DNA of 64,000 bases. It comes from Nitrospira sp. GTDB taxonomy: Bacteria; Nitrospirota; Nitrospiria; Nitrospirales; Nitrospiraceae. Where the stretch lies: the NCBI GenBank assembly GCA_024998625.1, contig JACOEL010000013.1, positions 1 through 64,000 of the forward strand. The letters run 5' to 3'. The notes below the pieces were generated by a model. That model was not told where the DNA came from, searched no databases, and saw only the letters and a list, made by a program, of their open reading frames with translations. Positions 1-64,000 of the stretch are shown here, in pieces. Position 1 is the stretch's first letter. The number at the start of each line of letters is the position of its first letter. Made by a program: the position numbers and the translations under genes.

Positions 1-396
1 GTGACCAGCCCAGGAACAGAGGTCCGCGTGGAAACGGGAATTAATCAGACCTTCCTTAGTTTGGCCGTACTACGGGCTGCGGCTCTTGCAACGACAAGTG
101 AGGGGGCAGGGACTCTGCCGTTTCGGGCCGGACGTGCCAGCACTGATTTCCATATGGTTTTCGCCTGCCGCACCTCATGACCGAAAATGCGACACATTCG
201 CCGGTATTGTTCCATGAAAATATTCTACTGGCTCGACGACTAGGGTTTTTCCTATTGCATGATTACGCACTGTCCAGTATTACTGGACACTTCACCGTGC
301 AACGATCACAGCCAATATCGTTACCAAGGAGGCCTGGTGAGTCGGCGCAGCGAGGATCACGCCACGCCCTTACGTTCTGAAGGGAAGAGAATTACC
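1..396. other. Window-edge non-coding stretch before the epimerase gene
   Basis: No convincing gene is seen. Frame 1 stays open from the first base to a TGA at 178-180, so a 3' end of a gene entering from the left is possible, but its translation shows no recognisable motif. Short open frames at 177-380 and in the first part of 259-396 have no ribosome binding site and look like chance. The last 20 bases hold the ribosome binding site of the following gene. Confidence 0.4.
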
Positions 397-1404
397 ATGT
401 TCGATGTGCGGGAACTGGCCGGCAAACGAATATTTGTGACCGGGGCGACAGGATTCATTGGAAGCCACCTACTGCCGCGTCTCAGTGATGTGGGCGCCCA
501 GGTTTATGCAATCTCAAGAGAAGAGCGGCAGGACATCAGGCATTCGATTCAGTGGTACCAGGGCAATCTTACCGATCTGCCCACGGTCAAGACTCTGCTG
601 CGGGCTATTAAGCCTCATGTCGTCTATCACCTGGCCGGCCATGTGTCTGGGGCACGCGGGACGGAGGCCATTGTACCGACCTTTCAATGCAACCTTACGA
701 GCACCGTCAACGTCTTGACTGCCGCCCAGGCCGTCGGCTGCGAGCGATTCATTCTTCCCGGATCGCTGGAAGAGCCTTCAGCACAGGGGTCGGAAGGCAT
801 TCCGAGCTCTCCCTATGCCGTGACGAAATGGGCGAGCAGCGCCTACGGCCGGATGTTCCATGCGCTGTATCAATTTCCGATCGTGATGTTGCGCGTGTTC
901 ATGGTGTACGGGCCGGCGCAACGCGATCTCCACAAGCTTATTCCATACGTGATTAGCTCCTTGTTGAAGGGGCAGGTCCCGCAACTGACCAGCGGTCAAC
1001 GTGCCATCGACTGGATTTATGTCAAAGATGTCGTCGATGCATTGCTTGCGTCGGCCCTGGCCAAGAATATCGAAGGCAAAACCATCGACATCGGATCGGG
1101 GAAACTGATGACCGTACAAGCCGTCGTGCAGATTGTGGCACGATCCATGGGCTATGACGGGCCGCCTGCGTTCGGCGCTAAGCCGGATCGGCCATTGGAG
1201 CGGGTCGATGTGGCCGACGGGCGTGCCGCTGAAGCACTGTTGGGTTGGAGACCGAAAGTCTCACTGGAAGAGGGCTTGAAGCGGACCATCCTGTGGTATG
1301 CACAGAACGTGGCGTCATGCGTATCCGATCATGCCCTACAATGCGATCGTGTTTCATTCCGAGATCCTCTTCACTCACAACTCGATACGCTCCGGCAGGG
1401 CTGA
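397..1404 (+). CDS. NAD-dependent epimerase/dehydratase (extended SDR), nucleotide-sugar type
   Basis: A 335-residue extended short-chain dehydrogenase. The N-terminus carries the NAD-binding GATGFIG (GxxGxxG) motif after a beta strand. The catalytic pair appears as Y140-x3-K144 in PYAVTKW. Family members epimerise, dehydrate or reduce nucleotide-activated sugars in the cytoplasm for cell-surface glycans. The reading frame is open upstream to 259, but ATG 397 is chosen because AGGGAAGAGA precedes it and the Rossmann fold begins about 10 residues later. A GT2 gene follows 15 bp downstream, so the pair is probably co-transcribed. The exact sugar substrate cannot be read from the sequence. Confidence 0.85.
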   Translation: MFDVRELAGKRIFVTGATGFIGSHLLPRLSDVGAQVYAISREERQDIRHSIQWYQGNLTDLPTVKTLLRAIKPHVVYHLAGHVSGARGTEAIVPTFQCNLTSTVNVLTAAQAVGCERFILPGSLEEPSAQGSEGIPSSPYAVTKWASSAYGRMFHALYQFPIVMLRVFMVYGPAQRDLHKLIPYVISSLLKGQVPQLTSGQRAIDWIYVKDVVDALLASALAKNIEGKTIDIGSGKLMTVQAVVQIVARSMGYDGPPAFGAKPDRPLERVDVADGRAAEALLGWRPKVSLEEGLKRTILWYAQNVASCVSDHALQCDRVSFRDPLHSQLDTLRQG

Positions 1405-1419
1405 GGAAACAATTGAACA

Positions 1420-2319
1420 ATGCAGACTCCTGTACCGAAAGTATCGATGAGGATCAGCGTCATTATTCCTTATCTGAACGCGGCCGACACCCTCGGCGAG
1501 ACGCTCGGCGCACTCGTTGGACAACGATGGCCCACCGAATGGGAAGTGATCATTGCGGATAATGGTTCGACGGATGATCTGGGATCCGTTCTGAAGCCAT
1601 TCACAAGCAGGATTCCGTCACTGAACGTCGTTGATGCCTCGGCAAAACGCGGCGCCGCTTATGCGAGAAACCTGGCCGTGCATCAGGCAAGGGGTGACAA
1701 GATTCTCTTCTGCGATGCCGATGACGTTCCGGGGGCTGGCTGGGCCGCCGCGCTCGCCGAATCGCTGCACCACCATGATTTTGTGGCGGCTCGCTTCGAA
1801 TTTGACCGGTTGAACCCTCCCTCGATCGCCGCGACCCGACGCGGTACGCAAGCGGATGCGTTGCAGACGTGCCGATTCCTGCCGTTTCCTTTTGCCGGTG
1901 CAGGAAGCCTCGGCATTTTGAAACGCATGCATGCCGAGGTTGGGGGGTTCGACGAGAGGATGAGTGTGTGCGAAGACACCGACTACTGCATGAGGCTGCA
2001 GTTCGCCGGACGGAAGCTGGTGTTCGTGCCGGATGCCCTGCTTCATTACCGTCTGCGGACAACCCAGTCGCAAATGTACTTGCAAGGCGTACGCTATGCC
2101 GAGAGTAACGTGTTTCTGTATAAAAAGTACAGCCCGCGTTCATCATGGGAACTCTGGCGATGGCGTGCGTATAGTCACTCATTGAGAGCGTTGCTGGGGA
2201 GAACCCCCGACCTGACGAGAACCCAGGAGGGCAAGGCTCTTCTCGCCTGGCGATTAGGAATTCACACCGGAGCGTTCATGGGCGCTGTGAAGTTCGGCGC
2301 TCCACCCGTGATGGCGTAG
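1420..2319 (+). CDS. Family 2 glycosyltransferase
   Basis: A 299-residue GT-A fold glycosyltransferase. It starts with the typical strand ISVIIPYLNA and nucleotide-binding IIADNGSTDD, has the metal-binding DAD (FCDADDVP) near residue 100, and the acceptor-side ED motif in SVCEDTDYCMRL. Members transfer a sugar from a nucleotide donor to a surface glycan or lipid carrier. ATG 1420 follows GAGGAAA at suitable spacing; ATG 1447 (MRISVIIP) is an alternative start. It sits 15 bp behind the epimerase gene, suggesting a two-gene surface-polysaccharide operon. No membrane segments are evident. Confidence 0.85.
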   Translation: MQTPVPKVSMRISVIIPYLNAADTLGETLGALVGQRWPTEWEVIIADNGSTDDLGSVLKPFTSRIPSLNVVDASAKRGAAYARNLAVHQARGDKILFCDADDVPGAGWAAALAESLHHHDFVAARFEFDRLNPPSIAATRRGTQADALQTCRFLPFPFAGAGSLGILKRMHAEVGGFDERMSVCEDTDYCMRLQFAGRKLVFVPDALLHYRLRTTQSQMYLQGVRYAESNVFLYKKYSPRSSWELWRWRAYSHSLRALLGRTPDLTRTQEGKALLAWRLGIHTGAFMGAVKFGAPPVMA

Positions 2320-2345
2320 TCGGCTGCGGGAACGGCGGTGACGAG

Positions 2346-2702
2346 TCATCTGTTTCCCATCCGAGCGGCGTCCGTGCTGGGGGCAATGAGTCTGCCATCC
2401 CGCTCCTCTTCACATTGATCGCATTTCGTCCAGGGGTGGAGTGCGGCGCCCGTTCCTGCCCCCACCATGGCGAACGGCATGGCGACGACGAAGAGCGGGA
2501 GCCCGACCCCGTAACCGACCCACTGCAGTGCGACACTCTCCCGCCTCTCGCCGGCCTCTACGATGCGTTTGGCCGGGTAGAGCGGAAACGTGCCGTATTC
2601 GGTTCCAAGACTTGCACTTTCACCCACCGTCCGGCAGCGCGCATCACTCCATGCCGGAAACAGAGTCAAGGTCGCGATGAGCCACATCACCCTGATGTTC
2701 AC
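2346..2702 (-). CDS. Small secreted or membrane-anchored protein, unknown function
   Basis: A 118-residue protein starting at GTG 2702, which has GGAGGT five bases upstream; the frame is open to 2825 but upstream codons lack a ribosome binding site. Residues 5-20 form a signal-like segment (MWLIATLTLFPAWSDA). A second hydrophobic, glycine-rich stretch (GVGLPLFVVAMPFAMVGAGTGAALH) lies in the middle and is followed by a CDQC pair and a polar tail. It is convergent with the GT2 gene, 26 bp away. I do not recognise a family. Confidence 0.5.
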   Translation of the reverse strand: MNIRVMWLIATLTLFPAWSDARCRTVGESASLGTEYGTFPLYPAKRIVEAGERRESVALQWVGYGVGLPLFVVAMPFAMVGAGTGAALHPWTKCDQCEEERDGRLIAPSTDAARMGNR

Positions 2703-3045
2703 GCAGTACCTCCGCCCCCACCTGATTAATATCGAGCCACACCTCATACCCCTGCCATGCAGGGAATGTTCCCCACATGAATGGGGACCGCTGATGCCAT
2801 AAGTAGAAGATTGGTCCCCGTACAACCTTCGACATCAAAGGGAAAATCGGCCGATGAATGCTCGATCGTCAGAAGGCACGAGCGGGCGAGGTGACGCCTG
2901 CATCGAGCGGTTCCGCACCCTACGCTCGTTCGCATCTCGCACGGTGCCGTTGGTCGGCGTAGTTTGTGAGCCGCCGCGTTGATTCGCAGCCTTCTCGATG
3001 GATCAATCCGCGTGATCTGCGGGCTAAGGTTCGCGGGTGGCTCAT
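2703..3045. other. Intergenic region without recognised gene
   Basis: About 340 bases separate the start of the small secreted protein gene from the end of the glucoamylase-like gene, both on the minus strand. It should hold the promoter of the small gene. The open frames here lack start signals and family features. I see no tRNA, strong hairpin or clear terminator. Confidence 0.4.
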
Positions 3046-4878
3046 TCAGCCGCCGTCCAAGGCGCGGTCGAGGTTGAAGGCCGCGCTGATGAGGGCCAAA
3101 TGGGTGAAGGCCTGCGGAAAATTGCCCAGGGCTTCCCCGCTGCCGCCCGTTTCCTCGGCATACAGCCCCAGATGGCTGGCATAGCCCAGCATGCGTTCGA
3201 ATAAAAGCTGCGCTTCGTCCAATTTCCTAGGATCCGTCCGGCCCAGGCTCGTCAGGGCCTCCACGAGCCAAAAGCTGCACATGTTGAAGGTTCCCTCCGT
3301 GCCGTCCAGTCCATCGGCTCCGGCAGCGGCGTCGTAGCGATACACCAACCCGTCTGAGACCAAGCCGCCCTCCTCGGGAGGCCGATTGATCGCCTCCAGC
3401 ATCCGGCGCATTCGTGGGTCTGAGGGGGAAATAAATTTGACGAGCGGCATGATCAGGTTCGAGGCATCCAGCGCATCGCTGCCGTAGGACTGGACGAAGG
3501 TTCCGCGTGATTCGTCCCACCCCTTGGTCATGATCTCCTCGTAAATGCGGTCGCGCATGGTCAGCCATTTCAGGTGGTCGGCCGGCAGAGACCGTTTCTG
3601 CGCGAGGCGCAAGCCGCGGTCGAACGCGACCCAGCACATGAGTTTGGAATAGACGAAATGCCGGCGCCCTCCGCGCACCTCCCAGATGCCCTCATCTTTC
3701 CTCGTCCAGTTTTCGCAAAGCCAGTCGAGCGAGTGCCGAACATGCAACCAATGGTTGTAGGAGATCGGATTGACATGCTTGTTATAGAGGTACACCGAAT
3801 CCAGCAGCTCGCCGTAGATGTCCAACTGCAGATGTTCGAAGGCGCCATTGCCGATCCGGACCGGTCGCGAACCTTTGTACCCGTTCAGATGGTCGAGCGT
3901 ATACTCGGTCAGGTTCGTCCTCCCGTCGATGCCATACACGATTTGCAGCGGGCCTGGCTCGGGGCGGTCGTTTCTGGTTCGTGCGTCCAACCACTGCATG
4001 AACGCGGTGGCTTCGCGCGTCAGCCCGATGCGAATGAGCGCATAGAGCGTGAAGGCCGAATCCCGGATCCAGGTATAGCGGTAATCCCAGTTGCGCATGC
4101 CGCCGATTTGCTCGGGGAGACTGCAGGTCGGTGCGGCGATGATGGCGCCGGTGGCCTCAAACGTCATGAGTTTCAAGGCGAGCGCGGATCGCGACACCAT
4201 TTCCCGCCAGCGGCCCGTATACCGGCTGTGAGAGACCCATTCGTGCCAAAACTGTACGGTGGTTTCGAACATGAGTTGCGCATGGTTGTCTGGCAGCGTG
4301 GCCCCGCATCGCGCCCCTTGCTCGATTTCACGGAGCACGCACACGGCATGTTCTCCTCGCCGGAGGGTAAATTCCGCGGAGACGCCCCGCGCATCCCGCT
4401 TCAGCGGCAAGGTGGTCGCCAGTCCCAAGGTGAGGGAGGGAGTCGCAAAGACCGCTCCGCTCGAATGGAGGTGGGTCTCATGCGGCGTGCGCGCATAATC
4501 GAAGGCCGGATGGCAGTCGAGCCGAAAGGTCATTCGGCCTCGGACCACCTTGACGCGCCTGATCAGTTGGTGAAACAGGTCGGGGCCCGTGACGCCGACC
4601 GGCATGAAGTCTTCGATTTCACCGACGCCCTCGGGAGAATAAAAGCGGGTGATCAAGACGTTCGTGTCCGGCCAATAAAACTGTTTCTTGCCGACATGGT
4701 CCTCGAGGGGCGCGATGCTGAAGCGGCCGCCCTTCGTGTCGTCGAGGATGGCCGCAAAGACGCTGGGGGAATCGAAGTGCGGGAAGCAGAGCCAATCGAT
4801 GGAGCCGTGGCGGCCGACCAAGGCGCTGGTGCGCATGTTCCCGATCAAGCCGTAGTTCTCGATGGGGTAATAGGCCAT
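3046..4878 (-). CDS. Glycoside hydrolase family 15 protein (glucoamylase/trehalase-like)
   Basis: A 610-residue cytoplasmic GH15 enzyme. It opens with the trehalase-like N-terminal domain signature ([29 protein letters not shown]). The catalytic (alpha/alpha)6 barrel begins near residue 250, with the family motif [12 protein letters not shown] around 261-272. The C-terminal part contains further barrel helices ([23 protein letters not shown]). The family hydrolyses alpha-glucosidic bonds; relatives with this N-terminus act on trehalose or on starch/glycogen oligosaccharides. The length is normal. It stands alone on the minus strand, about 160 bp from the next gene. A long opposite-strand open frame (3574-4902) is a shadow of it. 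Confidence 0.88.
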
Positions 4879-5038
4879 AGGCAGGAGATCGAGTCAGGGT
4901 GATGAAGGGCTTTTTGCGACCATATCAGAAACGGTCTCATCCCGGCCAGTCGTCCCGGAGGCGAATTCAGTTGGAATGGAGGCATCGCTCGATGGTGAGG
5001 CGGCTGGTGTCTGAAAGAGGCGCGGAGGCGAGGGATGG

Positions 5039-8000
5039 TCAGTCGGCTGACTGATCGGCAGTGATGGATAGCGCCGTGTGCAACGGGAAGGACGTACCTA
5101 ACTGGATCTTGCGCGAAGGGCCACGCAGGGTCACCTGCATGGCGTGGCCGTCCCACCGCCAATCGAGGGAGCCGCCCGGCAGGGCGAGATTCGAGACCAT
5201 CATCGAATGCGAGATCCAGGTCTGGGGGACGCCTGCACCAACCACCACGGTGGGCTCTGCCGCCTTGTCGTCCACATAGGCCAGCATGTCTTGCTGCAAC
5301 AGCAAGAGCAACGCCGCCGTCTCATAATCGGGAGAAACGACGGACTGATTGTGCCACCCTCTGATGTATTGCCAGCCATCCGCCACATCTGTAGTCGCCG
5401 GCCGCGGCATATCCCATGTGTACAGCCCGGGCGATGCTTGTTGATTCCAGAGCCGGTGCAGCAAAGCCCAGACGGCGTCCGGTCGCCCCTGCCGCAAGGC
5501 CAGATGAGCGTCGCTCAGTTGGGCCGCGATGGGTGCGGTGTCGGAAGAAGGCCGATACGTCGTCGGTTGTCGGTCCAACTGATTGCGATGAGTGGCGGGC
5601 GGGGTCGAGGACTCGAGACTCACCGTGGAGATCTTGGCATCAGAGGCGCCATTGTGGTTTCGGGGTTGCCAATTGTTGCGCAACGTTTGAGCATGGTTTC
5701 GCCAGCCTGTCGCGTACCGCTGCTTGCCCAGCCGTTCGGCGAACTCGGCTGCGGCAAGCAAGCCGCGGTAGCTCACTGCATTCACGTATAGCGAGGGCCA
5801 CTCGTCTCCGACACGGCCTACGATCAGTCCCTCGTGTGACGGTTTGGCCAGCACACTCTTCTTTATCTGTTGTCCGTGTTGGAGATCGTACGGAGAGGGG
5901 ACGGCAAAGGACTCTTCGATGGGGGCGCGAGCCGTCAGCATAGCCTCAATGCGCTGTGCCTTGCGAAGCAGATGAGGCCACAACCACTGATCATGGGCGG
6001 GATCAGCGATATAGTCTGCGGATGTGGTCAAGGCCCAGATGGTCAGGCCTGGCGCATCGGCTTCGGGACCGTTCCCACCGGCAAAATCGTGGGTTGCCAG
6101 ATATTGGGCCAGCACGCGGCTGACGTGAGGATCACCCGCCCGCGCGAGGGCGGTCGCGATATAGGCCCCCTGCCGTTGCCAGGCGCGATAGAAAAACGTG
6201 GGGTCGCCGGGTCTGGTTTCACGGCCGATCAAACTCATCATCAGGTGAGTCGTCTGTGCCGCCAGCGAAGCTTCAAATCGTTTGTTGGGAAGGTCGACAT
6301 GGATCTGCTCCGGTGCATTTCTATACCACCGCTGCATTTGAATGGGAATCCGCAAGTCGGACAAGATAAGCCGGTATTCGTCCCCTGCGGCCGATTTCTC
6401 CCGGGGAAGCGCGAGGCGAGCGTAGCCCCAACCGGAGTCACCGGTCCAGGACCGGTTCGCCGATTCAGACGTCATCCAGTTCACGGTCTGCTCGTCTCCG
6501 AGAGAGATCTTCGCAGGAGCAGGCGTGACGCGGACGGTCCAACGACGATTGATGTCGAGCTGCTCGCCGTCCCAGCCCAACTCGGTGACCGGTCCCCCGG
6601 CGGGCCCGACGCTCCGAATCACAATCACCGGGGTGTGGGACGTATGATTCTTGAACCGCAGCTCCCAATGGGTGGGGTCAAGTCGTGTCCAGGTGGCGTC
6701 ATAGTAAGGAGTCCTAGTGGCGATGGCAGGGACATGAGGATGGGTGGACGGTTCGAATGACTGCTGAATGTCGCTGAGCGGCACCGACTGGCTGGTGACG
6801 CGCGGCCGTCCCTCGGCATCGCAGAGCCAGAGTGAAACCCCGAAACTCGGGGCTTGCGGACTGAAGTCCCCACCGGGCTCGTGATAGGCATGTTCGGCTT
6901 CCGGGGCGCCGGGCACGGCCAGCGGGATATGTCCGACCGATCGGGGCCAGGGGCGGTCCGGATCCTTCAGCATCAGGCTGGTCATTGCGTCGCGTTGCGG
7001 CGTGAAGTGGGTCGCGGCTTGCTTGGATTCCTGAAACTGTTGCCAGTTGTTGATTGCGACACAGAGGGCGAGAAGACCCGCCAGGATAGTGACCAGTCGG
7101 CGGCCGGGACCGATGGCACCCAAGGCCGCGACTGCAAGAAGAAGCGGTAGGAAATTCAGACTGTAGGTGAAGGTTTCTTCCCCATAGACCATGTGCAACG
7201 ACAGTTCAAACAGCAATAGGGCCGCCAGGACGAGGCGGAAGCGCACTTGGCGATCCATCGTCACTAGCCGCCAGAGCCCGTTCAGGAGTAAGGCCGACCA
7301 CAGGCAGACCGCGACCAATCCGACCGGGCCCGCCGACCCCGGAGTGGAAAATTGAAACGCCAGGCGCTGCGCCAGACGAACGGAGTCGTCGCCGATCTGA
7401 ATGTACCCGTCGTCATCGATGAAACGTATCGCCGGAGCGATGAGGGTATGGAAGACAAACGATGAGGCAATATTGCCCGCTTGTCCGGACTGAGGATGGT
7501 TGATCCAAGTCGCTTCCTTGCGGCTGCCGATGAAAAACTCTGCGGAGGGGAAGATGAACTTTTGCGCACCCCACAAGAGCACCACCAGACAGAAGGCGTT
7601 AACGGAGAGTTGCACTGCCTGCTTGAACGGCCAGCGCGCCAGGGTCGTCAGGAGGCCGGCCATCCAGTTGGTGACCGTGATGCTGAGCGTGAAGGCACTC
7701 GCGAGCACATAGGGTATGGCGCCGACTCGATACTGTTCGGCAAGCAAGAGCAGGGCGAGCGAAACCATAATCGACCAGGAGCCCCAGGTATAGGAATTGG
7801 GCACGGGGAGCCAGAAGATCGCCGAGGCACTGGAGAGCCCGAGCGCCGTAAAGACGGAGGCATCGAGTGTCCGGCAGCCGAGCAGACGCAGCAGGAGATA
7901 CAACGTCCCCATCCATACGCCTCCGAGGATGCTGGTTACATACAAGACCGCTCGCAGTGGGGGGATCGCCAGGGCATGTTTTACCAGGTATACGGGGGTG

Positions 8001-8335
8001 AAACTCAGGATGGAGAACAGGGGATGCACGGAAGTCCGTGAATGGTCATCGGTGGTGGAGGTCATGTTCGAGACTTCACGCACCGTGTCCGATTCAAACC
8101 AAAAGTCCATCGACTGCAACAGAAATGCAGGGATGGTGTTCGCAATGAAGAAGCAGGCGATGCCGACCGAGAGGGTCAGGCCTATGACAATCAGCCAATC
8201 CGATCGATTCAACTGTGTGGTGTGACGCGGTTGTTCCGGGGCAGGAGAGGGCAAAACCTCGGTGGCCTGGTCCGGGAACTCCGGCTCGGGATAGGGACGC
8301 GCACGCGCGGTATTGCCGTCTCTCACGAAACCCAT
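5039..8335 (-). CDS. Large membrane protein: GT-C-like polytopic N-terminus joined to a glycosidase-like C-terminal half
   Basis: A 1098-residue protein. About ten hydrophobic segments lie between residues 45 and 440; the first is DWLIVIGLTLSVGIACFF, and an HPLF motif at the loop after it resembles polytopic glycosyltransferase or O-antigen-ligase-type proteins. Residues 450-680 look like beta-rich soluble sequence. From about 680 repeated amphipathic helices (MMSLIGRE, FYRAWQRQGAYIATALARAGD, YVNAVSYRGLLAAAEFAERLG) resemble the (alpha/alpha)6 barrel of six-hairpin glycosidases. The role is probably in surface glycan synthesis or trimming, but no catalytic residues can be assigned. Its start is uncertain. 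It is divergent from the GT87-like gene. Confidence 0.6.
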   Translation of the reverse strand: MGFVRDGNTARARPYPEPEFPDQATEVLPSPAPEQPRHTTQLNRSDWLIVIGLTLSVGIACFFIANTIPAFLLQSMDFWFESDTVREVSNMTSTTDDHSRTSVHPLFSILSFTPVYLVKHALAIPPLRAVLYVTSILGGVWMGTLYLLLRLLGCRTLDASVFTALGLSSASAIFWLPVPNSYTWGSWSIMVSLALLLLAEQYRVGAIPYVLASAFTLSITVTNWMAGLLTTLARWPFKQAVQLSVNAFCLVVLLWGAQKFIFPSAEFFIGSRKEATWINHPQSGQAGNIASSFVFHTLIAPAIRFIDDDGYIQIGDDSVRLAQRLAFQFSTPGSAGPVGLVAVCLWSALLLNGLWRLVTMDRQVRFRLVLAALLLFELSLHMVYGEETFTYSLNFLPLLLAVAALGAIGPGRRLVTILAGLLALCVAINNWQQFQESKQAATHFTPQRDAMTSLMLKDPDRPWPRSVGHIPLAVPGAPEAEHAYHEPGGDFSPQAPSFGVSLWLCDAEGRPRVTSQSVPLSDIQQSFEPSTHPHVPAIATRTPYYDATWTRLDPTHWELRFKNHTSHTPVIVIRSVGPAGGPVTELGWDGEQLDINRRWTVRVTPAPAKISLGDEQTVNWMTSESANRSWTGDSGWGYARLALPREKSAAGDEYRLILSDLRIPIQMQRWYRNAPEQIHVDLPNKRFEASLAAQTTHLMMSLIGRETRPGDPTFFYRAWQRQGAYIATALARAGDPHVSRVLAQYLATHDFAGGNGPEADAPGLTIWALTTSADYIADPAHDQWLWPHLLRKAQRIEAMLTARAPIEESFAVPSPYDLQHGQQIKKSVLAKPSHEGLIVGRVGDEWPSLYVNAVSYRGLLAAAEFAERLGKQRYATGWRNHAQTLRNNWQPRNHNGASDAKISTVSLESSTPPATHRNQLDRQPTTYRPSSDTAPIAAQLSDAHLALRQGRPDAVWALLHRLWNQQASPGLYTWDMPRPATTDVADGWQYIRGWHNQSVVSPDYETAALLLLLQQDMLAYVDDKAAEPTVVVGAGVPQTWISHSMMVSNLALPGGSLDWRWDGHAMQVTLRGPSRKIQLGTSFPLHTALSITADQSAD

Positions 8336-8698
8336 GTCGATCCAGGTTGTTAGAAGGGTGTACGGTCGGACACAATCCTGACAGTAAGAAATCGGTCGAT
8401 TGGGTTGCGGACTGAAGTGGTGGAAGTAGCGGATCGGATACGGAACGGGGAGATGTCACAGCAGGGCTCGGGATTGTGCGCCTCTATGTCCTCGCCGTGG
8501 CTGGAGCATCAGGGGGGCCCATGAACATTGTGTATACTTTCAGTCAGATGGCCTCGGCTAAAACGACTCTTCCAGGAGCAACGCGCTGGGGCCTAGATTC
8601 GGAACCGCCGGGCTGTTGCAACGCGTCAGGCTGGCGCATAGGACCAATCCTTCCTCTGTGGCGCGGCGACAGGGCGAGAGAGATAGGCGGTTATTCCC
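8336..8698. other. Divergent intergenic region
   Basis: About 360 bases separate the 1098-residue membrane protein gene (minus) from the GT87-like gene (plus) and must hold both promoters. A TATACT hexamer at 8533-8538 could be a -10 box for the rightward gene, but no matching -35 is visible at 17 bp. No gene is supported here. Confidence 0.35.
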
Positions 8699-10075
8699 AT
8701 GCATCAGTATGTGATCTTTTATGGGGCGGCCGCTCTGGCGGTGGTGGTGTGGTTTTTCACGTTTCGATATGGCCCCGCACGAGTGCCCCTTCTCCCAATC
8801 CTGGGCCTTGTCCTGGGCGGTCTTGTGCTCTGGACCTGGCAAGTTTCTGAGCCGTCCGTTCTGTTCTCGGATTTCAACGTCGCCTATTATCCGGCCGGCC
8901 GCGCCATTGTTGAGGATCTTCCTCACCTGTTCGTACGCTGCTGGGATACGCCAGTGTGCGGCTTCGTCAATATTCCCATCGTAGCGCTTCTCTTTACCCC
9001 CTTCTCATTCCTGACTCTTCGGCATGCGCAATGGCTGTTGATGGGACTCTCGGCGGTGAGCCTTGCCATGAGCCTCGCCCTGCTCTGGTCGCTGACGGAT
9101 CGAGCCTGGTCGAGAAGGTGGGCGATGCTCCTGCTGTTCGCGATGAACGGGCCGCTCGTTTACAGTCTCAAAGAGGGGAACCTGACTCACTTCGCTCTCT
9201 TCCTGCTGATTGCCGGCGTCGTCTGTTTGGACAAAACATGGGATCGACGTGCTGGAATCTGTTTTGCGCTGGCGGCGATCATCAAGCTGCCGCTGTTACT
9301 GTTCGCAATCTATTTTTTCGGCAAACGAAGGTGGGCGGTGATGTTCGGGTACGGTGCCACGCTGGTGACGGTGACCGTCTTGTCCCTCTGGTATGCGGGA
9401 TGGGCCAGCCACGTGGAGTGGTATCGGGAAGTTATCATGCCGTTCCCGAATAAAGGCCTGCCGGCCTTCAACGTCCAATCCATTCAGGGGGTCCTGCTGC
9501 GGCTACAGGACGATGCGAAGCTGTACGATTGGAAGCCGGTCGAGGTAGGGGGAGCCGTGAAAGTGGCGGAACGAGCCTGTGCGGCACTATTTGTCGGACT
9601 GTCCGGGCTGGTCTTCCTTCGCCGACCCGGCGCGCAGGTTCGAGAGACGACGTATCTTGAGTTATCGATGGTGCTCTGTCTGGCCCTGATCATCAGCCCG
9701 ATTTCATGGAGTCATTACTACCTGCTGTTGCTGCTGCCCTTGTCGCTGTATGTGGGCAATCGGTTGCCGGTTGCATCTCATGGCGGCTGGGCGGTGGGGA
9801 TGTCGTTGTGCCTGTTGCTCATCTCGCCTCCCGTGATCTTTCCCGGGCAAGAAGTAGTGGCGGCGAGTCCCATCGCCACACTGTTTCTCTCGCAGTATGT
9901 GGTCGGAGCCATTCTATTGTGGGGGCTGTTCGGGTATGCCCGCTGGTCCGTTGCAGCCGCCACCCGTCTACGACTGGTGATTGCGGATTCGGGGGCGCCT
10001 GCCCCAGTCAGGGCCGATCTGCCGCACGAGTTTGACGAGCCCCTACGCGATCTGCCCAAGCGGGCCCATTCCTGA
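8699..10075 (+). CDS. Polytopic membrane glycosyltransferase, GT87/DUF2029-like
   Basis: A 458-residue inner-membrane protein with roughly ten to twelve hydrophobic segments. A periplasmic loop after the first two (SDFNVAYYPAGRAIVEDLPHLF) contains the aspartate-rich pattern typical of GT-C enzymes of the GT87 type, which use polyprenyl-phosphate sugars. The motif KEGNLTHFALFLLIAG after the fourth segment and SPISWSHYYLLLLLPL near residue 340 also match this family as I know it. AGGCGG lies upstream of ATG 8699. A role in assembling envelope glycans fits the neighbouring carbohydrate genes. The acceptor is unknown. Confidence 0.75.
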   Translation: MHQYVIFYGAAALAVVVWFFTFRYGPARVPLLPILGLVLGGLVLWTWQVSEPSVLFSDFNVAYYPAGRAIVEDLPHLFVRCWDTPVCGFVNIPIVALLFTPFSFLTLRHAQWLLMGLSAVSLAMSLALLWSLTDRAWSRRWAMLLLFAMNGPLVYSLKEGNLTHFALFLLIAGVVCLDKTWDRRAGICFALAAIIKLPLLLFAIYFFGKRRWAVMFGYGATLVTVTVLSLWYAGWASHVEWYREVIMPFPNKGLPAFNVQSIQGVLLRLQDDAKLYDWKPVEVGGAVKVAERACAALFVGLSGLVFLRRPGAQVRETTYLELSMVLCLALIISPISWSHYYLLLLLPLSLYVGNRLPVASHGGWAVGMSLCLLLISPPVIFPGQEVVAASPIATLFLSQYVVGAILLWGLFGYARWSVAAATRLRLVIADSGAPAPVRADLPHEFDEPLRDLPKRAHS

Positions 10076-10216
10076 ATTTCTTCCACGTGGCCTGATCCTC
10101 TCGCCCGGCAGGCCGTTTCTCATTCAGCTTCCTCGACGAACGACAAGCATGCCTGCCTTGGTTTCGCGCGCAAGGCGTTCCGCTGGACTGCGGTCGCGAA
10201 CGTCTTCCGACGGCAT

Positions 10217-10819
10217 TCAGGAATGGTCACGGTCCATGGTTCGTTCGGCCCGCACCACGTAGCGCAGCGGCCCGCCGGCTTGGATTGCATCGAAGGGAAA
10301 ACAGGTCACCAGCACCAGATCCTCTGTGTCTTGTCCCGTCGAAATGGCCTCCCGTCGCGAATCCATGACCCGCTGTTCGATCACTCGATAGTGCAGCGTG
10401 GTTCCGTCGCTTCCAGTCAGGGCGAGGTGACCGTTCAGTTTCACATTTTTCAAGAAACGAAAATGCGTATCTCGATGTCCGGTGAGGATCACCGTGCCTT
10501 CCTGCCCGGGCAGGGCGCTGGATGTCACATGTCCTGGGCCGAACGCCAACGTCCGGCCGTAGGCGCCGGCGAGCACGATCAGATCGACCGACGGGTGCTG
10601 CATGCGAAGCCGCGCAACCGGCCAGGTATCGGCCCAGGGCCAGGGTTTCGGCATCGCCTCTCCCGCCAGGGCGCGGGACCAGGCCCGCTGCAGCAGGAAC
10701 TGCGCGAGCCTGGCCTTCGCATAGATCCACGATCCCTCCCCGACCTGCCAGCAACCGATGGCGAGAAGTCCCGCCATCAAAATTGTCAGCAGGCGGGAGC
10801 CCAGTCTGCTTCGACTCAT
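10217..10819 (-). CDS. Class GN-type sortase of a dedicated sortase system
   Basis: A 200-residue membrane-anchored transpeptidase. An N-terminal hydrophobic segment (LLTILMAGLLAIGCWQVG) is followed by the sortase fold. The catalytic triad is visible as His in TGHRDTHFRF, Cys in LVTCFPFD and Arg in LRYVVRAE. Such proteins cleave an LPxTG-like tail on one co-encoded partner. ATG 10819 is chosen because it overlaps the stop of the upstream target gene in an ATGA junction; the open frame to 10843 is not needed. The pairing with a VIT/VWA protein matches the Gram-negative 'marine proteobacterial' sortase family. Confidence 0.87.
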   Translation of the reverse strand: MSRSRLGSRLLTILMAGLLAIGCWQVGEGSWIYAKARLAQFLLQRAWSRALAGEAMPKPWPWADTWPVARLRMQHPSVDLIVLAGAYGRTLAFGPGHVTSSALPGQEGTVILTGHRDTHFRFLKNVKLNGHLALTGSDGTTLHYRVIEQRVMDSRREAISTGQDTEDLVLVTCFPFDAIQAGGPLRYVVRAERTMDRDHS

Positions 10820-12954
10820 GCGACCGCACGGCGGAATGTCCACAGCAAGCAGGCCGACGTGAGCGCGGCTGCTCCCAGCAGAATCTGCAGTTGTCCGCCG
10901 GTCGCAGTCCTCGGGAGGTTTGCGAGGGCGGTGAGGTTCTGTGCGCGCGCCAGGTTGGTGGTCTGATCGCCTTCACCTGCCGGGGAGTCCGTCGGCCTGG
11001 CCGGGGTGATATCGACAGCCACCAGACTGGTGTATGGGCTGACCAGGTGGTGAGTAAGGGCGACGTCCAGTATGGCTTTTCGGATCGCCTCTTGAGCGTT
11101 GCCCTTGTAGGTCTCATCCATGAGTGCCGAAATCTTTTGCCGGGCCCAGTAGACCGAGAGCCCTCCATGAGCGGTGGAGGGGTTGAACGAGACCGAGAGC
11201 GACCAGGCTGCGCTTCCGACCTGTCCCTGCAGCAAGGCTCGGGACGGCAGAGAGTCGGCCTTGAGTGCGAGTACAATCGGCTCGCCTTCATAGAGATCCG
11301 TGATGGTTGACGGGAATTGTTCGAGGCCCGACCATCCGGCTGCATCGATCGTGATGTTATTCAGTACCGGGTGCTCAAGCTTCTTGAACAGACCATCCAA
11401 CTTCTCCTTCACCTCATTCACGTTGCCGATGTAGGTAAAGGCGCCACGGCCTGATTCGGCAGCCTTGCGCATCAGATGACTGTTGGGCGTGGAGCCGATC
11501 CCAATAGTGAATAGGCGTCTACTGCCGATGCGCTGATGCAGCAGTTCGAAGAGTTCCTCTTCATTGCCGACCTGTCCATCGGTGATGAGAATGATCTGCT
11601 GGAGCCGTGAGCCGTCCTGCGGGCTCTTGAGGGCCTGTCTCAAGGCCGGAATTATTTCTGTTCCCCCGTCGGCCGTGAGCTGTTCGGTGTACCGGATGGC
11701 TTGTTGCATTGCTTTGGTCGTGACGGGTTGCGGTGTGGAGAACAACGACCGGATCGCATGATTGAATTGAATGATGTTGAAGCGATCCTGTGTGGTTAGC
11801 CGTGAGAGGGCGGCCGTTAATGACCCCTTGGCCTGTTCGATCGACGCGCCGGCCATGGACCCCGATCGGTCGATGATGAAGGTGATGTCCCGTGGAACCC
11901 GCGCCGCTTTCTCACGATGCTGTGTCGGAGGAACGAGCATGAGCATGGCATAGGTCGCGCCGTCTTTCTGTTCGGTAAAGACGGTGGCCATGGGCTCGGT
12001 GCGTGGTGCCGGATGCCAGATGAGTTGAAAATCCCGATCAGCCGGTACCGCATCTTCCCGAAGACTGATCTGGTATCCGCCGTCCTGATCCTGAAGGCTG
12101 ATGATCGGGTGAAACGGCGACTCCACCTTGGCAAGAGGAAAGCCCGGGTTGAGCGAGAGCGAGAGGCTCAGGGGGTTGATCGCGCCGTCCCCGGATGGGT
12201 GCACGGGCGGCGTAATCCGTGAGGCATCGGGGACACGGTCGGTGTCCGGACTGATGCCCGATCCCTGGGGACCTTGTCCTTCGACGACCACGGGCACTCC
12301 GGGGATATACCGTGGCCCGACTGCCATGGGGAAGCGGAGTTGAAACTGTTCGTTCTCGTAGCGGACGGTTTCCTGATATTCGAGTTCGATCGTCACATGT
12401 TCACCGGGCCCGATATTCGCGACTGACGTGGTAAACAGATTCGGACGTTCCTGTTCGATCAGGCCGGTCCGTTTTCCTTCCCGCTTGGCCTGGTCGTAGA
12501 CTTTTTTCGCCTCCGCCCGTTCCTTGATCCGGCCTTCAATGATCCGCTCCCCGATTTTCATGCGGAGATGATCCACCGCGGCTGTCTCGGGCAGCGGGAA
12601 CACGTAGACGCCTTCCAGCCAGTCGCCTTTCTTCCTGCTCGGATTGGTGAACTCCTGCCGGACGGTCGCGCGAGCTATCGTCCCGGTGACAGCGATGTGC
12701 ACATCCGTCTTGAGGATCGGGGCCGGTGTATAGCGTCCGGCTTGGTCGGTCCTGAACATCAACGTGCCTTCAGTCACCTCGTTGAGGCCCATGGTGGGAA
12801 TGATGCCGGTATGGAGGGATTCGCCCGGTTCGGCGCAGGAGGTGGCTGGAAGGGGAGCGCCAAGGGCCAATGACAGAAAGAACGCACCGAGTGTGAGGCG
12901 CGCGGCAGAGGTTCTTGCGCGTTGTCGTAGAGAGCACAAGCGGTCAGTCAGCAT
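10816..12954 (-). CDS. Sortase target protein with VIT and von Willebrand A domains
   Basis: A 712-residue exported protein. After a signal peptide (LTLGAFFLSLALGAPLPATSCA) comes a vault-inter-alpha-trypsin domain (residues about 45-180), then a von Willebrand A domain whose MIDAS motif is DRSGSM with ITDGQVGNEEE downstream. The C-terminus has the tripartite sorting signal: LPRTATGG, a hydrophobic segment (LLGAAALTSACLLW) and basic FRRAVA. This is the standard substrate architecture for the adjacent sortase. GAGG precedes ATG 12954. It probably functions as an envelope-bound adhesion or binding protein. Confidence 0.88.
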   Translation of the reverse strand: MLTDRLCSLRQRARTSAARLTLGAFFLSLALGAPLPATSCAEPGESLHTGIIPTMGLNEVTEGTLMFRTDQAGRYTPAPILKTDVHIAVTGTIARATVRQEFTNPSRKKGDWLEGVYVFPLPETAAVDHLRMKIGERIIEGRIKERAEAKKVYDQAKREGKRTGLIEQERPNLFTTSVANIGPGEHVTIELEYQETVRYENEQFQLRFPMAVGPRYIPGVPVVVEGQGPQGSGISPDTDRVPDASRITPPVHPSGDGAINPLSLSLSLNPGFPLAKVESPFHPIISLQDQDGGYQISLREDAVPADRDFQLIWHPAPRTEPMATVFTEQKDGATYAMLMLVPPTQHREKAARVPRDITFIIDRSGSMAGASIEQAKGSLTAALSRLTTQDRFNIIQFNHAIRSLFSTPQPVTTKAMQQAIRYTEQLTADGGTEIIPALRQALKSPQDGSRLQQIILITDGQVGNEEELFELLHQRIGSRRLFTIGIGSTPNSHLMRKAAESGRGAFTYIGNVNEVKEKLDGLFKKLEHPVLNNITIDAAGWSGLEQFPSTITDLYEGEPIVLALKADSLPSRALLQGQVGSAAWSLSVSFNPSTAHGGLSVYWARQKISALMDETYKGNAQEAIRKAILDVALTHHLVSPYTSLVAVDITPARPTDSPAGEGDQTTNLARAQNLTALANLPRTATGGQLQILLGAAALTSACLLWTFRRAVA

Positions 12955-13001
12955 AGAATCCTCGTTTCGTCATAGTCGTGGATGGTGGATTGACGGCGGG
13001 T

Positions 13002-13036
13002 GTCCCCGGGAAGGACGGGCTGTCGTTCCCGGGGAC
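13002..13036. repeat. Strong inverted repeat between OmpA-like and sortase-target genes
   Basis: GTCCCCGGGAA at 13002-13012 pairs perfectly with TTCCCGGGGAC at 13026-13036 across a 13-base loop. It lies just beyond the stop of the OmpA-like gene on the minus strand. No T-run follows, so it may attenuate or protect RNA ends rather than act as a classical terminator. Confidence 0.6.
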
Positions 13037-13052
13037 GATCCCCGGCAGCTGG

Positions 13053-13865
13053 TCAGTTGCCGTCGGTCGGCTCGGAAGTACGTTCTGCCGGCTCGGAGGT
13101 TGTGAGTGGAAGGCCTTCGCTGCTCGTATCGTTCACCCCGGTCTCAATCGAGAAGTCGAGATTGTTTGAGAAGGTGTCGGGCACTGTTTCAGTGGCGACG
13201 GGAGGAACCACCATGTGTTCCTGACCGATCTTTCGCATCTCCACGTGCACCCGCCGATTCATCCGCCGGCAGACGTCGCTGCTGTCGATGCAGAGGGCGC
13301 CTTCTTCACCCAGGCTCACGGTGCGGATCGACGACTCCGGTACACCCAGTGCAATCAAGTGTTGTTTGACGGTCTCGGCGCGCTTCATGCCCAGAATTTT
13401 GTTGAAGCTCATTGAGCCCTGTTGATCGGTGTAGCCTTGGAGTAGAACTCCCCAATCTCGCTCGCTCTTGAGGAATTCCGCGTGGCGCTGCAAGGCGGCC
13501 TTGCCGTCGTCGGTCAAGCCCTTTCGGCCGATTTCAAAGTGAATATCGTCGTGCAGGATGTCGGTACTGCGGGTTGCCAACGGGGCTGTGCCCACATGTG
13601 TCGTTGGAATCGAGGCTGAAACCGGCGCGTGGTCCGTGGAGTCTTTCAGGACTTGCGAGACCTGCGTACTGTTGAGGGCTTCTCCCGATGGGTTGCTATG
13701 GGCTGCCTCGTCCGTCTGGGAGTAGTACCAGAATGCGGATACGACGACGGCGAGGAAGAACACTAAGCCGCTCAAAATATAGACATCCTTCATCTCCTTT
13801 TCCGATCCCATGACGGCGGGAGAAACTGGCCCTGCGCTGACGCTGGCTGTGGGTGCTTTCTGCAT
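13053..13865 (-). CDS. OmpA-family protein of the sortase system (PdsO-like)
   Basis: A 270-residue protein with one membrane segment near residues 30-50 (DVYILSGLVFFLAVVVSAFWYYS), a linker, and a C-terminal OmpA/MotB peptidoglycan-binding domain (HFEIGRKGLTDDGKAALQRHAEFL, GYTDQQGSMSFNKILGMKRAETV, NRRVHVEM). ATG 13865 has AGGAG nine bases upstream; the in-frame ATG 13910 has none. It probably tethers the surface system to peptidoglycan. In known dedicated sortase systems an OmpA-like protein (PdsO) is encoded beside the sortase and its target, as here. Gap to the next gene about 100 bp with a hairpin. Confidence 0.8.
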   Translation of the reverse strand: MQKAPTASVSAGPVSPAVMGSEKEMKDVYILSGLVFFLAVVVSAFWYYSQTDEAAHSNPSGEALNSTQVSQVLKDSTDHAPVSASIPTTHVGTAPLATRSTDILHDDIHFEIGRKGLTDDGKAALQRHAEFLKSERDWGVLLQGYTDQQGSMSFNKILGMKRAETVKQHLIALGVPESSIRTVSLGEEGALCIDSSDVCRRMNRRVHVEMRKIGQEHMVVPPVATETVPDTFSNNLDFSIETGVNDTSSEGLPLTTSEPAERTSEPTDGN

Positions 13866-14329
13866 GGTTGCCTGCTCCTTGCGTTGTGGAGCCGGATCGC
13901 TCCGGCTCATTGGTTGCTGGTTGATGATTCGGTCGGTCTCGTGCCAGCGGGGTCGGCCTGCTGATGCTCACCTCCTTCCTGCCGGGCTACCCGCCGTTGG
14001 CCGGTGCGTAGAGCAAGGCGGAGGCCAGGTACCGTCACGAGGCTGATGATCGAAGATAGTCGTCAAAACAAAGAGTTGCGAAAACGTTGTTGATACGAGT
14101 GAACAGCGGTTCATGCGGGGATCAGCGGGGATGCGGGGCTAGCCCCGCATCAGGATGCCTGGAAGACGAGGCGGAATAAAAATCGACCGGGTACCTCGCG
14201 TGAAGGGAACCTATCCAGCCATGGCGTCGTTGCTGGAAATGTTTTGCGAGTGTCCGCTGCTGCGGTAACATGGCCCGAAAAGCCACCGACACCTGTTCGG
14301 AACAGGGATAGGGTGTGAGGAGCCGTTGA
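13866..14329. other. Divergent intergenic region
   Basis: About 460 bases between the OmpA-like gene (minus) and a secreted protein gene (plus). It contains the 20-bp palindrome listed separately and should carry two promoters. No gene is supported. Confidence 0.4.
14131..14150. repeat. Perfect 20-bp palindrome
   Basis: ATGCGGGGCT followed directly by AGCCCCGCAT is a perfect ten-base inverted repeat without a loop. It is preceded by imperfect direct copies of ATGCGGGGAT at 14113. It could be an operator or a short repeat element. No T-run follows. Confidence 0.6.
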
Positions 14330-15139
14330 ATGAAAAAGTCTCTTTTACTGTTGTTGCTGTGGGCTGCGATGTTCCCTTTGGCACAGGCGGGGGATTACCA
14401 GTTGATCATCGGTGAACATGTGGACGTGTGTGAAGCCTGTAAACGCAATCTGGAGCGGATGACCGTGCATCCGGCTTGTGAGCGGGATTATAGCGATCAA
14501 CTTGGACTGGAGGCTCCTGAGTGGAGGCCGTTCGATGTGGGGGGCCATATCGGCGCGATGGAACGAGTGCTACGGTATCTTGCAACCGGTGATGAGTTTG
14601 CCGATGACAGATACAATTCGGATGATGATCGATACGCGGATCCGGCACGAAGAATCGGTATGAAGGAGGAGCCCTGGGCCTATTGGGCGTATGTCGATAT
14701 CAACAACGACGGGAAGGTTGAGCCGGTGCTGAAGCTCCATTCGGCGCTCTGCAAACTGAGAAATGGCAGATCTATCGGTCACGCCTATTCTGCTCCCATT
14801 GTGGTGCTCAATGAGGATCTCAGTGGTATCGATCGTGCTCTGACCGATCTCGTGGTTCAGAACCCTCGCAAGGAGGGAACGGTGGCCGGCACAACCAATT
14901 ACCAGCTCTACGGGGTGTTCAGTTTCAAGGGGGAAATGTACTTCGACCGTTGGAATGATACAGAGAGTGGAGACGAGCGCGAGAGCTTTACCCTGAGTAT
15001 TTATGAGGCCAAGGGGGACACCACTCGAACACTGTGCCAAATGAAGGAAGTACAGGTGAGAAGGTGGTCGCCCGGCAGGCCCTGCGCATTCGGACTTTGT
15101 CCCCCCGCCAGGCCGGTTCCCGTGGGTCTCACCCCCTGA
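14330..15139 (+). CDS. Secreted hypothetical protein
   Basis: A 269-residue protein with a clear signal peptide (MKKSLLLLLLWAAMFPLAQA, cleavage after AQA). The mature part begins with a cysteine pair (CEACKRNL) and has an acidic segment with aspartate-rich repeats (DEFADDRYNSDDDRYAD) and DINNDGKVEP, a calcium-loop-like or FG-GAP-like motif. AGGAG lies eight bases before ATG 14330. It is likely periplasmic. No family is recognised. Confidence 0.65.
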   Translation: MKKSLLLLLLWAAMFPLAQAGDYQLIIGEHVDVCEACKRNLERMTVHPACERDYSDQLGLEAPEWRPFDVGGHIGAMERVLRYLATGDEFADDRYNSDDDRYADPARRIGMKEEPWAYWAYVDINNDGKVEPVLKLHSALCKLRNGRSIGHAYSAPIVVLNEDLSGIDRALTDLVVQNPRKEGTVAGTTNYQLYGVFSFKGEMYFDRWNDTESGDERESFTLSIYEAKGDTTRTLCQMKEVQVRRWSPGRPCAFGLCPPARPVPVGLTP

Positions 15140-15178
15140 TTCAGCCGACTGTCGCCATTCTTCCTGGACGAACCTCGC

Positions 15179-16300
15179 TCATCGAATCCCCAACCGCCAC
15201 AGTGATGTGATCTCCGCTGCGCGGGCGGCGCGGAGCGGGTCGGCCTGATCGGAGGCGCGGGGATGATGCGGCCGGACATCGGTTTTGCCAAGGACGACGA
15301 GCCCGGCCTGATCCAGCATGGCGAGTAACTCTGCCCTGGTTCGCAATTCCAGATGTTCGGCCAGGTCGGACAGCAGGAGCCAGCCTTCTCCTCCCGGTTC
15401 CAGGTGAGCGGCCAGACCGTTGAGAAATCCGGATAACATGCGACTTTCCGGATCGTAGATCGCCTGTTCGATCGGGGAGGTCGGCCGCGCCGGGACCCAA
15501 GGCGGGTTGCAGACCACGAGGGGCGCTTTGCCTTCAGGAAAAAGATCCGCCTGTACGACTTCCACTCGATCGGTCAGTTCCAGACGGGCGAGATTTTCAC
15601 GGGCACACGTCAACGCGCGAGGATCCTGATCGGTGGCGATAATGTGTGTGACCCCGCGTCGGGCGAGCACCGCCGCCAACACGCCGGTGCCGGTGCCGAT
15701 ATCGAAGGCGAGGGCATTGGAAGGTAGCGGCGCGTCGGCGACCAGATCGACGTACTCGCTGCGAATCGGAGAAAACACGCCATAGTGGGGATGGAGGCGG
15801 TCACCAAGGGCAGGGACGACAACCCCGTTCTTCCGCCATTCGTGCGCGCCGACCAGTCCCAGCAGTTCCCGGAGTGCGACCAGCGCAGCCCCTTCACAGG
15901 GGCCGTAAGCTTCCGTGCAGGCGAGTCGGAGATCGGGGGCGCGGCGGAGCGGAACTTCGTAGTCGTCCTCAAGTGGTACCAGGAGCATGCCGAGGATGCG
16001 CGCCCGACGGGATTGAGTCTGTCGATGAAAATGGAAGGCCTCTGCCGGCGAGGTGCCAGGTTTGGGGGGATGTCGGTCGGCACGCCGGGCCATGGCGTTG
16101 AGTAACTGTCGGGCATTTTGGAAGTCGCCTCGCCAGAGCAGCGCGGTTCCTTCGCAGGCCAGTCGGTGCGCAGCGTCGGCGGTCATGTTGTCGTCGGCAA
16201 TGGTCACACGTGCGGGTGGTGGGGCTCCCCATTCCGAGCGCCAGCGCGCTGAGCAGGCCTGACCTGCTTCGGTCCAGCTCACCAATGATGGAGTGCTCAC
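15179..16300 (-). CDS. SAM-dependent methyltransferase, PrmC/HemK-like
   Basis: A 373-residue class I methyltransferase. The AdoMet site is seen in AFDIGTGTGVLAAVLARRG near residue 205, acidic ATDQD follows, and the N-methyltransferase signature NPPW (VVCNPPWVP) lies near residue 265. NPPY/W enzymes methylate amide or base nitrogens. The N-terminal 150 residues do not match the standard PrmC domain, so the substrate may differ. It begins at GTG 16300. It is convergent with the secreted protein gene. Confidence 0.75.
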   Translation of the reverse strand: MSTPSLVSWTEAGQACSARWRSEWGAPPPARVTIADDNMTADAAHRLACEGTALLWRGDFQNARQLLNAMARRADRHPPKPGTSPAEAFHFHRQTQSRRARILGMLLVPLEDDYEVPLRRAPDLRLACTEAYGPCEGAALVALRELLGLVGAHEWRKNGVVVPALGDRLHPHYGVFSPIRSEYVDLVADAPLPSNALAFDIGTGTGVLAAVLARRGVTHIIATDQDPRALTCARENLARLELTDRVEVVQADLFPEGKAPLVVCNPPWVPARPTSPIEQAIYDPESRMLSGFLNGLAAHLEPGGEGWLLLSDLAEHLELRTRAELLAMLDQAGLVVLGKTDVRPHHPRASDQADPLRAARAAEITSLWRLGIR

Positions 16301-16409
16301 GACAGGACCCTGCCTGTGGTGCTTCGTATTTCCGAATGCTTTTCGAACAAGGTGCTTTTCATCAATGTAGCGGTGGTCCTGTGCTGAGATTTGGTGAGTC
16401 GGAGGTATT

Positions 16410-19118
16410 CTACCGGAAATGTTGCCGGACCAGGGCCTCGACGGATTTGAAATGCCGTTCGGGGAGATTCTTGAATCGCCGTTTGCAGTCGAGCAGAGCT
16501 TCTTCCGCCGTGGTGAAGGGCTCGATCGTTTCCATCAAGTGGCCGTAGTAGTCCATCAGTTTCAGTTCGACCGTGCGTAGTAAGGACGGGTCTCCCGCGA
16601 GGGCTGAAGACGCTTTGGCCTGATCTCTTCCCGACTCCACGAGTGCCTGAAAACAGAGGCCCTTCAGCCGTTGTGTGACGGTGCTGCGATCCCACCCCAG
16701 CGCCTTGGCCGTCGCCTGCATATCGAACCGGTGTTGGCGTAACTGATTCAGTACGGCGACGTCTCCGGCCGGATCGGGGAGGAGCGGTTCGGCTCCGGTC
16801 ACGACGATGGTGGGCGAAGGCTGCCCCGAGAGGCGGAGGTCGGCTGTTGTGATGATCGGTCCGTCGGAGAGCGCGATCGCCTGTTCGAGACACTGGCGCA
16901 GCTCTCGCACGTTGCCTTTCCATGCCTGCTGCTGAAGCGTCGCCAGCGCTTCTTCCGAGAGCCGGAAGTTCGCCTGCTGCGGCTGCGTCGCGGCTTCCCG
17001 CAGAAAGGCTTCTGCAAGGGGCGGAATATCGTCGGGCCGGTCCCGCAACGGCGGGAGGTGCAGGACGAGGCCCTTGAGCCGAAAATACAGGTCTTCGCGG
17101 AACCAGCCTTCCGACACGCCGCGCTGAAGATCTTTGTTGGTCGCGGCCACGATACGGACATCGACCGTGGTAGGAGTCGTCGCGCCGACGCGATAGAAGG
17201 TCCGGTCCTGCAGCACTCGCAACAGTTTGCTTTGATGGTCGAGGCGAAGGTCGCCGATTTCGTCCAGGAAAATGGTGCCGTAATGCGCCAGTTCGAAATA
17301 ACCTTTACGGTCCGTGAGCGCACCGGTGAAGCTGCCGCGCACGTGGCCGAAGAGCTCACTCTCGAAGAGTTCCGGGGAGATCGCCGCCATGTTCACGGCG
17401 ATGAACGGCTTCGGTGCCCGGGGGCTCAGACGGTGCACGGCACGCGCAAACAACTCTTTGCCGGTTCCCGGCTCTCCGGTGATCAGGACCGTGACGGTGG
17501 AACGGGCGCCTTTCTTGAGATCGCGAAACATGGTCAGGATGGCAGGGGCTCTGGTGGCGATGCTCATTTGCTCGCATTCCCGGCGGAGCGCTTCCTGTTC
17601 TGCATTCCCCAGCGGCGTGGAACTGATGGTTGCCGCTTGCAGGCTCTGAAGCTGCCGTTCGAGCTCGTTCATGCGCTGCCGTGTCGCCTCTTCCTGCGCC
17701 TGGGCATCGGCGATTTTGAGCTGAAGATCGGCGGCGAGTCTCGTCGATGCGGCTTCTCTGGAGGCTGAGTGGGACATGCCGACGCGGGCCGACTCGAGGT
17801 CTTCTTCCAGGGATTCCACTGCGGTCTCCCTGAAGATCAGTGCTTCGCGTACCGCCACCAGGTTTTGCTGAACCTGCAGCATGTCCTGCTCCAGCAAGGC
17901 CAGGCGTCGGGTTGCCACGATCTGTCCCAACAGGCTGGTCGCCACGAGCACGGTGATGGTTGCCGTGACAGGAATCACAAACGGCAGAACCCAATGGGCC
18001 GTGGTAAGCGAGAACAGACCGAAGGCCAGATACAACAGGAGGCTTCCGGTTCCCATGAGCAGCCCTTTCCAATCCGTCCACCGGAGGACCATCCAGGCGA
18101 CACAGAGGCAGAGGGCAACGGTCAGCAGGAGTCGCTCAATCGGAGAGAGTTCATGAATCCACTGTTGGGTGAGTAGCGTGTGGAGCAGGTGCGCCTGTAG
18201 GAGCATATCCGAGACGTCGTCGCCTGAAGGGAGCATGCGGTCCGGTTGCGAGTGCGGTTGGGTGATCAGGAAGACGACTTTGCCGTTGACCAGCGTGCCG
18301 AGCGCTTCATTATCCTTCCGGTCGAGGATGCGGGAAAGTTCCAGCACGGTGGTACCGGGGAAGGCCGTGGGAATCTGTCGTCCGGCGAAATTGAGCAGGA
18401 GTCGGCCCTGGCGGTCGAGCGGGATCGTCAGGGCGCCCGTCCTACCGCCGGGCCACCGCGCGTTCTGCACTCGAACCTGTCCGGAGCGTCGCTCTACCTG
18501 ACTCAATGGAACCTGCCAGAATGTGGTTGCTAAGGAGAAGCCCAGGGTTGGTAGCTCGTCGGATCCGTTGTTTCCATGAAAGAGCCCGGTCCGGCGTGCA
18601 ATGCGATCGAGGTCCAGGACCGGCTGTATGGTGCTTCGGCCCGACGTGAGGCCCTGTGCGGGCACAACGAAGCCTGCCCTCTCCTGCTCGACAGGCGGAG
18701 TTGGAAATGCGGGGTAGGACGCGGTTCCGGCGGATGTCACTGCTTCCATCAACAAGGCGTCGCTGACGGCGCCGCCGAGGTTGGGAGGGCTGGGGAAGTC
18801 GAGGGGAATATCGAGCCCGATAGCCGCTGCTCCCGCCTCGTGCAGGGCTGTGACGAGTCTTGCTGGAAGGCTGCGATCCCAAAGCCCGGTGCCGAACTGT
18901 TGCTCGCTGGCCCGATCCCTCAGGACCAGCAGTAGGGGCGAGTCCGGAGCCGGTTGCGAGCGGAGTCGCATCCAGGTGTCGTAGGGCGCCCATTCCAGCG
19001 CGTGATGGGTCACAGGCGCCGGCGCCCATAGGGCCTCGTTGAGCGCGACGGCCAGCAGGGCCATGACGACGGCTTGCAGCCAGACATTCCTGATGAACAG
19101 GCGAGTGGCGATTTGCAT
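16410..19118 (-). CDS. CHASE2 sensor fused to a sigma-54 activator (AAA+ and Fis-type HTH)
   Basis: A 902-residue membrane transcription regulator. An N-terminal anchor precedes a periplasmic CHASE2 domain (residues about 40-320), then three membrane segments (about 325-400), a coiled coil (about 405-500) and a sigma-54 activator module. Walker A GEPGTGKE lies near residue 546, the sigma-54 contact loop is GSFTGA near 594, and the sensor/Walker B strand is FLDEIGDL. A Fis-like helix-turn-helix (ATAKALGWDRSTVTQRL) is near 795. GAFTGA carries Ser for Ala at position two, a variant tolerated in the family. No receiver or kinase domain is present, so signal would pass directly from periplasm to AAA+ ring. 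Confidence 0.87.
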   Translation of the reverse strand: MQIATRLFIRNVWLQAVVMALLAVALNEALWAPAPVTHHALEWAPYDTWMRLRSQPAPDSPLLLVLRDRASEQQFGTGLWDRSLPARLVTALHEAGAAAIGLDIPLDFPSPPNLGGAVSDALLMEAVTSAGTASYPAFPTPPVEQERAGFVVPAQGLTSGRSTIQPVLDLDRIARRTGLFHGNNGSDELPTLGFSLATTFWQVPLSQVERRSGQVRVQNARWPGGRTGALTIPLDRQGRLLLNFAGRQIPTAFPGTTVLELSRILDRKDNEALGTLVNGKVVFLITQPHSQPDRMLPSGDDVSDMLLQAHLLHTLLTQQWIHELSPIERLLLTVALCLCVAWMVLRWTDWKGLLMGTGSLLLYLAFGLFSLTTAHWVLPFVIPVTATITVLVATSLLGQIVATRRLALLEQDMLQVQQNLVAVREALIFRETAVESLEEDLESARVGMSHSASREAASTRLAADLQLKIADAQAQEEATRQRMNELERQLQSLQAATISSTPLGNAEQEALRRECEQMSIATRAPAILTMFRDLKKGARSTVTVLITGEPGTGKELFARAVHRLSPRAPKPFIAVNMAAISPELFESELFGHVRGSFTGALTDRKGYFELAHYGTIFLDEIGDLRLDHQSKLLRVLQDRTFYRVGATTPTTVDVRIVAATNKDLQRGVSEGWFREDLYFRLKGLVLHLPPLRDRPDDIPPLAEAFLREAATQPQQANFRLSEEALATLQQQAWKGNVRELRQCLEQAIALSDGPIITTADLRLSGQPSPTIVVTGAEPLLPDPAGDVAVLNQLRQHRFDMQATAKALGWDRSTVTQRLKGLCFQALVESGRDQAKASSALAGDPSLLRTVELKLMDYYGHLMETIEPFTTAEEALLDCKRRFKNLPERHFKSVEALVRQHFR

Positions 19119-19297
19119 GGGTGGTGGTGACGACTAGCGGGATGGTAACCAGGTCCGTCGATGTGCTGACAGCGCGCGCCTGACCCTGGGCGCTGTGTCG
19201 GACGGACTGTGCGAACATCCTGCGAGCGGTTCTGCTCCTGCCCGTGAGACATGCGGGCCGGCATGTCGCGGCGATTGAAACCCTATTCGACAGCTTA

Positions 19298-20572
19298 CTA
19301 CGGTTTCGGCGTCTCGGGGGTGATTTCGTCGAGAATACGTTTGGCCTCTTCCCGTGGCATGCCTTTCAGATAGCTCTTGGCTTTGGCAAGGTCCGGTGCC
19401 AGGCCGAGTCCTTTGGCGTAGATGCGAGCCAGGGCGGTGCGGGACGGAACGGCACCGTCCGAGGCAGTCGATTCCAGGTAGCTGAGGATCCATTGTCCAT
19501 GGGGGGGAAGCTGGCCGTCGAGGCCTTGCTCGTAGAGCTGGACCAGTGCCGCGTGCGAGATGTCGTTGAGCGCATAGGCTTCCCGTAGCAGCACCGGCAG
19601 GGCCTCGCCCGTGCGACCTTGTTTGAGGAGTGTGGTGCCGACGGTTTCCGTAGCCTGATCCCCCCGGTCCAGATCGGGGAAATCCAGCCAGAGCTGATCG
19701 CAGTAATTCTTGAAGGCCTCCGCCGCCGCCTTGGATTGTTTTGTCTGCAGGGTGCCCTTAACCGCTGCCAGTCGCCGGAGTTGGGTCAGCGCCTGTGCCG
19801 CTTCCGGCAAACCCTGCTCAAAGGCCCGCGCCCACCAGGTGATGGCCATGATCTGGCTCTTCTCCACGCCCTGGCCTGAGCGATACGCGTTACCGAGGAA
19901 GTATTGGGCTTTGGCCAACCCCGCCAGCGCGGCGGTTTCCAGCTCCTGCGCCGCGTCCTTGTCCCGTCCCGCCACTTTCAAGACCAGTCCGAGTCGATAG
20001 TGAGCTTCGGCAAAGTCCGCTTTGAGTCGCAGGGCTTCCTGGTAGGCCTTGATGGCCGATTGTACATTGCCGCGGGTGTAATGAATCGTCCCCATGCTGT
20101 AGTGCGCCTGCACGAGGGTCGGATCCAGTCGGACGGCTTCCTGGAGCTCGGTCATGGCGCTGCGCCAGTCTTGCTTGGCCATAAGCGCGGTGCCCAGATC
20201 GAGATGAGCCTGGGCGACGGTCGGATGGAATCGCAGGGCGGTCCGGTATTCGTCGATGGCGCCATCGGTATCACCCAGCTGGAACAGGGTTCGCCCCAGC
20301 GTGAGGCGCGGCTCCTGGGCATCGGGTTCGAGGTGTAAGGCTTGGCGAGCCTGGGTCAGGGTTTCCAACAGGCTGAGGGGTACAGGCGCCGGAATCGGCG
20401 TCGGTAATGCCGGTTGCGCGAGGGATTCAGGGGGGAGCGGCTCTTCTCGAATCGGTTCCGGGGCCGGGATCGCGGAGGGGTCTTCTTGCGCGCCTGCCCA
20501 AGCCGGGTGAATGAGCAAAGCCATGGCCAGGATCAAAGGCCACCCTCCCTTGATGGCATGGTGCAGGTACAT
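19298..20572 (-). CDS. Exported TPR and Sel1-repeat protein
   Basis: A 424-residue protein with a signal peptide (WPLILAMALLIHPAWAGA), a proline/glutamate-rich linker, then four to five TPR units (for example LTLGRTLFQLGDTDGAIDEYRTAL, AQAHLDLGTALMAKQDWRSAM) and Sel1-like repeats (AQYFLGNAYRSGQGVEKS, ALARIYAKGLGLAPD). It is probably a periplasmic scaffold. ATG 20572 is chosen because it starts the signal peptide; the upstream open frame to 20659 lacks a start signal. GGAGG lies 13 bases upstream, slightly far. Confidence 0.8.
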   Translation of the reverse strand: MYLHHAIKGGWPLILAMALLIHPAWAGAQEDPSAIPAPEPIREEPLPPESLAQPALPTPIPAPVPLSLLETLTQARQALHLEPDAQEPRLTLGRTLFQLGDTDGAIDEYRTALRFHPTVAQAHLDLGTALMAKQDWRSAMTELQEAVRLDPTLVQAHYSMGTIHYTRGNVQSAIKAYQEALRLKADFAEAHYRLGLVLKVAGRDKDAAQELETAALAGLAKAQYFLGNAYRSGQGVEKSQIMAITWWARAFEQGLPEAAQALTQLRRLAAVKGTLQTKQSKAAAEAFKNYCDQLWLDFPDLDRGDQATETVGTTLLKQGRTGEALPVLLREAYALNDISHAALVQLYEQGLDGQLPPHGQWILSYLESTASDGAVPSRTALARIYAKGLGLAPDLAKAKSYLKGMPREEAKRILDEITPETPKP

Positions 20573-20686
20573 AGGCGCCGACAATCCTCCACATGAAAAA
20601 AGACGTTCCTTTATACACATAGACGTAACGGAAATTCCACGGGATCTCGCATGAAACATGTGTCGCGGATGAGGTCCGAGGAACCT

Positions 20687-21349
20687 TTAATTGTTGAGGA
20701 GTGCGAGCGCGAGGACCATGGCGGCCAGCAGACCCAGGAGGCCCAGTATCAGGTAGCGCCACCAGGCCAATTGATCCTGGACCGGCATGAACCCCAGGCT
20801 GACGCCTTCCGCCAGCAACCAGTTTCTGAATTCCTGCGGGGCGACGAGGTGAAGGCCCCGGTCCGTGCAGGAGGCGATGAAGCGATCTACCACGGCCCCC
20901 TGCAACGCCGTGCGAATCAACTTTTCCAGCCAGCGCGGGAGTTTCAGGCAGCCGGCGGTTTGAGTGACGCATCGGTCGACCATGGCCTCGTATTCCTGTC
21001 GAGCCGTAGCAAGGCTTCGTCCTGCCGAAGTTGCCGTCGACTGCATGGCGGGTAAAGTATGGAGCCAGTCCCGGAGCATGAGTTCCAGCCGCTCCACCGT
21101 CTGTTGGGCTGCGCTCAAGACACCGGCAAGTGCGCCGCCGGCCAGGGCACAGACGACATACAGTGCGGTGAGAGACCAACCGCCGACCGCAGCCCATGCG
21201 CCGTGGGTGGAGACGATGCTGCTGTAATAGGCGGCAGCCCCTCCGACGACGGCGATCGAGAGGAGCATGTGTAGCGGCAGAGACCAGAGTAGAGCCCGAA
21301 GGAATGTGCGGGGCTTCCTCGCGCTTGGTGGGGAAGGCGGATTTGACAT
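20687..21349 (-). CDS. Inner-membrane hypothetical protein
   Basis: A 220-residue protein. Two hydrophobic segments lie near residues 20-75 (LPLHMLLSIAVVGGAAAYYS, LTALYVVCALAGGALAGVL), followed by an amphipathic helical region and a final membrane segment (RYLILGLLGLLAAMVLALALL). ATG 21349 is preferred over a TTG three codons upstream. The gene follows the HIT gene by 18 bp on the same strand. The family is not recognised. Confidence 0.6.
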   Translation of the reverse strand: MSNPPSPPSARKPRTFLRALLWSLPLHMLLSIAVVGGAAAYYSSIVSTHGAWAAVGGWSLTALYVVCALAGGALAGVLSAAQQTVERLELMLRDWLHTLPAMQSTATSAGRSLATARQEYEAMVDRCVTQTAGCLKLPRWLEKLIRTALQGAVVDRFIASCTDRGLHLVAPQEFRNWLLAEGVSLGFMPVQDQLAWWRYLILGLLGLLAAMVLALALLNN

Positions 21350-21367
21350 CGCAACCAATCGAGGACC

Positions 21368-21820
21368 TCAGGGGTTCCCGGGGGCCTGCGTGAGATGCAG
21401 CGGCCAGATGTTCCTGAGGCGATTGATTGCTGAAGCGAGTGCGGCCGGTTCAAGTCGAACCGGTTCATGCGCAATATGCCACACTGGTTCGAGCGGCGCG
21501 GGATCCTGAGGAAGGCGCGGAATCAAATGCCAATGGATGTGGGGAAGCTGGTTGCCGAGCAACTCATAGTTGATCTTCACCGCCTGCCACTCTTGCGCGA
21601 GCAGGGCCGCGACCCCGGACACTTCTTCCATGAGGCGACTACGTTCATCGCGAGAGAGGTGAAAGAGCTCCGTGGCGTGGCGTTTCAACACCAGCAGGGT
21701 CCAGCCGGGGAAGAACTGGTCGTCATGCAGATAGGCCCGGGTGAGTCCGCAATCGGCGATGAACTGATCCCGGCTGGGCCACGTGCGGCCACAGGCCTTG
21801 CAGGCTGGGGTGGTGCTCAT
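21368..21820 (-). CDS. HIT-family nucleotide hydrolase/transferase
   Basis: A 150-residue protein with the histidine-triad motif LPHIHWHLIPR near residue 95, which binds the phosphates of a nucleotide; the core strand GWTLLVLKRH is also typical. The N-terminus adds a CKAC pair that could bind zinc. HIT proteins cleave adenylylated or dinucleoside substrates in the cytoplasm. Its ATG overlaps the stop of the preceding gene (ATGA), and a membrane protein gene follows, so the three form an operon. Confidence 0.85.
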   Translation of the reverse strand: MSTTPACKACGRTWPSRDQFIADCGLTRAYLHDDQFFPGWTLLVLKRHATELFHLSRDERSRLMEEVSGVAALLAQEWQAVKINYELLGNQLPHIHWHLIPRLPQDPAPLEPVWHIAHEPVRLEPAALASAINRLRNIWPLHLTQAPGNP

Positions 21821-22440
21821 GGTTGGCTCAGCGACTGGGCTTCTTGCGGCGTGATCACGCCTTTTTTGATCAGTAGTTGGATCAGTTTGTCCGTGGTGGC
21901 CTTATGTGGTGCGGCCGCGGCGGCCGCGGCCGCCGCTGGGCTTTTCTGTTTAGGTGCTTCACGTTTTTGCCCCATCACCCGGAAAGACGGAGTAAAGACC
22001 GCGACATAGTCCCGGTTCCTGATGCGGACGGTCACGGGGAGGCTCTCGCTGTTTGGGGTGAGGTCAGGTCCGGATCCTTGCGGGACACGAAAGAAAGGCC
22101 TTCCGTCCTCCGTGGTACCGTCCTGGCCGATGATCTCCATTCTGTTCAGGAGGGATTCGCCTGTCAGATTCTCGCGATCCTGTCCGCCGATATTGGTGAT
22201 GCGATCCAGCACGATGATCAAGGAGTCGGCGATGAAGAGATCGGCGGAATTGTTGCGGACCGTCACATCGTACCGGTATTCGCTCGAGAAATTATCACGG
22301 CTGCGCAGCGTGACGAATGCGGTGGCTTTGCCGCTCAAATCGATCAGTTCGGCGGCCGCAGCGAACAGGGGCGTGAAGACTTGGGCAAGCAGGAGGCAGG
22401 CGCTTCCCACAACAATGTGCATGGACCGCGTCTTCGCCAT
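21817..22440 (-). CDS. Secreted protein with polyalanine linker and SHOCT-like tail
   Basis: A 207-residue exported protein. ATG 22440 has GGGAGGGGATC upstream and starts a signal peptide (VVGSACLLLAQVFTPLFAAAA). The mature domain is beta-rich (FVTLRSRDNFSSEYRYDVTVRNNSAD). A run of nine alanines encoded by GC-rich codons (21908-21935) separates it from a C-terminal short helical module (LIQLLIKKGVITPQEAQSL) resembling SHOCT or oligomerisation tails. The upstream frame to 22605 is not used. The stop overlaps the HIT start. Confidence 0.65.
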   Translation of the reverse strand: MAKTRSMHIVVGSACLLLAQVFTPLFAAAAELIDLSGKATAFVTLRSRDNFSSEYRYDVTVRNNSADLFIADSLIIVLDRITNIGGQDRENLTGESLLNRMEIIGQDGTTEDGRPFFRVPQGSGPDLTPNSESLPVTVRIRNRDYVAVFTPSFRVMGQKREAPKQKSPAAAAAAAAAPHKATTDKLIQLLIKKGVITPQEAQSLSQP

Positions 22441-22598
22441 GATCCCCTCCCGGTTGTCGGTCAGCATCGCCCTCAGAATAACAAAGCCCCACAGTGAGTG
22501 CGAGGAAATCCTCTGTCCGGGTCGTGGTTTGCTTGACACGTTCTTTTCACGGACGATATTCTGCCGTCCGGTCATCGACTGCGGCTCATCACACCTGC

Positions 22599-23486
22599 AT
22601 GGCACCTACACGTATGACGTCCCCTCCGCTGCTGGTTCCGCGGACACTCGTTTCTCAGCTACTGCATCTCTATGACTATCCCGACCCGCGCCGTCCCGGA
22701 CGCCTGATAAAGGGTTACGATTGTCCGCATGCCCTCCGGACGGCCCGGATGTGCGCCGCCGTGGCTCAGCGCATGGGACACCAGCCGGCGCGAGTCAGAC
22801 AGTATCAGATCGCCTGCCTCCTGCATGATTTGGGTCGAGCCGGACTGGATCGACGGCTCTTCGGCCGGATCTGGTCCTGGGCCCGCGCGCAGGGAATTCC
22901 CACCAGGCCGCGTGAATGGCGGGCTCTCCACCCGGAGACCCGTTATGGGCGGGAAACCGAGGCCTTTGTTTCGCGTTATCGAGGCGCGATGAAAGCGGCC
23001 GGCATCGAACTGAATCCATGGGCCTGCGAGCAGGTGGAAATGCGGCTAGGGTACGCCCGCAGATTGGCCGCCCGCTTGCGTGCCGTGAAACCGCGCCTAC
23101 GTGGGCTGGCGGTCAGCTGGTCGCCGTGGATGAGCCGGATCATGCTGTATTACTACTATCCTGAGAAGCTGAACGGCGCGCAGCCTTGGGTGCGGCAATT
23201 GGCGGAGATCCTGGTCGCCTGCGAACAGTTCGAAGCCTATAGCAATCAGCGTCGCGGCCGGGACTATTATGTGCGGCAGCGTGAAGATGTGTCGGAAGCC
23301 TTCGCTTATTTGGATGCGTTGCAAGGTGAAGGGATCATCAGTCGTCCCGTTGTGCAGGCTTTGCGGGCGCTCGCGGCGGAAGGGGTATTCGATCGCGTAT
23401 TGGAAGAGGCCAGGGGGCGGTCGTTGTCCAGACGCGAGCGCACGTTCCTGCGCCGGGCGGGTCAGGAGTCACTACATGCCGGTTAA
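22599..23486 (+). CDS. HD-domain phosphohydrolase-like protein
   Basis: A protein of about 295 residues. The metal-binding HD signature is CLLHDLG with H76-D77, preceded by a histidine in YDCPHALRTARMCAAVAQ that serves as first ligand. Members hydrolyse phosphoesters including cyclic dinucleotides or (p)ppGpp. No GYP extension is seen. The start is uncertain: ATG 22599 or 22614 are both without a strong ribosome binding site, and the frame is open to 22494. The 3' end overlaps the YjbQ gene by 11 bases. Confidence 0.75.
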   Translation: MAPTRMTSPPLLVPRTLVSQLLHLYDYPDPRRPGRLIKGYDCPHALRTARMCAAVAQRMGHQPARVRQYQIACLLHDLGRAGLDRRLFGRIWSWARAQGIPTRPREWRALHPETRYGRETEAFVSRYRGAMKAAGIELNPWACEQVEMRLGYARRLAARLRAVKPRLRGLAVSWSPWMSRIMLYYYYPEKLNGAQPWVRQLAEILVACEQFEAYSNQRRGRDYYVRQREDVSEAFAYLDALQGEGIISRPVVQALRALAAEGVFDRVLEEARGRSLSRRERTFLRRAGQESLHAG

Positions 23487-23898
23487 AAGTCTTTCGATGC
23501 AGGTAAAGATGCAGGGCGATTGCCGGGTGGAGAATATTACCGGGCAGGTCCAGGCGGCCTTGAAACAGACGCAATTGCGTGCCGGCATTCTCACGCTTTT
23601 TATCAAGCACACGACCGCTTCCGTGTTGATCATCGAAGATGAGCCGGGTATCCGCGCCGATACAAAAGCGCTGTGGGAACGGTTGATTCCAGCCGATCCT
23701 GGCTGGCAGCACAATGTGCGTAACGCGGGAGAGGACAACGGCCACAGCCACCTGCGCGGCCAATTGCAGGGCCAGTCGCTCACCATTCCCTTCAACGACG
23801 GGGCGATGACGCTGGGCACCTGGCAACAGATCGTCGTGCTGGATTTCGATACGCGCGCACGAACGAGGGACCTGGTGCTGCAGGTCATCGGTGAATAG
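23476..23898 (+). CDS. yjbQ: YjbQ/UPF0047 family protein
   Basis: A 140-residue single-domain protein with the complete family signature: LTLFIKHTTASVLIIEDEPGI, DNGHSHLRGQLQGQSLTIPF and LGTWQQIVVLDFDTRARTR. The conserved histidines and glutamate cluster at a putative metal site. Some members complement thiamine phosphate synthase defects, but the true role is unsettled. ATG 23476 has AGGAG seven bases upstream. It overlaps the HD gene on the left and the protease gene on the right. Confidence 0.9.
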   Translation: MPVKSLSMQVKMQGDCRVENITGQVQAALKQTQLRAGILTLFIKHTTASVLIIEDEPGIRADTKALWERLIPADPGWQHNVRNAGEDNGHSHLRGQLQGQSLTIPFNDGAMTLGTWQQIVVLDFDTRARTRDLVLQVIGE

Positions 23899-25012
23899 GA
23901 TGCGGCCGGGCCGGGAGAGGCGGAGTGGAACAAGGCTGAGAGTTGGTGTGGTGGCGGCGCTGGCGCTGTCGTCACCGGCCTGGCTTCAGACCGCCGAGGG
24001 TACGAACGGGTTGCTCATCGCGCAATCTGCCGCGCCCACCGAGCTTAGTCCTGAGGAGCAGGCGACCATCGCCGTGTTCGAACGCGCCACGCGGTCGGTG
24101 GTGTTCATTGCGAACACAGCGATGCAGCGCGATCCCTGGTCGTTTAATCTGTTCGAAGTGCCGCAAGGCTCGGGGACGGGTTTCGTGTGGAGCCGGCAGG
24201 GCCACATCGTCACCAACTATCATGTCATTTACGGCGCGGATGCGATCACGGTGACCTTGGCCGATCGCACCGAATACAAGGCGAAAGTTGTCGGCGCCGA
24301 TCCGGATCACGATCTTGCGGTCTTGCAGATTCAGGCTCCAGAAACCGCGCTCCAGCCGGTGATCATCGGCAATTCCCAGTCGCTGCGTGTCGGGCAGAAG
24401 GTGCTGGCCATCGGCAATCCCTTCGGGCTCGACCATACCCTGACCACCGGAGTCGTGAGCGCCCTCGGCCGTACGATTAAGTCGATGAGCAACCGGACGA
24501 TCGAAGGCGTGATTCAAACCGATGCGGCGATCAACCCGGGCAACTCCGGGGGGCCACTGCTGGACAGCGGCGGCCGGTTGATCGGCGTGAATACCCAGAT
24601 CATGAGTCCAAGCGGTGCGTTCGCAGGCATCGGGTTCGCCGTGCCGGTCGATACAGTGAGCCGGATCGTGCCTGAATTGATCAAACATGGAAAGTTGATC
24701 CGGCCCGGACTGGGCATTTCGTTGGTGCCGGATGCCATGGCCCGGCGCTGGGGTGTTAAAGGCGTGATCATCGGAAAGGTCGGCCGGGGGAGTATCGCCG
24801 AACGGATCGGTTTGCATGGGGCGCGTGAGACCGTCGGGGGCCGGGTTGAACTGGGCGATATAATCGTGGCGGTGGACGGCAAGCCGGTCGAAACCATCGA
24901 CGATTTGATGGATTTGATGGAACAACACAAAGTCGGCGACGAGGTGACGATCGAGTATGTCCGAGGCAAACGTCGGCTCCAGGTGATCGCGCCGCTGCAG
25001 GCGGTCAATTGA
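23891..25012 (+). CDS. HtrA/DegP-type serine protease with PDZ domain
   Basis: A 373-residue exported protease. The N-terminus has a basic stretch and hydrophobic VGVVAALALSSPAWL, so it is periplasmic or anchored. The catalytic triad is H111 (TNYHVIYGAD), D141 (DHDLAVLQI) and S219 (NPGNSGGPLLD). One PDZ domain occupies roughly residues 270-370 (GVIIGKVGRGSIAERIGLHG, LGDIIVAVDGKPV). It degrades or refolds damaged envelope proteins. It begins at GTG 23891, or ATG 23900 nine bases on, overlapping yjbQ. It lies 97 bp before the proteasome locus. Confidence 0.9.
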   Translation: MNRMRPGRERRSGTRLRVGVVAALALSSPAWLQTAEGTNGLLIAQSAAPTELSPEEQATIAVFERATRSVVFIANTAMQRDPWSFNLFEVPQGSGTGFVWSRQGHIVTNYHVIYGADAITVTLADRTEYKAKVVGADPDHDLAVLQIQAPETALQPVIIGNSQSLRVGQKVLAIGNPFGLDHTLTTGVVSALGRTIKSMSNRTIEGVIQTDAAINPGNSGGPLLDSGGRLIGVNTQIMSPSGAFAGIGFAVPVDTVSRIVPELIKHGKLIRPGLGISLVPDAMARRWGVKGVIIGKVGRGSIAERIGLHGARETVGGRVELGDIIVAVDGKPVETIDDLMDLMEQHKVGDEVTIEYVRGKRRLQVIAPLQAVN

Positions 25013-25109
25013 ATGGATTGGACCGGTGTGAGTCGGGTCGTGCGGCCGCGACAGTAGAGTTGTGCTCTGTGTTAGGATGACCGGAGTTGGACCAGCCGGA
25101 GGAATAGAT

Positions 25110-26861
25110 ATGAGCGACCATCGAAATCCGGATCAGCCAGAGGCGGGCGGGCAACAACCGCCGCGCCGTGAGGCCTCGGCATCGGCCGATCCGATCGAAT
25201 TAATAGAAGAATGTCTGGCGGCGTTTCCAGACGGTGACCCACGTCAGAAGCTGCTCTATAAATTAAGACATGTGATCACGGCCCAGTCGGTTGCCCAGGA
25301 CCGGCGCGATACCGAATTGAAGAAACTCAATGAGGTGGTGGCCAAGTTGACGGCGCCTGCCAATCGAGTCGGTCTGCTGCTCGAAGTGCCGGCGGAAGCT
25401 GTGGCGCGCATCGTCGTCGGAGGGGCAGAATATTACGCGAACCTCGATCCGCGTCTTCCGGTCGAGGATCTCAAGATCGGCACGCAGATTCTGGTGAATG
25501 AAGCTTATACGGTGATCAAGGCCTTGGGCTATGACCGCAACGGGCCGGTGCTGAAGGTGGCCGAGGTGTTGCCGGACGGACGCATTCGTTTCGAACAGGA
25601 TATGGGCCGGCAGGCGTTGATTTTGCAGCGGTCCAGCGACTTGCTGGGGGCCGATCTCAAACCCGGTGACGAAGTCCGGATCGAGCCGACACACCGGATT
25701 GCCATCGAAAAATTCGAGAATCGTCAGGCGAGGACACACCTTCTCGATGAAGTGCCCAGCGTAACGTGGGAGCAAATCGGCGGACAGCATCAGGCGATCG
25801 AAGCCATTCGGAAAGCCATCGAATACCCCCTGCTCCATGCAGACACGTTCACGAAATATCAATTCACGCAGCCGAAGGGCTTCCTGCTCTATGGGCCGCC
25901 GGGCTGCGGCAAAACCTTGATCGGGCAGGCCGCGGCTGCCAGCCTGGCTCAGCTCGTCCGTGAATCACAGGGCCAGGCCGCCTCGGATGGCGCGTCGAAG
26001 AACCCGCCGGTGACCAGCGGCGCCTTCCTGCACATCAAGGGGCCGGAGATTCTGAACATGTGGCTGGGCGAATCCGAGCGGATCGTCCGGGACCTGTTTG
26101 CCAAGGCGCGCGCCAGACGGAAAGAGGGGGCTCTGCCGTTCATTTTCATCGACGAAGCCGAGTCTGTGTTGGGCACGAGACGGTCGATGCGGTCGTTCAA
26201 CATCAACAATACGTTGGTGCCGATGTTCTGCGCTGAGATGGACGGTATTGAGTCGCTACAGGACGTGGTGATCATTCTAGCCTCCAACCGGCCGGATCTG
26301 ATCGATCCGGCGGTCCTTAGGCCGGGTCGAATCGATCGGAAGATCAAGGTCGCGCGGCCGAGTCGTGAGGCGGCCGTGGAGATTCTTGCGGTGTATCTTA
26401 CGCCGTCGTTGCCGCTCGATCGTGAGTGGCTGGAACGGAACGGCCAGGACCATGAAGCCGCCCGTCGCGCCGTGATTGAGCAGGTCGTCGATAGTCTGTT
26501 CGCACGGACCGATCAGAATCGCGTGTTATCCATTCGCCTTCGGAACGGTCAGAATAAGGTGCTGTATCGCGGCGACCTTGTCAGCGGCGCGATTCTCTCC
26601 TCGATCATCCAGCGGGCGAAGGAGAAGGCGATCGAGCGCGCGGTGGCAGAGGCCGGGGCGCCTGCCGGCGACGGGATCCGCGCGCAAGATCTGCTCGATG
26701 CGGTGCATGAGGAATATCGCGAAGGTGAGATGTTGCCGCCGGACGATGCCGCCGAAGAATGGCTTAAACTGCTGGATCACCATCCTGAACAGGTTGTCGG
26801 CGTGTCGTCGTTCCGTCGCGGGCGGCCGACGGAAGAGCGATTGGTCAACCAGATTATCTGA
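25110..26861 (+). CDS. mpa: Proteasome-activating AAA+ ATPase (Mpa/ARC)
   Basis: A 583-residue unfoldase that feeds modified substrates to the 20S core. Residues about 25-85 form the N-terminal coiled coil that binds the modifier. The OB region follows (about 90-210), then the AAA+ domain with Walker A GPPGCGKT, a roughly 20-residue Ser/Ala-rich insertion after the first helix, pore-side GPEILNMWLGESE, Walker B FIFIDEAE and arginine fingers LRPGRIDRK. ATG 25110 follows a near-perfect AGCCGGAGGAAT. The protein ends in VNQII and lacks the GQYL tail that docks mycobacterial Mpa on the proteasome. First gene of the mpa-dop-pup-prcB-prcA-pafA locus. Confidence 0.95.
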   Translation: MSDHRNPDQPEAGGQQPPRREASASADPIELIEECLAAFPDGDPRQKLLYKLRHVITAQSVAQDRRDTELKKLNEVVAKLTAPANRVGLLLEVPAEAVARIVVGGAEYYANLDPRLPVEDLKIGTQILVNEAYTVIKALGYDRNGPVLKVAEVLPDGRIRFEQDMGRQALILQRSSDLLGADLKPGDEVRIEPTHRIAIEKFENRQARTHLLDEVPSVTWEQIGGQHQAIEAIRKAIEYPLLHADTFTKYQFTQPKGFLLYGPPGCGKTLIGQAAAASLAQLVRESQGQAASDGASKNPPVTSGAFLHIKGPEILNMWLGESERIVRDLFAKARARRKEGALPFIFIDEAESVLGTRRSMRSFNINNTLVPMFCAEMDGIESLQDVVIILASNRPDLIDPAVLRPGRIDRKIKVARPSREAAVEILAVYLTPSLPLDREWLERNGQDHEAARRAVIEQVVDSLFARTDQNRVLSIRLRNGQNKVLYRGDLVSGAILSSIIQRAKEKAIERAVAEAGAPAGDGIRAQDLLDAVHEEYREGEMLPPDDAAEEWLKLLDHHPEQVVGVSSFRRGRPTEERLVNQII

Positions 26862-26869
26862 CACGGCCT

Positions 26870-28390
26870 ATGCATCTCTTCGGCATTGAAACGGAATATG
26901 GCATCACCCGTGAGGATTTGGAGGCCGTCGATCCTGTCGAGGAATCGATGGAACTGGTCCGTGCCCACTTGCCCGGCAAGTTTGAACGGCGTTGGGACTA
27001 TCGGGGTGAAGATCCGCACGAGGACGCGCGGGGTTTCCGGGTCTCCGGTCTGCAACAGGACAAGGAAGAGGACGACTTCGCCAAGGTCGATGCGCATCGA
27101 CCATTTTCGTTTCACGAGATGAAGAGCGATCTGGTCTTGCCGAACGGCGCGCGGTTTTACAACGATCATACGCATCCCGAATATTCCACTCCGGAATGTC
27201 GCACGCTCAAAGACCTGCTGGCGCACGATCGGGCCGGAGAACGTATTGTGCAGCGGGCCGCGGATCGACGGAATCAGCAACTCGGCGGTGCGCACGTCCA
27301 ACTCTATAAGAATAACACCGATTTTCACGGGCACAGTTACGGCTGCCATGACAATTACCTGGTATCGCGCTCCCTGCCGTTTGCTCAGCTGGTCAGTGGC
27401 CTGTTGCCGTTTCTGGTCAGCCGGCAGCTGGTGGCCGGAGCCGGGAAGGTCGGGATGGAGGCGCAGGAGTCAGGCTTCGTGCCGGGGCCGTTTCAACTTT
27501 CACAACGAGCCGACTTTATGGAGGCTGAATTAGGCGTCGATACGATGCACAACCGGCCCATCCTGAATACGCGCGACGAGCCGCATGCCGACCGGACCAA
27601 GTACCGGCGTCTACATCTGATTCTCGGCGACGCAAACATGTGCGAATACGCGACGGCGCTGAAGGTCGGCATCACCAGGCTGGTGCTGGATCTCCTGCAG
27701 CGTGGCGTCGTGCCGAATCTGGAATTGGAGCAGCCGGTGGCCGCGATCAAGCAGCTCTCCAGAGATCCTGACTTGAAGACGACGGTGCGATTGAGGGATG
27801 GCCGGACGATATCGGGACTGGCGATCCAAGAGGAATATTGGAACGCAGCGAGTCGATGCTGTGCGGGCAGTGATCAGGACGCCGATTGGGTGTTGCGGGA
27901 ATGGCAAGAGACCCTCAGCCTGCTCCGTCAGGATCGCGCGCCATTGGTCGGCAAGCTTGACTGGGTGACCAAGCAGTGGTTGCTTGAGACATTCATGCGG
28001 GAAGAGCGGCTGGCGTGGGAAGACCCGTGGCTCGCCAGTCTGGACTTGGAATATCACAATGTGAACCCCGACCGTGGCCTGTTTCTGGGACTTGAAGCCG
28101 AAGGAAAAACCTGGCGCATGACGAGCGAGCGTGACATTGCGCAGGCTCTGGCAACCGGTCCGTCCGATACCAGGGGCGGACTTCGCGGGTTATGTGTGAG
28201 GCGGTTTTCGGAGCAGATCACGGGGATGCAATGGGAGCGGGTGCAGTTTGCCGGGGGGCTGCGTGCCCGGACGCTTGAGATGGGTGACCTCTTTGAGCCG
28301 GACGCGGTGCAGGCCTGCGCTGCGTTGTTGGAAGCTGCGGCGTCTCCAGCCGATGCGCTGGCGGCGTGGACGACACGAAAGGACGGGTAA
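26870..28390 (+). CDS. dop: Deamidase/depupylase Dop
   Basis: A 506-residue carboxylate-amine ligase-fold enzyme. It has the ATP-site GIETEYG at residues 5-11 and the catalytic aspartate D99 in NGARFYNDHTHPEYSTPEC. Compared with the PafA paralogue it has a longer N-terminal insertion (residues about 35-85), the region where Dop carries its regulatory loop, so it is assigned as Dop. It converts the C-terminal Gln of the modifier to Glu and removes the modifier from targets. It begins 8 bp after mpa; the modifier gene starts 2 bp after its stop. Confidence 0.92.
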   Translation: MHLFGIETEYGITREDLEAVDPVEESMELVRAHLPGKFERRWDYRGEDPHEDARGFRVSGLQQDKEEDDFAKVDAHRPFSFHEMKSDLVLPNGARFYNDHTHPEYSTPECRTLKDLLAHDRAGERIVQRAADRRNQQLGGAHVQLYKNNTDFHGHSYGCHDNYLVSRSLPFAQLVSGLLPFLVSRQLVAGAGKVGMEAQESGFVPGPFQLSQRADFMEAELGVDTMHNRPILNTRDEPHADRTKYRRLHLILGDANMCEYATALKVGITRLVLDLLQRGVVPNLELEQPVAAIKQLSRDPDLKTTVRLRDGRTISGLAIQEEYWNAASRCCAGSDQDADWVLREWQETLSLLRQDRAPLVGKLDWVTKQWLLETFMREERLAWEDPWLASLDLEYHNVNPDRGLFLGLEAEGKTWRMTSERDIAQALATGPSDTRGGLRGLCVRRFSEQITGMQWERVQFAGGLRARTLEMGDLFEPDAVQACAALLEAAASPADALAAWTTRKDG

Positions 28391-28392
28391 CC

Positions 28393-28587
28393 ATGCGATA
28401 TATGTTGATGCCGGAACGTCGTGAGACACCGGGCGATCCCATGCCGAAACCATCGGGGCCGTCGGAAGAAGGCGGAGGGCCTCGACGACCTGAAACGGGC
28501 TCGCCGGACAAGGATAATTTGCTGAAGCGGATGCGGAAGGTCGATCCGAAACAAGCGGAACGTTATCGACAACGCACGGGACAATAA
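28393..28587 (+). CDS. pup: Ubiquitin-like modifier of the Pup/UBact type
   Basis: A 64-residue, charged, apparently disordered protein. The C-terminal half (NLLKRMRKVDPKQAERYRQ) is predicted helical and ends in Arg-Thr-Gly-Gln, so conjugation should require deamidation of the last Gln by Dop. The N-terminal half is rich in Pro, Gly and Glu. Similarity to mycobacterial Pup is limited to the GQ end and helix; the form matches UBact, the Pup relative reported from Nitrospirae. ATG 28393 lies 2 bp after dop, and an in-frame extension to 28366 inside dop is not needed. AAAGGA is the likely ribosome binding site. Confidence 0.92.
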   Translation: MRYMLMPERRETPGDPMPKPSGPSEEGGGPRRPETGSPDKDNLLKRMRKVDPKQAERYRQRTGQ

Positions 28588-28670
28588 ACGTGAAAGGTAA
28601 AAAGTGAAACGTGAAAGGTCGCGGGGCTGAGGATTGAAGCGATCGTTGGTCCACCTTTGACGTTTCACGT
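28588..28670. repeat. Inverted and direct repeats between pup and prcB
   Basis: AAGTGAAACGTGAAAGGT at 28602-28619 pairs with ACCTTTGACGTTTCACGT at 28653-28670 with two mismatches and a 33-base loop. ACGTGAAAGGT also occurs as a direct repeat at 28588-28598 and 28609-28619. The hairpin would sit in the messenger between the modifier and the core subunits, where it could stabilise the upstream part or cut readthrough. Confidence 0.65.
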
Positions 28671-28685
28671 CTAACGAGGTAAGCA

Positions 28686-29459
28686 ATGGGGATGCAAGGG
28701 GACTTTTTTCAGCTCTTGAAGGAGCAGGGATATCAGTTCGGGAGTCCTGTCGCGGCCGCGGCCGGGATGGAGGTTCCGACGGCCACCACGATTCTGGCGT
28801 TGAAGTATCGCGACGGCGTGTTGATCGCGGGCGATCGCCGGGCGACCGCGGGCAACATGGTGATGTATGACCGCACAGATAAGGTCCTGGAGATCGATCG
28901 GCACAGCGTGATGGCCATTGCGGGGGTACCGGCGACAGCCTATGAGATGGTACGGGTGCTGGAGCATTCGTTCAAATACTATCGGCGCACGCAATTGCAG
29001 GAGTTGAGTTTCGAAGGAAAGCTGCGGGCGGTCTCCAAGTTGCTCAAGGAGAACGTGCCGGCGGCATTGGCGGGGACCGGTGCCGTGGTCCCGGTGTTCG
29101 CGGGGTACGACCATGAGCAGGAGTCCGCGAAGATTTATTTCTACGATATTCTGGGTGCGGAGTTTGAAGCTGTGGAGTATGCCGTGTCCGGTTCAGGCTC
29201 ACCGACAATCCGCGGTATCCTTCACTATGTGAACACATGGGGCCCGCAACCATTGGCGACCCTCCCGGAGGAACAGGCCACGATCCAAGCGCTCCGGTTG
29301 CTCTCCAGTGCGGCGGAATTCGATTCGGCCACCGGTGGGGTGAATCGAGAGCTGAATCTCTATCCAGTGGTGAAACTCATTAAGGCGTCCGGTGTGCAGA
29401 CCATTCCGGATGCCGATTTGAAACGATTGCATGAGAGCGAAGTGCTGCGCGGACGCTGA
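28686..29459 (+). CDS. prcB: 20S proteasome beta subunit
   Basis: A 257-residue precursor of the catalytic ring subunit. The propeptide is 33 residues; cleavage before T34 (TTILALKYRDGVLIAGDRRAT) exposes the N-terminal threonine nucleophile. D50-region GDRRAT and the downstream lysine (TDKVLEID) match the Thr/Asp/Lys triad of proteasome beta subunits. It degrades substrates unfolded by Mpa. GAGG precedes ATG 28686. The propeptide is shorter than in mycobacteria. The gene lies between pup and prcA as in actinobacteria. Confidence 0.95.
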   Translation: MGMQGDFFQLLKEQGYQFGSPVAAAAGMEVPTATTILALKYRDGVLIAGDRRATAGNMVMYDRTDKVLEIDRHSVMAIAGVPATAYEMVRVLEHSFKYYRRTQLQELSFEGKLRAVSKLLKENVPAALAGTGAVVPVFAGYDHEQESAKIYFYDILGAEFEAVEYAVSGSGSPTIRGILHYVNTWGPQPLATLPEEQATIQALRLLSSAAEFDSATGGVNRELNLYPVVKLIKASGVQTIPDADLKRLHESEVLRGR

Positions 29460-29505
29460 CAGATAGACGACTGGTTATTGACTCCTATGGTGAAGGTGGC
29501 ACGTT

Positions 29506-30345
29506 ATGTATGAAGAACCCTATCGGTGGATCGAGGCGGTCGGCAATCGACGCCAGTATCTCGATGAACAGTTTGCGAAGGGCTCGCCGGTCGTCGCGTT
29601 GGCCTATGCCGACGGGATATTGATGCTGACCGTCAGCCGCGGAACGCCCAAGCTTTATGAGATTTACGATCGCATTGCGCTGGGCGGAATGGGGCACCCG
29701 GCGGATCTGGAAAAACTCCGCTTCTCTCTGCTCGAAATGGCCCATGTCGAGGGTTTCAATCGATCGCCGTCCGATGTCACGGGCGCCAGGCTGATGAAGT
29801 ACGGGCTGGCGCCGACCATCAAGCAGGCCTTTGAAGAGATTTATAAAGCGCCCTTCATCGCCAAAATTCTGCTCGCGGAATTAGGCGTGAAACCCGATCG
29901 GGACCTGTTTCTGTCGATCAACTACGACGGAAATTTCGAGGAGAGCCGGGGCTGGGCGGCATTGGGCGCCACGGCTTCCGTGCAGGGGCGGATGCGACGG
30001 TATGTTGAATCACAACCGGCGGTTGCGCAGGCCCAGCTGGCGCAGGCCGTGGAACTCGCCCTCTGTACCTGGGCCGTGGGCTCGTTGGCTCAAGCAGTGT
30101 CCGAGTCCACGGCTGCGGAATCTTCCTCCACCCAGGTATCGGAGGAAAAGACGGAAGGGAACGGTTCGAGTCTTCCCGACAAGGCGGCGTTGCTGGCGCA
30201 CGTGCGTCAGACCGTTGGTGAGAAATCATTGGAATGTGTCCTGTTGGAGCGGCGCGCGCCTGGATCGGCCAAATATCGCGCGCTTCGTCCTGAGGAACTG
30301 GGCCGTCTGTTGCCTCCGGCTGTCAGCGCACCGGCCACCACCTAA
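29506..30345 (+). CDS. prcA: 20S proteasome alpha subunit
   Basis: A 279-residue non-catalytic ring subunit. It has the alpha-type core (SPVVALAYADGILMLTVSRGTPKLYEIYDRIALGGMGHPADLEKL) without the N-terminal threonine. Residues about 205-240 form a Ser/Glu-rich low-complexity linker, followed by a C-terminal helical piece. The alpha ring gates the chamber and receives Mpa. It follows prcB by 46 bp and precedes pafA by one base, implying translational coupling. Confidence 0.93.
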   Translation: MYEEPYRWIEAVGNRRQYLDEQFAKGSPVVALAYADGILMLTVSRGTPKLYEIYDRIALGGMGHPADLEKLRFSLLEMAHVEGFNRSPSDVTGARLMKYGLAPTIKQAFEEIYKAPFIAKILLAELGVKPDRDLFLSINYDGNFEESRGWAALGATASVQGRMRRYVESQPAVAQAQLAQAVELALCTWAVGSLAQAVSESTAAESSSTQVSEEKTEGNGSSLPDKAALLAHVRQTVGEKSLECVLLERRAPGSAKYRALRPEELGRLLPPAVSAPATT

Positions 30346-30346
30346 T

Positions 30347-31837
30347 ATGTTGAATCGTATCTTCGGACTTGAAACGGAATACGGCCTCCTGGTGAACCAG
30401 GATCGGCCCGACCATTCGCCCTCCTGGGTGGCGCAGCATATTCGCGACCACATTTTTCATGTCGAGCGGCGGGGAGTGCTCGATCTTCACCATCGTGGCC
30501 ATGACGAGCCGCCGGGCAATGGGGGGTTTCTGACTAACGCGGGCCGTATCTACATCGATATGGGGCATCTGGAATATGCCTCTCCGGAGTGCACGACCTT
30601 GGCGGATCTGGTGGCCTCGGATCGCGCAGGGGATCGGATTATTCAAGATGCGGTGAGTGCGTTGGGGCTGGAAGAGACGGTGTCGCTCATCAAGAACAAT
30701 ATCGATCATGAGACCGATGCGACGTTCGGCTCGCATGAAAACTATCTCGTCACGCGGCAGTTTCCCTTTTCCCGGCGCGGCCTCGGTCCGCTCGTGACGT
30801 TTTTGGTCACCCGTCAAGTGTTCACCGGGGCCGGACGCATCGGATGCGCGAGCAATCCCAACGAATGGGTGCAAGTCGGAGGACTCATCCTGCATCGGCC
30901 GGGACTGCGGGACGCGCAGGATCGATCGATCGTGCCGTTCCAGATTTCTCAACGGGCCGACTACATCGTCAACGACTTCTTTGAGTGGGTGCAACATAAC
31001 CGCGCGATCGTCAATACACGCGACGAGCCGCTGGCCGATCCGAACCAATACCGACGGATTCATCTCCTGTGCGGGGATTCGAACATGGCCGAATATGCCA
31101 CGGCGCTCAAGATGGGGACCACCGGGCTGGTGCTGCAACTGATTGAGGCCGGACAGGCCCCGCGCGGTCTTGGAATTCAGGAGCCGGTCGAGGCCCTGCA
31201 GGATATTTCTCGCGACCCGGATCGCCACTGGATCGTCCGCTTGGAGTCGGGACAGTCCATGTCCGCCATCGATATTCAGGAACAGTTTCTGGCCGCTGCC
31301 CGGCGCCATTGCAAGGGGCAGGACGAAGAGACGGATTGGGTGCTGGAGCAATGGGAATCCGTGTTGACCGATTTGCGCGGCGGGTATGAACAGCTGGTCG
31401 GCCGGATCGATTGGGCCTCGAAACTGTGGTTGTTGGAGACCTATCGGGAGGCCGAACAGTCTGCGTGGGACGATCCCATGTTGAAGAGTCTCGACCTTGA
31501 ATATCACAATCTGCACCCTGAGCGGGGACTCTGCTACGGTCTCGAGGAGGAGGGGCGTGGGCTGCGCCTGACGACCGATAAGATCGTTGCTCTCGCGCAA
31601 AATCATCCGCCTCGCAACACACGGGCGTTCGGACGCGGTGAGTTGGTCAGGCATCTGCTGGACAGTGGAGCGACCGGAGTCGTGTCGGATGCGCCGCTGG
31701 ATTTTGAAGAACAGATGGCCTGCGAGTACATCATCAATTGGTCGAATTTTAAACTGCGTGGAGCTGCGCCGTTTTTTATGGCGGACCCGTTCAAAACCTA
31801 CGTGCAGGATGTGCGGCACCATCTCGCCGCTCGATAG
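30347..31837 (+). CDS. pafA: Pup/UBact ligase PafA
   Basis: A 496-residue ligase that joins the deamidated modifier to lysines of target proteins using ATP. Motifs: FGLETEYG at residues 5-12 and the catalytic aspartate D71 in NAGRIYIDMGHLEYASPEC; the shorter N-terminal loop and the AGRIYID strand separate it from Dop. ATG 30347 is one base after the prcA stop; the frame stays open upstream to 30002 only as a shadow of prcA. It closes the proteasome locus. A convergent gene ends nine bases beyond it. Confidence 0.95.
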   Translation: MLNRIFGLETEYGLLVNQDRPDHSPSWVAQHIRDHIFHVERRGVLDLHHRGHDEPPGNGGFLTNAGRIYIDMGHLEYASPECTTLADLVASDRAGDRIIQDAVSALGLEETVSLIKNNIDHETDATFGSHENYLVTRQFPFSRRGLGPLVTFLVTRQVFTGAGRIGCASNPNEWVQVGGLILHRPGLRDAQDRSIVPFQISQRADYIVNDFFEWVQHNRAIVNTRDEPLADPNQYRRIHLLCGDSNMAEYATALKMGTTGLVLQLIEAGQAPRGLGIQEPVEALQDISRDPDRHWIVRLESGQSMSAIDIQEQFLAAARRHCKGQDEETDWVLEQWESVLTDLRGGYEQLVGRIDWASKLWLLETYREAEQSAWDDPMLKSLDLEYHNLHPERGLCYGLEEEGRGLRLTTDKIVALAQNHPPRNTRAFGRGELVRHLLDSGATGVVSDAPLDFEEQMACEYIINWSNFKLRGAAPFFMADPFKTYVQDVRHHLAAR

Positions 31838-31845
31838 TCTCTCGC

Positions 31846-32766
31846 CTACCGCTTTAGTCCCATCCGTTCCAGGGCTCCCTTCGACACATCGAACGCGAAA
31901 CGCAATTGGACTGCGTAATACTTTTGAACCAAGCCGGACTGGTCCAGCGGCCGGTCTTCTTCGCGATAAAACGCCAGTTCCGTATCCTTCCATCGGACGG
32001 CAATGCCGACGATCCAATCGAGTTCAGAAGGGTTCAGGGTATTGCTCGCTTCACGGTCGGTGAAGAGATTCATGTCTCCGTACAGCACCACCTTGTTCTT
32101 ATAGACATCCAGGTCGGCATGAGCGACGTATCGGAATAACGCACGGCCCGTGTTGTTGGGGCGGGCGAAGTACTGGCTGTTGTGGAAGAGCCATCCCGCG
32201 CCGGCATAGGCCGTGAGATTCTGGTTCGGGAAGGTGCGCCGCCACCAGGTGGAGTCCTGAATCGCTTGAAACCGGGCCGTCACGAGCGCATCGGCGTAGG
32301 CCTGTTTCAGGCCGCGACGGTCCAGCGGGGCATCTCGTTCGTACTGCAGCCGCCAATTGAAGCGATCGAGCACGCCGGTGAAGGCAAAGGTGCCGTCCCA
32401 TTCCGTCAGCTTGATCCATCCGTCGGTGCGGTCCGAGAAAAAATTCTGATCGGTGTAAAACGTGAGGTACTGCTTATAGAGGTCCGTTTCCAAGTGCAGC
32501 ATATGGCGCAAGCCGACGAGTCCGGTATTGTCAGGCCTGGCGGCGAATGTCGGATTCTTTACAAAAGCCCCGGTCAACAGATAGCCGCCGAACAGCGTTT
32601 CCTCTTCCTCGCGGGCGTCATGTTCCGGTTCATCCATGGAGGGGAGTGGGCGACCGTACTTTTCCAGCCCGAGCGCCGGTTCCGTCCAAGGTGTCATTGC
32701 CGACAGCAAGCCCAGGAAGAACACCAGCCAGCGTAGCCTGCAACTGCGGTGTCGCCGGGCCGTCAT
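31846..32766 (-). CDS. Exported outer-membrane-like protein, unknown function
   Basis: A 306-residue protein. ATG 32766 overlaps the upstream stop (ATGA) and starts a signal peptide (RLRWLVFFLGLLSAMTPWTEPALG). The mature part has alternating beta-strand sequence with aromatic girdles (YLTFYTDQNFFSDR, KVVLYGDMNLFTDR, TELAFYREEDRPLDQSG) and a phenylalanine-rich end, consistent with a small beta-barrel. The open frame reaches 32988 inside the neighbour but is not used. The family is not recognised. Confidence 0.65.
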   Translation of the reverse strand: MTARRHRSCRLRWLVFFLGLLSAMTPWTEPALGLEKYGRPLPSMDEPEHDAREEEETLFGGYLLTGAFVKNPTFAARPDNTGLVGLRHMLHLETDLYKQYLTFYTDQNFFSDRTDGWIKLTEWDGTFAFTGVLDRFNWRLQYERDAPLDRRGLKQAYADALVTARFQAIQDSTWWRRTFPNQNLTAYAGAGWLFHNSQYFARPNNTGRALFRYVAHADLDVYKNKVVLYGDMNLFTDREASNTLNPSELDWIVGIAVRWKDTELAFYREEDRPLDQSGLVQKYYAVQLRFAFDVSKGALERMGLKR

Positions 32767-33161
32767 TCCGAGCAATTGGCGAAGATCTCTTCGCAGTCGT
32801 TTGAGGCATCGACCGAACTCGGTACGAAGCGATATCGCACCTGGTCGACTCGTTGGTGTTGGATCACGACCGTTGCCCAACAGCCGTGATGTACGGTGGG
32901 TCGGCTGCTCTTCGATGACACCATGGATTCTTCCAGCAGGGGGGCTTCTCTGTAGTACCGGAGCATGGTAACCGCTCCCTCCTCCCATGCTTGAATGGGG
33001 GGGCCGGCGCAGGCCAGCACTTGTGCCTTGGTTTGTCCTCGTAGCGCCTGCTGATGAGGATAGCCCTCGGTGATAGGCGGGGTGTTGTGACAGCCGAGCA
33101 TGATTCCGGTCAGGAGGGTGAGCAGCATGCCGCTGTGAGCACGGATATGAGGTGGGCGCAT
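32763..33161 (-). CDS. Putative lipoprotein, SmpA/BamE-like N-terminal motif
   Basis: A 132-residue protein with a lipoprotein signal (LLTLLTGIMLGC, lipobox ending at Cys 24). The mature start has RGQTKAQVLACAGPP, resembling the GMTKxQVxxLLG motif of SmpA/BamE-type envelope lipoproteins. Its stop overlaps the start of the following beta-barrel-like gene, so the two are translationally coupled and may act together in the outer membrane. Confidence 0.65.
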   Translation of the reverse strand: MRPPHIRAHSGMLLTLLTGIMLGCHNTPPITEGYPHQQALRGQTKAQVLACAGPPIQAWEEGAVTMLRYYREAPLLEESMVSSKSSRPTVHHGCWATVVIQHQRVDQVRYRFVPSSVDASNDCEEIFANCSE

Positions 33162-33823
33162 CGTGAGTACTCAGCCTAGCCTATCGGGGACTGTGAGTAA
33201 CATACCTGCCGGGTCAAAGCAACCAACCAGGATCGATTCTCCGATGCTTGCTTTGTCGTCAAAGCACCTTGGCTGAGCCACGATGCCGCTGACTGAGGAG
33301 GGGCGGCTTAACCGTCACCCTTGAGCCGGTGTCCGTGGGGAGGGCATATTCTGCCGCGGGAAATTCCTTAATGGCTCAGGCTGTGATGCGGGATGAGTGT
33401 TGCGCCTGATCCGTGCGGGGCCTTTGCGCGAAGTGAGGAATCGGCGTCAGGATCATGACGGTCGTCATCGTTCTGACTTGCGGTGGTATCTTTCTGCCCT
33501 GTATCTATCATCTAAGTTAATTTTTGTAGGTAACTGCATTTTTTTCATGCGGATGAGTTGACAATTATGTCTAATTCCCTAGAATAAGCTTCCAACATTG
33601 GGTTGTTATGACAGCCGCTGTGTGCCAACTCTGAGGCCGTGCGTGTCGTTAATCCTGCCCTTGTTAGACCAACCGACCCCCTCCCGTATCTTTGGAATCG
33701 TTCGTGCGCTTGCAAGAGTTCAGCCTCGCCCGGAGCAAGCTCTGTGAGCGGGCGACGACGTCCACACGTTATTCAATTCGATGCTGTGCAACGCGCAGCA
33801 CTCAATACGGCGGGAGGGAATGT
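33162..33823. other. Long intergenic region with rightward promoter and leader
   Basis: About 660 bases between the lipoprotein gene (minus) and the PilZ fusion gene (plus). It carries the strong promoter listed at 33558-33585 and a leader of about 230 bases. The open frame 33692-33823 preceding the chosen start has no ribosome binding site. No gene is supported. Confidence 0.45.
33558..33585 (+). promoter_or_regulatory. Sigma-70-type promoter for the PilZ fusion gene
   Basis: A consensus -35 TTGACA (33558-33563) and -10 TAGAAT (33580-33585) are separated by 16 bases in AT-rich DNA. The expected transcript start near 33592 leaves a leader of about 230 bases before ATG 33824. Confidence 0.7.
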
Positions 33824-36553
33824 ATGTCGAAGTACATCGCTGCGCGCAATGAGAGTGTGTCTGTGATCGGTCTGCTCGGCCAGGAAAGCAGCCGGCAATC
33901 TTCGGTGCCGGACCGGAAGAAAACCGGCGATGCCTGGTCCCTCTCTGTTGCAGAGCGGCGGGTTTCCCGACGCCTTGCGACTCGCATCTCGACTCTCCTT
34001 CACTTTCAGGATCATACGTGGAACGGTCAGACGAACAGCCTCAGCTTAGGCGGGCTCTCAATGGAATTTCCCGAGGACATTCCTGCCATGTTGAATCAGC
34101 ATATTCTGTTGAGTCTGAATTCCAGGGCCACGCGGCCAGAAAGTACCGGGGTGGTGTGTGGGATTCGCGTTTCCGAAAGTGTCCTTGGTTCGGGTCAGAC
34201 AAAACGAGGAGTGACACTCGCCGTTCAGTTTGTGCGGTTGAGCCCCGCCGATGAGCAGGTGGTAGCCATGTGGATGAGCGAAGGCCGCGCACGGTTGAAT
34301 GGGCTGCATCTCGTCGCCGCATTGATCGCCCAGGAGAGTGAGGATGCCCTTATTGACACCGAGTCCCGACGGCCGGTCGTTTCTCGGTCTTCGCGCGCGC
34401 GCGTAGCCCAGGTGCCCGAACGACCACGCCAGGAGCGGCGGCGTCAGCAGCGGATCACGGTTGGATTGAGCACCGAGGTCAGCCTCCGGCTTAGAGCCGG
34501 TGATCGAGTCTTGTCGGGGGCGTTGACGACAGATCTGACGTCAAACGGGGCCTGTCTGTGCCTCTCGGCCGAAGAGGACTTGCTGGGTTCAGAATTGGAA
34601 CTGAGGTGGGTATCACCGACTGTCGCCCAGCGAGTGTCCTCTGCTTCCACGCCGTCGGTCGGCTGCTCCGTGGTGGGTGAAGTGGTATGGACAAGACCGG
34701 GAGGGGCCGGCGCTCCTTCCGGCTATCGGCAGGTTGGGGGGCGGACGGTCTTGGCGGGCGTGCGCTTTCTTCCGGTTGCAAAAGAGGCTGAGGACATCAT
34801 AGAGCACCTGCTTGAGCAGCAGAGCGAGGGTGTCGTCGTCAGGGCGGAAGGGCCTTCGGTCATCAGTGAGTTCTCGGAGTGTGCCCGCCCGTCCGGTCGC
34901 CGTATCGCGCTCTGTCACGATCGGCCTCGAACCGATCTGTCCGACGATGCACCGATTGTGGTAGTGGCTCCCGGGTATGGGGAAAGCAAACGCGACTATG
35001 TGCCGCTGGCCTACTATCTTGCCGGCAATGGGTTTCATGTGGTGCGTTTCGACAATGTCAATCATGTCGGAGAGAGCGATGGGTTGATCACACAGTTTCG
35101 CCTGGAGGATATGGAGACCGATCTGGAGACCGTGCTGGACTACGTGGCCGCTCAATGGCCGGGTCGATCCATCGGCCTTGTGGCGACCAGCCTGGCCGGT
35201 CGCGTTGCGCTCAAGGTTGCGGGGCGAGTTCCTCACCTGGGGCTGCTGACGTTGATCAATGGAATCATGGATGTTCAGCATACGTTGCAGGCCGTCCATC
35301 AAGAGGATCTGATCGGTGAACATGTGGCTGGTGTGCGCAAAGGGGTGGTCAACATTCTCGGTTTGACCATCGATGCGGATCGTTGGCTGGAGCATGCTGT
35401 TCGGGGAGGCTATGCCGACCTAAGCAGCACCCAGCAGGACGCCGAGCACCTCCATACTCCCGTCGTCCTGTTTCATGCCGAGCAGGATGCGTGGGTCGAT
35501 CCGTCCTCCATCGAGGCAGTCGGCGCGGCGATGGGTGAGAATCTTCGCCACTCCTATGTGGTGCCGGGCGCCTTGCATCGACTTCAAGAGAGCCCCCGAA
35601 AAGCCCGCATCGTCTACCGCCAAATTGCCCTGTGCTGCCAGGAAGAGTTGTGGCCGACACGGTCGATGTCGCGGATGGTCGAACCATCGCATCGAGAAAT
35701 TGGCGTGCAGAACCGCGCGGAACGCGAACGTAGCAAGAAACGTCGGCCGATGGGCAAGTCGGATCATGTGGCGTTCTGGCAGGAATACTTACACAATTTC
35801 CAGACGATCCCGAACGTGGCCGATTTTTGGCGGCTCATGGATCATGTCTATCGCCTGATGGGTGATTGCCATCACGGGGAGCGGATTCTGGATGCCGGGT
35901 GCGGCAACGGGAACCTCGGTGTGTTCCTGCAGCTCAATCAGGCGTTTCGCCAGCGTTATGCCCGGCGCGGAGATTTTCGCTCGCCCGACTATGTCGGGGT
36001 GGATTTTGTCCCGACGGCGCTGGCACAGGCCATGACCAACTTCGAGCAGGTGGGGGCGGCGCTACAGGGGCAGTTTTATGAAGGGCTGCGAGCCTATGTG
36101 CCGATGTCGATGCGCGTCTGTCGGGCCGACCTGGAGTCTCCGCTGCCGTTTCCCGATCGTTCCTTCGACCGGGTCGTGTGTAATCTTGTGATCGGGTACG
36201 TGCGCGACCCGCTGTTCACGCTCCGGGAATATCTGCGCGTGTTGGCTCCCAATGGACGGTTGGTGATTTCCAACCTGAAGCCGTATGCCGATCTCTCGGC
36301 AATTTATCGCAGCTTCGCTGAGACGGCGCAGACGCCGGACCAAATCGAAGAAGGGCGTCGTCTTCTGGACAATTCTGGTAGAATCAAAGAGCGGGAAGGC
36401 GAAGGCATTTTTCATTTCCATTACCAGGCGGAACTGGAAAGTTTGTTGCGCGCCGCTGGCGTCACGCATCCGCGGGTCTATTCCACGTTCGGAAACCAAG
36501 CGCTCATTGCCGTGGCCGATAAGGGCCTGGCGAACCTCACGGTGGCGGCATGA
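33824..36553 (+). CDS. Multidomain protein: two PilZ domains, alpha/beta hydrolase, SAM methyltransferase
   Basis: A 909-residue fusion. PilZ 1 spans about 45-130 (RRLATR with NSLSLGG); PilZ 2 about 205-325 (RRRQQR with DLTSNGACL); both show the RxxxR and [DN]xSxxG c-di-GMP motifs, the second with Thr. Residues about 340-620 are an alpha/beta hydrolase (VVVAPGYGESKRDY, nucleophile region VATSLAGR, ALHRL). Residues about 660-900 are a class I methyltransferase (ILDAGCGNGNLG, ADLESPLPFPDRSFDRVVC). GGGAGGGAA precedes ATG 33824. Likely c-di-GMP-responsive acyl or methyl transfer; the substrate is unknown. A large histidine kinase follows 33 bp on. Confidence 0.8.
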   Translation: MSKYIAARNESVSVIGLLGQESSRQSSVPDRKKTGDAWSLSVAERRVSRRLATRISTLLHFQDHTWNGQTNSLSLGGLSMEFPEDIPAMLNQHILLSLNSRATRPESTGVVCGIRVSESVLGSGQTKRGVTLAVQFVRLSPADEQVVAMWMSEGRARLNGLHLVAALIAQESEDALIDTESRRPVVSRSSRARVAQVPERPRQERRRQQRITVGLSTEVSLRLRAGDRVLSGALTTDLTSNGACLCLSAEEDLLGSELELRWVSPTVAQRVSSASTPSVGCSVVGEVVWTRPGGAGAPSGYRQVGGRTVLAGVRFLPVAKEAEDIIEHLLEQQSEGVVVRAEGPSVISEFSECARPSGRRIALCHDRPRTDLSDDAPIVVVAPGYGESKRDYVPLAYYLAGNGFHVVRFDNVNHVGESDGLITQFRLEDMETDLETVLDYVAAQWPGRSIGLVATSLAGRVALKVAGRVPHLGLLTLINGIMDVQHTLQAVHQEDLIGEHVAGVRKGVVNILGLTIDADRWLEHAVRGGYADLSSTQQDAEHLHTPVVLFHAEQDAWVDPSSIEAVGAAMGENLRHSYVVPGALHRLQESPRKARIVYRQIALCCQEELWPTRSMSRMVEPSHREIGVQNRAERERSKKRRPMGKSDHVAFWQEYLHNFQTIPNVADFWRLMDHVYRLMGDCHHGERILDAGCGNGNLGVFLQLNQAFRQRYARRGDFRSPDYVGVDFVPTALAQAMTNFEQVGAALQGQFYEGLRAYVPMSMRVCRADLESPLPFPDRSFDRVVCNLVIGYVRDPLFTLREYLRVLAPNGRLVISNLKPYADLSAIYRSFAETAQTPDQIEEGRRLLDNSGRIKEREGEGIFHFHYQAELESLLRAAGVTHPRVYSTFGNQALIAVADKGLANLTVAA

Positions 36554-36586
36554 TGACACGGCCTCGGCTCTACCAGAGTACCTGAG

Positions 36587-39500
36587 ATGAAAGTGCTCGC
36601 GTTCAGCGCCCTGGTGAATGCGTTGGCTGCGACTGGGCTCGGAATGTTCGTCTACTTCCGGGATCCTACCGCTGCACGCAACCGGATTTACGGGCTGTAC
36701 TGTCTGAGCATTGCCTTTTGGAGCGTCTTCTACTGCGGCTGGCAGCTCACGGAATCCAAAGACCTTGCGCTGAGTCTGCTGCGCTTGGTAATGGCCGGCG
36801 CATCCCTCATCCCGATTCTGTATTTTCACCACACCGTCACATTTCTTGACATTACGGCGCGCCATGCCAAAGCCCTGAAAGTCGGTTATGGTCTGGCGGC
36901 ACTGTTTCTGCTGGCGGATACGACGCCGTGGTTCGTGGCAGGGGTGTACCCTGCGATGTCGTTCTCTTTTTGGCCGATTCCCGGCCTCTTCTTCCATCCC
37001 TTCCTGCTGTATTTTCTCTGGTATGTCGTCTACGCGACCTCGCTTGTCGGGGTCGCCCTTCGGGATGCGAACGGCATTCGGCGCCATCAATATGCGTACA
37101 TGCTGGCTGCCAGCATCATCGGGTATGCGGGCGGGGCCACGAATTTCCCTCTCTGGTATGGTGTGCCGCTATTGCCCTACGGCACGGTGCTCATCACGAT
37201 GTATACGGCTCTAATGGCCTACACGATCGTTCGGTACCGCCTGATGAATATCAGTGTCGTCCTGAACAAGGGACTCGGGTATGCCATTGTGCTGGCGATT
37301 ATTGTGGTGGCGACGTCCATCGGCGCGGTGCTCAGTAATCGAGCGACCGGACATTCCACGCCTCCGTTGTTGGCTGGAACGTTGTTCCTGATTTGTGCGC
37401 TCTGGGTGCTCAGTAACAATCCCCGTTCCACGTCGAATACGCTCTTCAGCGCCGTGTGCGGGGCCGCCTGCCTCTGGTTATTCGGCTGTTTCATGCTGTT
37501 TTCCGCGTCACGCGAGGATGAGGCGCTCTTTTGGGTGCAGGTGATATACACCGGAGTGGTCTTTTTGCCTGCGCTGACCTATCACTTTGCGCTGAGTCTC
37601 TCTGGAGGGGCTGCGCATGATCGCCTGATTCTGTGGAACTATGCCGTCGGCGCGCTTTTTTGGAGCCTGCTGTTCACGCCGTATCTGGTCGATGGCCAGT
37701 ATGTCTACTATTGGGGCCGATACCCAAAGGCCGGGGTGCTCCATCCCTGGCTGGTCGCATACGTGGTGGCGGGTGGAGGCCTGACGGTCTATCGTCTGTA
37801 TCAGGGGTATCGACTTCATCTCAGTTCATCACCGCTACTTGGCGCCCAGCTGAAATATACCTTCGTGGCGCTCGCGCTGGGATTCCTTGCCTCCCTCGAT
37901 TTCCTCCAGAATTATGGCGTGGGGTTCTATCCGGTCGGGTACTTACTGGCCGGCCTCTCGGTCACCGTCGTCGCCTATGCCATCGCTCGATACGAGTTGA
38001 TGGATGTGTCGTTCGTCCCGAGTCGGCCGAAGGTGATGTTGTCGATCAAGTTGATGGGCCTGATTCCGGCCTACATGATGATTTTGCTGGTGATCCGGAT
38101 CTTTACCGGGACGTTCCATTATCTTCTGGCCGGGGTGCTGTTCGGTTTATTTGTGATCGTGTCGAGCGGTTTGGCGAACCTTCAGAAAGGGGTCGAGCGG
38201 GCGATCGGGCAGACACTCTTTCGAGAGCGCTACGATGCCTATGATACGTTGGTGCAGTTTTCGAAGTCCCTTGTGGCGATTCTTGAACTGAAATCCCTCA
38301 CCAAAGAAATTGTGCAAACACTCGCGCGGGTGATGAACATTAAATCGGCCTCCGTCTATGTGCTTGACAAGGAGCAAGGGATCTACAGTTTGACCGCCTC
38401 CTACGGGTTCGTAACGCGTGAGGCCGTCGTGCCTCCGATTAAGATGGAGGGAGAGTTTCCGAAGACCTTGTTGCGAACAGAGACCGCCCTTGTCCGCGAG
38501 GAAATCGAATACGACAAGGCCGATACGGAGCATCTGCGATTGCTCGACACCCTGAAAGCGTTGGCGTCCGAGGTCTGCATTCCGTTGATCAGCAAGGACC
38601 GACTGGTTGGTTTTTGCAACTTAGGACGCCGGGCCAATCATGGGATGTATTCGACGGAAGAGTTGGCCCTCCTCAAGACTCTGGCGCAGCATGCGGCGAT
38701 CGCAATCGACAACGCGCTCTTGTATGAAGATCTCCGCCGGTCACAATTGTTGATGCGTCGTACCGACCGGTTACGATCGCTTGAAACTATGGCCGGCGGG
38801 TTTGCCCATGAGATTCGAAACCCGTTGACCTCCATCAAGACGTTCGTTCAGCTGGCCCCTGAACGACGTGACGACGTCGAGTTTATGGAGCAGTTCAGCC
38901 AGGTCGTGTGTGAAGACGTTGAGCGGATCGAGCGGCTGGTGCATGAGATTCTGGACTACGCGCGGTATATGACGCCGAAGCTCACTCAGGAAAGCTTGAA
39001 TGATGTGGTGTCTTCCTGCCTTTACTTTATCGAGGTGAAGGCGAGCAGCAAGGCCATCACGATTCAGAAAGAACTGGCGAGCGACCTGCCCTACGTGAAG
39101 CTGGACCGTCAGCAGATCAAGCAGGTGTTGCTGAACTTATTTATCAATGCGATGGAAGCCATCGGTGGTGACCAGGGCGGCCGCCTCTCCGTTCGCACCC
39201 GAAAACTTGTCAAGCCGGTGAATGAGCCGTGGGTTCAGATCGAAGTCGAAGATAGTGGGCCTGGAATCGACCCCCAGGATCTAGACCATATCTTCGATCC
39301 GTTCTATACCACGAAGCACGAAAGCGGGGAGCGTGAGGGGACTGGGCTCGGCTTGACCATTGCGCACCAGATTGTTCAGGAGCATGGGGGCTATGTTGAG
39401 GTAGCCAGTGAGGTGGGTCATGGTACAAGATTCATGGTCAATCTTCCCGTGAACCCACCTATCGCAGAGTGGCAGGCTGCGCAGCCTGCCTTCGATGACG

Positions 39501-39595
39501 GAAGAAAGCTTGCCGGGGCGTTTCTTGCCCGGCCTCACCTCGGGTTGGATGAACAGTTTGGCAAGCCGCCTGCGCCCATCAAAGCGAGCACCTGA
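36587..39595 (+). CDS. Large membrane sensor histidine kinase with GAF domain
   Basis: A 1002-residue kinase. The N-terminal 530 residues contain two successive seven-helix-type membrane modules, similar to the N-terminus of PrsK-like kinases. A GAF domain occupies about 555-715 (SASVYVLDKEQGIYSL). The dimerisation helix has phospho-acceptor H741 in GGFAHEIRNPLTS; the ATPase domain shows N-box LNLFINAMEAI, DSGPGID and GTGLGLTIAHQI. About 50 extra residues follow the ATPase. No response regulator is adjacent, so the partner is elsewhere. It is probably co-transcribed with the PilZ fusion. Confidence 0.9.
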   Translation: MKVLAFSALVNALAATGLGMFVYFRDPTAARNRIYGLYCLSIAFWSVFYCGWQLTESKDLALSLLRLVMAGASLIPILYFHHTVTFLDITARHAKALKVGYGLAALFLLADTTPWFVAGVYPAMSFSFWPIPGLFFHPFLLYFLWYVVYATSLVGVALRDANGIRRHQYAYMLAASIIGYAGGATNFPLWYGVPLLPYGTVLITMYTALMAYTIVRYRLMNISVVLNKGLGYAIVLAIIVVATSIGAVLSNRATGHSTPPLLAGTLFLICALWVLSNNPRSTSNTLFSAVCGAACLWLFGCFMLFSASREDEALFWVQVIYTGVVFLPALTYHFALSLSGGAAHDRLILWNYAVGALFWSLLFTPYLVDGQYVYYWGRYPKAGVLHPWLVAYVVAGGGLTVYRLYQGYRLHLSSSPLLGAQLKYTFVALALGFLASLDFLQNYGVGFYPVGYLLAGLSVTVVAYAIARYELMDVSFVPSRPKVMLSIKLMGLIPAYMMILLVIRIFTGTFHYLLAGVLFGLFVIVSSGLANLQKGVERAIGQTLFRERYDAYDTLVQFSKSLVAILELKSLTKEIVQTLARVMNIKSASVYVLDKEQGIYSLTASYGFVTREAVVPPIKMEGEFPKTLLRTETALVREEIEYDKADTEHLRLLDTLKALASEVCIPLISKDRLVGFCNLGRRANHGMYSTEELALLKTLAQHAAIAIDNALLYEDLRRSQLLMRRTDRLRSLETMAGGFAHEIRNPLTSIKTFVQLAPERRDDVEFMEQFSQVVCEDVERIERLVHEILDYARYMTPKLTQESLNDVVSSCLYFIEVKASSKAITIQKELASDLPYVKLDRQQIKQVLLNLFINAMEAIGGDQGGRLSVRTRKLVKPVNEPWVQIEVEDSGPGIDPQDLDHIFDPFYTTKHESGEREGTGLGLTIAHQIVQEHGGYVEVASEVGHGTRFMVNLPVNPPIAEWQAAQPAFDDGRKLAGAFLARPHLGLDEQFGKPPAPIKAST

Positions 39596-39695
39596 CGCCG
39601 AAGGGTAACTCGCGGTGGGGCTCTGCAGCCCGATCAGATGGTTCCATCCCAAATGAGTCTGGAGATACGCCGCAGATCTCGGCAGACGGGTAACT

Positions 39696-40685
39696 CTACG
39701 TCCTGACCATTCGAGTCACCCATTCAAGGATTCTATTCTCCGCCCAAAACCGATCCTCCTGCGGGCGCCGTCGCTGAAAGAATCCGCAGTGTCCTCCATG
39801 GCGCAGCATCATCAGTGTAATATGGGAATTGTGTTGGATCGACGGCGTGTCGAACATGGTAGCGGGAATGAATGGGTCGTCTTGCGCCGTGATGATCAGT
39901 GTGGGAACGGCAATCTGGTGGAGCACGTGACGGGCTCCTGCCCGGTCATAGTAGTCGGCGACATCGCGATAGCCTCCGTCGCGGGCGGTGTAGGCTTCAT
40001 CAAACTGAGTGATCGTTCTCATCGAACTCAACGGCGATAAATCCCATGTATCGGGGAAGAGCGCTGCCTTTCTTCGCATTCTCGCCTTTAAGCTCGACAG
40101 GAAGTGCCAGTGGTAGAGCCAATTCCTGGGTTGCTCGAGGGCTGCCACACATTGTGTGGGATCAATATTCGGACTGACGGCTACCACACCTGCTAACGCC
40201 TGATCGGACTGTCCCATCTCTCCCGCCGCTTTCAAGGCGAGATTTCCACCCATCGAATATCCCACCAGCCACATCCGAGACAGGCGATCCCGTTCCCGCA
40301 ATTCCTGGACGATCGCTCGGTAATCGCTGCTGAGCCCGCTGTTGTACAGAGTCGGAGTCAGGTGGTCGCTGCCGCCGCAGGTACGTTGGTTCATGCGGAT
40401 GACGTTAAATCCAGCACGGTAGGCTTTGGTGGTCATCCCGCGCATGTAGTGGGAGTTTGCGGAACCCTCAAGCCCATGGAGCAGGATGAGGGTCGGGGAA
40501 CTGCCGGGGTGAGATTGCCAGTGACAGAAGCCCTGCAGTTGGGTTCCCGGTTCGGTGGTGAATCGACGTGTCACCTGAGGAATGGGGGGGGCAATCGTCG
40601 CCCGCAGCCAGTAGCGAGGTACCAAGGTCATGAGATGCGGGTTACGGAGCAGGAGTGCGGGAATGAATCCATCTGTCGCAGCCAT
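39696..40685 (-). CDS. YheT-family alpha/beta hydrolase
   Basis: A protein of about 329 residues with the family opening (FIPALLLRNPHLMTLVPRYW), oxyanion strand LILLHGLEGS, nucleophile serine in VGYSMGGNLALK and a late aspartate/histidine (TAQDDPFIP, HGGHCGFF). YheT-like enzymes are cytoplasmic esterase-like hydrolases of poorly defined substrate. ATG 40685 is used; ATG 40730, 15 codons upstream, is equally possible because neither has a strong ribosome binding site. Confidence 0.85.
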   Translation of the reverse strand: MAATDGFIPALLLRNPHLMTLVPRYWLRATIAPPIPQVTRRFTTEPGTQLQGFCHWQSHPGSSPTLILLHGLEGSANSHYMRGMTTKAYRAGFNVIRMNQRTCGGSDHLTPTLYNSGLSSDYRAIVQELRERDRLSRMWLVGYSMGGNLALKAAGEMGQSDQALAGVVAVSPNIDPTQCVAALEQPRNWLYHWHFLSSLKARMRRKAALFPDTWDLSPLSSMRTITQFDEAYTARDGGYRDVADYYDRAGARHVLHQIAVPTLIITAQDDPFIPATMFDTPSIQHNSHITLMMLRHGGHCGFFQRRRPQEDRFWAENRILEWVTRMVRT

Positions 40686-40821
40686 ATCCGTCTCATCATA
40701 AACAAATGCCGCTCCTTGCGCACTTTTCATTTTCTGGCGGGCCGGCGCCTTTTCCCCTCAAGGGTTGCGGGTAAGGAACCGATAACAGAAGTTGGAAAGT
40801 TGGTTCCTCAAGGAGACAGGT

Positions 40822-41460
40822 ATGCTGACTGCAATCGGCGATGTGATGAGACGAGTGTACGAACGAGGATGGATTACGACCCGAGACGGTAATATCAGCA
40901 TGCGGAAGCGGGCGGGCAAGTACCTATATATCACACCGTCCGGCTGGCGCAAGACGATTGTCCATCCAGAACACATTGTGCGCTTGGAGGTTCTGGCCGA
41001 TCCTATGGCCGGCCACCTTGTGCCAAAGGTGCGTGATGGGCAACAGCCATCGGGGGAGCTGTGGATGCACTGGAACCTTCAGCGGGACACGAAGAAGACA
41101 AGGACGGTCGTTCACGTTCATGCGACACACATCGTGGCTGCGATCTATGCCGGAATCGATTTGCAGGCGATGAGTGCGGAGTTTCCCGAGCTCTCTCGTT
41201 ATACGCGTGTCGGCCGCACGGTCCCTGCATCGCCGGCCTTGTCACGTGATCTGGCCGATATGACGGCAGAGTGCCTGGGGTCGAAGAAGGATGGGACGCT
41301 TGAATTTGACATTGTCGGGCAGATGAATCACGGTGTGTGTGCCGTCGCGACGGACCCTTGGTCAGCCTATGAACACATCGAGCGACTCGACCATATCTGT
41401 GAGATCGTTTTGAAGAGTGGAGTTGTTTCGAAGTCCCTAGGTAAACAGTCGTCTCAGTGA
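40822..41460 (+). CDS. Class II aldolase/adducin-family protein
   Basis: A 212-residue protein related to fuculose- and ribulose-phosphate aldolases and epimerases. The zinc ligands appear as HVHATH and a later histidine in MNHGV; the catalytic glutamate is in PSGELWMH. Expected action is retro-aldol cleavage or epimerisation of a phosphosugar in the cytoplasm. AAGGAG lies before ATG 40822; a TTG at 40792 in frame is weaker. It is the last host gene before the inserted elements and is followed by a strong terminator. Confidence 0.85.
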   Translation: MLTAIGDVMRRVYERGWITTRDGNISMRKRAGKYLYITPSGWRKTIVHPEHIVRLEVLADPMAGHLVPKVRDGQQPSGELWMHWNLQRDTKKTRTVVHVHATHIVAAIYAGIDLQAMSAEFPELSRYTRVGRTVPASPALSRDLADMTAECLGSKKDGTLEFDIVGQMNHGVCAVATDPWSAYEHIERLDHICEIVLKSGVVSKSLGKQSSQ

Positions 41461-41488
41461 AGATGTAAGACAGATCAAAGAAAAAGAC

Positions 41489-41524
41489 AAGGGGGCTGAC
41501 GGACAACACCGTCAGCCCCCTTTG
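41489..41524. terminator. Intrinsic terminator after the aldolase gene
   Basis: GGGGGCTGACGG and CGTCAGCCCCC form an 11-bp stem around a short loop, with A-rich sequence on the left and TTTGTATT on the right. It ends the aldolase transcript and may work in both directions. It lies six bases before the left-most att core. Confidence 0.85.
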
Positions 41525-41529
41525 TATTG

Positions 41530-41540
41530 TGGCTCCCCGG
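41530..41540. repeat. Left attachment-core repeat (copy A)
   Basis: TGGCTCCCCGG is identical to the 3' end of the tRNA-Asn gene (complement of CCA plus discriminator and acceptor bases). It marks the proposed left boundary of element 1. Confidence 0.7.
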
Positions 41541-41662
41541 AAATGGTGAAGCTGGGCAATGGCACTGTGAAGTTCGAATAACAAGTAAGTTGTAAGCAGC
41601 TAGCCCACAAATCCAACATGATCGCTGGATACTGCAAATATCATATTGGGTCAGAGAAGCGC

Positions 41663-43135
41663 TTACCGCCCCAAATTTAACGCCTTCCAGATACCCTTGT
41701 GTAGAATTAGCGAATGCTCATTATTCAGAGCAGAGTGTCTGTTCCTGTACTTGAAAGTGTAATGGGTTTCTCCTCGAGAATTATAATAGATGTTTCCAAT
41801 CGCACTGCACTCGAAAAGTCTATTGATGATCTCCTCGAAATCCAATTTGGAATATTTTGCATGCTTCGACGCTCGTTCCGATAACTCCTGAAGCGTGAAC
41901 TCTCGTTTCCCCAATGAACTGATTAAACCCTGCATTAACTCAAATGTGTGCGAGTCAATATATCCCACCATTTCGTCTTTGATCTCTGGTAAAAAATAAT
42001 TAATCGAATAGTCTCGAACTCCTTCAAGGATCTGATCTCTTGTCAAGGGGCCTTCATGACCAACAGCGTGACGCTGGATGGCGGTTAAGACTTGAATGAA
42101 GTCTCTGGGGGTATGCCGTGTGAAATCAAGAAGAAATGATCTAATCGGTTGGCCCTCTCCATGGTCTTTATCTCGCTGGGCGATTGTTTTGGGGAAAAAC
42201 GAATGAAAGATATTTCCTATCCTCGGGTGCGTGACCCCCACTTTCCTATTCACTAACTCGATCAGTTTGGATTTCTCTGGGTTTCTTGGATCGTTAAACC
42301 AATCCAAAATTACGGAGGAATCCATCCGGATCTTGTTTTTGTTAGGTCCGGGCAAACGTTCAAATAAATCAGTGCGACATAAAAGTATTATCTTTGCAGG
42401 TGTATTGTTATTTCTAAAATGTGCGTTTAGCTGTCCAACCTCAAAAACAAGAGCTGCTAGTGAGTCATATTGGACATCTCTCTTGCTTAAAATATCATCT
42501 AGACCATCTATGATAAGTAAATGCCTGCTCTCACTTTTAAATGTGGCGGCGATAGCTTTCATCTGAGGTACAAAAAATTCAACGTCTAGTTCTTTGTCTT
42601 GAGATGTGCGCTCCCCTCCTGCTTCCCCAAAACCTAATAATGGTATTTTGAAATTTATCTTGGAAGTGACAAGGGTAAGATCTCGCAAGCTATCTGAGAG
42701 TATCAATCCAGCATGTCGTAGTGTGTCCAGTGTACTTATAAATTCTGATTCTTTGTTTGTGGGGGAACCGACATCCTTCGAAAAAGAGTTGAAGAGCTTT
42801 ATCAGTAGCAACCAAGACCATGCTGAAGGGAACCGGGATTCTGGTTCAGCGGTTCCCCGTATTATCGACTTGAAGTTCTTATATGGGAAATCTCCCAGTC
42901 TGCATACTTCCGTAAATTCGTGACTGTCGGCCTGTGAGGTTAACCTTAGATGTTCTCCAAATGCTGATTTGCCAGATCCTTTATAGCCCAGCCACAAATA
43001 CTTTGTGCCTAATCGTGCCTCTTTGGTCATGTCTCCGATATCAAGATACCCATTAAGTAGCAAGACAGGACTAGATGAACCTTCTTCTTCCGCGCTGGCA
43101 TACCCCAACTTCAAGTCAGAGAATTTTGTCGTCAC
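41663..43135 (-). CDS. P-loop ATPase of the Sll1717 type, putative defence protein
   Basis: A 490-residue STAND/KAP-like ATPase. Walker A is GYKGSGKS (residues 50-57); Walker B is LLIIDGLDD near residue 210; an arginine-bearing sensor strand IILLCRTDLFE follows. The C-terminal 90 residues are a winged-helix-like module (FTLQELSERASKHAKYSKLDFEEIINRLFECSAIG). It begins at GTG 43135 after GGGAGGTAAAGA. It is divergent from two HEPN-motif genes across a structured 620-bp region. Codon use and AT content differ from the host. Members of this family are often seen in defence islands; a function is not proven. Confidence 0.75.
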   Translation of the reverse strand: MTTKFSDLKLGYASAEEEGSSSPVLLLNGYLDIGDMTKEARLGTKYLWLGYKGSGKSAFGEHLRLTSQADSHEFTEVCRLGDFPYKNFKSIIRGTAEPESRFPSAWSWLLLIKLFNSFSKDVGSPTNKESEFISTLDTLRHAGLILSDSLRDLTLVTSKINFKIPLLGFGEAGGERTSQDKELDVEFFVPQMKAIAATFKSESRHLLIIDGLDDILSKRDVQYDSLAALVFEVGQLNAHFRNNNTPAKIILLCRTDLFERLPGPNKNKIRMDSSVILDWFNDPRNPEKSKLIELVNRKVGVTHPRIGNIFHSFFPKTIAQRDKDHGEGQPIRSFLLDFTRHTPRDFIQVLTAIQRHAVGHEGPLTRDQILEGVRDYSINYFLPEIKDEMVGYIDSHTFELMQGLISSLGKREFTLQELSERASKHAKYSKLDFEEIINRLFECSAIGNIYYNSRGETHYTFKYRNRHSALNNEHSLILHKGIWKALNLGR

Positions 43136-43755
43136 TCTTTACCTCCCTGGCGCGAGTGAGCTGCGGCAAGATCTAGAACTCATTTGCTGCCGTGCAGGCC
43201 AACTAATCGGCCAGGAGTGTAGGCGTCTAATGCAATCCCGTCAATATGAGCATGCTCTAAGCTAGTAAATAAAATGAGTGTATTTCCCTCTCAAAGGGAA
43301 GTGATTGATTGTGGTTGGAGTGCATACGCCACGGCCAAGAACTATATCGGTTATTAGTAATCGAGAGGGAGGAGCATCAGGTATGAGCCGCCCGATCCGG
43401 CAATAGCCGGACGGGCGGAACAGCCCCCGGCTCAGTAACACGGGGGGCTTGGGATACGTGAAGGTGACTACGCCGGGGAGTCAGAGCCTTCATTTAATCT
43501 ATTCATAAGGTTAAAGTAGGTTTCTCCACGCTATAAGTGATGAGCCCTCGCGTGAGTAAATTCAGATTACTGCCGTTAACATGGATGTGTAACAAATTAA
43601 ACGGCTTGCTCTTCGGGCTTACTCTATCTTTCATTGCGTATTTCGCTATGCTGTACGCAAACAATCTCTGTCTAAGCACCACAAAGAAAATATCTTTTAA
43701 CGAATTTTTTGTGAATATCCGCTTTCGATGAAACTAACATACGGAAAAACTAATT
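43136..43755. other. Divergent intergenic region with structured segment
   Basis: This 620-bp gap between the ATPase gene and the first HEPN-motif gene holds the candidate structured RNA listed at 43384-43492 and the promoters of both genes. A 64-codon open frame at 43537-43731 has no ribosome binding site and is not accepted as a gene. Confidence 0.5.
43384..43492 (+). ncRNA. Candidate structured RNA in element 1
   Basis: Several stems fit together. CCGCCCGATCCGGC (43388-43401) pairs with GCCGGACGGGCGG (43406-43418) with one bulged base. TGAGCCG (43384-43390) can pair with CGGCTCA (43428-43434), enclosing that hairpin. AGCCCCCG (43422-43429) can pair instead with CGGGGGGCT (43441-43449), which competes with the outer stem. 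TGACT and AGTCA form a further stem at about 43477-43492 region. GGAGGAGCATC lies just upstream. The family is unknown; it could be a replication origin rather than an RNA. Confidence 0.4.
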
Positions 43756-44865
43756 ATGGCTACCAACTGGTGGGTATTATTCCCGCTGAAGGGATTAGAA
43801 TTAACCGATCTTGAACATGATCTCGCAGATCCTCTTTGGTCTGACTCGACCATTATCTCAAAAGTGCAAGCAGCTACAATAGTAAGATCGATGCAGCGTA
43901 ACAAGGTGGCTACTTCTGGTCAGGCTCATGAGACGGATGCCGTCTATATGCTGGAGAACGCGACGTTCCAAGAAGAGTTCCATTCGTTTATAGCGATTAA
44001 AAGGTCTGGTCCTCGCCTGAACGAGGTTCCTGAAGAGTTTCATTGCGATATGTTTGAGCAGATTGAGGGAGATCCTGAAGGAAGAGCCACTGAGATTGGG
44101 GCATTAATAGAACTAGCCGTGTTGATTACTCGTAAGGACTGGACGACTTGCGCACTGGTTGATCAAATTCATAGGCGAACCAAGTCGACAATTAAGCTTT
44201 CTCTTGATGATTCTGCATATGGCGTTGAGTTAGCTGGGGGAGGTAGGTCAGCACGTAGCATTCTCAATGCGGCAGATAACGAGAAGTTATCTCGTGATGA
44301 CCTAAAGACTCGACTAAGTTCTAATCCCATCGCAGCTCTGGCGTCCGTACTCGCAAACCAAAGCTATTCAATTTCCTCCTCTTTGTACAAGGCTATTAGA
44401 GAATCAGCCATCCGGCTGTCGGATGCACTGCATGTCATCAAGGGAGCAGAGCAACTACTAGGTTCAGTCACGGCGATCGAGATATTGCTTTCTGACCAGC
44501 CTGAACGGTTTGATGTAATTAAGAACCGCATCGAGACGCTCATAAATTCCCAAGCATATAGTGTTTTTGAAACGGAAAAGGTGCTGAAGGCCAGGCATTC
44601 TTATGTACACCAAGGCCTCATCGGCCCAGATATACAAGCCTTAGCTCTGAAAGCGACCGGTCTCTCATTGTGTTGTTTACTAACGTATGCGGAGGCTGCA
44701 CCAAGGTTTACATCCAAATCCTCATTTCTTGCTTACCTGGATTTCATAAGGTTAGGTCAGAGGGCCACGTCTAGTTGGTCAGATAGTGACCGGACGGTGT
44801 TCGGCACTTTCGTTAGACACAGTTCTCATCGTTGTGAATTCCCATTTTTCAAGATCAATCACTAG
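43756..44865 (+). CDS. Hypothetical protein with HEPN-like R-x4-H motif
   Basis: A 369-residue, mostly helical protein of no recognised family. Near the C-terminus a helix ends in VLKARHSYVHQGL, giving R280-x4-H285, the spacing of HEPN ribonuclease active sites, and the surrounding helices (LLTYAEAA) suit an Apea/HEPN fold. Single motifs of this kind can occur by chance. It starts a plus-strand series opposite the Sll1717-like ATPase, and has the same AT-rich composition. Ribosome binding site is weak (ACGGAAAA). Confidence 0.6.
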   Translation: MATNWWVLFPLKGLELTDLEHDLADPLWSDSTIISKVQAATIVRSMQRNKVATSGQAHETDAVYMLENATFQEEFHSFIAIKRSGPRLNEVPEEFHCDMFEQIEGDPEGRATEIGALIELAVLITRKDWTTCALVDQIHRRTKSTIKLSLDDSAYGVELAGGGRSARSILNAADNEKLSRDDLKTRLSSNPIAALASVLANQSYSISSSLYKAIRESAIRLSDALHVIKGAEQLLGSVTAIEILLSDQPERFDVIKNRIETLINSQAYSVFETEKVLKARHSYVHQGLIGPDIQALALKATGLSLCCLLTYAEAAPRFTSKSSFLAYLDFIRLGQRATSSWSDSDRTVFGTFVRHSSHRCEFPFFKINH

Positions 44866-44968
44866 GTCCCAGCCGGAGAGCAGCTCAGGGGTTCAGGATG
44901 AGTTCCCGATTCAGCTACTCGACGACCGGATTTTTCAAGGTTTGTGACGCGACTCAGCGAGCATAAAG

Positions 44969-46114
44969 ATGGAATTGGAACACTGTGACATAAAAGAAGC
45001 GCACCTTTCTCCAGAGGGGTCGCCCTATAAATCAGGGGGGACTTCTGGGAAGCTGGTTCTGCCAGGCGATTTTGACGAATTGGCCCTTTTTAGTTTGCTG
45101 AAGTGGCGATTTGGTGCTCCGAATGGATTTATGAGTTTCTTGGGGCGCCCAGGAGGTGATCCCGACGGCCCATTCAAATGGGACTACTTGTTTAACCCCA
45201 GAGGCAACCTTAAGCTTCAGATCTTACGTACGGCGCATGGAATTGAGGTTTGGTGGTGGGGGGAAACCTGCAACTCTTCGAGCATATTGCGTTACTTAGA
45301 ACATAACTTGGATTTACATAAGGGGGAAATAGAAAGGGAAGCTAAGAATCTTGAAGAATATACCTTGCTCCTTAATCCTTATGTCCGGCATCGCCTCATT
45401 GCCACTCAAACTTTAGAAGCTCTAAGACTTATTAAGCCTTTAGCGCCAACACTGCCGCCAATAGCTGGTGCAAAGAAAAAGGAAATACACGGTTATACGA
45501 AGAGGATGGAGGCTTATATAAAGCTGACCCAAAAACAGGCGTCGTTAAATTTGTTACTTGTCATGGAATCGGCTTATATGGCAGAGGCTTATTTAAATCT
45601 CATATTGGCAGTCTTCATGCGGGAAGAAGTGAAGCTTTCACAGTCAATATATATGGAGACATTAATGCGTAAATGGAGATCAAAAATCGAGCGGTTGCAT
45701 TTAGACTGCAACTCTATCAAGAGCCCTGCTAACTTAGGGGATTCGCGTGTGCGCGATGCAAAAACGATGTTCGATTTGAGGAATAGAGTTGCACACTCTT
45801 ATCCCGATACAAAAGATTTGAAGCTTGGGACAATGTGGTTCCACCAATCTTATCCTATACTCCCCAAAGCAGTATCCTTTGAGAGTTTCACCATTGCTCT
45901 TAGCAATCAGCTTCCGTCTGTGGATGACGCAATCTTCTGTATGAAAGCGGCGGATCAACTGATAGCATTTCTGAGTGAACTTATCGACGATCGTTTTGTG
46001 AAGGGCTTCAAATTATTGGCTGAGGCAAACCCTTTGGGATTTAACGAGACAAAAAAAATATACGGCGTTCCATTTGGGCAAAAAGTTATCTTTGCATTTT
46101 TCGGGGCAAATTGA
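44969..46114 (+). CDS. Hypothetical protein with HEPN-type RN-x3-H motif
   Basis: A 381-residue protein. The C-terminal helical part has FDLRNRVAHSYPD, in which R271-N272 and H276 reproduce the catalytic RNxxxH motif of HEPN RNases at a helix end. Residues about 180-230 form preceding helices (KQASLNLLLVMESAYMAEAYLNLI). The N-terminal third is unrelated and tryptophan-rich (GIEVWWWGETCN). It follows the first HEPN-motif gene by about 100 bp, so the two could be one operon. Function is inferred only. Confidence 0.65.
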   Translation: MELEHCDIKEAHLSPEGSPYKSGGTSGKLVLPGDFDELALFSLLKWRFGAPNGFMSFLGRPGGDPDGPFKWDYLFNPRGNLKLQILRTAHGIEVWWWGETCNSSSILRYLEHNLDLHKGEIEREAKNLEEYTLLLNPYVRHRLIATQTLEALRLIKPLAPTLPPIAGAKKKEIHGYTKRMEAYIKLTQKQASLNLLLVMESAYMAEAYLNLILAVFMREEVKLSQSIYMETLMRKWRSKIERLHLDCNSIKSPANLGDSRVRDAKTMFDLRNRVAHSYPDTKDLKLGTMWFHQSYPILPKAVSFESFTIALSNQLPSVDDAIFCMKAADQLIAFLSELIDDRFVKGFKLLAEANPLGFNETKKIYGVPFGQKVIFAFFGAN

Positions 46115-46318
46115 TGCACAGCAATCGGGTTTTGGGAGTCTAGGGTGATGCTGTGGAAGGTTTGGACAACATTACATAACATTGCTCGGTTGTATTGAGC
46201 CTAAGCGCCGGCAGCCACGCGGGCGCATCTTGGGGGCAGGGGGGTGTCGTAAGACTCCCCCCGTTCTATTTCTAGCCAATCGGTGACGGCTCCTGGAATG
46301 CCTTCCTGGTGCGCCTGC

Positions 46319-46348
46319 TTGACATAAACGTAACGTCATGGTTACTAT
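46319..46348 (+). promoter_or_regulatory. Promoter of the MerR-type regulator with spacer palindrome
   Basis: TTGACA (46319-46324) and TACTAT (46343-46348) are 18 bases apart. The -10 box ends six bases before ATG 46355, so the transcript would be leaderless. TAACGTCATGGTTA (46331-46344), with TAAC/GTTA arms, sits mainly in the spacer, where MerR-family proteins bind. Confidence 0.65.
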
Positions 46349-46354
46349 TGGTCC

Positions 46355-47047
46355 ATGAGTAAACGAAAAAATACTGCGCCATCACTTCCACAGATGGAGA
46401 TGCCCGATATCGTGGGCCTGCCGCGCAATTGGGACATCCTTATCGAGTATCTTCGCCAGCGACGCTACACCTCAGGCGATATTGAAGCCTGCATCGGGGT
46501 GTCGCGTAAGGTCCTTAAGGATTGGGATAGGGCGGGTATTTTGGAGCAGCTCTATCAGGGGCTTGGATCTGGTCGTGGAGATGAGCGGTTTGGAAAATGG
46601 CGACTCTTTTCCATTTTCGACATTTGGAACCTCGCATTTTATAAGCGCCTCCGGGATGTCGGGATTGATATCGCGAGATTACGAGGGGTGAAGAAAGCGA
46701 ACCCGAATGAGGTATTTGAGGGAGGGCTTATTCAGTGGTGGTTCTATCAAGCTTTGCCCTCCTGGATCTATCGCCAGCCGTATTGGATACATAGCGACCT
46801 CGAAAAAGATGTCGGCTATACCTCCATCGAACGGAAAAACGCGGCGATTTATTTCGTTCGCATTCCCCACGTCGAGTCCATGGGAGGGGATCTCTTTATT
46901 ACGGTTAACCTGGTTCCGCTCATGGATAAGGTCATGATATTGAACGGCCCGCTTCAACTCACCTTGGACAAAATAAAAGGAATCACGGTTCGGATAGAGG
47001 AGCAAGAGCTTCGGCTTGAGCCGTTGCCGAAGCCTGAAGACCAATGA
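46355..47047 (+). CDS. MerR-type HTH regulator of the element
   Basis: A 230-residue protein. Residues about 35-110 form a winged helix-turn-helix of MerR type (YTSGDIEACIGVSRKVLKDWDRAGIL, FSIFDIWNLAFYKRLRDVGIDIARLRGV). The C-terminal 100 residues are a beta-rich domain of unknown ligand. It overlaps the replication-initiator gene by four bases (ATGA), so it probably controls replication or integration of the element. No ribosome binding site is present, in line with a leaderless message. Confidence 0.75.
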   Translation: MSKRKNTAPSLPQMEMPDIVGLPRNWDILIEYLRQRRYTSGDIEACIGVSRKVLKDWDRAGILEQLYQGLGSGRGDERFGKWRLFSIFDIWNLAFYKRLRDVGIDIARLRGVKKANPNEVFEGGLIQWWFYQALPSWIYRQPYWIHSDLEKDVGYTSIERKNAAIYFVRIPHVESMGGDLFITVNLVPLMDKVMILNGPLQLTLDKIKGITVRIEEQELRLEPLPKPEDQ

Positions 47048-48132
47048 ACGTCGAACAGATGGTGTATAAACTCCTCCTGCACGGAATCGACACGGTGCAG
47101 TGTGCCTACTATCTAACCCCGCCTGCCTCGAAATACCTCGACTTCAGAACCCTCGCCGTCATCAAGGAACAGCTTCGGATGAATAAGAGTCGGGAGCCTC
47201 GGGCCGTGAAGCTCGGCAATACCGAGTTCTTTATCCATCCGTATGGCAGCAGCTCAGGTTTCCCCTTCGTGCTTTCGAATGAGGATTTCAAAATTGAACT
47301 GGGAGAGTTTAACAATCCCTCCTTTTTCGTGACCTATCGAAGCCAAGCCCTCTGGCGACAATCGGCTTCAATTCTCCATGACAAGTTTGTGGCCTGGGCC
47401 ATGTCGGTCGGCTGTGAAATGCAGCAACCCGAAAGCCTTTCTCGGGTGGATTTCTGCTTCGACTATTCCCTGGCCGAGCGGGACTTTGGCGCAGATTCCT
47501 TCGTGAGCCTGTCGGACAAAGATAGCCAGCATCGAGAGAACGGCACCGTTCAGACCTTTACCTTGGGCAAGGGGGATGTGGTGCTTCGGGTCTACGACAA
47601 GATTGCGGAAATCCGGCAGCAAAGCGCCAAGGTCTGGTTTCACGAGTTGTGGGGGCAAGATGAGCATGTTTGGCGGATCGAATGGCAAGTCCGGAAGGCA
47701 CTGCTGAAAGGGTTCTCGATTCGAACGTTTGTGGATCTGCAGGAGCGGCAAGGGGCCTTGCTGCATTTCTTGGCTGAAAGCCACGATACGTTGAGGATTC
47801 GGACGGAGGACAGCAATCGGTCAAGGTGGCCTCTGCATCCTCTGTGGATTGATCTCCAGCAGCGGATTGCAGCTCTGCACAGGCTAGAAACCAAGCACCT
47901 TGACGGCAAAGATCTGGTCCTCGATGAACGGCTCATGAGGCTCACGATCAGCATCTATGGGTACCTGAAGCGGATGGCGGCCGTTTCCTGTGTGAAACAC
48001 GAACAGGAGATGATGACGGAAGAAGAGGCTTTTCAGCTTCTTGGAGAGCGGCTCCGTCGTCTGTTTGATCCACTGAGCTGGAAGGCCGATGTGCGCAAGC
48101 GCATGAAGGCCATTGAGTTGGGGGAATGGTGA
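47044..48132 (+). CDS. Replication-initiator-like protein
   Basis: A 362-residue protein resembling the Rep_trans/replication initiation factor family of rolling-circle plasmids and phages. Recognisable pieces are SRVDFCFDYSLAERDF near residue 138, LRVYDKIAEIRQQS and VWRIEWQVRKALLK near 215, the usual order in this family. Members nick one strand at the double-strand origin. It is translationally coupled to the regulator upstream and to a small gene downstream. Exact nucleophile tyrosine is not assigned. Confidence 0.65.
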   Translation: MNVEQMVYKLLLHGIDTVQCAYYLTPPASKYLDFRTLAVIKEQLRMNKSREPRAVKLGNTEFFIHPYGSSSGFPFVLSNEDFKIELGEFNNPSFFVTYRSQALWRQSASILHDKFVAWAMSVGCEMQQPESLSRVDFCFDYSLAERDFGADSFVSLSDKDSQHRENGTVQTFTLGKGDVVLRVYDKIAEIRQQSAKVWFHELWGQDEHVWRIEWQVRKALLKGFSIRTFVDLQERQGALLHFLAESHDTLRIRTEDSNRSRWPLHPLWIDLQQRIAALHRLETKHLDGKDLVLDERLMRLTISIYGYLKRMAAVSCVKHEQEMMTEEEAFQLLGERLRRLFDPLSWKADVRKRMKAIELGEW

Positions 48133-48338
48133 AGAAGGCCGAGGTCCTAAAACTGGTTCATGGTCATGTGACGCATGTGTTGCTTGTCGCCCAAGCCTCT
48201 TTGCCGTCAAGCCAGTTTCAGGCCTTTCGGACGGTGGTGCTCAATGAATTCGGACGGAACGGGTTGGAAGGGGAGTTGGAACGGTTGGAGTATCAGATAG
48301 GGGCTGAGGAACGGAACGGAATGGGCCGGAATATATGA
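48126..48338 (+). CDS. Small protein of the element
   Basis: A 70-residue protein whose ATG lies within the last codons of the replication gene (overlap of seven bases). It is basic at the start and helical (HVLLVAQASLPSSQFQAFRTVVLNEFG). No family is recognised. The coupling suggests a role with the replication protein. Confidence 0.5.
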   Translation: MVKKAEVLKLVHGHVTHVLLVAQASLPSSQFQAFRTVVLNEFGRNGLEGELERLEYQIGAEERNGMGRNI

Positions 48339-48362
48339 TGCACGAAAGGCGGTGGCCCATGC

Positions 48363-48509
48363 GTGTCCCATGAGGTTGAACCGAGCAACATTACGGTACG
48401 TTTCAACGTGGAATTGATCGAAGTGACCGACGCCGAGGTGGAGCTGATTGAAGCGTCCCTTGGCGAGCTGATTCCTGCACTGTTAGCGAACCAAGAGGAA
48501 GAAGGGTAA
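48363..48509 (+). CDS. Small acidic protein before the recombinase gene
   Basis: A 48-residue open frame beginning at GTG 48363 with AGGCGG about 11 bases upstream and ending four bases before the recombinase start. The product is acidic (VTDAEVELIEASLGELIP, ending EEEG). Position and overlap-like spacing suggest co-translation with the recombinase, perhaps as a directionality factor; that is a guess. Confidence 0.4.
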   Translation: MSHEVEPSNITVRFNVELIEVTDAEVELIEASLGELIPALLANQEEEG

Positions 48510-48513
48510 GGCC

Positions 48514-50214
48514 ATGATTGTCGCGCTCTATGCACGGGTTTCGACGAGTAAACAGGCGGAGAAAGATCTCTCCATTCCAGACCAACTCAATCAGATGCGG
48601 GCTTGGTGTCAGGCTAGCGGCCATACGGTGGGTGCGGAATATGTGGAGCCTGGCGCGTCGGCCACAGACGACCGGCGCCCGGTCTTTCAGCGCATGATTG
48701 GTGAAGTGTGTGTAAAACCTTCCCCCTTTGAGGCCATTGTGGTGCATAGCTTTTCTCGCTTCTTCCGGGATGCAATCGACTTTGGGATGTATGAACGGAA
48801 GCTGAAGAAATACGGGGTATCCGTGCAGTCCATCACTCAGCAGACCAGTGATGATCCTTCCGGTGAGATGATGCGCCAAATGATTAGTGTGTTCGATCAA
48901 TATGCGAGCAAAGAAAATGGCAAGCATACGCTGCGGGCTATGCGTGAAAATGCCAGGCAGGGTTTCTTCAACGGTTCGCGTCCTCCGGTGGGCTACCGCA
49001 CGGTGGAGGTAGAACTTCCCGGCAACAAGGGGAAGAAAAAACGGTTGGAAGTGGAAGATAGTGAAGCGGTCGTGGTGAACCGAATCTTTCAATGGTACCT
49101 GCATGGAGATCGAGGCCGGGAGCTTGGGCTATATGGGGTGGCGGCGCGTTTGAATGAACAAGGTGTCCTCATTCGGGGCCGCCAATGGACCAAGGGCCGT
49201 ATCTATGAGGTTTTGACCAACCGGGCCTATATCGGTGAGCACTATTTCAACAAATACGAAAAGCGAGGCAGGGATGTTCGGCGGATGAAGCCACGGGAGG
49301 AATGGGTGCCGGTCAAAGTCGAACCCATTGTGAACCAGGACCTGTTCGTGGCCGTGAAAGAGAAGTTGGAATCCAGATCCCCTGAGAAGGTTCCGCCGCG
49401 GGTCGTCAATTGCCCTACGCTTCTTACTGGATTACTGAAATGCGGGGTTTGTGGGTCCGGGATGACGCTGGCAACCGGCAAAGGTGGGAAGTATCGCTAT
49501 TACAAGTGTTCAAGTCGGATTCTCAAGGGGAAGGACACCTGCGCAAGCGAAAACCTCCCCACTGAGCTGGTTGATCGGCTCGTTCTGACCTCGTTGGCAG
49601 ACAAGGTCTTTACGCCCTCACGAGTCCAAGCCATGTTGGAAGGGCTTAGGAAGCGTTTGAGGCTGTCCCAAACCGATTATGAGGGGAAATTGAAGCAGTT
49701 GACCAAGGAAGTCGAAAGCCTGCAACACAGAAGCAATCAGCTCTATGAGGCGGTAGAGAAGGGTTTGTTACCGATGGACGAGACGTTGACCGCTCGGGCC
49801 AACAAAATACAGGCTCAGCGGCAGGCCTTATTGCTCGAAATAGCGGGGCTTCGACGGCTGAAGCAAATGCCTGTGGATGCGCTTGGAGAGAAGAAGGTGC
49901 AGGGCTTTATCACGGTCTTGCGTGAACGGTTAATCGAGAAAGACCGCTCCTTCAGCAAGCACTATCTCAAGCTTCTCGTCGATGAGATCCGGTGTCTCGA
50001 TAAACAGCTTGTGATGAAAGGGAGCTATGCAGCGCTTGCCAAGATGGTTGGAGAAACTAAAAAGGGCACCCCAGATAGTGGAGTGCCCAGTTTTGGTCTA
50101 GATTGGCTCCCCGGTCTGTATCCTCGTCGGACGCTCCGGTTCGCATTAATGATCAGGTCACGACCGCTATCCATAACGCCGAAAAACTGGATTGAGGGAA
50201 AATCGACTAGTTAA
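48514..50214 (+). CDS. Large serine recombinase of element 1
   Basis: A 566-residue recombinase. The resolvase domain has catalytic Ser10 in LYARVSTSKQ and the arginines of VHSFSRFFRD; a recombinase domain follows, then a zinc ribbon (CGVCGSGM, CSS, C) and a coiled coil (about 390-450). Expected to join tRNA-Asn attB with the element end. AAGGGTAAGG precedes ATG 48514. The 3' part encodes a terminator-like hairpin and crosses att-core copy B, so the last 60 residues are probably adaptive read-through. Relation to the second recombinase (59.6 kb) is only moderate. Confidence 0.9.
   Translation: MIVALYARVSTSKQAEKDLSIPDQLNQMRAWCQASGHTVGAEYVEPGASATDDRRPVFQRMIGEVCVKPSPFEAIVVHSFSRFFRDAIDFGMYERKLKKYGVSVQSITQQTSDDPSGEMMRQMISVFDQYASKENGKHTLRAMRENARQGFFNGSRPPVGYRTVEVELPGNKGKKKRLEVEDSEAVVVNRIFQWYLHGDRGRELGLYGVAARLNEQGVLIRGRQWTKGRIYEVLTNRAYIGEHYFNKYEKRGRDVRRMKPREEWVPVKVEPIVNQDLFVAVKEKLESRSPEKVPPRVVNCPTLLTGLLKCGVCGSGMTLATGKGGKYRYYKCSSRILKGKDTCASENLPTELVDRLVLTSLADKVFTPSRVQAMLEGLRKRLRLSQTDYEGKLKQLTKEVESLQHRSNQLYEAVEKGLLPMDETLTARANKIQAQRQALLLEIAGLRRLKQMPVDALGEKKVQGFITVLRERLIEKDRSFSKHYLKLLVDEIRCLDKQLVMKGSYAALAKMVGETKKGTPDSGVPSFGLDWLPGLYPRRTLRFALMIRSRPLSITPKNWIEGKSTS
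50056..50096. terminator. Hairpin inside the recombinase 3' end
   Basis: GGGCACCCC and GGAGTGCCC surround a short loop with AAAAA on the left and AGTTTT on the right, giving a bidirectional terminator shape just before att-core copy B. It lies inside the recombinase reading frame. Confidence 0.55.
50103..50114. repeat. Central attachment-core repeat (copy B)
   Basis: TTGGCTCCCCGG, identical over 12 bases to the tRNA-Asn 3' end at 59558-59569. It is the proposed junction of elements 1 and 2. Confidence 0.75.
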
Positions 50215-50216
50215 AA

Positions 50217-50250
50217 AAAAGGGCACTGGTTTAGCACCGGTGCCCTTTAG
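50217..50250. terminator. Intrinsic terminator behind the recombinase gene
   Basis: AAGGGCACTGGT and ACCGGTGCCCTT form a stem with one wobble pair around TTAGC. An A8 run precedes the left arm, so on the minus strand it reads as hairpin plus T-run and would end the protease transcript. Confidence 0.7.
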
Positions 50251-50270
50251 CAAATATGCGATAAGCGCGC

Positions 50271-50507
50271 TCACTCTACAAAGTCTATATAACTCCCAAA
50301 ACTGTTGTCCGCCAAAACTGCCTGGTTGGTTGGCGCACCCACCATGGTGACGGAATTCAATTCTTCGGCCACTATTGGAATATTTGAAGGCGCAGAGGTG
50401 CTGCTAAACCGATCAGGAAGAATGGATGGCGTATGATGCCATTCGTTCGTCTGTGACATCACCCTTACTGAGCAATACAAATTTTGAGTCTGCCTTGGTG
50501 TTTTCAT
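50271..50507 (-). CDS. Small protein downstream of the SDH-like protease
   Basis: A 78-residue product from ATG 50507, preceded by GAGGGT. It lacks hydrophobic segments and has a Ser/Pro/Asn-rich middle. It follows the protease gene on the same strand after about 200 bp and precedes a terminator. It could be a substrate or cofactor of the protease, but no family is recognised and the gene may be spurious. Confidence 0.35.
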   Translation of the reverse strand: MKTPRQTQNLYCSVRVMSQTNEWHHTPSILPDRFSSTSAPSNIPIVAEELNSVTMVGAPTNQAVLADNSFGSYIDFVE

Positions 50508-50705
50508 AAGGACCCTCATGATACCAGGCTTAGGTTAATATTAGCTAACCGAAGGTTACGCAACTGTTATGCCAAAATGATAGCGTAGAACCCTATGATA
50601 TAACGGGCCGTCCCTAAAGAAGGGGGCGCAACGATGCGGAAAAATGGTACACATGTGGGAAAATAATTCCTAGGACAGAGTAACAGGGATATATAGCCGA
50701 CAGTG

Positions 50706-51728
50706 TTATTCTCCTTGCCAACCTTGAGAATGAGTGATCATTTGTACGGTAGTAACGCCATTGGTCCCTTTTGCTCCTGAAAGTTGATAGTTTAATGAAA
50801 AGACATCGGTTCTAAATGAACTCTCGACGAAGGCAAGTTTTGCCTTACTCATTGGAGTTAAGGCTTGCTGGCCTGGCTGCATTTGTGGATTTAGAGCAAC
50901 GAATTCAGATGCCACATTGAATGGTTCCTCAGTTTTAATCTCGCGTTCGTAATCTAAATAAAGTTTCCACATCGCTTCTTCGACGGAGGGACTTGGGTCC
51001 TCTACGGTCGCTAGACCTAAATCTCTTGCTTCCCTACGATTAATAGGATGTCCATGGTAAAAAAGCTTGGAAGTAAAATTGTCCACTATCTCACTTATTT
51101 TATGAGCATCCCTCTGTCCATCCATATGCAACGAAAGCAACTTCTCGGCCATCATTCTCGATTGTGAAAGAGATCTTTTCACATTTCCAAGGGCCAATGG
51201 GTGAACTTTATCTGACAATTTGTTGAAGGCCTGAACCAACTCTTCCTCATGCTGGATGCCGGCATCCTCTTTAATCAACGCGATGTATGCCGTAACATCT
51301 TCTACACTGATACCGATACGTTGACCCCCTTCGACCGGGTTAAAAGAGTTGGTAACAGTGGGGTCAGTCGGTCCAAGCATGCCCATTGGGTGCATAATAA
51401 TACTGTCCGCACCGAGAGCAGTAAGAGTGGCAGCACTGAAAGCGCGATAGGGAACCAATACGGAGAATTTTTCAGCATATTCTCGAATGAGCGTAACCAA
51501 TCGCCAGGGAACGATTCCGTCCCCACCATTACTACAAAGGAATAGATCAACTTTGATTTTCCCATCCGAAGATTTCACGGCCGACAAGTGATCGAATATT
51601 CGTCTGACCGAATCAATAGCCATCTGCACTTCCAATTGCTGACGAGTACTCGTTATATAGGAGATTAAACAAGTTCCTCTCTCAGCCTCGATTGATCTAA
51701 TAAGCTGTAGACGCTCAGCCTTCGCCAT
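50706..51728 (-). CDS. SDH/SppA-type Clp-fold serine protease
   Basis: A 340-residue protein of the serine dehydratase-proteinase group. The Clp/crotonase core is visible: VDLFLCSNGGDG, then VPYRAFSAATLTALGAD with probable nucleophile S98, and MLGPTDP after the oxyanion helix. No signal peptide is evident, so it is cytoplasmic or peripheral. GGAG lies before ATG 51728. It has AT-rich codon use. It is the first cargo gene inside element 2. Substrate unknown; such proteases also occur in defence-associated gene sets. Confidence 0.75.
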   Translation of the reverse strand: MAKAERLQLIRSIEAERGTCLISYITSTRQQLEVQMAIDSVRRIFDHLSAVKSSDGKIKVDLFLCSNGGDGIVPWRLVTLIREYAEKFSVLVPYRAFSAATLTALGADSIIMHPMGMLGPTDPTVTNSFNPVEGGQRIGISVEDVTAYIALIKEDAGIQHEEELVQAFNKLSDKVHPLALGNVKRSLSQSRMMAEKLLSLHMDGQRDAHKISEIVDNFTSKLFYHGHPINRREARDLGLATVEDPSPSVEEAMWKLYLDYEREIKTEEPFNVASEFVALNPQMQPGQQALTPMSKAKLAFVESSFRTDVFSLNYQLSGAKGTNGVTTVQMITHSQGWQGE

Positions 51729-51961
51729 GCCGTTTCACTCCAATGGTTCTCAGGGCGCCCACTCGCTGGGCGCGCATAATATCGTACTACCATTACTCTG
51801 GAGTCAAGGCTTAGCGCACCCACTTTGATGCGGGCATGGAAATTCCAACAATGGTGGTATTACCTCAGCTAGAGCTTGATTCCACAGAATGCTTCTATAG
51901 GACTGAGGCTATACCCTGGCGGTAATTGTGATTCTACTTTGACCATATGAATCAAGTGAAG

Positions 51962-52020
51962 CGGGGGCTTCGCCCCCGAGCCCCCCGGCCGTCCGGTCCG
52001 TTTGGTCCGGAACGGCCGGC
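51962..52020. repeat. Two adjacent GC-rich hairpins
   Basis: CGGGGGC (51962-51968) pairs with GCCCCCG (51972-51978) across TTC. Beside it, CCGGCCGT pairs with ACGGCCGG over a 19-base loop that itself contains CCGG arms. The DNA is far more GC-rich than the flanks. Confidence 0.6.
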
Positions 52021-52112
52021 GGGTCTCCGTGGACGACCTAAGCTGCATTAATTTGATCATCCTGGTTGTATGGTCCCCTCTTGATTGGTTGCCTAGGCAT
52101 GACAAGAGTCCA

Positions 52113-52197
52113 AGGGGACGGCCAAGCTAGCGCATCGCCGTCAGCCTTTGTGAAGGCTCATCGCCCCTCTCACCCCTTAGAAGCAGAGGGGGGGTGA
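52113..52197. ncRNA. Candidate structured RNA between protease and cld genes
   Basis: AGGGG (52113-52117) pairs with CCCCT (52164-52168), enclosing GACGGC/GCCGTC (52117-52122 with 52137-52142) and AGCCTT/AAGGCT (52143-52148 with 52153-52158). A further stem TCACCCC (52170-52176) with GGGGTGA (52191-52197) follows. The strand is unknown. It could also be an origin of replication. Confidence 0.35.
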
Positions 52198-52257
52198 CAG
52201 GGCAGAGAGCATACGGAATCAATGAGACGAATGTAGGAAGTCAGCTGTCGCGTGGTG

Positions 52258-52286
52258 TGGCCACCCCTTCTGATTCAAGGTGGCCA
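52258..52286. repeat. Inverted repeat downstream of cld
   Basis: TGGCCACC (52258-52265) and GGTGGCCA (52279-52286) flank a 13-base loop. It lies 30 bases beyond the cld stop codon. No T-run follows on the minus strand, so any termination would be weak. Confidence 0.55.
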
Positions 52287-52315
52287 CTATGCAATGAAAT
52301 TACGGTGAACAAAGA

Positions 52316-53110
52316 CTAGCGACTGAGGATCTCGAGGATCTCGTCCAGGGGGCGGATGGTTCCCAACAACAAGGGATCACCAAAACGCTTATTGTGTCGA
52401 TTCTCTTTGACCTTGAGCAGCCCGATGACGAGATTGTTAAAGTCGTCTAGCTTGGATGTCTCAAAATAGGTGATAAAATCCCAATCATCCAACCCGCTTG
52501 CGTGATACAGCTTCCGTTTGACGGTCTTCAAATAGCTCACAGTGGCGTCGGTATGCTCTTTCATCATGCCGTTTCGAGCATCTTGCCCAGAGATCCACCA
52601 CTCTGCGTCCTTGCGTATAGGAACAACGATGACGTACGGACTGCCCTGGGGCGGCGGTGTTTTCAATTCAGCCTTCAATTCCTCAGGAAAGCTGGGCACA
52701 TACGCCAACGCCTTTGTGATGCCATTGAAGGTATATGTGTTTTTTAAATGTTTGCCTAGAGTAGTGCCCATTAAATCAATGAGAAAGTTTTGGTTGGACA
52801 GTATCTCCGGAGAGTGGATGCGCACTAGAAAATCGGCCTTCTCAACGAGCCCTCTCAGCAAATAGGCATCGGTGATGACTGTCTCGCTATGTTTTTGGAA
52901 CACGGCCTTCATTTCCGACACTGCAGACATCCTTGCAGGCTTATCCAGCTTCCACCAGTCCTCATCGACCTGGAAAACCGCGAAGGTTCCATAAACGCCT
53001 GGGTCCTTAAGCAGCTTATCCCGATCCATGGCCGCCTCACTCACCAATGAGAGGAGGGGAAGCAGGCAGGTTAAAAGCGTCAACATGGCAATTTGACTGA
53101 GTTTCTTCAT
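52316..53110 (-). CDS. cld: Periplasmic chlorite dismutase
   Basis: A 264-residue heme enzyme that converts chlorite to chloride and oxygen. A signal peptide (LSQIAMLTLLTCLLPLLSLVSEA) gives export. Conserved active-site residues can be placed by alignment to the known Nitrospira enzyme with an offset of 26: proximal H186, distal R199 (TVKRKLYH), K167 and E236 (VKENRHN). The DEDWW, GLDDWDFITYFE and FGDPLLLGTIRPLDEIL segments complete the match. AAGGAG lies before ATG 53110. It follows a kinase and response regulator on the same strand and has a phased array of GTGA boxes at its promoter. Confidence 0.93.
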   Translation of the reverse strand: MKKLSQIAMLTLLTCLLPLLSLVSEAAMDRDKLLKDPGVYGTFAVFQVDEDWWKLDKPARMSAVSEMKAVFQKHSETVITDAYLLRGLVEKADFLVRIHSPEILSNQNFLIDLMGTTLGKHLKNTYTFNGITKALAYVPSFPEELKAELKTPPPQGSPYVIVVPIRKDAEWWISGQDARNGMMKEHTDATVSYLKTVKRKLYHASGLDDWDFITYFETSKLDDFNNLVIGLLKVKENRHNKRFGDPLLLGTIRPLDEILEILSR

Positions 53111-53156
53111 AGATTCATTTCTCCTTTTGGTGAGAATCGCTGCGTTGACGACACCA

Positions 53157-53217
53157 CTTATAAAGGATAGGCATCTCTTCTCACAGCGGTCTCACGAAAT
53201 GGTCACATTTTTATCAC
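53157..53217 (-). promoter_or_regulatory. cld promoter with four phased GTGA boxes
   Basis: On the plus strand TCAC occurs at 53181, 53192, 53203 and 53214, each exactly 11 bp apart (GTGA on the coding strand). A TATAAG -10 box lies at 53162-53157, so the last box falls where the -35 element should be. OmpR/PhoB-type regulators bind direct repeats with this 11-bp spacing next to a poor -35. Transcript start would be near 53150. Confidence 0.7.
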
Positions 53218-53253
53218 GCCAGTATGGGGGTAGCAGAGCCTTGAACAACGACA

Positions 53254-54732
53254 TTAAGAGCGAGCAGTAGCTAATTCAAAGCTAATGGAGGTTCCAACGT
53301 TGGGGCTGCTTTCTGCCCGAATTGTACTTCCATGAAGCTCAATAATTCGCTTTGTGATGGCGAGCCCAAGTCCGGCTCCTCCAGATTGGTCTTCCCGATT
53401 CGCTTTATAAAAGCGGTCAAATATATAAGGAAGGTCGTGTGCTTCAATGCCGCAACCCGTATCATAAACGCATACCATGACTGAGCCGGGTTTCGGGCTT
53501 AACGAAACCACAATTGTACCGCCGGCTGCAGTGTAACGTGCGGCATTCTGAATGATGTTCTCCAACGCCCGCTCGATGAGGCCGATGTCGGCCTCTACAA
53601 ATGGAAGATCGCTTGGAAAATTGCTGTTCAAAGCTATCCCCTTGTTCGCAACGGTGAGTTGAAACTTTTGACACACATCCTGCACGAGCTCGGCTATAGA
53701 AAATTCTTCGCGTTGTATACTGGCTTCACGTGAATCCAAGCGAGCCAGTTCAAAAAGCTCTCCCACCAGTTCCCTCAGCCGTTCGCTTTGCTTTAGAGCA
53801 ATGTCTAAAAAGGTCCGATGTTCCTCTTGGGTAAGCGTTCCTTCCTTCATCAACAATGTCTCTAAGTATCCATGAAGAGATGCCAGGGGTGTCCGCAAAT
53901 CATGAGACACGTTGGCCACTAACTCACGCCGAAGGACGTCTGTCTGCTTGAGAGTGGCCACTTGCTGAAGAATGCGTTGCACCATCCGATGGAACGTTGT
54001 CCGAAGTCGATCTATCTCATCACCTTGCCGCTCTGGAATAAGGTCCTGCGGTAGTACCCCTGCGCTTGCTGAAAAATCGTTCTTCGCAAATGTTTCCATC
54101 GTCAATGCCAGCTTAGTGAGTCTCCTTGTAAGCATGTTGAAAAGAAAAAGACCGGCCAAGAGAGCGAACAGTAGGCCAGTGAGTGCCGTCCAGACGCTCA
54201 AACGGAGAATGTAGCTCCGTCGCAGCATGTCGACCACGGAGTCATATTCTTCTCCGCCCAGAACAATGTACAGATAGCCCGTTGGCTCTCCTGATAAGGG
54301 TATCGGAGCGGCGGAAAAAACCTTTTTGCGAGAAGCATCGCGGGGATCATCGCCGAGAATAGGGAATGCATCCGTTTGAGCCAGAAAGTTCTGGATTGGA
54401 TCTAGTGATACAGACGAGCGTTTGACCTTCTCAGGAGGAGCGGAGAAGTTAGTTATAATCCCGTTCGCATCAAGCAAGTACATTTCAATGCTTGGATTGA
54501 CAACCATGAGCAGATGAAAGAGTTCTTTGAGCGCATAGGGGCTGACCTCTCCTTGGCTACTCAGCAGCTGATCAGCAACGATGTTTCTAGCCAGGCTGCG
54601 GTTCAGCTTCTGATTGACCTCCTGCTGATACATGCCGGTCGTGAAGACCGTAAGCAGGGTATATAAAAGCCCAACGGCGCAAAATAATAGAAGCCAAACG
54701 AGGGCGAGTTTGCCGTAAAGCGACCGCGTCAT
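53254..54732 (-). CDS. Two-component sensor histidine kinase (cld-associated)
   Basis: A 492-residue membrane kinase. One membrane segment near residues 8-30, a periplasmic sensing domain of about 135 residues, a second segment (LSVWTALTGLLFALLAGLFLFNML), a HAMP linker, the phospho-acceptor H277 in VANVSHDLRTPLASLHGY, and an ATPase domain (NAARYTAAGG, DTGCGIEAHD, GAGLGLAITKRIIE). The periplasmic position suits sensing an exported enzyme's substrate. It starts two bases after the response-regulator stop, and cld begins 143 bp after its end. Confidence 0.92.
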   Translation of the reverse strand: MTRSLYGKLALVWLLLFCAVGLLYTLLTVFTTGMYQQEVNQKLNRSLARNIVADQLLSSQGEVSPYALKELFHLLMVVNPSIEMYLLDANGIITNFSAPPEKVKRSSVSLDPIQNFLAQTDAFPILGDDPRDASRKKVFSAAPIPLSGEPTGYLYIVLGGEEYDSVVDMLRRSYILRLSVWTALTGLLFALLAGLFLFNMLTRRLTKLALTMETFAKNDFSASAGVLPQDLIPERQGDEIDRLRTTFHRMVQRILQQVATLKQTDVLRRELVANVSHDLRTPLASLHGYLETLLMKEGTLTQEEHRTFLDIALKQSERLRELVGELFELARLDSREASIQREEFSIAELVQDVCQKFQLTVANKGIALNSNFPSDLPFVEADIGLIERALENIIQNAARYTAAGGTIVVSLSPKPGSVMVCVYDTGCGIEAHDLPYIFDRFYKANREDQSGGAGLGLAITKRIIELHGSTIRAESSPNVGTSISFELATARS

Positions 54733-54734
54733 GA

Positions 54735-55454
54735 TCAGTTCCCTAGTCCTGATGTTCCTAGTTCACAGAATTTGTACCCGACGCCCCACACGGTCAGAAT
54801 AAATTCGGGGTTGGCGGAATCCTTTTCGATCTTGCTGCGCAATCTGTTGATATGCGAATTCACGGTATGCTCATAGCCGTCGTGACCATATCCCCAGACC
54901 GCATCGAGAAGCTGAGATCGAGTATAAACACGGCCAGGATGGAGGGCGAACTGAAGGAGTAAATCGAATTCTTTGGCCGTGAGATCGACGGGATCGCCTC
55001 TCACGACCACCTTTCGTTTCTCAATATCGATGTAGAGCCGGTCCCCTCGTATAATTTTCTGCAGGTCCTGCGTCTTATCGCTGAAGGCTTCTGAACGGCG
55101 GAAGAGGGCCTTAATCCGCGCGAGCAATTCCCGAACACTAAACGGTTTGGTTACATAGTCGTCAGCGCCCACTTCCAGCCCGAGGACACGGTCCAGTTCC
55201 GATGATTTCGCCGTCAACATGAGGATGGGTGTATAAGTGGAAAGCGATCGAATCTGACGGCATATCTCTAACCCGTCGATGCCGGGAAGCATCACATCGA
55301 GAATAATAAGGTCATAGATCTTCGAGCGAACAGACTGAAGACCATCCTTTCCAGTTCTGGCAATGTCTACGGCGTAGGCTAGATCGGTCAGATGCATATT
55401 CAAGAGCCGACCAATATCCAAATCGTCTTCAACTACAAGGATGTGTTTCGCCAT
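54735..55454 (-). CDS. OmpR/PhoB-family response regulator (cld-associated)
   Basis: A 239-residue regulator. The receiver has acidic pocket ED-D (9-11), phospho-acceptor D53 in LIILDVMLPG and Lys in TKPFS. The C-terminal winged helix shows VDLTAKEFDLLLQFALHPGRVYTRSQLLDAVWG and VNSHINRLRSKIE. It is the first gene of the regulator-kinase-cld series. Two GTGA boxes 11 bp apart lie about 50-65 bases upstream, matching the four boxes at cld, so it likely controls itself and cld. Confidence 0.93.
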   Translation of the reverse strand: MAKHILVVEDDLDIGRLLNMHLTDLAYAVDIARTGKDGLQSVRSKIYDLIILDVMLPGIDGLEICRQIRSLSTYTPILMLTAKSSELDRVLGLEVGADDYVTKPFSVRELLARIKALFRRSEAFSDKTQDLQKIIRGDRLYIDIEKRKVVVRGDPVDLTAKEFDLLLQFALHPGRVYTRSQLLDAVWGYGHDGYEHTVNSHINRLRSKIEKDSANPEFILTVWGVGYKFCELGTSGLGN

Positions 55455-55502
55455 GTCTGCCTGCGCCGAGAGATAATGAGAAATGCCTTAGCATAGCGCC
55501 CA

Positions 55503-55517
55503 TCACAAAATCATCAC
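55503..55517 (-). promoter_or_regulatory. Two phased GTGA boxes upstream of the response regulator
   Basis: TCAC occurs at 55503-55506 and 55514-55517 (start to start 11 bp) in CATCACAAAATCATCACA. The 7-base unit CATCACA is repeated exactly. It is the same core and phase as the array at cld. Confidence 0.65.
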
Positions 55518-55562
55518 AGACCGGCCTCTACGCATACTTTGTTGAATCGCACCATGCAGAGC

Positions 55563-55811
55563 CTAGAAGCGGAATCTGCGTGTGGTAAGTCCAGCACAGG
55601 AACAGCAGAGCCAAATTTCTCGCATGACATTGTCGGTGTGATAGCACAGACGGCCCCATGTTCGATCTGCTTGGCAAAACTCACAGAGCCGTTCTTTACC
55701 GTGTTCAGAGCACAGCCAGCCCTTTCGAGCCCGATCATAAATGGTGCCAGTTCGCCCACAGTAAGTGGGTCCGAACAGGGAAGTGATCCTTTTGACACAA
55801 GGATTGCTCAT
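55563..55811 (-). CDS. Small cysteine-rich, zinc-ribbon-like protein
   Basis: An 82-residue protein with eight or more cysteines and histidines arranged as possible zinc ribbons (TYCGRTG, WLCSEHGKERLCEFCQ, RLCYH, WLCCSCAG). Its ATG overlaps the stop of the Rep-like gene (ATGA). It probably acts with that protein on DNA. The alternative frame at 55514-55798 is rejected. Confidence 0.6.
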   Translation of the reverse strand: MSNPCVKRITSLFGPTYCGRTGTIYDRARKGWLCSEHGKERLCEFCQADRTWGRLCYHTDNVMREIWLCCSCAGLTTRRFRF

Positions 55812-56554
55812 GGCTGACTCGATATGAGGCCTTTTCCAAGAACAAGTTGCAAAACAAAGCCGTTGTAGAGAATCGCATGCCCAGCCAGCAGGTCTTCCCA
55901 GGTTTTGTATAGAACGACGCGAGGGATCTCTAGCTCACCTCGAATCCGCCGGAAGACGTTCCGACTGGACCATTGATTCCTCATCTCTTCCCATAAGGTG
56001 CTCATCGGGAAGCCCAACGAACGTTTCCAGGACCAACACATGTTCACGTACCCCGATTGGTCTTGAACATATTGGCTGATGACATACCGGCTCAAACGAT
56101 TGCGAGACCGCTGGCCAGGCTCATAGGCCTTAATCCAGACAACTGGAGCTCCGTGCAGCGCTCTCCATTGGGCTGAAAGCCAGGACTGGGCAATCCAGAA
56201 GTGCCGATGACGCTCGCCATCTGGAACTCGCCACGCCCAAAAGATATGTAGGACTCCATGGCCCTCTTGTGTGCGCACTTGATAATATTCCATCCCTCGA
56301 TAACCAAGCTGACGCTCGATTCGTTGGCGTAATTGCTTATGATGATAGGTCAGTTTGTCGGCCTGTCCACCTTCGGCTGTAGAGAGCGTGACCCAAAGCA
56401 CCTGAAAGTGATGGGCTTCCCAAAACCACAACAGCGAACGTATGCGCTGATAGCCTCGCTTTTGCTTGCGAGACCATTCCGGTCTTACAGGACGGTCGAT
56501 AGAACGAGCTGCTTCACCACTTGTCTTGAACCAAGAAGGAAAGCGTTCAGACAT
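55808..56554 (-). CDS. Rep/transposase-like protein with possible HUH-type motif
   Basis: A 248-residue protein rich in aromatic and basic residues. RTQEGHGVLHIFWAWRVP near residue 98 is a strand with spaced histidines like the metal-binding motif of rolling-circle replication and transposition endonucleases; RNRLSRYVISQYVQDQSGY later supplies candidate catalytic tyrosines. ATG 56554 has GGGAG eight bases upstream; the open frame reaches 56617. It is flanked by a small gene (overlap) and a zinc-ribbon gene (overlap). It probably replicates or mobilises element 2. Confidence 0.5.
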   Translation of the reverse strand: MSERFPSWFKTSGEAARSIDRPVRPEWSRKQKRGYQRIRSLLWFWEAHHFQVLWVTLSTAEGGQADKLTYHHKQLRQRIERQLGYRGMEYYQVRTQEGHGVLHIFWAWRVPDGERHRHFWIAQSWLSAQWRALHGAPVVWIKAYEPGQRSRNRLSRYVISQYVQDQSGYVNMCWSWKRSLGFPMSTLWEEMRNQWSSRNVFRRIRGELEIPRVVLYKTWEDLLAGHAILYNGFVLQLVLGKGLISSQP

Positions 56555-56738
56555 GAAAGCGCTCCCGCTGTGAGGGTTGTGCTGGGCTAGATGGGGAAAC
56601 ACGTTCTGGCAGGACAACGGAAGATCTCATGGGCTCAGATATCCGTCTGGCACCCTGAAGCAGCAACGTCTGCAAGAGGGCGATGCACTCTTTCCGTGCC
56701 TGCGAATCGATTGGAACGAATTGAATTTCAATCTTCAT
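56547..56738 (-). CDS. Small protein between XRE and Rep-like genes
   Basis: A 63-residue product from ATG 56738, which overlaps the end of the XRE gene by 11 bases; its stop overlaps the Rep-like start by eight. The N-terminal part (IEIQFVPIDSQARKECIALLQTLLLQG) is helical. The nested overlaps indicate translational coupling. No family is recognised. Confidence 0.5.
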   Translation of the reverse strand: MKIEIQFVPIDSQARKECIALLQTLLLQGARRISEPMRSSVVLPERVSPSSPAQPSQRERFHV

Positions 56739-57006
56739 TGTGATGCCCATTGGGCAACATATCGGTATCACAAAACTCAATGGGGCCCAATGTGTATTCA
56801 GGCTGTAACTGAAACAGCTCATCGACTGTGCAGTCGAAAAATTGCGCGAGTGCTAAGGCTACCGCGAGGCTCGGAAGGGCTTTCCCCTGTTCCATTCTCG
56901 TGACATAGGAACGACTGACGCCGATTCTGCGTGCCAGGGCTGCCTTTGACAGGCCACGTTGCGTTTGTCGAGCTCGCCATTCTTTGAGGTGGTTCTTGAT
57001 CATCAT
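56728..57006 (-). CDS. XRE-family HTH regulator
   Basis: A 92-residue protein with an N-terminal HTH (LSKAALARRIGVSRSYVTRMEQGKALPSLAVALALAQFFDCTVDELF). GGAGG lies before two successive ATG codons (57006 or 57003). It heads the minus-strand Rep-like operon and is divergent from a second XRE gene, typical of a repressor pair. Confidence 0.85.
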   Translation of the reverse strand: MMIKNHLKEWRARQTQRGLSKAALARRIGVSRSYVTRMEQGKALPSLAVALALAQFFDCTVDELFQLQPEYTLGPIEFCDTDMLPNGHHNED

Positions 57007-57024
57007 CGTCCTCCGTTAAGGGCC

Positions 57025-57053
57025 ACTATAGAGATGCGTTGCCCAATGGTCAA
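57025..57053 (-). promoter_or_regulatory. Leftward promoter of the XRE/Rep operon
   Basis: On the minus strand TTGACC (57053-57048) and TATAGT (57030-57025) are 17 bases apart, with a ribosome binding site and ATG 57006 following. Confidence 0.7.
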
Positions 57054-57072
57054 TAGATGGAGGTATTTTGTG

Positions 57073-57102
57073 TTGACTAGAAGACAACAAATCAGATATA
57101 GC
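57073..57102 (+). promoter_or_regulatory. Rightward promoter of the XRE/ImmA/recombinase operon
   Basis: TTGACT (57073-57078) and TATAGC (57097-57102) are 18 bases apart. The -10 box ends seven bases before ATG 57110, so the message is probably leaderless. The leftward promoter lies back to back 20 bases away. Confidence 0.65.
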
Positions 57103-57109
57103 TTCTCCT

Positions 57110-57490
57110 ATGATCAATCCCAACATGAATCGAGAGTCCACGCAGGTCCCACACGGATTCCGCGCCCTGGTCAAAAAACGAATGGAGGCCGTCAACCTCA
57201 GCCTCAGGACCGTCGCGAGTGAAGTCGGGATTTCACCAGCTTATTTGTCACGATTGTTATCCGGCGAACGAGGCCTTCCGTCCGACGATACGCTCATTTG
57301 GAAACTGGCCGAGGTCCTGCAGATAGATCCACCTGAACGACTGCTTGTCGAGGCGAAACGTGTGCCGGACATATTGCTCCCAGCATTGCTCAGTGCGCAC
57401 CAAGCCGCCTCCAAGGCGGATCTGAAGGAAGCGATGAAGCAGTTACAGGCGGTCATCCTGAATCAACGAAAGAAGCGAGGGCGTCAATGA
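57110..57490 (+). CDS. XRE-family HTH regulator (ImmA-coupled)
   Basis: A 126-residue protein with a classical HTH (LSLRTVASEVGISPAYLSRLLSGERGLPSDDTLIWKLAEVL). The C-terminal helix is basic. Its stop overlaps the ImmA/IrrE gene start (ATGA). The pair resembles phage-type SOS-responsive repressor plus metalloprotease, which would induce excision genes downstream. The ATG is 57110, or 57125 five codons on. Confidence 0.87.
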   Translation: MINPNMNRESTQVPHGFRALVKKRMEAVNLSLRTVASEVGISPAYLSRLLSGERGLPSDDTLIWKLAEVLQIDPPERLLVEAKRVPDILLPALLSAHQAASKADLKEAMKQLQAVILNQRKKRGRQ

Positions 57491-58056
57491 AGGGTCTACC
57501 TAGTCTGCTCGCTTCGTTTATCCAGTGGTTGCGACGACCGGAGCGCTTTATTCATAAACTCCAATCCATCTACCCGAAGGGGCAAATGGTGCCCTTCCAT
57601 CAGCATGAGGAAATGGCCGGGAATCAAGGCGTGGAAGTTCTCGAAACAACCTTCGGCCCGAACATTGATGGGATGACAACGCGAGACGGCGAGCAGGTGA
57701 TGATTGTCCTTCGTAGAGGACTGAACCCATTGACACGTCAGTTTGTCGTCGCCCACGAACTGGGGCATGTACAATTGCACCTCCCTGAGATGAACGAAGT
57801 AGACGCGTATCGATCCACATCGCCCAACGATCATCGAGATATCGAAGCAGACGCATTTGCGCTGGTCTTTCTTATCGGATCGCTGCCGAAGGAGCGGCTC
57901 GCTCACGAGGTGTTCCTCTATGTCTTGAACAATCGCGGGCTGGCCTGGCGTGCATTCCGCGTGATTTGCTATCTGTCCTGGTACAAGCAGAGAATTCATC
58001 TAGCGAACTGGCTCGAACGCCACTTGGTAGGCTTTCACGCAAAAGGAACCGCATAA
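57487..58056 (+). CDS. ImmA/IrrE-type metallopeptidase
   Basis: A 189-residue putative zinc protease. H90-E91-x2-H94 (VVAHELGHVQLH) is the catalytic motif, with downstream acidic ligand region IEADAFALVFL. Members cleave a partner XRE repressor to release operon expression. GAGGG precedes ATG 57487. The TAA stop overlaps the recombinase ATG (TAATG). Confidence 0.85.
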   Translation: MKGLPSLLASFIQWLRRPERFIHKLQSIYPKGQMVPFHQHEEMAGNQGVEVLETTFGPNIDGMTTRDGEQVMIVLRRGLNPLTRQFVVAHELGHVQLHLPEMNEVDAYRSTSPNDHRDIEADAFALVFLIGSLPKERLAHEVFLYVLNNRGLAWRAFRVICYLSWYKQRIHLANWLERHLVGFHAKGTA

Positions 58057-59600
58057 TGGCCGCGACACTCGCTCCCACGATTTGTGGCCTCTACACAAGG
58101 GTCTCCACTCGTAATCAAGCCGACACGGAATACAGTTCTCTCGAAACCCAGCGCGAAAAGCTCGAGGCGTACTGTAAAAGCCAAGAGCAATATGTCGTCT
58201 ATCGCGTCTATGAGGACGCCGGCTTTTCTGCCGACTCAATGAACCGCCCTGCATTGAAGGAGTTACTCCAAGATATCCGTGCTGGTCGGATTAGCTGTGT
58301 ACTGGCCTATAAGATCGATCGATTGACCCGGTCTGTGAAAGATTTTCATGTTTTGATGGACCTGTTCGACCGGCACGGAGCTAAGTTTGTATCCATCACG
58401 CAGAGTCTCGATACCCATCATCCGATGGGACGATTGTTGCGGAATATCTTATTAGATTTTGCTCAGTTTGAACGGGAAATGACGGCGGATCGCACCCGAG
58501 ACAAGATGCAACAACGGGCTACGAAGGGATTATGGAATGGGGGTAATGTTCCCTTTGGCTACCAGAATGAAGGCAAGCGCCTCGTGAAGCATCCCCAAGA
58601 GTCTCTCTATGTGCAGTTTATGTTTCAGTTCTTTACTAAAGATCCCTCACTAGCTCGCCTGCGTGACGAATTACATCTCCGAGGCTGGTATTCTCGCTCT
58701 GGAAAGCCATGGGGCAAGATGTCGCTCGATTATATCTTGAGAAATCCCACCTATTACGGACAGGTACAGTTTAATGACCAAATCTTTCAAGGCGAGCATC
58801 CGGCGCTAATTGAAGAAGGCCTGTACCATAAGGTGCAGGCACTCGCCCGTGAACATACCCGTGTTGAAACGAAGTTCCAACGGACGTTTCTGCTAAAGGG
58901 GTTGTTGAAGTGCAGCGTGTGTCAGTCGGTCATGACTCCCCACTACACACAGAAACGCCGGAAAGATCAGTCAATTAATCGGATTGCATATTATCGATGC
59001 TCGAAAACTATGCATCACAACAATACAGTCTGCACCGTGAAAGCTCTCAATGCGAACGAGGTCGAGCGGCAAGTCATCGAACATCTGGCCGAACTGAGCC
59101 AACATGCCGAATGGGTCACAACTACCGTGGAGGACTTGAATCGAGATCAAAAAGAAAGGGTCCGTCCGCTGGAGCAGGAGGCCATTCGTTTGACGGCAGG
59201 GCTCAACAAATTGGAACGGGAGATTGATCGGTTGGTCCGAGGAGTAGGGCAGGGGACCGTATCAGTCCAGCGCCTTGAACAAGAGATGCACCGTCAGCAC
59301 AAAGAGCAGCAGAGTCTAGAAGCGCAGTATCAAGCAGTCCATCGTCAGATCCAAGAGCACCTAGCCAGGGAGTATGACTCAGAGGTTGTCATCCGCAATC
59401 TCCAAGATTTTCAAAGAGTTTTTGCCGCGTTACTACCCAAGGAACAAGCAGAGGTGCTTCGATGTCTCGTAAGGGATATCGACGTATACCCCGACAAGCT
59501 TGTCTTCAACATCTTTGAGCTTGCCGAGATAGGGACGAGTTCGAAGAAGCGTACAGGTTGGCTCCCCGGGCAGGACTCGAACCTGCGACCAGCCGGTTAA
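58056..59600 (+). CDS. Large serine recombinase of element 2
   Basis: A 514-residue recombinase. Catalytic Ser17 in LYTRVSTRNQ, YKIDRLTRSVKDF and EREMTADRTRD belong to the resolvase domain; the recombinase domain, a zinc ribbon (CSVCQSVM, CSK, C) and a coiled coil (about 365-430) follow. ATG 58056 is coupled to the ImmA stop. The last 14 residues (WLPGQDSNLRPAG) are encoded by the antisense of tRNA-Asn, so the gene ends inside att-core copy C and the tRNA. The true protein may be insensitive to that tail. Confidence 0.9.
   Translation: MAATLAPTICGLYTRVSTRNQADTEYSSLETQREKLEAYCKSQEQYVVYRVYEDAGFSADSMNRPALKELLQDIRAGRISCVLAYKIDRLTRSVKDFHVLMDLFDRHGAKFVSITQSLDTHHPMGRLLRNILLDFAQFEREMTADRTRDKMQQRATKGLWNGGNVPFGYQNEGKRLVKHPQESLYVQFMFQFFTKDPSLARLRDELHLRGWYSRSGKPWGKMSLDYILRNPTYYGQVQFNDQIFQGEHPALIEEGLYHKVQALAREHTRVETKFQRTFLLKGLLKCSVCQSVMTPHYTQKRRKDQSINRIAYYRCSKTMHHNNTVCTVKALNANEVERQVIEHLAELSQHAEWVTTTVEDLNRDQKERVRPLEQEAIRLTAGLNKLEREIDRLVRGVGQGTVSVQRLEQEMHRQHKEQQSLEAQYQAVHRQIQEHLAREYDSEVVIRNLQDFQRVFAALLPKEQAEVLRCLVRDIDVYPDKLVFNIFELAEIGTSSKKRTGWLPGQDSNLRPAG
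59558..59569. repeat. Right attachment-core repeat (copy C), tRNA 3' end
   Basis: TTGGCTCCCCGG contains the complement of the encoded CCA, the discriminator and the first acceptor bases of tRNA-Asn. Copies A and B share 11 and 12 bases with it. Confidence 0.75.
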
Positions 59601-59634
59601 CAGCCGGCTGCTCTACCAACTGAGCTACCGGGGA
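59559..59634 (-). tRNA. tRNA-Asn (GTT)
   Basis: A 76-base tRNA with encoded CCA. Acceptor arms TCCCCGG and CCGGGGA pair fully; the D arm contains AGCTCAGTTGGTAGAGC, the anticodon loop CTGTTAA reads GTT, and the T arm has GGTTCGAGTCC. Its 3' end is the proposed insertion site of the two elements and overlaps the recombinase 3' end by 42 bases. Confidence 0.95.
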
Positions 59635-59698
59635 ACAAAGAGATTCAAGATAATCGTCGGCATTCTAGCAAAACTATGGAGAGAAGGGGGAGACTTTT

Positions 59699-59968
59699 TT
59701 AGATGCCGAAATCATTAGTTTCGTCCTCGTCTGATGAGGCGTCCGTATTTCCTTCCGCCAGCGCGGCAAAATGTTTTGCCCAGGTGAGGTAGAGATTCCC
59801 GCTATCCCGCATTGTATCGGCGGCTTTAGTGAGCTTTGCAGCTAGTTCAGGGTCTTTTCCTCCGGCATGTATGGCCGCGGCTTGTCGCTGAATGGCCTTG
59901 GGATATTCGTTCAACAGGCCGGCGATATCACGTAGCAGTTCATCGAGCACATTGTCTTCTCGTTCCAT
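59699..59968 (-). CDS. Small conserved-looking helical protein
   Basis: An 89-residue protein with two helical stretches (LDELLRDIAGLLNEYPKAIQRQAAAIHAG and DPELAAKLTKAADTMRDSGNLYLTWAKHFAAL) and an acidic tail. AGAGGATCC precedes ATG 59968. It lies beyond the oxidoreductase operon terminator on the same strand and is host DNA. No function is recognised. Confidence 0.6.
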   Translation of the reverse strand: MEREDNVLDELLRDIAGLLNEYPKAIQRQAAAIHAGGKDPELAAKLTKAADTMRDSGNLYLTWAKHFAALAEGNTDASSDEDETNDFGI

Positions 59969-59991
59969 GGGATCCTCTCAGTGCTCAGTTC

Positions 59992-60026
59992 AAGAAAAAG
60001 CCCCATAGCGTGGGACGCTATGGGGC
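59992..60026 (-). terminator. Intrinsic terminator of the oxidoreductase operon
   Basis: GCCCCATAGCGT and ACGCTATGGGGC form a perfect 12-bp stem with a three-base loop. On the minus strand it is followed by TTTTTCTTG. It lies about 20 bases after the last operon gene. Confidence 0.92.
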
Positions 60027-60045
60027 CTTGCGACAACGCGACTCG

Positions 60046-60324
60046 CTACCCTTGGTAGGCTTGTCCGAGGCCTGCGGACTCGCCCTTGTGGCTCATCAGC
60101 TGCCCAGTGGCGCTGACTGCCTGCATCTCGATCGCCTCGTGTTTGGCTGCGTTGCAGACAACGACGCAGAGCTCGCATCCCTTACAACGATCAATTGTAA
60201 CTTCCGCCACCATTTTGGTCGAGTTAAGGTCCAAGCAGTTGGCTTCCGGACAATACATGATGCAGAGGCGGCAGCCCTTCTTGGCCACGCACTTCTCGTC
60301 GATCACTTGCGCTACGTTATACAT
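60046..60324 (-). CDS. 2-oxoacid:ferredoxin oxidoreductase, ferredoxin-like delta subunit
   Basis: A 92-residue protein with two [4Fe-4S] motifs: CVAKKGCRLCIMYCPEANC and CKGCELCVVVC. It passes electrons between the catalytic subunits and free ferredoxin. It is the last gene of the operon, 21 bp after the gamma gene and just before the terminator. The first cluster motif has a longer first spacing than a standard CxxCxxC. Confidence 0.9.
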   Translation of the reverse strand: MYNVAQVIDEKCVAKKGCRLCIMYCPEANCLDLNSTKMVAEVTIDRCKGCELCVVVCNAAKHEAIEMQAVSATGQLMSHKGESAGLGQAYQG

Positions 60325-60345
60325 GCGACGTGGTTCCTTCTCTCG

Positions 60346-61053
60346 TTAAGCTGCAACGGCAGGATTGCCAACCCGCAACTCGACCTTGTTCTTGTCAGCC
60401 CATTCGCTTGCGATTTCGTAGGCTCGCTTGACTGTTGCCAGGTTCTTCGCCAATAGCATTTCTTTCTTGGCGAACTTCTTTTTGATTGCTTCGTCCAAGG
60501 AGGCGGTACCACCGGATGCCACAAACTTCTTGCCGAATCGTTCTTGCAAGGCGCCGTCGAGGGCTTCCATTGAGACGCATTTGGTAATACCGGCTACCGA
60601 ACCGATCATCGACATATTGGTTGAGAGTTCAGTACCGGCGACTTCGATCGCGAGCTCGGTTCCTGCAATGTAGAACAAGGCCACGTTCAGGTCCTTGAGG
60701 CGATTGATATCTTCTTCTGACAAGAGAGGCTGGGCTGAGTTGATGATGACGACCCCCCCCTCTTTGACACCGGAGTAAAAGGGCATGGTGTAGCTCTTGC
60801 CCATGGTAATGACTTGAGGGTGAAACACTTCGATCACATCGGGAAATACCAATTCACCGCGGTCATAGATCCGTTCAATCCCGATCCGACAGTAACTTTC
60901 AGCGGGAGCCATTCGTTTCTCGGCGCCAAAAAAAGGATTCGAAATGGAAAACTTTCCATCTCGGTTGGCGGCCATGGCCATTACGTGGGCTGCCGTTACG
61001 GCGCCCTGCCCACCCAACCCGGACATGCGGATATTCAGTCTTTTCTTGATCAT
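60346..61053 (-). CDS. 2-oxoacid:ferredoxin oxidoreductase gamma subunit
   Basis: A 235-residue subunit with the family opening MSGLGGQGAVTAAHVMAMAA and internal FFGAEKRMAPAESYCRIG, which in this family contact coenzyme A/dimer interface. It acts with alpha and beta in reductive carboxylation or oxidative decarboxylation of a 2-oxoacid. The gap to beta is 17 bp. Confidence 0.92.
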   Translation of the reverse strand: MIKKRLNIRMSGLGGQGAVTAAHVMAMAANRDGKFSISNPFFGAEKRMAPAESYCRIGIERIYDRGELVFPDVIEVFHPQVITMGKSYTMPFYSGVKEGGVVIINSAQPLLSEEDINRLKDLNVALFYIAGTELAIEVAGTELSTNMSMIGSVAGITKCVSMEALDGALQERFGKKFVASGGTASLDEAIKKKFAKKEMLLAKNLATVKRAYEIASEWADKNKVELRVGNPAVAA

Positions 61054-61070
61054 GAGCGACCTCCGATTCC

Positions 61071-61973
61071 TTAAGCTTTGCCCGCTAACTGTTTTGCAGC
61101 GGCTTTGCGTTCCTTGTCCTTAGCAGCCAGTTCAGCCAGGAACTGCTTCGCCGGCTCACTGACATACTCCTTATAAGCAAATCGCTCAGTGGGCTTTTCA
61201 GAGTCACGCATTTCCTGGAGACCTTCCATGCTGTTCTTGCCGATTTCAAGAATGCACGGCGTATACAGCTGGATATATGTAGGTCCAATCTCACGTGCGA
61301 TAAGGACGGAATTCCGAATCACCTTTTCCACAAGTGACGGCTTGCTCACTGTGCAGTTTACGACGTAGTGACAGCCGGACTCTCGGGCAATTTCAGGCAA
61401 ACGGACTTTATCGAACAGTTTTCCAACTGGGGCCATCTTGGCAACGAAGCCTTTTTGCATCAGGCCGCTCTCCTGGCCGCCGGTATTGGCGTACAGCTCA
61501 TTGTCGAAACAGATGGTCGTGAACTTTTCCTGGCGGAACCAGGCTTGCAGGGTCATGTCCAAGCCGATATCCACCGTTGCACCATCACCTGCCAGGACGA
61601 CCACGTCTTTCACTCGGTCAGGAAATCTCACGCTCAGGGCTCGCTTCAGCCCGGATGCAATGGCGTTTTGATTGCCAAAGAGGGAGTGAATATTGTGTAC
61701 AGCTACCATGGGGAACACGAGGCTGGTACAGCCTGTGGAACCGACCATTACCGTATCCTCAGGGTTTGGGAGTGAGGCCAGGATATAGCGGAAGGCCATG
61801 GATTCAGGGCAACCGGCGCACAAGGAATGTTGCTCAATCAGTTCTTTAGAGGTTCCAATATCTTTCCAGCCACGGTCTTCTTTCCCATAGGTCGCGCTTT
61901 GAACGAGGTCCTGATAGTCCGACGGCATGATGTCATATAGGTCCGGCGAAATTTTGATTCGCTCTTTGCTCAT
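61071..61973 (-). CDS. 2-oxoacid:ferredoxin oxidoreductase beta subunit
   Basis: A 300-residue thiamine-diphosphate subunit. CAGCPE near residue 55 and CTSLV supply cysteines for a [4Fe-4S] cluster; the TPP motif is AGDGATVDIGL with NELYANTGGQESG. This is the catalytic subunit. Whether the substrate is pyruvate or 2-oxoglutarate cannot be told from sequence alone. Stands 70 bp after alpha. Confidence 0.92.
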   Translation of the reverse strand: MSKERIKISPDLYDIMPSDYQDLVQSATYGKEDRGWKDIGTSKELIEQHSLCAGCPESMAFRYILASLPNPEDTVMVGSTGCTSLVFPMVAVHNIHSLFGNQNAIASGLKRALSVRFPDRVKDVVVLAGDGATVDIGLDMTLQAWFRQEKFTTICFDNELYANTGGQESGLMQKGFVAKMAPVGKLFDKVRLPEIARESGCHYVVNCTVSKPSLVEKVIRNSVLIAREIGPTYIQLYTPCILEIGKNSMEGLQEMRDSEKPTERFAYKEYVSEPAKQFLAELAAKDKERKAAAKQLAGKA

Positions 61974-62043
61974 GTATGCCTCCTCAAGGCTTGTCTATCG
62001 CGTAATGATGGCTCAATGGACGGTTTCATAGCTCATCTAACTA

Positions 62044-63255
62044 TCAGCTACCTCTGCCAGCGAGTGACTCGGAGCGTAAGCCTAGAGCCGTTTTGATCTC
62101 TGAGGCGATGATTTCTGGTGGCATGGTCATTCCGCCACACACGTGCGGGCCGGCATGAACGCGCTCGCTGTTAGGGATGGTGGCTTTGATTTCTTTTGCC
62201 AGCCAGCCCGTCACGTTAAACTCTGGCACAAAAATGTGTTTCGCATTCTTGGTCGCCTCGCGAATTTCCTCTCCGGGCCAGGGACGGAGTGACTTCACCT
62301 TCACTAGTCCGCAACGCACACCTTCGTCTTCGAGCAGGCGAATAGCTTCTCGACCCTGTGAGACCGCAGTGCCTGATGCAACAATCACGACCTCAGCATC
62401 GGTGTTTTCCGTATCGATCAGGCCATTGATCCACTTGATCGTGTGCTTCCGAGAGCGTTCAACCGCCGCCCAAATTTCTTGTTGCCAGGAAGCGTGAGTG
62501 GCATAGCTGATGTAGTTGCTCTTCATAATGAACGGGTCACGCATCATTCGGACCGGCGGACACTCCATGTCCATGCAAGGCACGGGTGAGCGGTAGGGAT
62601 CGTAAGGTGGAAGGCACATATCTGCTGGAGTGAGGTTCACGACGTCCTTCGTATGGGTCACAAAGAAGCCGTCACAGCATAGCGCCAGTGGTAAATGTAC
62701 TTCCGGCTCTTCCGATACCATGAAGCCTTTGAGGATCCAATCGAAAAAGTCCTGTGCCGTTTCTGCGTGCCAAACCAGCATACCCGTATTTAGCAGGTAG
62801 GAGATCTCAATCGTATCCGGCTGAATCGACAGTGGGGAGTTGATGCCACGACACGTGACGATCATTTGAATCGGTAGACGTGCACCTGCCCACATAGGAA
62901 AGTTTTCCATCGCGCGCATAGTGCCGGGTCCTGCCGTCGTCGTGAAGACCCGTGCGCCACCAAAGGCAGCGCCGGCACATTGAGACATAACGGCAAACTC
63001 GCTCTCTCCTCGGAAATAGTCGCCGATATAGCCTTCAGCAAACAATTCGCCGATGAGGGCAGCAGCTTCGCTTTGAGGGGTGATGGGGTAGGCAATCATC
63101 ACGTCGCAGCTTGCACGCCGCAAGGCTTCTTTAATGACCTCACTGCCGGTATAAAAAGACGGGCTGCGAGGGGCCTCGTGCATCATCTTCCAGGCATCTG
63201 TATACGTCTGGCCCTTTTTATTCTGTGTCCCGATGTGGGATTTTATTTCCGCCAT
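62044..63255 (-). CDS. 2-oxoacid:ferredoxin oxidoreductase alpha subunit
   Basis: A 403-residue subunit with YPITPQSEAAALIGEL, the 2-oxoacid recognition motif, GESEFAVMSQCAGAAFGGARVFTTTAGPG (TPP-binding glutamate) and a C-terminal transketolase-like domain (VVIVASGTAVSQGREAIRLL, KVKSLRPWP). It works with beta in the reductive TCA cycle or its reverse. Operon order epsilon-alpha-beta-gamma-delta matches five-subunit enzymes known from Hydrogenobacter and Nitrospira. Confidence 0.92.
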   Translation of the reverse strand: MAEIKSHIGTQNKKGQTYTDAWKMMHEAPRSPSFYTGSEVIKEALRRASCDVMIAYPITPQSEAAALIGELFAEGYIGDYFRGESEFAVMSQCAGAAFGGARVFTTTAGPGTMRAMENFPMWAGARLPIQMIVTCRGINSPLSIQPDTIEISYLLNTGMLVWHAETAQDFFDWILKGFMVSEEPEVHLPLALCCDGFFVTHTKDVVNLTPADMCLPPYDPYRSPVPCMDMECPPVRMMRDPFIMKSNYISYATHASWQQEIWAAVERSRKHTIKWINGLIDTENTDAEVVIVASGTAVSQGREAIRLLEDEGVRCGLVKVKSLRPWPGEEIREATKNAKHIFVPEFNVTGWLAKEIKATIPNSERVHAGPHVCGGMTMPPEIIASEIKTALGLRSESLAGRGS

Positions 63256-63297
63256 GGACTCGGCCTCCTTTTAATCGTTAGAAGTGCTTGAAGCCAC

Positions 63298-63933
63298 TTA
63301 GTTTGACGCGCTGGTCTTTGCTGTGGTCAGCCGCGGTTTGACCGTGCCCTTGAGTTTACGGATCCATTCGCCTAACTTGAGAATTTTCTCAACAGAGGCA
63401 TCTCTAAAGGAGAGCATGGCATCTTCATGTCCTGCCTGGGCGCACATCGCGACGGTATAGCAGGACGTTCCGCCTCGGATAATCTTAAGCGACAGATTCG
63501 CTTGATGGCAGTGCACGCCGATGAACATGCAGCAGTCAATCTTGTTATGCCAGATGGTCAGGTTCGGGTGGTTGGGATTGATTTCCACTTCGGGATTGAT
63601 CTTCGGATACTTCGGACGATAGTCCGGCATCGGAATCAGCATCGGCTTCTGCCCGGGCTGAACGCACTCCTTCAAAATTTCGTACAGCTTTCTGACGGCA
63701 GCGGCCTTCTTGGCGGCCTTTTCGTTCCAGGCCCACAAGACTAAGGGGCCTGGGAAAATGGTCGGTACCTGTGCCATCAGGAACTGGCGTGCGGCTTCTT
63801 CGTAAGCTTTTTCTTCAGGAACGATCACGCCGTTGATATGTGCCTCGCCTGGATTGGGGAGATAGATCCCCATGGAAGCTGCTGCCGGTGGCAGGAAGTG
63901 TTCTGGGCCTGGTAACACGCGATACTGAGTCAT
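63298..63933 (-). CDS. Fifth (epsilon) subunit of the 2-oxoacid:ferredoxin oxidoreductase
   Basis: A 211-residue protein that heads the operon. It contains HINGVIVPEEKAYEEAARQFL and a CCMFIGVHCHQANLSLKIIRGGTSCYTVAMCAQAGHE region with histidines and cysteines; I do not see a standard cluster motif. In five-subunit enzymes an extra subunit (PorE/ForE) of this size is present, to which it is assigned by position. ATG 63933 is used; a TTG at 63963 lacks a better signal. Confidence 0.75.
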   Translation of the reverse strand: MTQYRVLPGPEHFLPPAAASMGIYLPNPGEAHINGVIVPEEKAYEEAARQFLMAQVPTIFPGPLVLWAWNEKAAKKAAAVRKLYEILKECVQPGQKPMLIPMPDYRPKYPKINPEVEINPNHPNLTIWHNKIDCCMFIGVHCHQANLSLKIIRGGTSCYTVAMCAQAGHEDAMLSFRDASVEKILKLGEWIRKLKGTVKPRLTTAKTSASN

Positions 63934-64000
63934 TCGAACCTGCTCTCTTTTTGGGGTTAACAACTTGGAGAAGGGACACCCTCGGTTAAAGCGTGGGGTC
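63934..64000. other. Window edge upstream of the oxidoreductase operon
   Basis: Too short to interpret. It would contain the operon's ribosome binding site (AGCAGGTT) and possibly part of its promoter. Confidence 0.4.

Follow-up and report, generated by a model that had tools for sequence, protein, structure and literature searches.

Three neighbouring genes on a tRNA-Asn island of Nitrospira: a relative of phage P2 Fun(Z), a HEPN protein and a tentative second one

The locus and its genes

The DNA analysed here is a stretch of 64,000 nucleotides from Nitrospira sp., referred to below as the window. It carries three adjoining genes, here called A, B and C, whose positions are given in Table 1 together with those of the surrounding features. 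An original prediction, made from the DNA letters, had described the three as a candidate defence module, comprising an Sll1717-like ATPase, two AT-rich genes for proteins with HEPN motifs, and a structured segment. All three open reading frames are present, and the region is indeed AT-rich, with approximately 43–47% GC against approximately 60% leftward of it. The residue pairs that had been singled out, R280/H285 in the product of gene B and R271-N272/H276 in that of gene C, can both be read in the translations.

Gene A is divergent from gene B and lies approximately 620 bp from it, with a dispersed repeat in the gap. Genes B and C share a strand and are separated by 103 bp. There is no clear terminator between them, terminator candidates numbering near the chance level, and the two genes could be co-transcribed.

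The R-x4-H motif is common in proteins of this size. It appears in 50% of shuffled versions of gene B and in 40% of those of gene C, is present in 67% of other open reading frames with similar length, and occurs once in the ATPase gene A. The motif alone was therefore rejected as evidence for HEPN identity, its frequency being at chance level. The motifs of genes B and C are meaningful because they are conserved, in 54/54 aligned sequences for gene C and in the sole relative found for gene B. The possibility that genes B and C are relatives of each other was likewise rejected, as a comparison of their profiles shows no similarity. A link to DS-41 (NF053860, E 0.024) was set aside as too weak.

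Table 1. Features of the locus and of the island that carries it (positions in the window)
Feature	Position	Strand	Description
Left attachment repeat TGGCTCCCCGG	41530-41540	+	11-bp direct repeat with 59559-59569
Genomic island, 18 kb	41541-59558		Left end carries genes A, B and C
Gene A	41663-43135	-	490 aa; stand-alone Sll1717-family P-loop ATPase; Fun(Z) of phage P2 is in this family too
Two-hairpin repeat copy, ~75 bp	43386-43466		Dispersed in the genus, not gene-specific
Gene B	43756-44865	+	369 aa; tentative HEPN protein; R280-H281-x3-H285, E216-x3-R220
Gene C	44969-46114	+	381 aa; HEPN protein; R271-N272-x3-H276
Mobility genes	46355-50214	+	MerR-like regulator, putative replication-initiator-like protein, large serine recombinase
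tRNA-Asn (GTT), integration target	59559-59634	-	Found by ARAGORN; right attachment repeat at its 3' end (59559-59569)

The island and the repeat between genes A and B

What holds genes A, B and C together is a common island, bounded by a short direct repeat and inserted at a tRNA-Asn gene. The empty site can be seen in three closely related genomes (G023, G019 and G015), in which the sequence of window positions 41531-41540 is joined directly to that of 59559. Genes A, B and C themselves were absent from 99 other genomes compared by single-sequence search. After these genes, the island encodes a MerR-like regulator and what is probably a replication protein, as well as two large serine recombinases. 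Pfam matches to the mobility genes comprise Resolvase (6.6e-27), Recombinase (1.4e-18) and MerR_1 (0.003), and positions 47044-48132 of the mobility region gave no family match.

A related island is found in genome G022, where only the right part is shared (approximately 55563-59558). The right-hand serine recombinase reading frame (57966-59634) has a C-terminus that runs into the antisense of the tRNA-Asn gene. Another island gene (50706-51728) is similar to phrog_11747, a phage family of unknown function, and weakly similar to head maturation or ClpP-like proteases.

The original prediction had also mentioned a structured segment between the genes. The stretch 43360-43500, which lies between genes A and B, is structured (z = -3.3), and the stretch between genes B and C, 44866-44968, has no unusual structure (z = +0.5). 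The core of the former is, however, a two-hairpin repeat that is dispersed over the genus in at least 10 copies: nine further copies occur in six other genomes of the genus, at no more than 91% identity and in both orientations. Because the repeat recurs across the genus and Rfam returned nothing believable for the segment, the idea that it serves the module as a functional RNA was rejected. The repeat may be a REP-like sequence or may represent one end of a small mobile element, and the copy between genes A and B is possibly a scar, not a part.

Gene A and the anti-phage protein Fun(Z)

Gene A is a member of the Sll1717 family, as had been proposed. It matches the NCBIfam model NF047389 across profile positions 1-454 with 265 bits (1.3e-78), the curated cut-off being 75. 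The protein has a Walker A motif (GYKGSGKS), a Walker B motif (HLLIIDGLDD) and PRD at 343-345, and the Walker residues G53, G55, K56, D210 and D213 are invariant in 12 aligned sequences. PADLOC gives no recognition of gene A, and a single-sequence scan of viral contigs gave no match to it.

The strongest link at the locus, which was absent from the original prediction, is that of gene A to Fun(Z) of phage P2, which turned up in a search of phage records. Fun(Z) reaches 209 bits on the same NF047389 model, is aligned with gene A by blastp at 25% identity over 443 aa (2e-20), and is paired by hhalign, at 99.5% probability, with a profile built from 12 sequences of the Sll1717 family. By these sequence comparisons, gene A is homologous to a single-gene anti-phage protein. 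The phage P2 record (NC_001895.1, 15675-17261) annotates fun(Z) with the words ‘cloned gene blocks growth of T5’. In the BASEL study, Fun/Z inhibited all Tevenvirinae, Vequintavirinae and Markadamsvirinae tested, and its mechanism was described in 2021 as unknown (PMC8594841). Since Fun(Z) acts as a single cloned gene, a lone gene can protect within the family of gene A. According to a review, fun has been swapped between P2-like phages and bacteria via flanking inverted repeats (PMC8987985).

Gene A and Fun(Z) share not only their family but also their setting, each being a lone gene carried by a mobile element, and plasmid-borne relatives of gene A stand alone as well. They differ in length (490 aa for gene A, 528 aa for Fun(Z)) and, at the identity given above, considerably in sequence, and the anti-phage role of gene A is a predicted one.

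Several Sll1717 ATPases of Nitrospirota occur in other arrangements. One has a bSEFIR-like N-terminus (L118:5320-7668; PADLOC 9e-17), another has an N-terminus resembling nucleoside deoxyribosyltransferases (L115:5881-8364), and a third lies less than 1 kb from a TIR gene (L120:5899-9057). The two fused proteins resemble gene A in having an ATPase core that scores above the family cut-off, whereas gene A lacks any such fusion to an effector domain. The fusion pattern is consistent with an ATP-driven switch that would also be able to drive a fused effector.

Gene C and a widespread HEPN family

Relatives of gene C were reached stepwise. A single-sequence search of plasmids gave five distant relatives, and the alignment of these led to seven IMG/VR viral contigs and then to 66 loci in one large genome collection. 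The alignment was needed, as a scan of viral contigs with the single gene C sequence gave nothing. The family is distributed among Proteobacteria, Bacteroidota, Planctomycetes, Cyanobacteria, Nitrospirota and others.

The protein consists of an N-terminal mixed alpha/beta domain (approximately 23-119) and a C-terminal HEPN domain (approximately 131-354). The published HEPN signature is R-x4-6-H with a polar residue after the arginine and an acidic residue upstream (PMC3710099). In the gene C family, R-x4-6-H with the polar residue is present in 54/54 sequences. The residues R271, N272, H276, E206, C247, W71, G53, N136, F291, P296 and G357 are invariant among the 54, two of them (G53 and W71) lying in the N-terminal domain, which carries a near-invariant GxPNG...DSDN..HW signature.

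The structure prediction that had been proposed for both HEPN candidates succeeded for gene C, with a model of pLDDT 87.8 and pTM 0.83. In structural alignment, the five best matches of this model are all HEPN proteins: 2hsb (Z 10.4), the toxin 7ae6 (6.9), Csm6 (6.2) and AbiV (6.1 and 6.0). The 2hsb match extends over 119/126 residues, although for a helical bundle a Z of 10 is not decisive alone. Foldseek gave no match at E 0.001, and a comparison with BFVD gave no significant match. The claim for the fold consequently rests on the structural aligner together with the motif, which identify gene C as a HEPN protein.

Compared with known HEPN RNases (AF0298, that is 2hsb, together with 7ae6, Csm6, AbiV and RnlA), gene C has the same fold, with Z from 10.4 to 4.8, and the same combination of R-x4-H, a polar residue after the arginine and an acidic residue upstream. 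It differs from them in having its own N-terminal domain and in being recognised by no Pfam, NCBIfam or PADLOC profile. Across the family, Pfam and PADLOC gave no recognition beyond isolated weak matches in single members, and NCBIfam, searched with the window protein alone, gave nothing. A link to DS-41 (NF053860, E 0.024) was set aside as too weak.

The neighbours of gene C relatives vary. No gene family is common across the loci beyond close relatives, and no antitoxin-like partner recurs. Some copies adjoin Qat genes, and the 78 nearest-neighbour proteins include matches to models for Drt4, type III restriction, Hachiman and Lamassu, along with five phage integrases; members of the family are also found on plasmids. 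The count of neighbours is a raw one, and this defence-gene neighbourhood is suggestive only.

Gene B, a tentative HEPN protein

Only one full-length relative of gene B was obtained, in a search of the whole class (genome G498, L130:8322-9431; 37% identity, E 1e-66). It keeps R280, H281, H285 and E216, a conservation seen in two sequences only and in a motif that by itself is at chance level. Searches for relatives in plasmids, phages, viral contigs and genome contigs found none, and there was no match to Pfam or to solved structures. The AlphaFold model, built from two sequences, has a pLDDT of 34.5. Thus, of the two HEPN proteins originally put forward, gene C is upheld by its fold and invariant motif, whereas for gene B, with its poor model, HEPN identity is plausible and tentative, as judged from the retained residues.

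Do the three genes occur together?

Co-occurrence was assessed with profiles run both ways over 77 C-family loci (approximately 1 Mb), 18 Sll1717 loci drawn from Nitrospirota, plasmids and phages, and 395 genomes of the phylum. Profile searches found no relative of gene A or gene B at the 77 C-family loci, or at one Nitrospirota relative searched in addition, and no relative of gene B or gene C at the 18 Sll1717 loci. The test at the latter loci works, because the gene A profile itself scores strongly there. Two weak Sll1717 matches near C-family loci were dismissed, their Walker A motifs resembling those of ABC-transporter ATPases. Among the 395 phylum genomes, gene C is present in 2 and gene A above the cut-off in 11, and both occur only in the window's own genome. 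The sole relative of gene B has no gene A nearby and no gene C within 8 kb; gene C was not found in its genome at all, although an empty result there is weak.

Genes A, B and C therefore look like neighbours and not like one machine, since their relatives were never found together. The original prediction had itself named a failure of homologues to co-occur as grounds for refutation. By that standard the proposed module of an ATPase with two HEPN proteins is not supported, given this pattern at the level of loci and of phylum genomes and the ability of Fun(Z) to protect alone. The more general proposal, that these are defence-type genes, is supported as far as the kind of gene is concerned.

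The explanation that best accounts for the locus, and that is probably correct, is that three independently acquired and probably single-gene anti-phage cargoes have come to lie on one tRNA-Asn island and do not form one system. It is rather unlikely that genes B and C instead constitute a two-gene HEPN pair, either a heterodimer or a toxin with its regulator, next to an unrelated gene A. Their common strand and close spacing, the R-x4-H motif in both, and the fact that both are missing from close relatives and share one island would fit such a pair, but the sole B relative has no C gene beside it, B relatives are found at 0/77 C loci, and the profiles of B and C are dissimilar. A rare pairing is nevertheless compatible with these counts, because one relative of gene B is known and gene C's own subclade has two members, the window copy and one in a Planctomycetia bin (L017). 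The latter, at 52% identity the closest relative of gene C, is immediately followed by the gene for a UG19 reverse transcriptase, the two reading frames overlapping (L017:6998-10253; 532 bits, HEAT-like repeats), and for this reason the subclade may, at least there, work with a partner.

A role in maintaining the island, through stability or toxin–antitoxin functions and not against phages, is very unlikely. The three genes do adjoin the mobility genes, and HEPN proteins can be the toxins of toxin–antitoxin pairs (PMC3710099). Set against this are the homology of gene A to Fun(Z), the lack of a recurrent antitoxin-like partner beside C relatives, and the occurrence of the C family in IMG/VR viral contigs and beside defence genes. 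The least probable of the readings considered is a three-part system in which the ATPase, on sensing infection, would license both HEPN RNases. Adjacency on one island is in its favour, as are pairings of ATPases with HEPN proteins that are known in principle, including fusions of STAND and ABC ATPases to HEPN domains (PMC3710099), but it is opposed by the failure to co-occur, by the divergent orientation of gene A and the repeat-containing gap that separates it from gene B, and by the protection that its relative Fun(Z) gives unaided. The same slight probability is assigned to a version in which two distinct HEPN RNases are under the control of a Fun(Z)-type ATPase, in a combination assembled once here and too rare for co-occurrence to be seen.

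Predicted modes of action and significance

If the three genes are independent cargoes, each would act for itself. Gene A would most likely bind ATP, respond to some signal that an infecting phage provides and, by analogy with P2 Fun(Z), abort the infection by itself. Gene C would most likely be a dimeric, metal-independent RNase acting through R271, N272 and H276. Its N-terminal domain may restrain or aim the HEPN activity, the release of which upon infection would stop translation. Gene B is predicted to act probably in the same general mode as gene C.

Gene A ties the large and little-studied Sll1717 ATPase family to the long-known phage-blocking Fun(Z). The SEFIR-like fused relatives suggest a sensor ATPase, which offers a testable route to the mechanism of Fun(Z). 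Gene C, in turn, exposes a HEPN family that is widespread, with 66 loci in a single large genome collection. Current defence annotation likely misses this family, because none of the protein libraries searched contains a profile for it.

Further arrangements within the family are of interest in their own right. The pairing in the Planctomycetia bin is a possible system of a reverse transcriptase with a separate HEPN protein. In AbiA, a reverse transcriptase and a HEPN domain are combined within one protein (PMC8934634). The L017 locus resembles AbiA and other RT-HEPN systems in that a reverse transcriptase (UG19) accompanies the HEPN relative of gene C, and differs from them in that this relative is a separate upstream gene; genes B and C differ further, as no reverse transcriptase adjoins them. 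In Mesorhizobium, a conserved protein of 371 aa is encoded directly upstream of the C-family gene at four loci (L073:5714-6829, L074:5788-6903, L078:5770-6885 and L080:5770-6885), and a DUF4172 (Fic-type) match in the Pfam tally of neighbours may correspond to this protein. In Acinetobacter (L024, L028, L034 and L037), the C-family gene occupies a fixed place, with a valyl-tRNA-synthetase-like gene on one side and a DUF559-like gene on the other, and this site is a possible insertion hot spot.

Follow-up and report, generated by a model that had tools for sequence, protein, structure and literature searches.

A phased four-box GTGA array before a second chlorite dismutase gene of Nitrospira is the probable operator of a PhoB-type two-component system

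What decides when a Nitrospira cell makes a second chlorite dismutase? The question is raised by a locus in the window, by which we mean the whole 64,000-nucleotide stretch of Nitrospira sp. DNA analysed here, in which a response regulator gene (rr) and a sensor histidine kinase gene precede a chlorite dismutase gene (cld), and in which the 143-bp gap between the kinase gene and cld holds an array of four GTGA boxes. The features concerned are as follows.

52316..53110, minus strand: cld, encoding a second, apparently periplasmic chlorite dismutase (PF06778; catalytic His and Arg)
53157..53162, minus strand: TATAAG, the -10 element of the first-pass annotation, not conserved when relatives are compared
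53164..53169, minus strand: TATCCT, the conserved -10 element, 11 nt beyond box 4
53181..53184, minus strand: GTGA box 4, promoter-proximal, on the -35 zone
53192..53195, minus strand: GTGA box 3 (sequence and comparison of module loci)
53203..53206, minus strand: GTGA box 2 (sequence and comparison of module loci)
53214..53217, minus strand: GTGA box 1, promoter-distal, conserved in all module loci
53254..54732, minus strand: sensor histidine kinase (HAMP, HisKA and HATPase_c by domain search)
54735..55454, minus strand: rr, an OmpR/PhoB-family response regulator with the recognition helix HTVNSHINR

The first-pass annotation had read TCAC on the plus strand, which is GTGA on the coding strand of cld, at 53181, 53192, 53203 and 53214, each 11 bp from the next, and the sequence confirms this. 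With one mismatch allowed, the array is the sole match in the 4.4-Mb genome, while a reversed control pattern gives none; under a model based on the dinucleotide frequencies of the window, exact four-box arrays are expected about 4e-5 times per 64 kb, or 0.0025 times per genome.

The core promoter had to be redrawn. TATAAG, first proposed as the -10, is confined to this locus and, in the form AATAAG, a single close relative; the aligned gaps of the module loci instead retain TATNCT (TATGTT in G061), 11 nt past the last box. Of 33 distinct arrays from across the family, 31 have TANNNT at exactly this distance, and the other offsets from 3 to 23 nt give a single match between them. A consensus scan for the hexamer pair, which is a crude test, found no sigma-70 promoter with a -35 element at the cld array site, and in the E. 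coli phoA promoter GTCA-CGGCCGAGACT-TATAGT leaves the same gap of 11 nt between the last repeat and the -10. The lack of a -35, the conserved -10 at a fixed distance and the match to phoA together give the arrangement expected of a promoter that depends on an activator at its -35 zone. Direct repeats of 11 nt are textbook for PhoB-type regulators (PMC4415409), and the spacing between pho box and core promoter has been reported to be strict (PMC10294691).

The same geometry bears on the opposite possibility, that the regulator on the array represses cld by occupying the -35 zone and excluding polymerase until a signal frees the promoter. Box 4 does overlap the -35 zone, and PhoB-type regulators are able to repress as well as activate, according to the position of the site (PMC10294691). 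A repressor site, however, has no need of a fixed 11-nt gap, yet the gap is kept in nearly all the distinct arrays; nor is there a recognisable -35 for polymerase acting alone, and the gap is that of an activated promoter, phoA. We therefore regard repression as unlikely.

Whether the boxes recur in the cld promoters of relatives with the same kinase/regulator pair had been set beforehand as a check. They are present in all 13 cld loci that keep the pair, 11 of which have four exact boxes and two of which (G004 and G010) have three boxes and GTAA in place of box 4, a count inflated by the many near-copies among the genomes compared. All the second cld copies seen with their upstream DNA lie behind the same kinase and regulator and carry the array, and no phased boxes were found before cld copies that lack the pair, comprising core copies and copies 68-74% identical in other Nitrospira assemblies. 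When four divergent loci were aligned, 16 of 16 box positions were invariant; away from the array and the promoter, 33 of 92 positions were so.

The upstream regulator, which had been called OmpR/PhoB type at the outset, does contain Response_reg and Trans_reg_C domains. Its recognition helix is identical in 36 of 36 aligned orthologues, in the cld clade and the clade with lactonase-type targets alike. An unchanging helix together with unchanging boxes before varied targets is what would be expected if the regulator reads the boxes. The periplasmic sensor region of the kinase matched no Pfam name in the domain search; the orthologues have in common a PILGDDPR-type motif and no conserved cysteine. 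An AlphaFold model of the kinase, built on three sequences and aimed at its sensor fold, had a mean pLDDT of 44 and was set aside.

Could another DNA-binding protein, either a relative of CRP/FNR or a different OmpR-type regulator, be the one that uses the boxes? TGTGA does look like half of a CRP site, further OmpR-type regulators are encoded in the genome, and the cld of Ideonella is under FNR (PMC7349173). A palindrome of the CRP/FNR kind (TGTGA-N6-TCACA or TTGAT-N4-ATCAA) is nevertheless ruled out at the array, all of whose repeats are direct and have no inverted partner, while the remaining OmpR-type regulators of the genome have recognition helices that differ from HTVNSHINR, and the arrays track the kinase/regulator pair across genera and targets. 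It is thus very improbable that the boxes belong to a protein other than the adjoining regulator.

Of 236 genomes from the order, 38 encode a relative of the kinase (48-87% identical); outside the genus most of these do not adjoin cld, and their loci nonetheless have the same four-box array. In some of these loci the array lies 101-110 bp before a gene for a secreted lactonase-like beta-propeller (PF10282), and in others upstream of a gene for a methionine-rich DM13 lipoprotein (PF10517), so that the targets downstream of it are not homologous, at loci where identity to the window's kinase is only 53-60%. Genes for an ECF sigma factor, a thioredoxin-like protein and a DUF3047 protein often lie close by. 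Where the propeller gene comes first, the array could drive it together with rr and the kinase gene. A search of the 29 genomes of the genus, run without a positive control, found no propeller relative at E 1e-30, so the regulon in the genus seems to consist of rr and cld only. By ancestry, the pair is not a dedicated chlorite regulator: its orthologues set the same operator before a propeller or a DM13 lipoprotein, so that the signal probably extends beyond chlorite. Those DM13 lipoproteins that are encoded after four-box arrays (L155:7590-8239 and L156:7840-8811) are possibly a periplasmic oxidant sink. In more distant orthologous loci, two phased boxes precede a gene for a Spondin_N-domain protein or an ECF-like sigma gene (L171:2086-2920 in G186; L169:8127-9056 in G225).

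Of 175 genomes of the family, 36 have the pair, and 31 of these also have the four-box array; among the 139 that lack the pair, the array occurs in 6 (Fisher p = 3e-23, a value that overstates independence because the genomes are related). Since array and pair are neighbours, the association is also in part the inheritance of one block of DNA, and a stronger case comes from the fact that flanks and targets diverge. Three of the six array genomes scored as lacking the pair (G065, G121 and G143) have plainly homologous arrays: the stretch read in G121 contains the regulator and a cut kinase gene, that of G065 ends at a contig edge after the propeller gene, and that of G143 holds no kinase. The idea that the boxes arose by chance or are neutral passengers of the operon is scarcely credible, for although near-copy genomes inflate the counts, the flanks diverge while the boxes stay and the same array recurs before unrelated targets, and a chance origin is ruled out by the array's uniqueness in the genome, its low expectation and the conservation of boxes relative to flanks.

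A second, shorter set of boxes lies before the regulator gene itself.

55490..55495, minus strand: TATGCT, the candidate -10 of the regulator gene, 7 nt past the second box (motif searches and comparison)
55503..55517, minus strand: two phased GTGA boxes (GTGA-N7-GTGA), a candidate autoregulation site

When GTGA-N7-GTGA-N(7-12)-TATNCT was searched for in the 29 genus genomes, it was found at 22 sites, all of them rr or cld promoters of 12 genomes with the module, plus one stray unrelated site; the reversed control gave 2 matches. In the cld clade 7 nt separate the last box from the -10 candidate, as against 11 nt in the lactonase-clade loci that have both boxes. Activation at the rr promoter of the cld clade is doubtful, because its -10 candidate lies 7 nt and not 11 nt from the last box. 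The difference between the clades amounts to a 4-bp shift of helical face (window:55490-55517). The two phased boxes in the regulator's promoter are new here, as is the finding of the promoter with four boxes, an 11-nt gap and TANNNT before other targets in other genera.

Our preferred reading, to which we assign a probability of roughly 0.82, is that a PhoB-type, self-regulating, activated two-component promoter, into which cld was captured once, has this array as its operator. A stimulated kinase would phosphorylate the response regulator, which would then occupy the four boxes in a head-to-tail arrangement along a single face of the DNA helix, probably in the form of two tandem dimers. The bound regulator would stand in for the -35 element and hold sigma-70 polymerase on the TANNNT -10, 11 nt past box 4, so that the second, apparently periplasmic chlorite dismutase would be switched on; the same regulator may also bind the two boxes before its own gene, as autoregulation. 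The PhoB-type control first suggested for this locus is supported by the OmpR/PhoB regulator, the 11-bp repeats, the phoA-like gap and the way the boxes travel with the pair, while its -10 has been replaced. A broader proposal is more tentative, and we think it possible at best: the kinase may sense a periplasmic oxidant, such as chlorite or other reactive chlorine or nitrogen species, with the same operator driving an undescribed oxidant defence in other genera (the secreted lactonase-like propeller, the methionine-rich DM13 lipoprotein, and the ECF sigma factor and thioredoxin-like protein encoded nearby), and with cld captured once together with the operator and then spread on mobile DNA.

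As regards the enzyme, the protein encoded by cld belongs to the same family as Nitrospira defluvii Cld (3nn1), its closest solved structure, and alignment to 3nn1 places both the proximal His and the distal Arg. These two residues are features of active chlorite dismutases. The second copy is likely to be catalytically active, and its N-terminus, judged by eye only, resembles a signal peptide. The core cld copy of the same genome is 52% identical to the second copy and has no boxes, which would leave the second copy as the only one controlled by the array. Throughout the genus (29 genomes), a core cld about 52% identical to the window's occurs in nearly every genome and a second copy, 78-91% identical, in a subset; cld has been assigned to the Nitrospira core genome (PMC9714041). 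The structure 3nn1 is itself, by inference, a core copy, since an N. defluvii assembly has a module copy with 79% identity to the window cld, well above the match to 3nn1. Further copies have other surroundings: one that is about 70% identical and lacks the pair (L042:4911-5914) follows genes for an ECF sigma factor and a zf-HC2 anti-sigma factor, L045 and L047 have similar upstream sequence, and ECF sigma genes related to that of L042 are also found near lactonase-type loci. Another copy, about 73% identical, is preceded by a small protein without a Pfam match (L036:5527-5913), and L037-L039 and L044 are alike upstream.

The kinases that adjoin cld form one clade (support 100/100), in which G061 is basal, its cld and kinase both being about 72-75% identical to the window's. 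A single association of cld with the system is the simplest account; in G009, the contigs end short of the region that bears on an independent capture of cld. The module is flanked on either side by a large serine recombinase gene.

48514-50214: large serine recombinase gene
57966-59600: large serine recombinase gene

The block at 55.6-62 kb is common in its entirety to the window and G006 (L069), while only the two block genes nearest the module were found in L061, L064 and L067. The flanking recombinases, together with this patchy sharing, suggest mobile DNA. A small cysteine-rich protein without a Pfam match (window:55563-55811) is conserved upstream of the module in several relatives. In G134, a genome of another genus, a 3.2-kb contig (C164, locus L126) has a module that nearly matches the one in several genomes of the genus, with the kinase fully identical, which may reflect recent transfer or a binning error.

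Compared with known systems, the locus resembles E. coli phoA and PhoB in its 11-bp direct repeats, the family of its regulator, the distance of 11 nt to the -10 and the absence of a -35 consensus. It differs in having GTGA and not GTCA as the core, and four boxes as against the two shown in phoA; the recognition helix HTVNSHINR and the targets (cld, the lactonase-like propeller and the DM13 lipoprotein) likewise set it apart from PhoB. The only worked cld promoter that we found is the FNR-dependent one of Ideonella dechloratans (PMC7349173). Activator-dependent control of cld, as proposed here, would be common to both, whereas in Ideonella it involves an FNR inverted repeat and an anaerobic signal in place of the direct repeats of a two-component system. 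OmpR-family regulators, histidine kinases and ECF sigma factors are listed near cld by Barnum and Coates 2022 (PMC9751292), the parts of which that we consulted give gene lists and no operator or promoter architecture. In open-licence papers we found no description of a two-component operator for cld or of such a regulon, and in the open-licence literature nothing on two-component control of the lactonase or DM13 genes or on DM13 in connection with chlorite.

Nitrospira are widespread nitrite oxidisers, and a second copy under a sensor of its own gives a direct handle on why they need cld: the trigger of this promoter would tell when the cells meet chlorite. The exchange of regulon members, with cld in some loci and a propeller or a DM13 protein in others while operator and recognition helix stay as they are, shows cleanly how targets can be replaced under a regulator that remains constant. 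The sequence of the operator also offers a search key for further members of the regulon.
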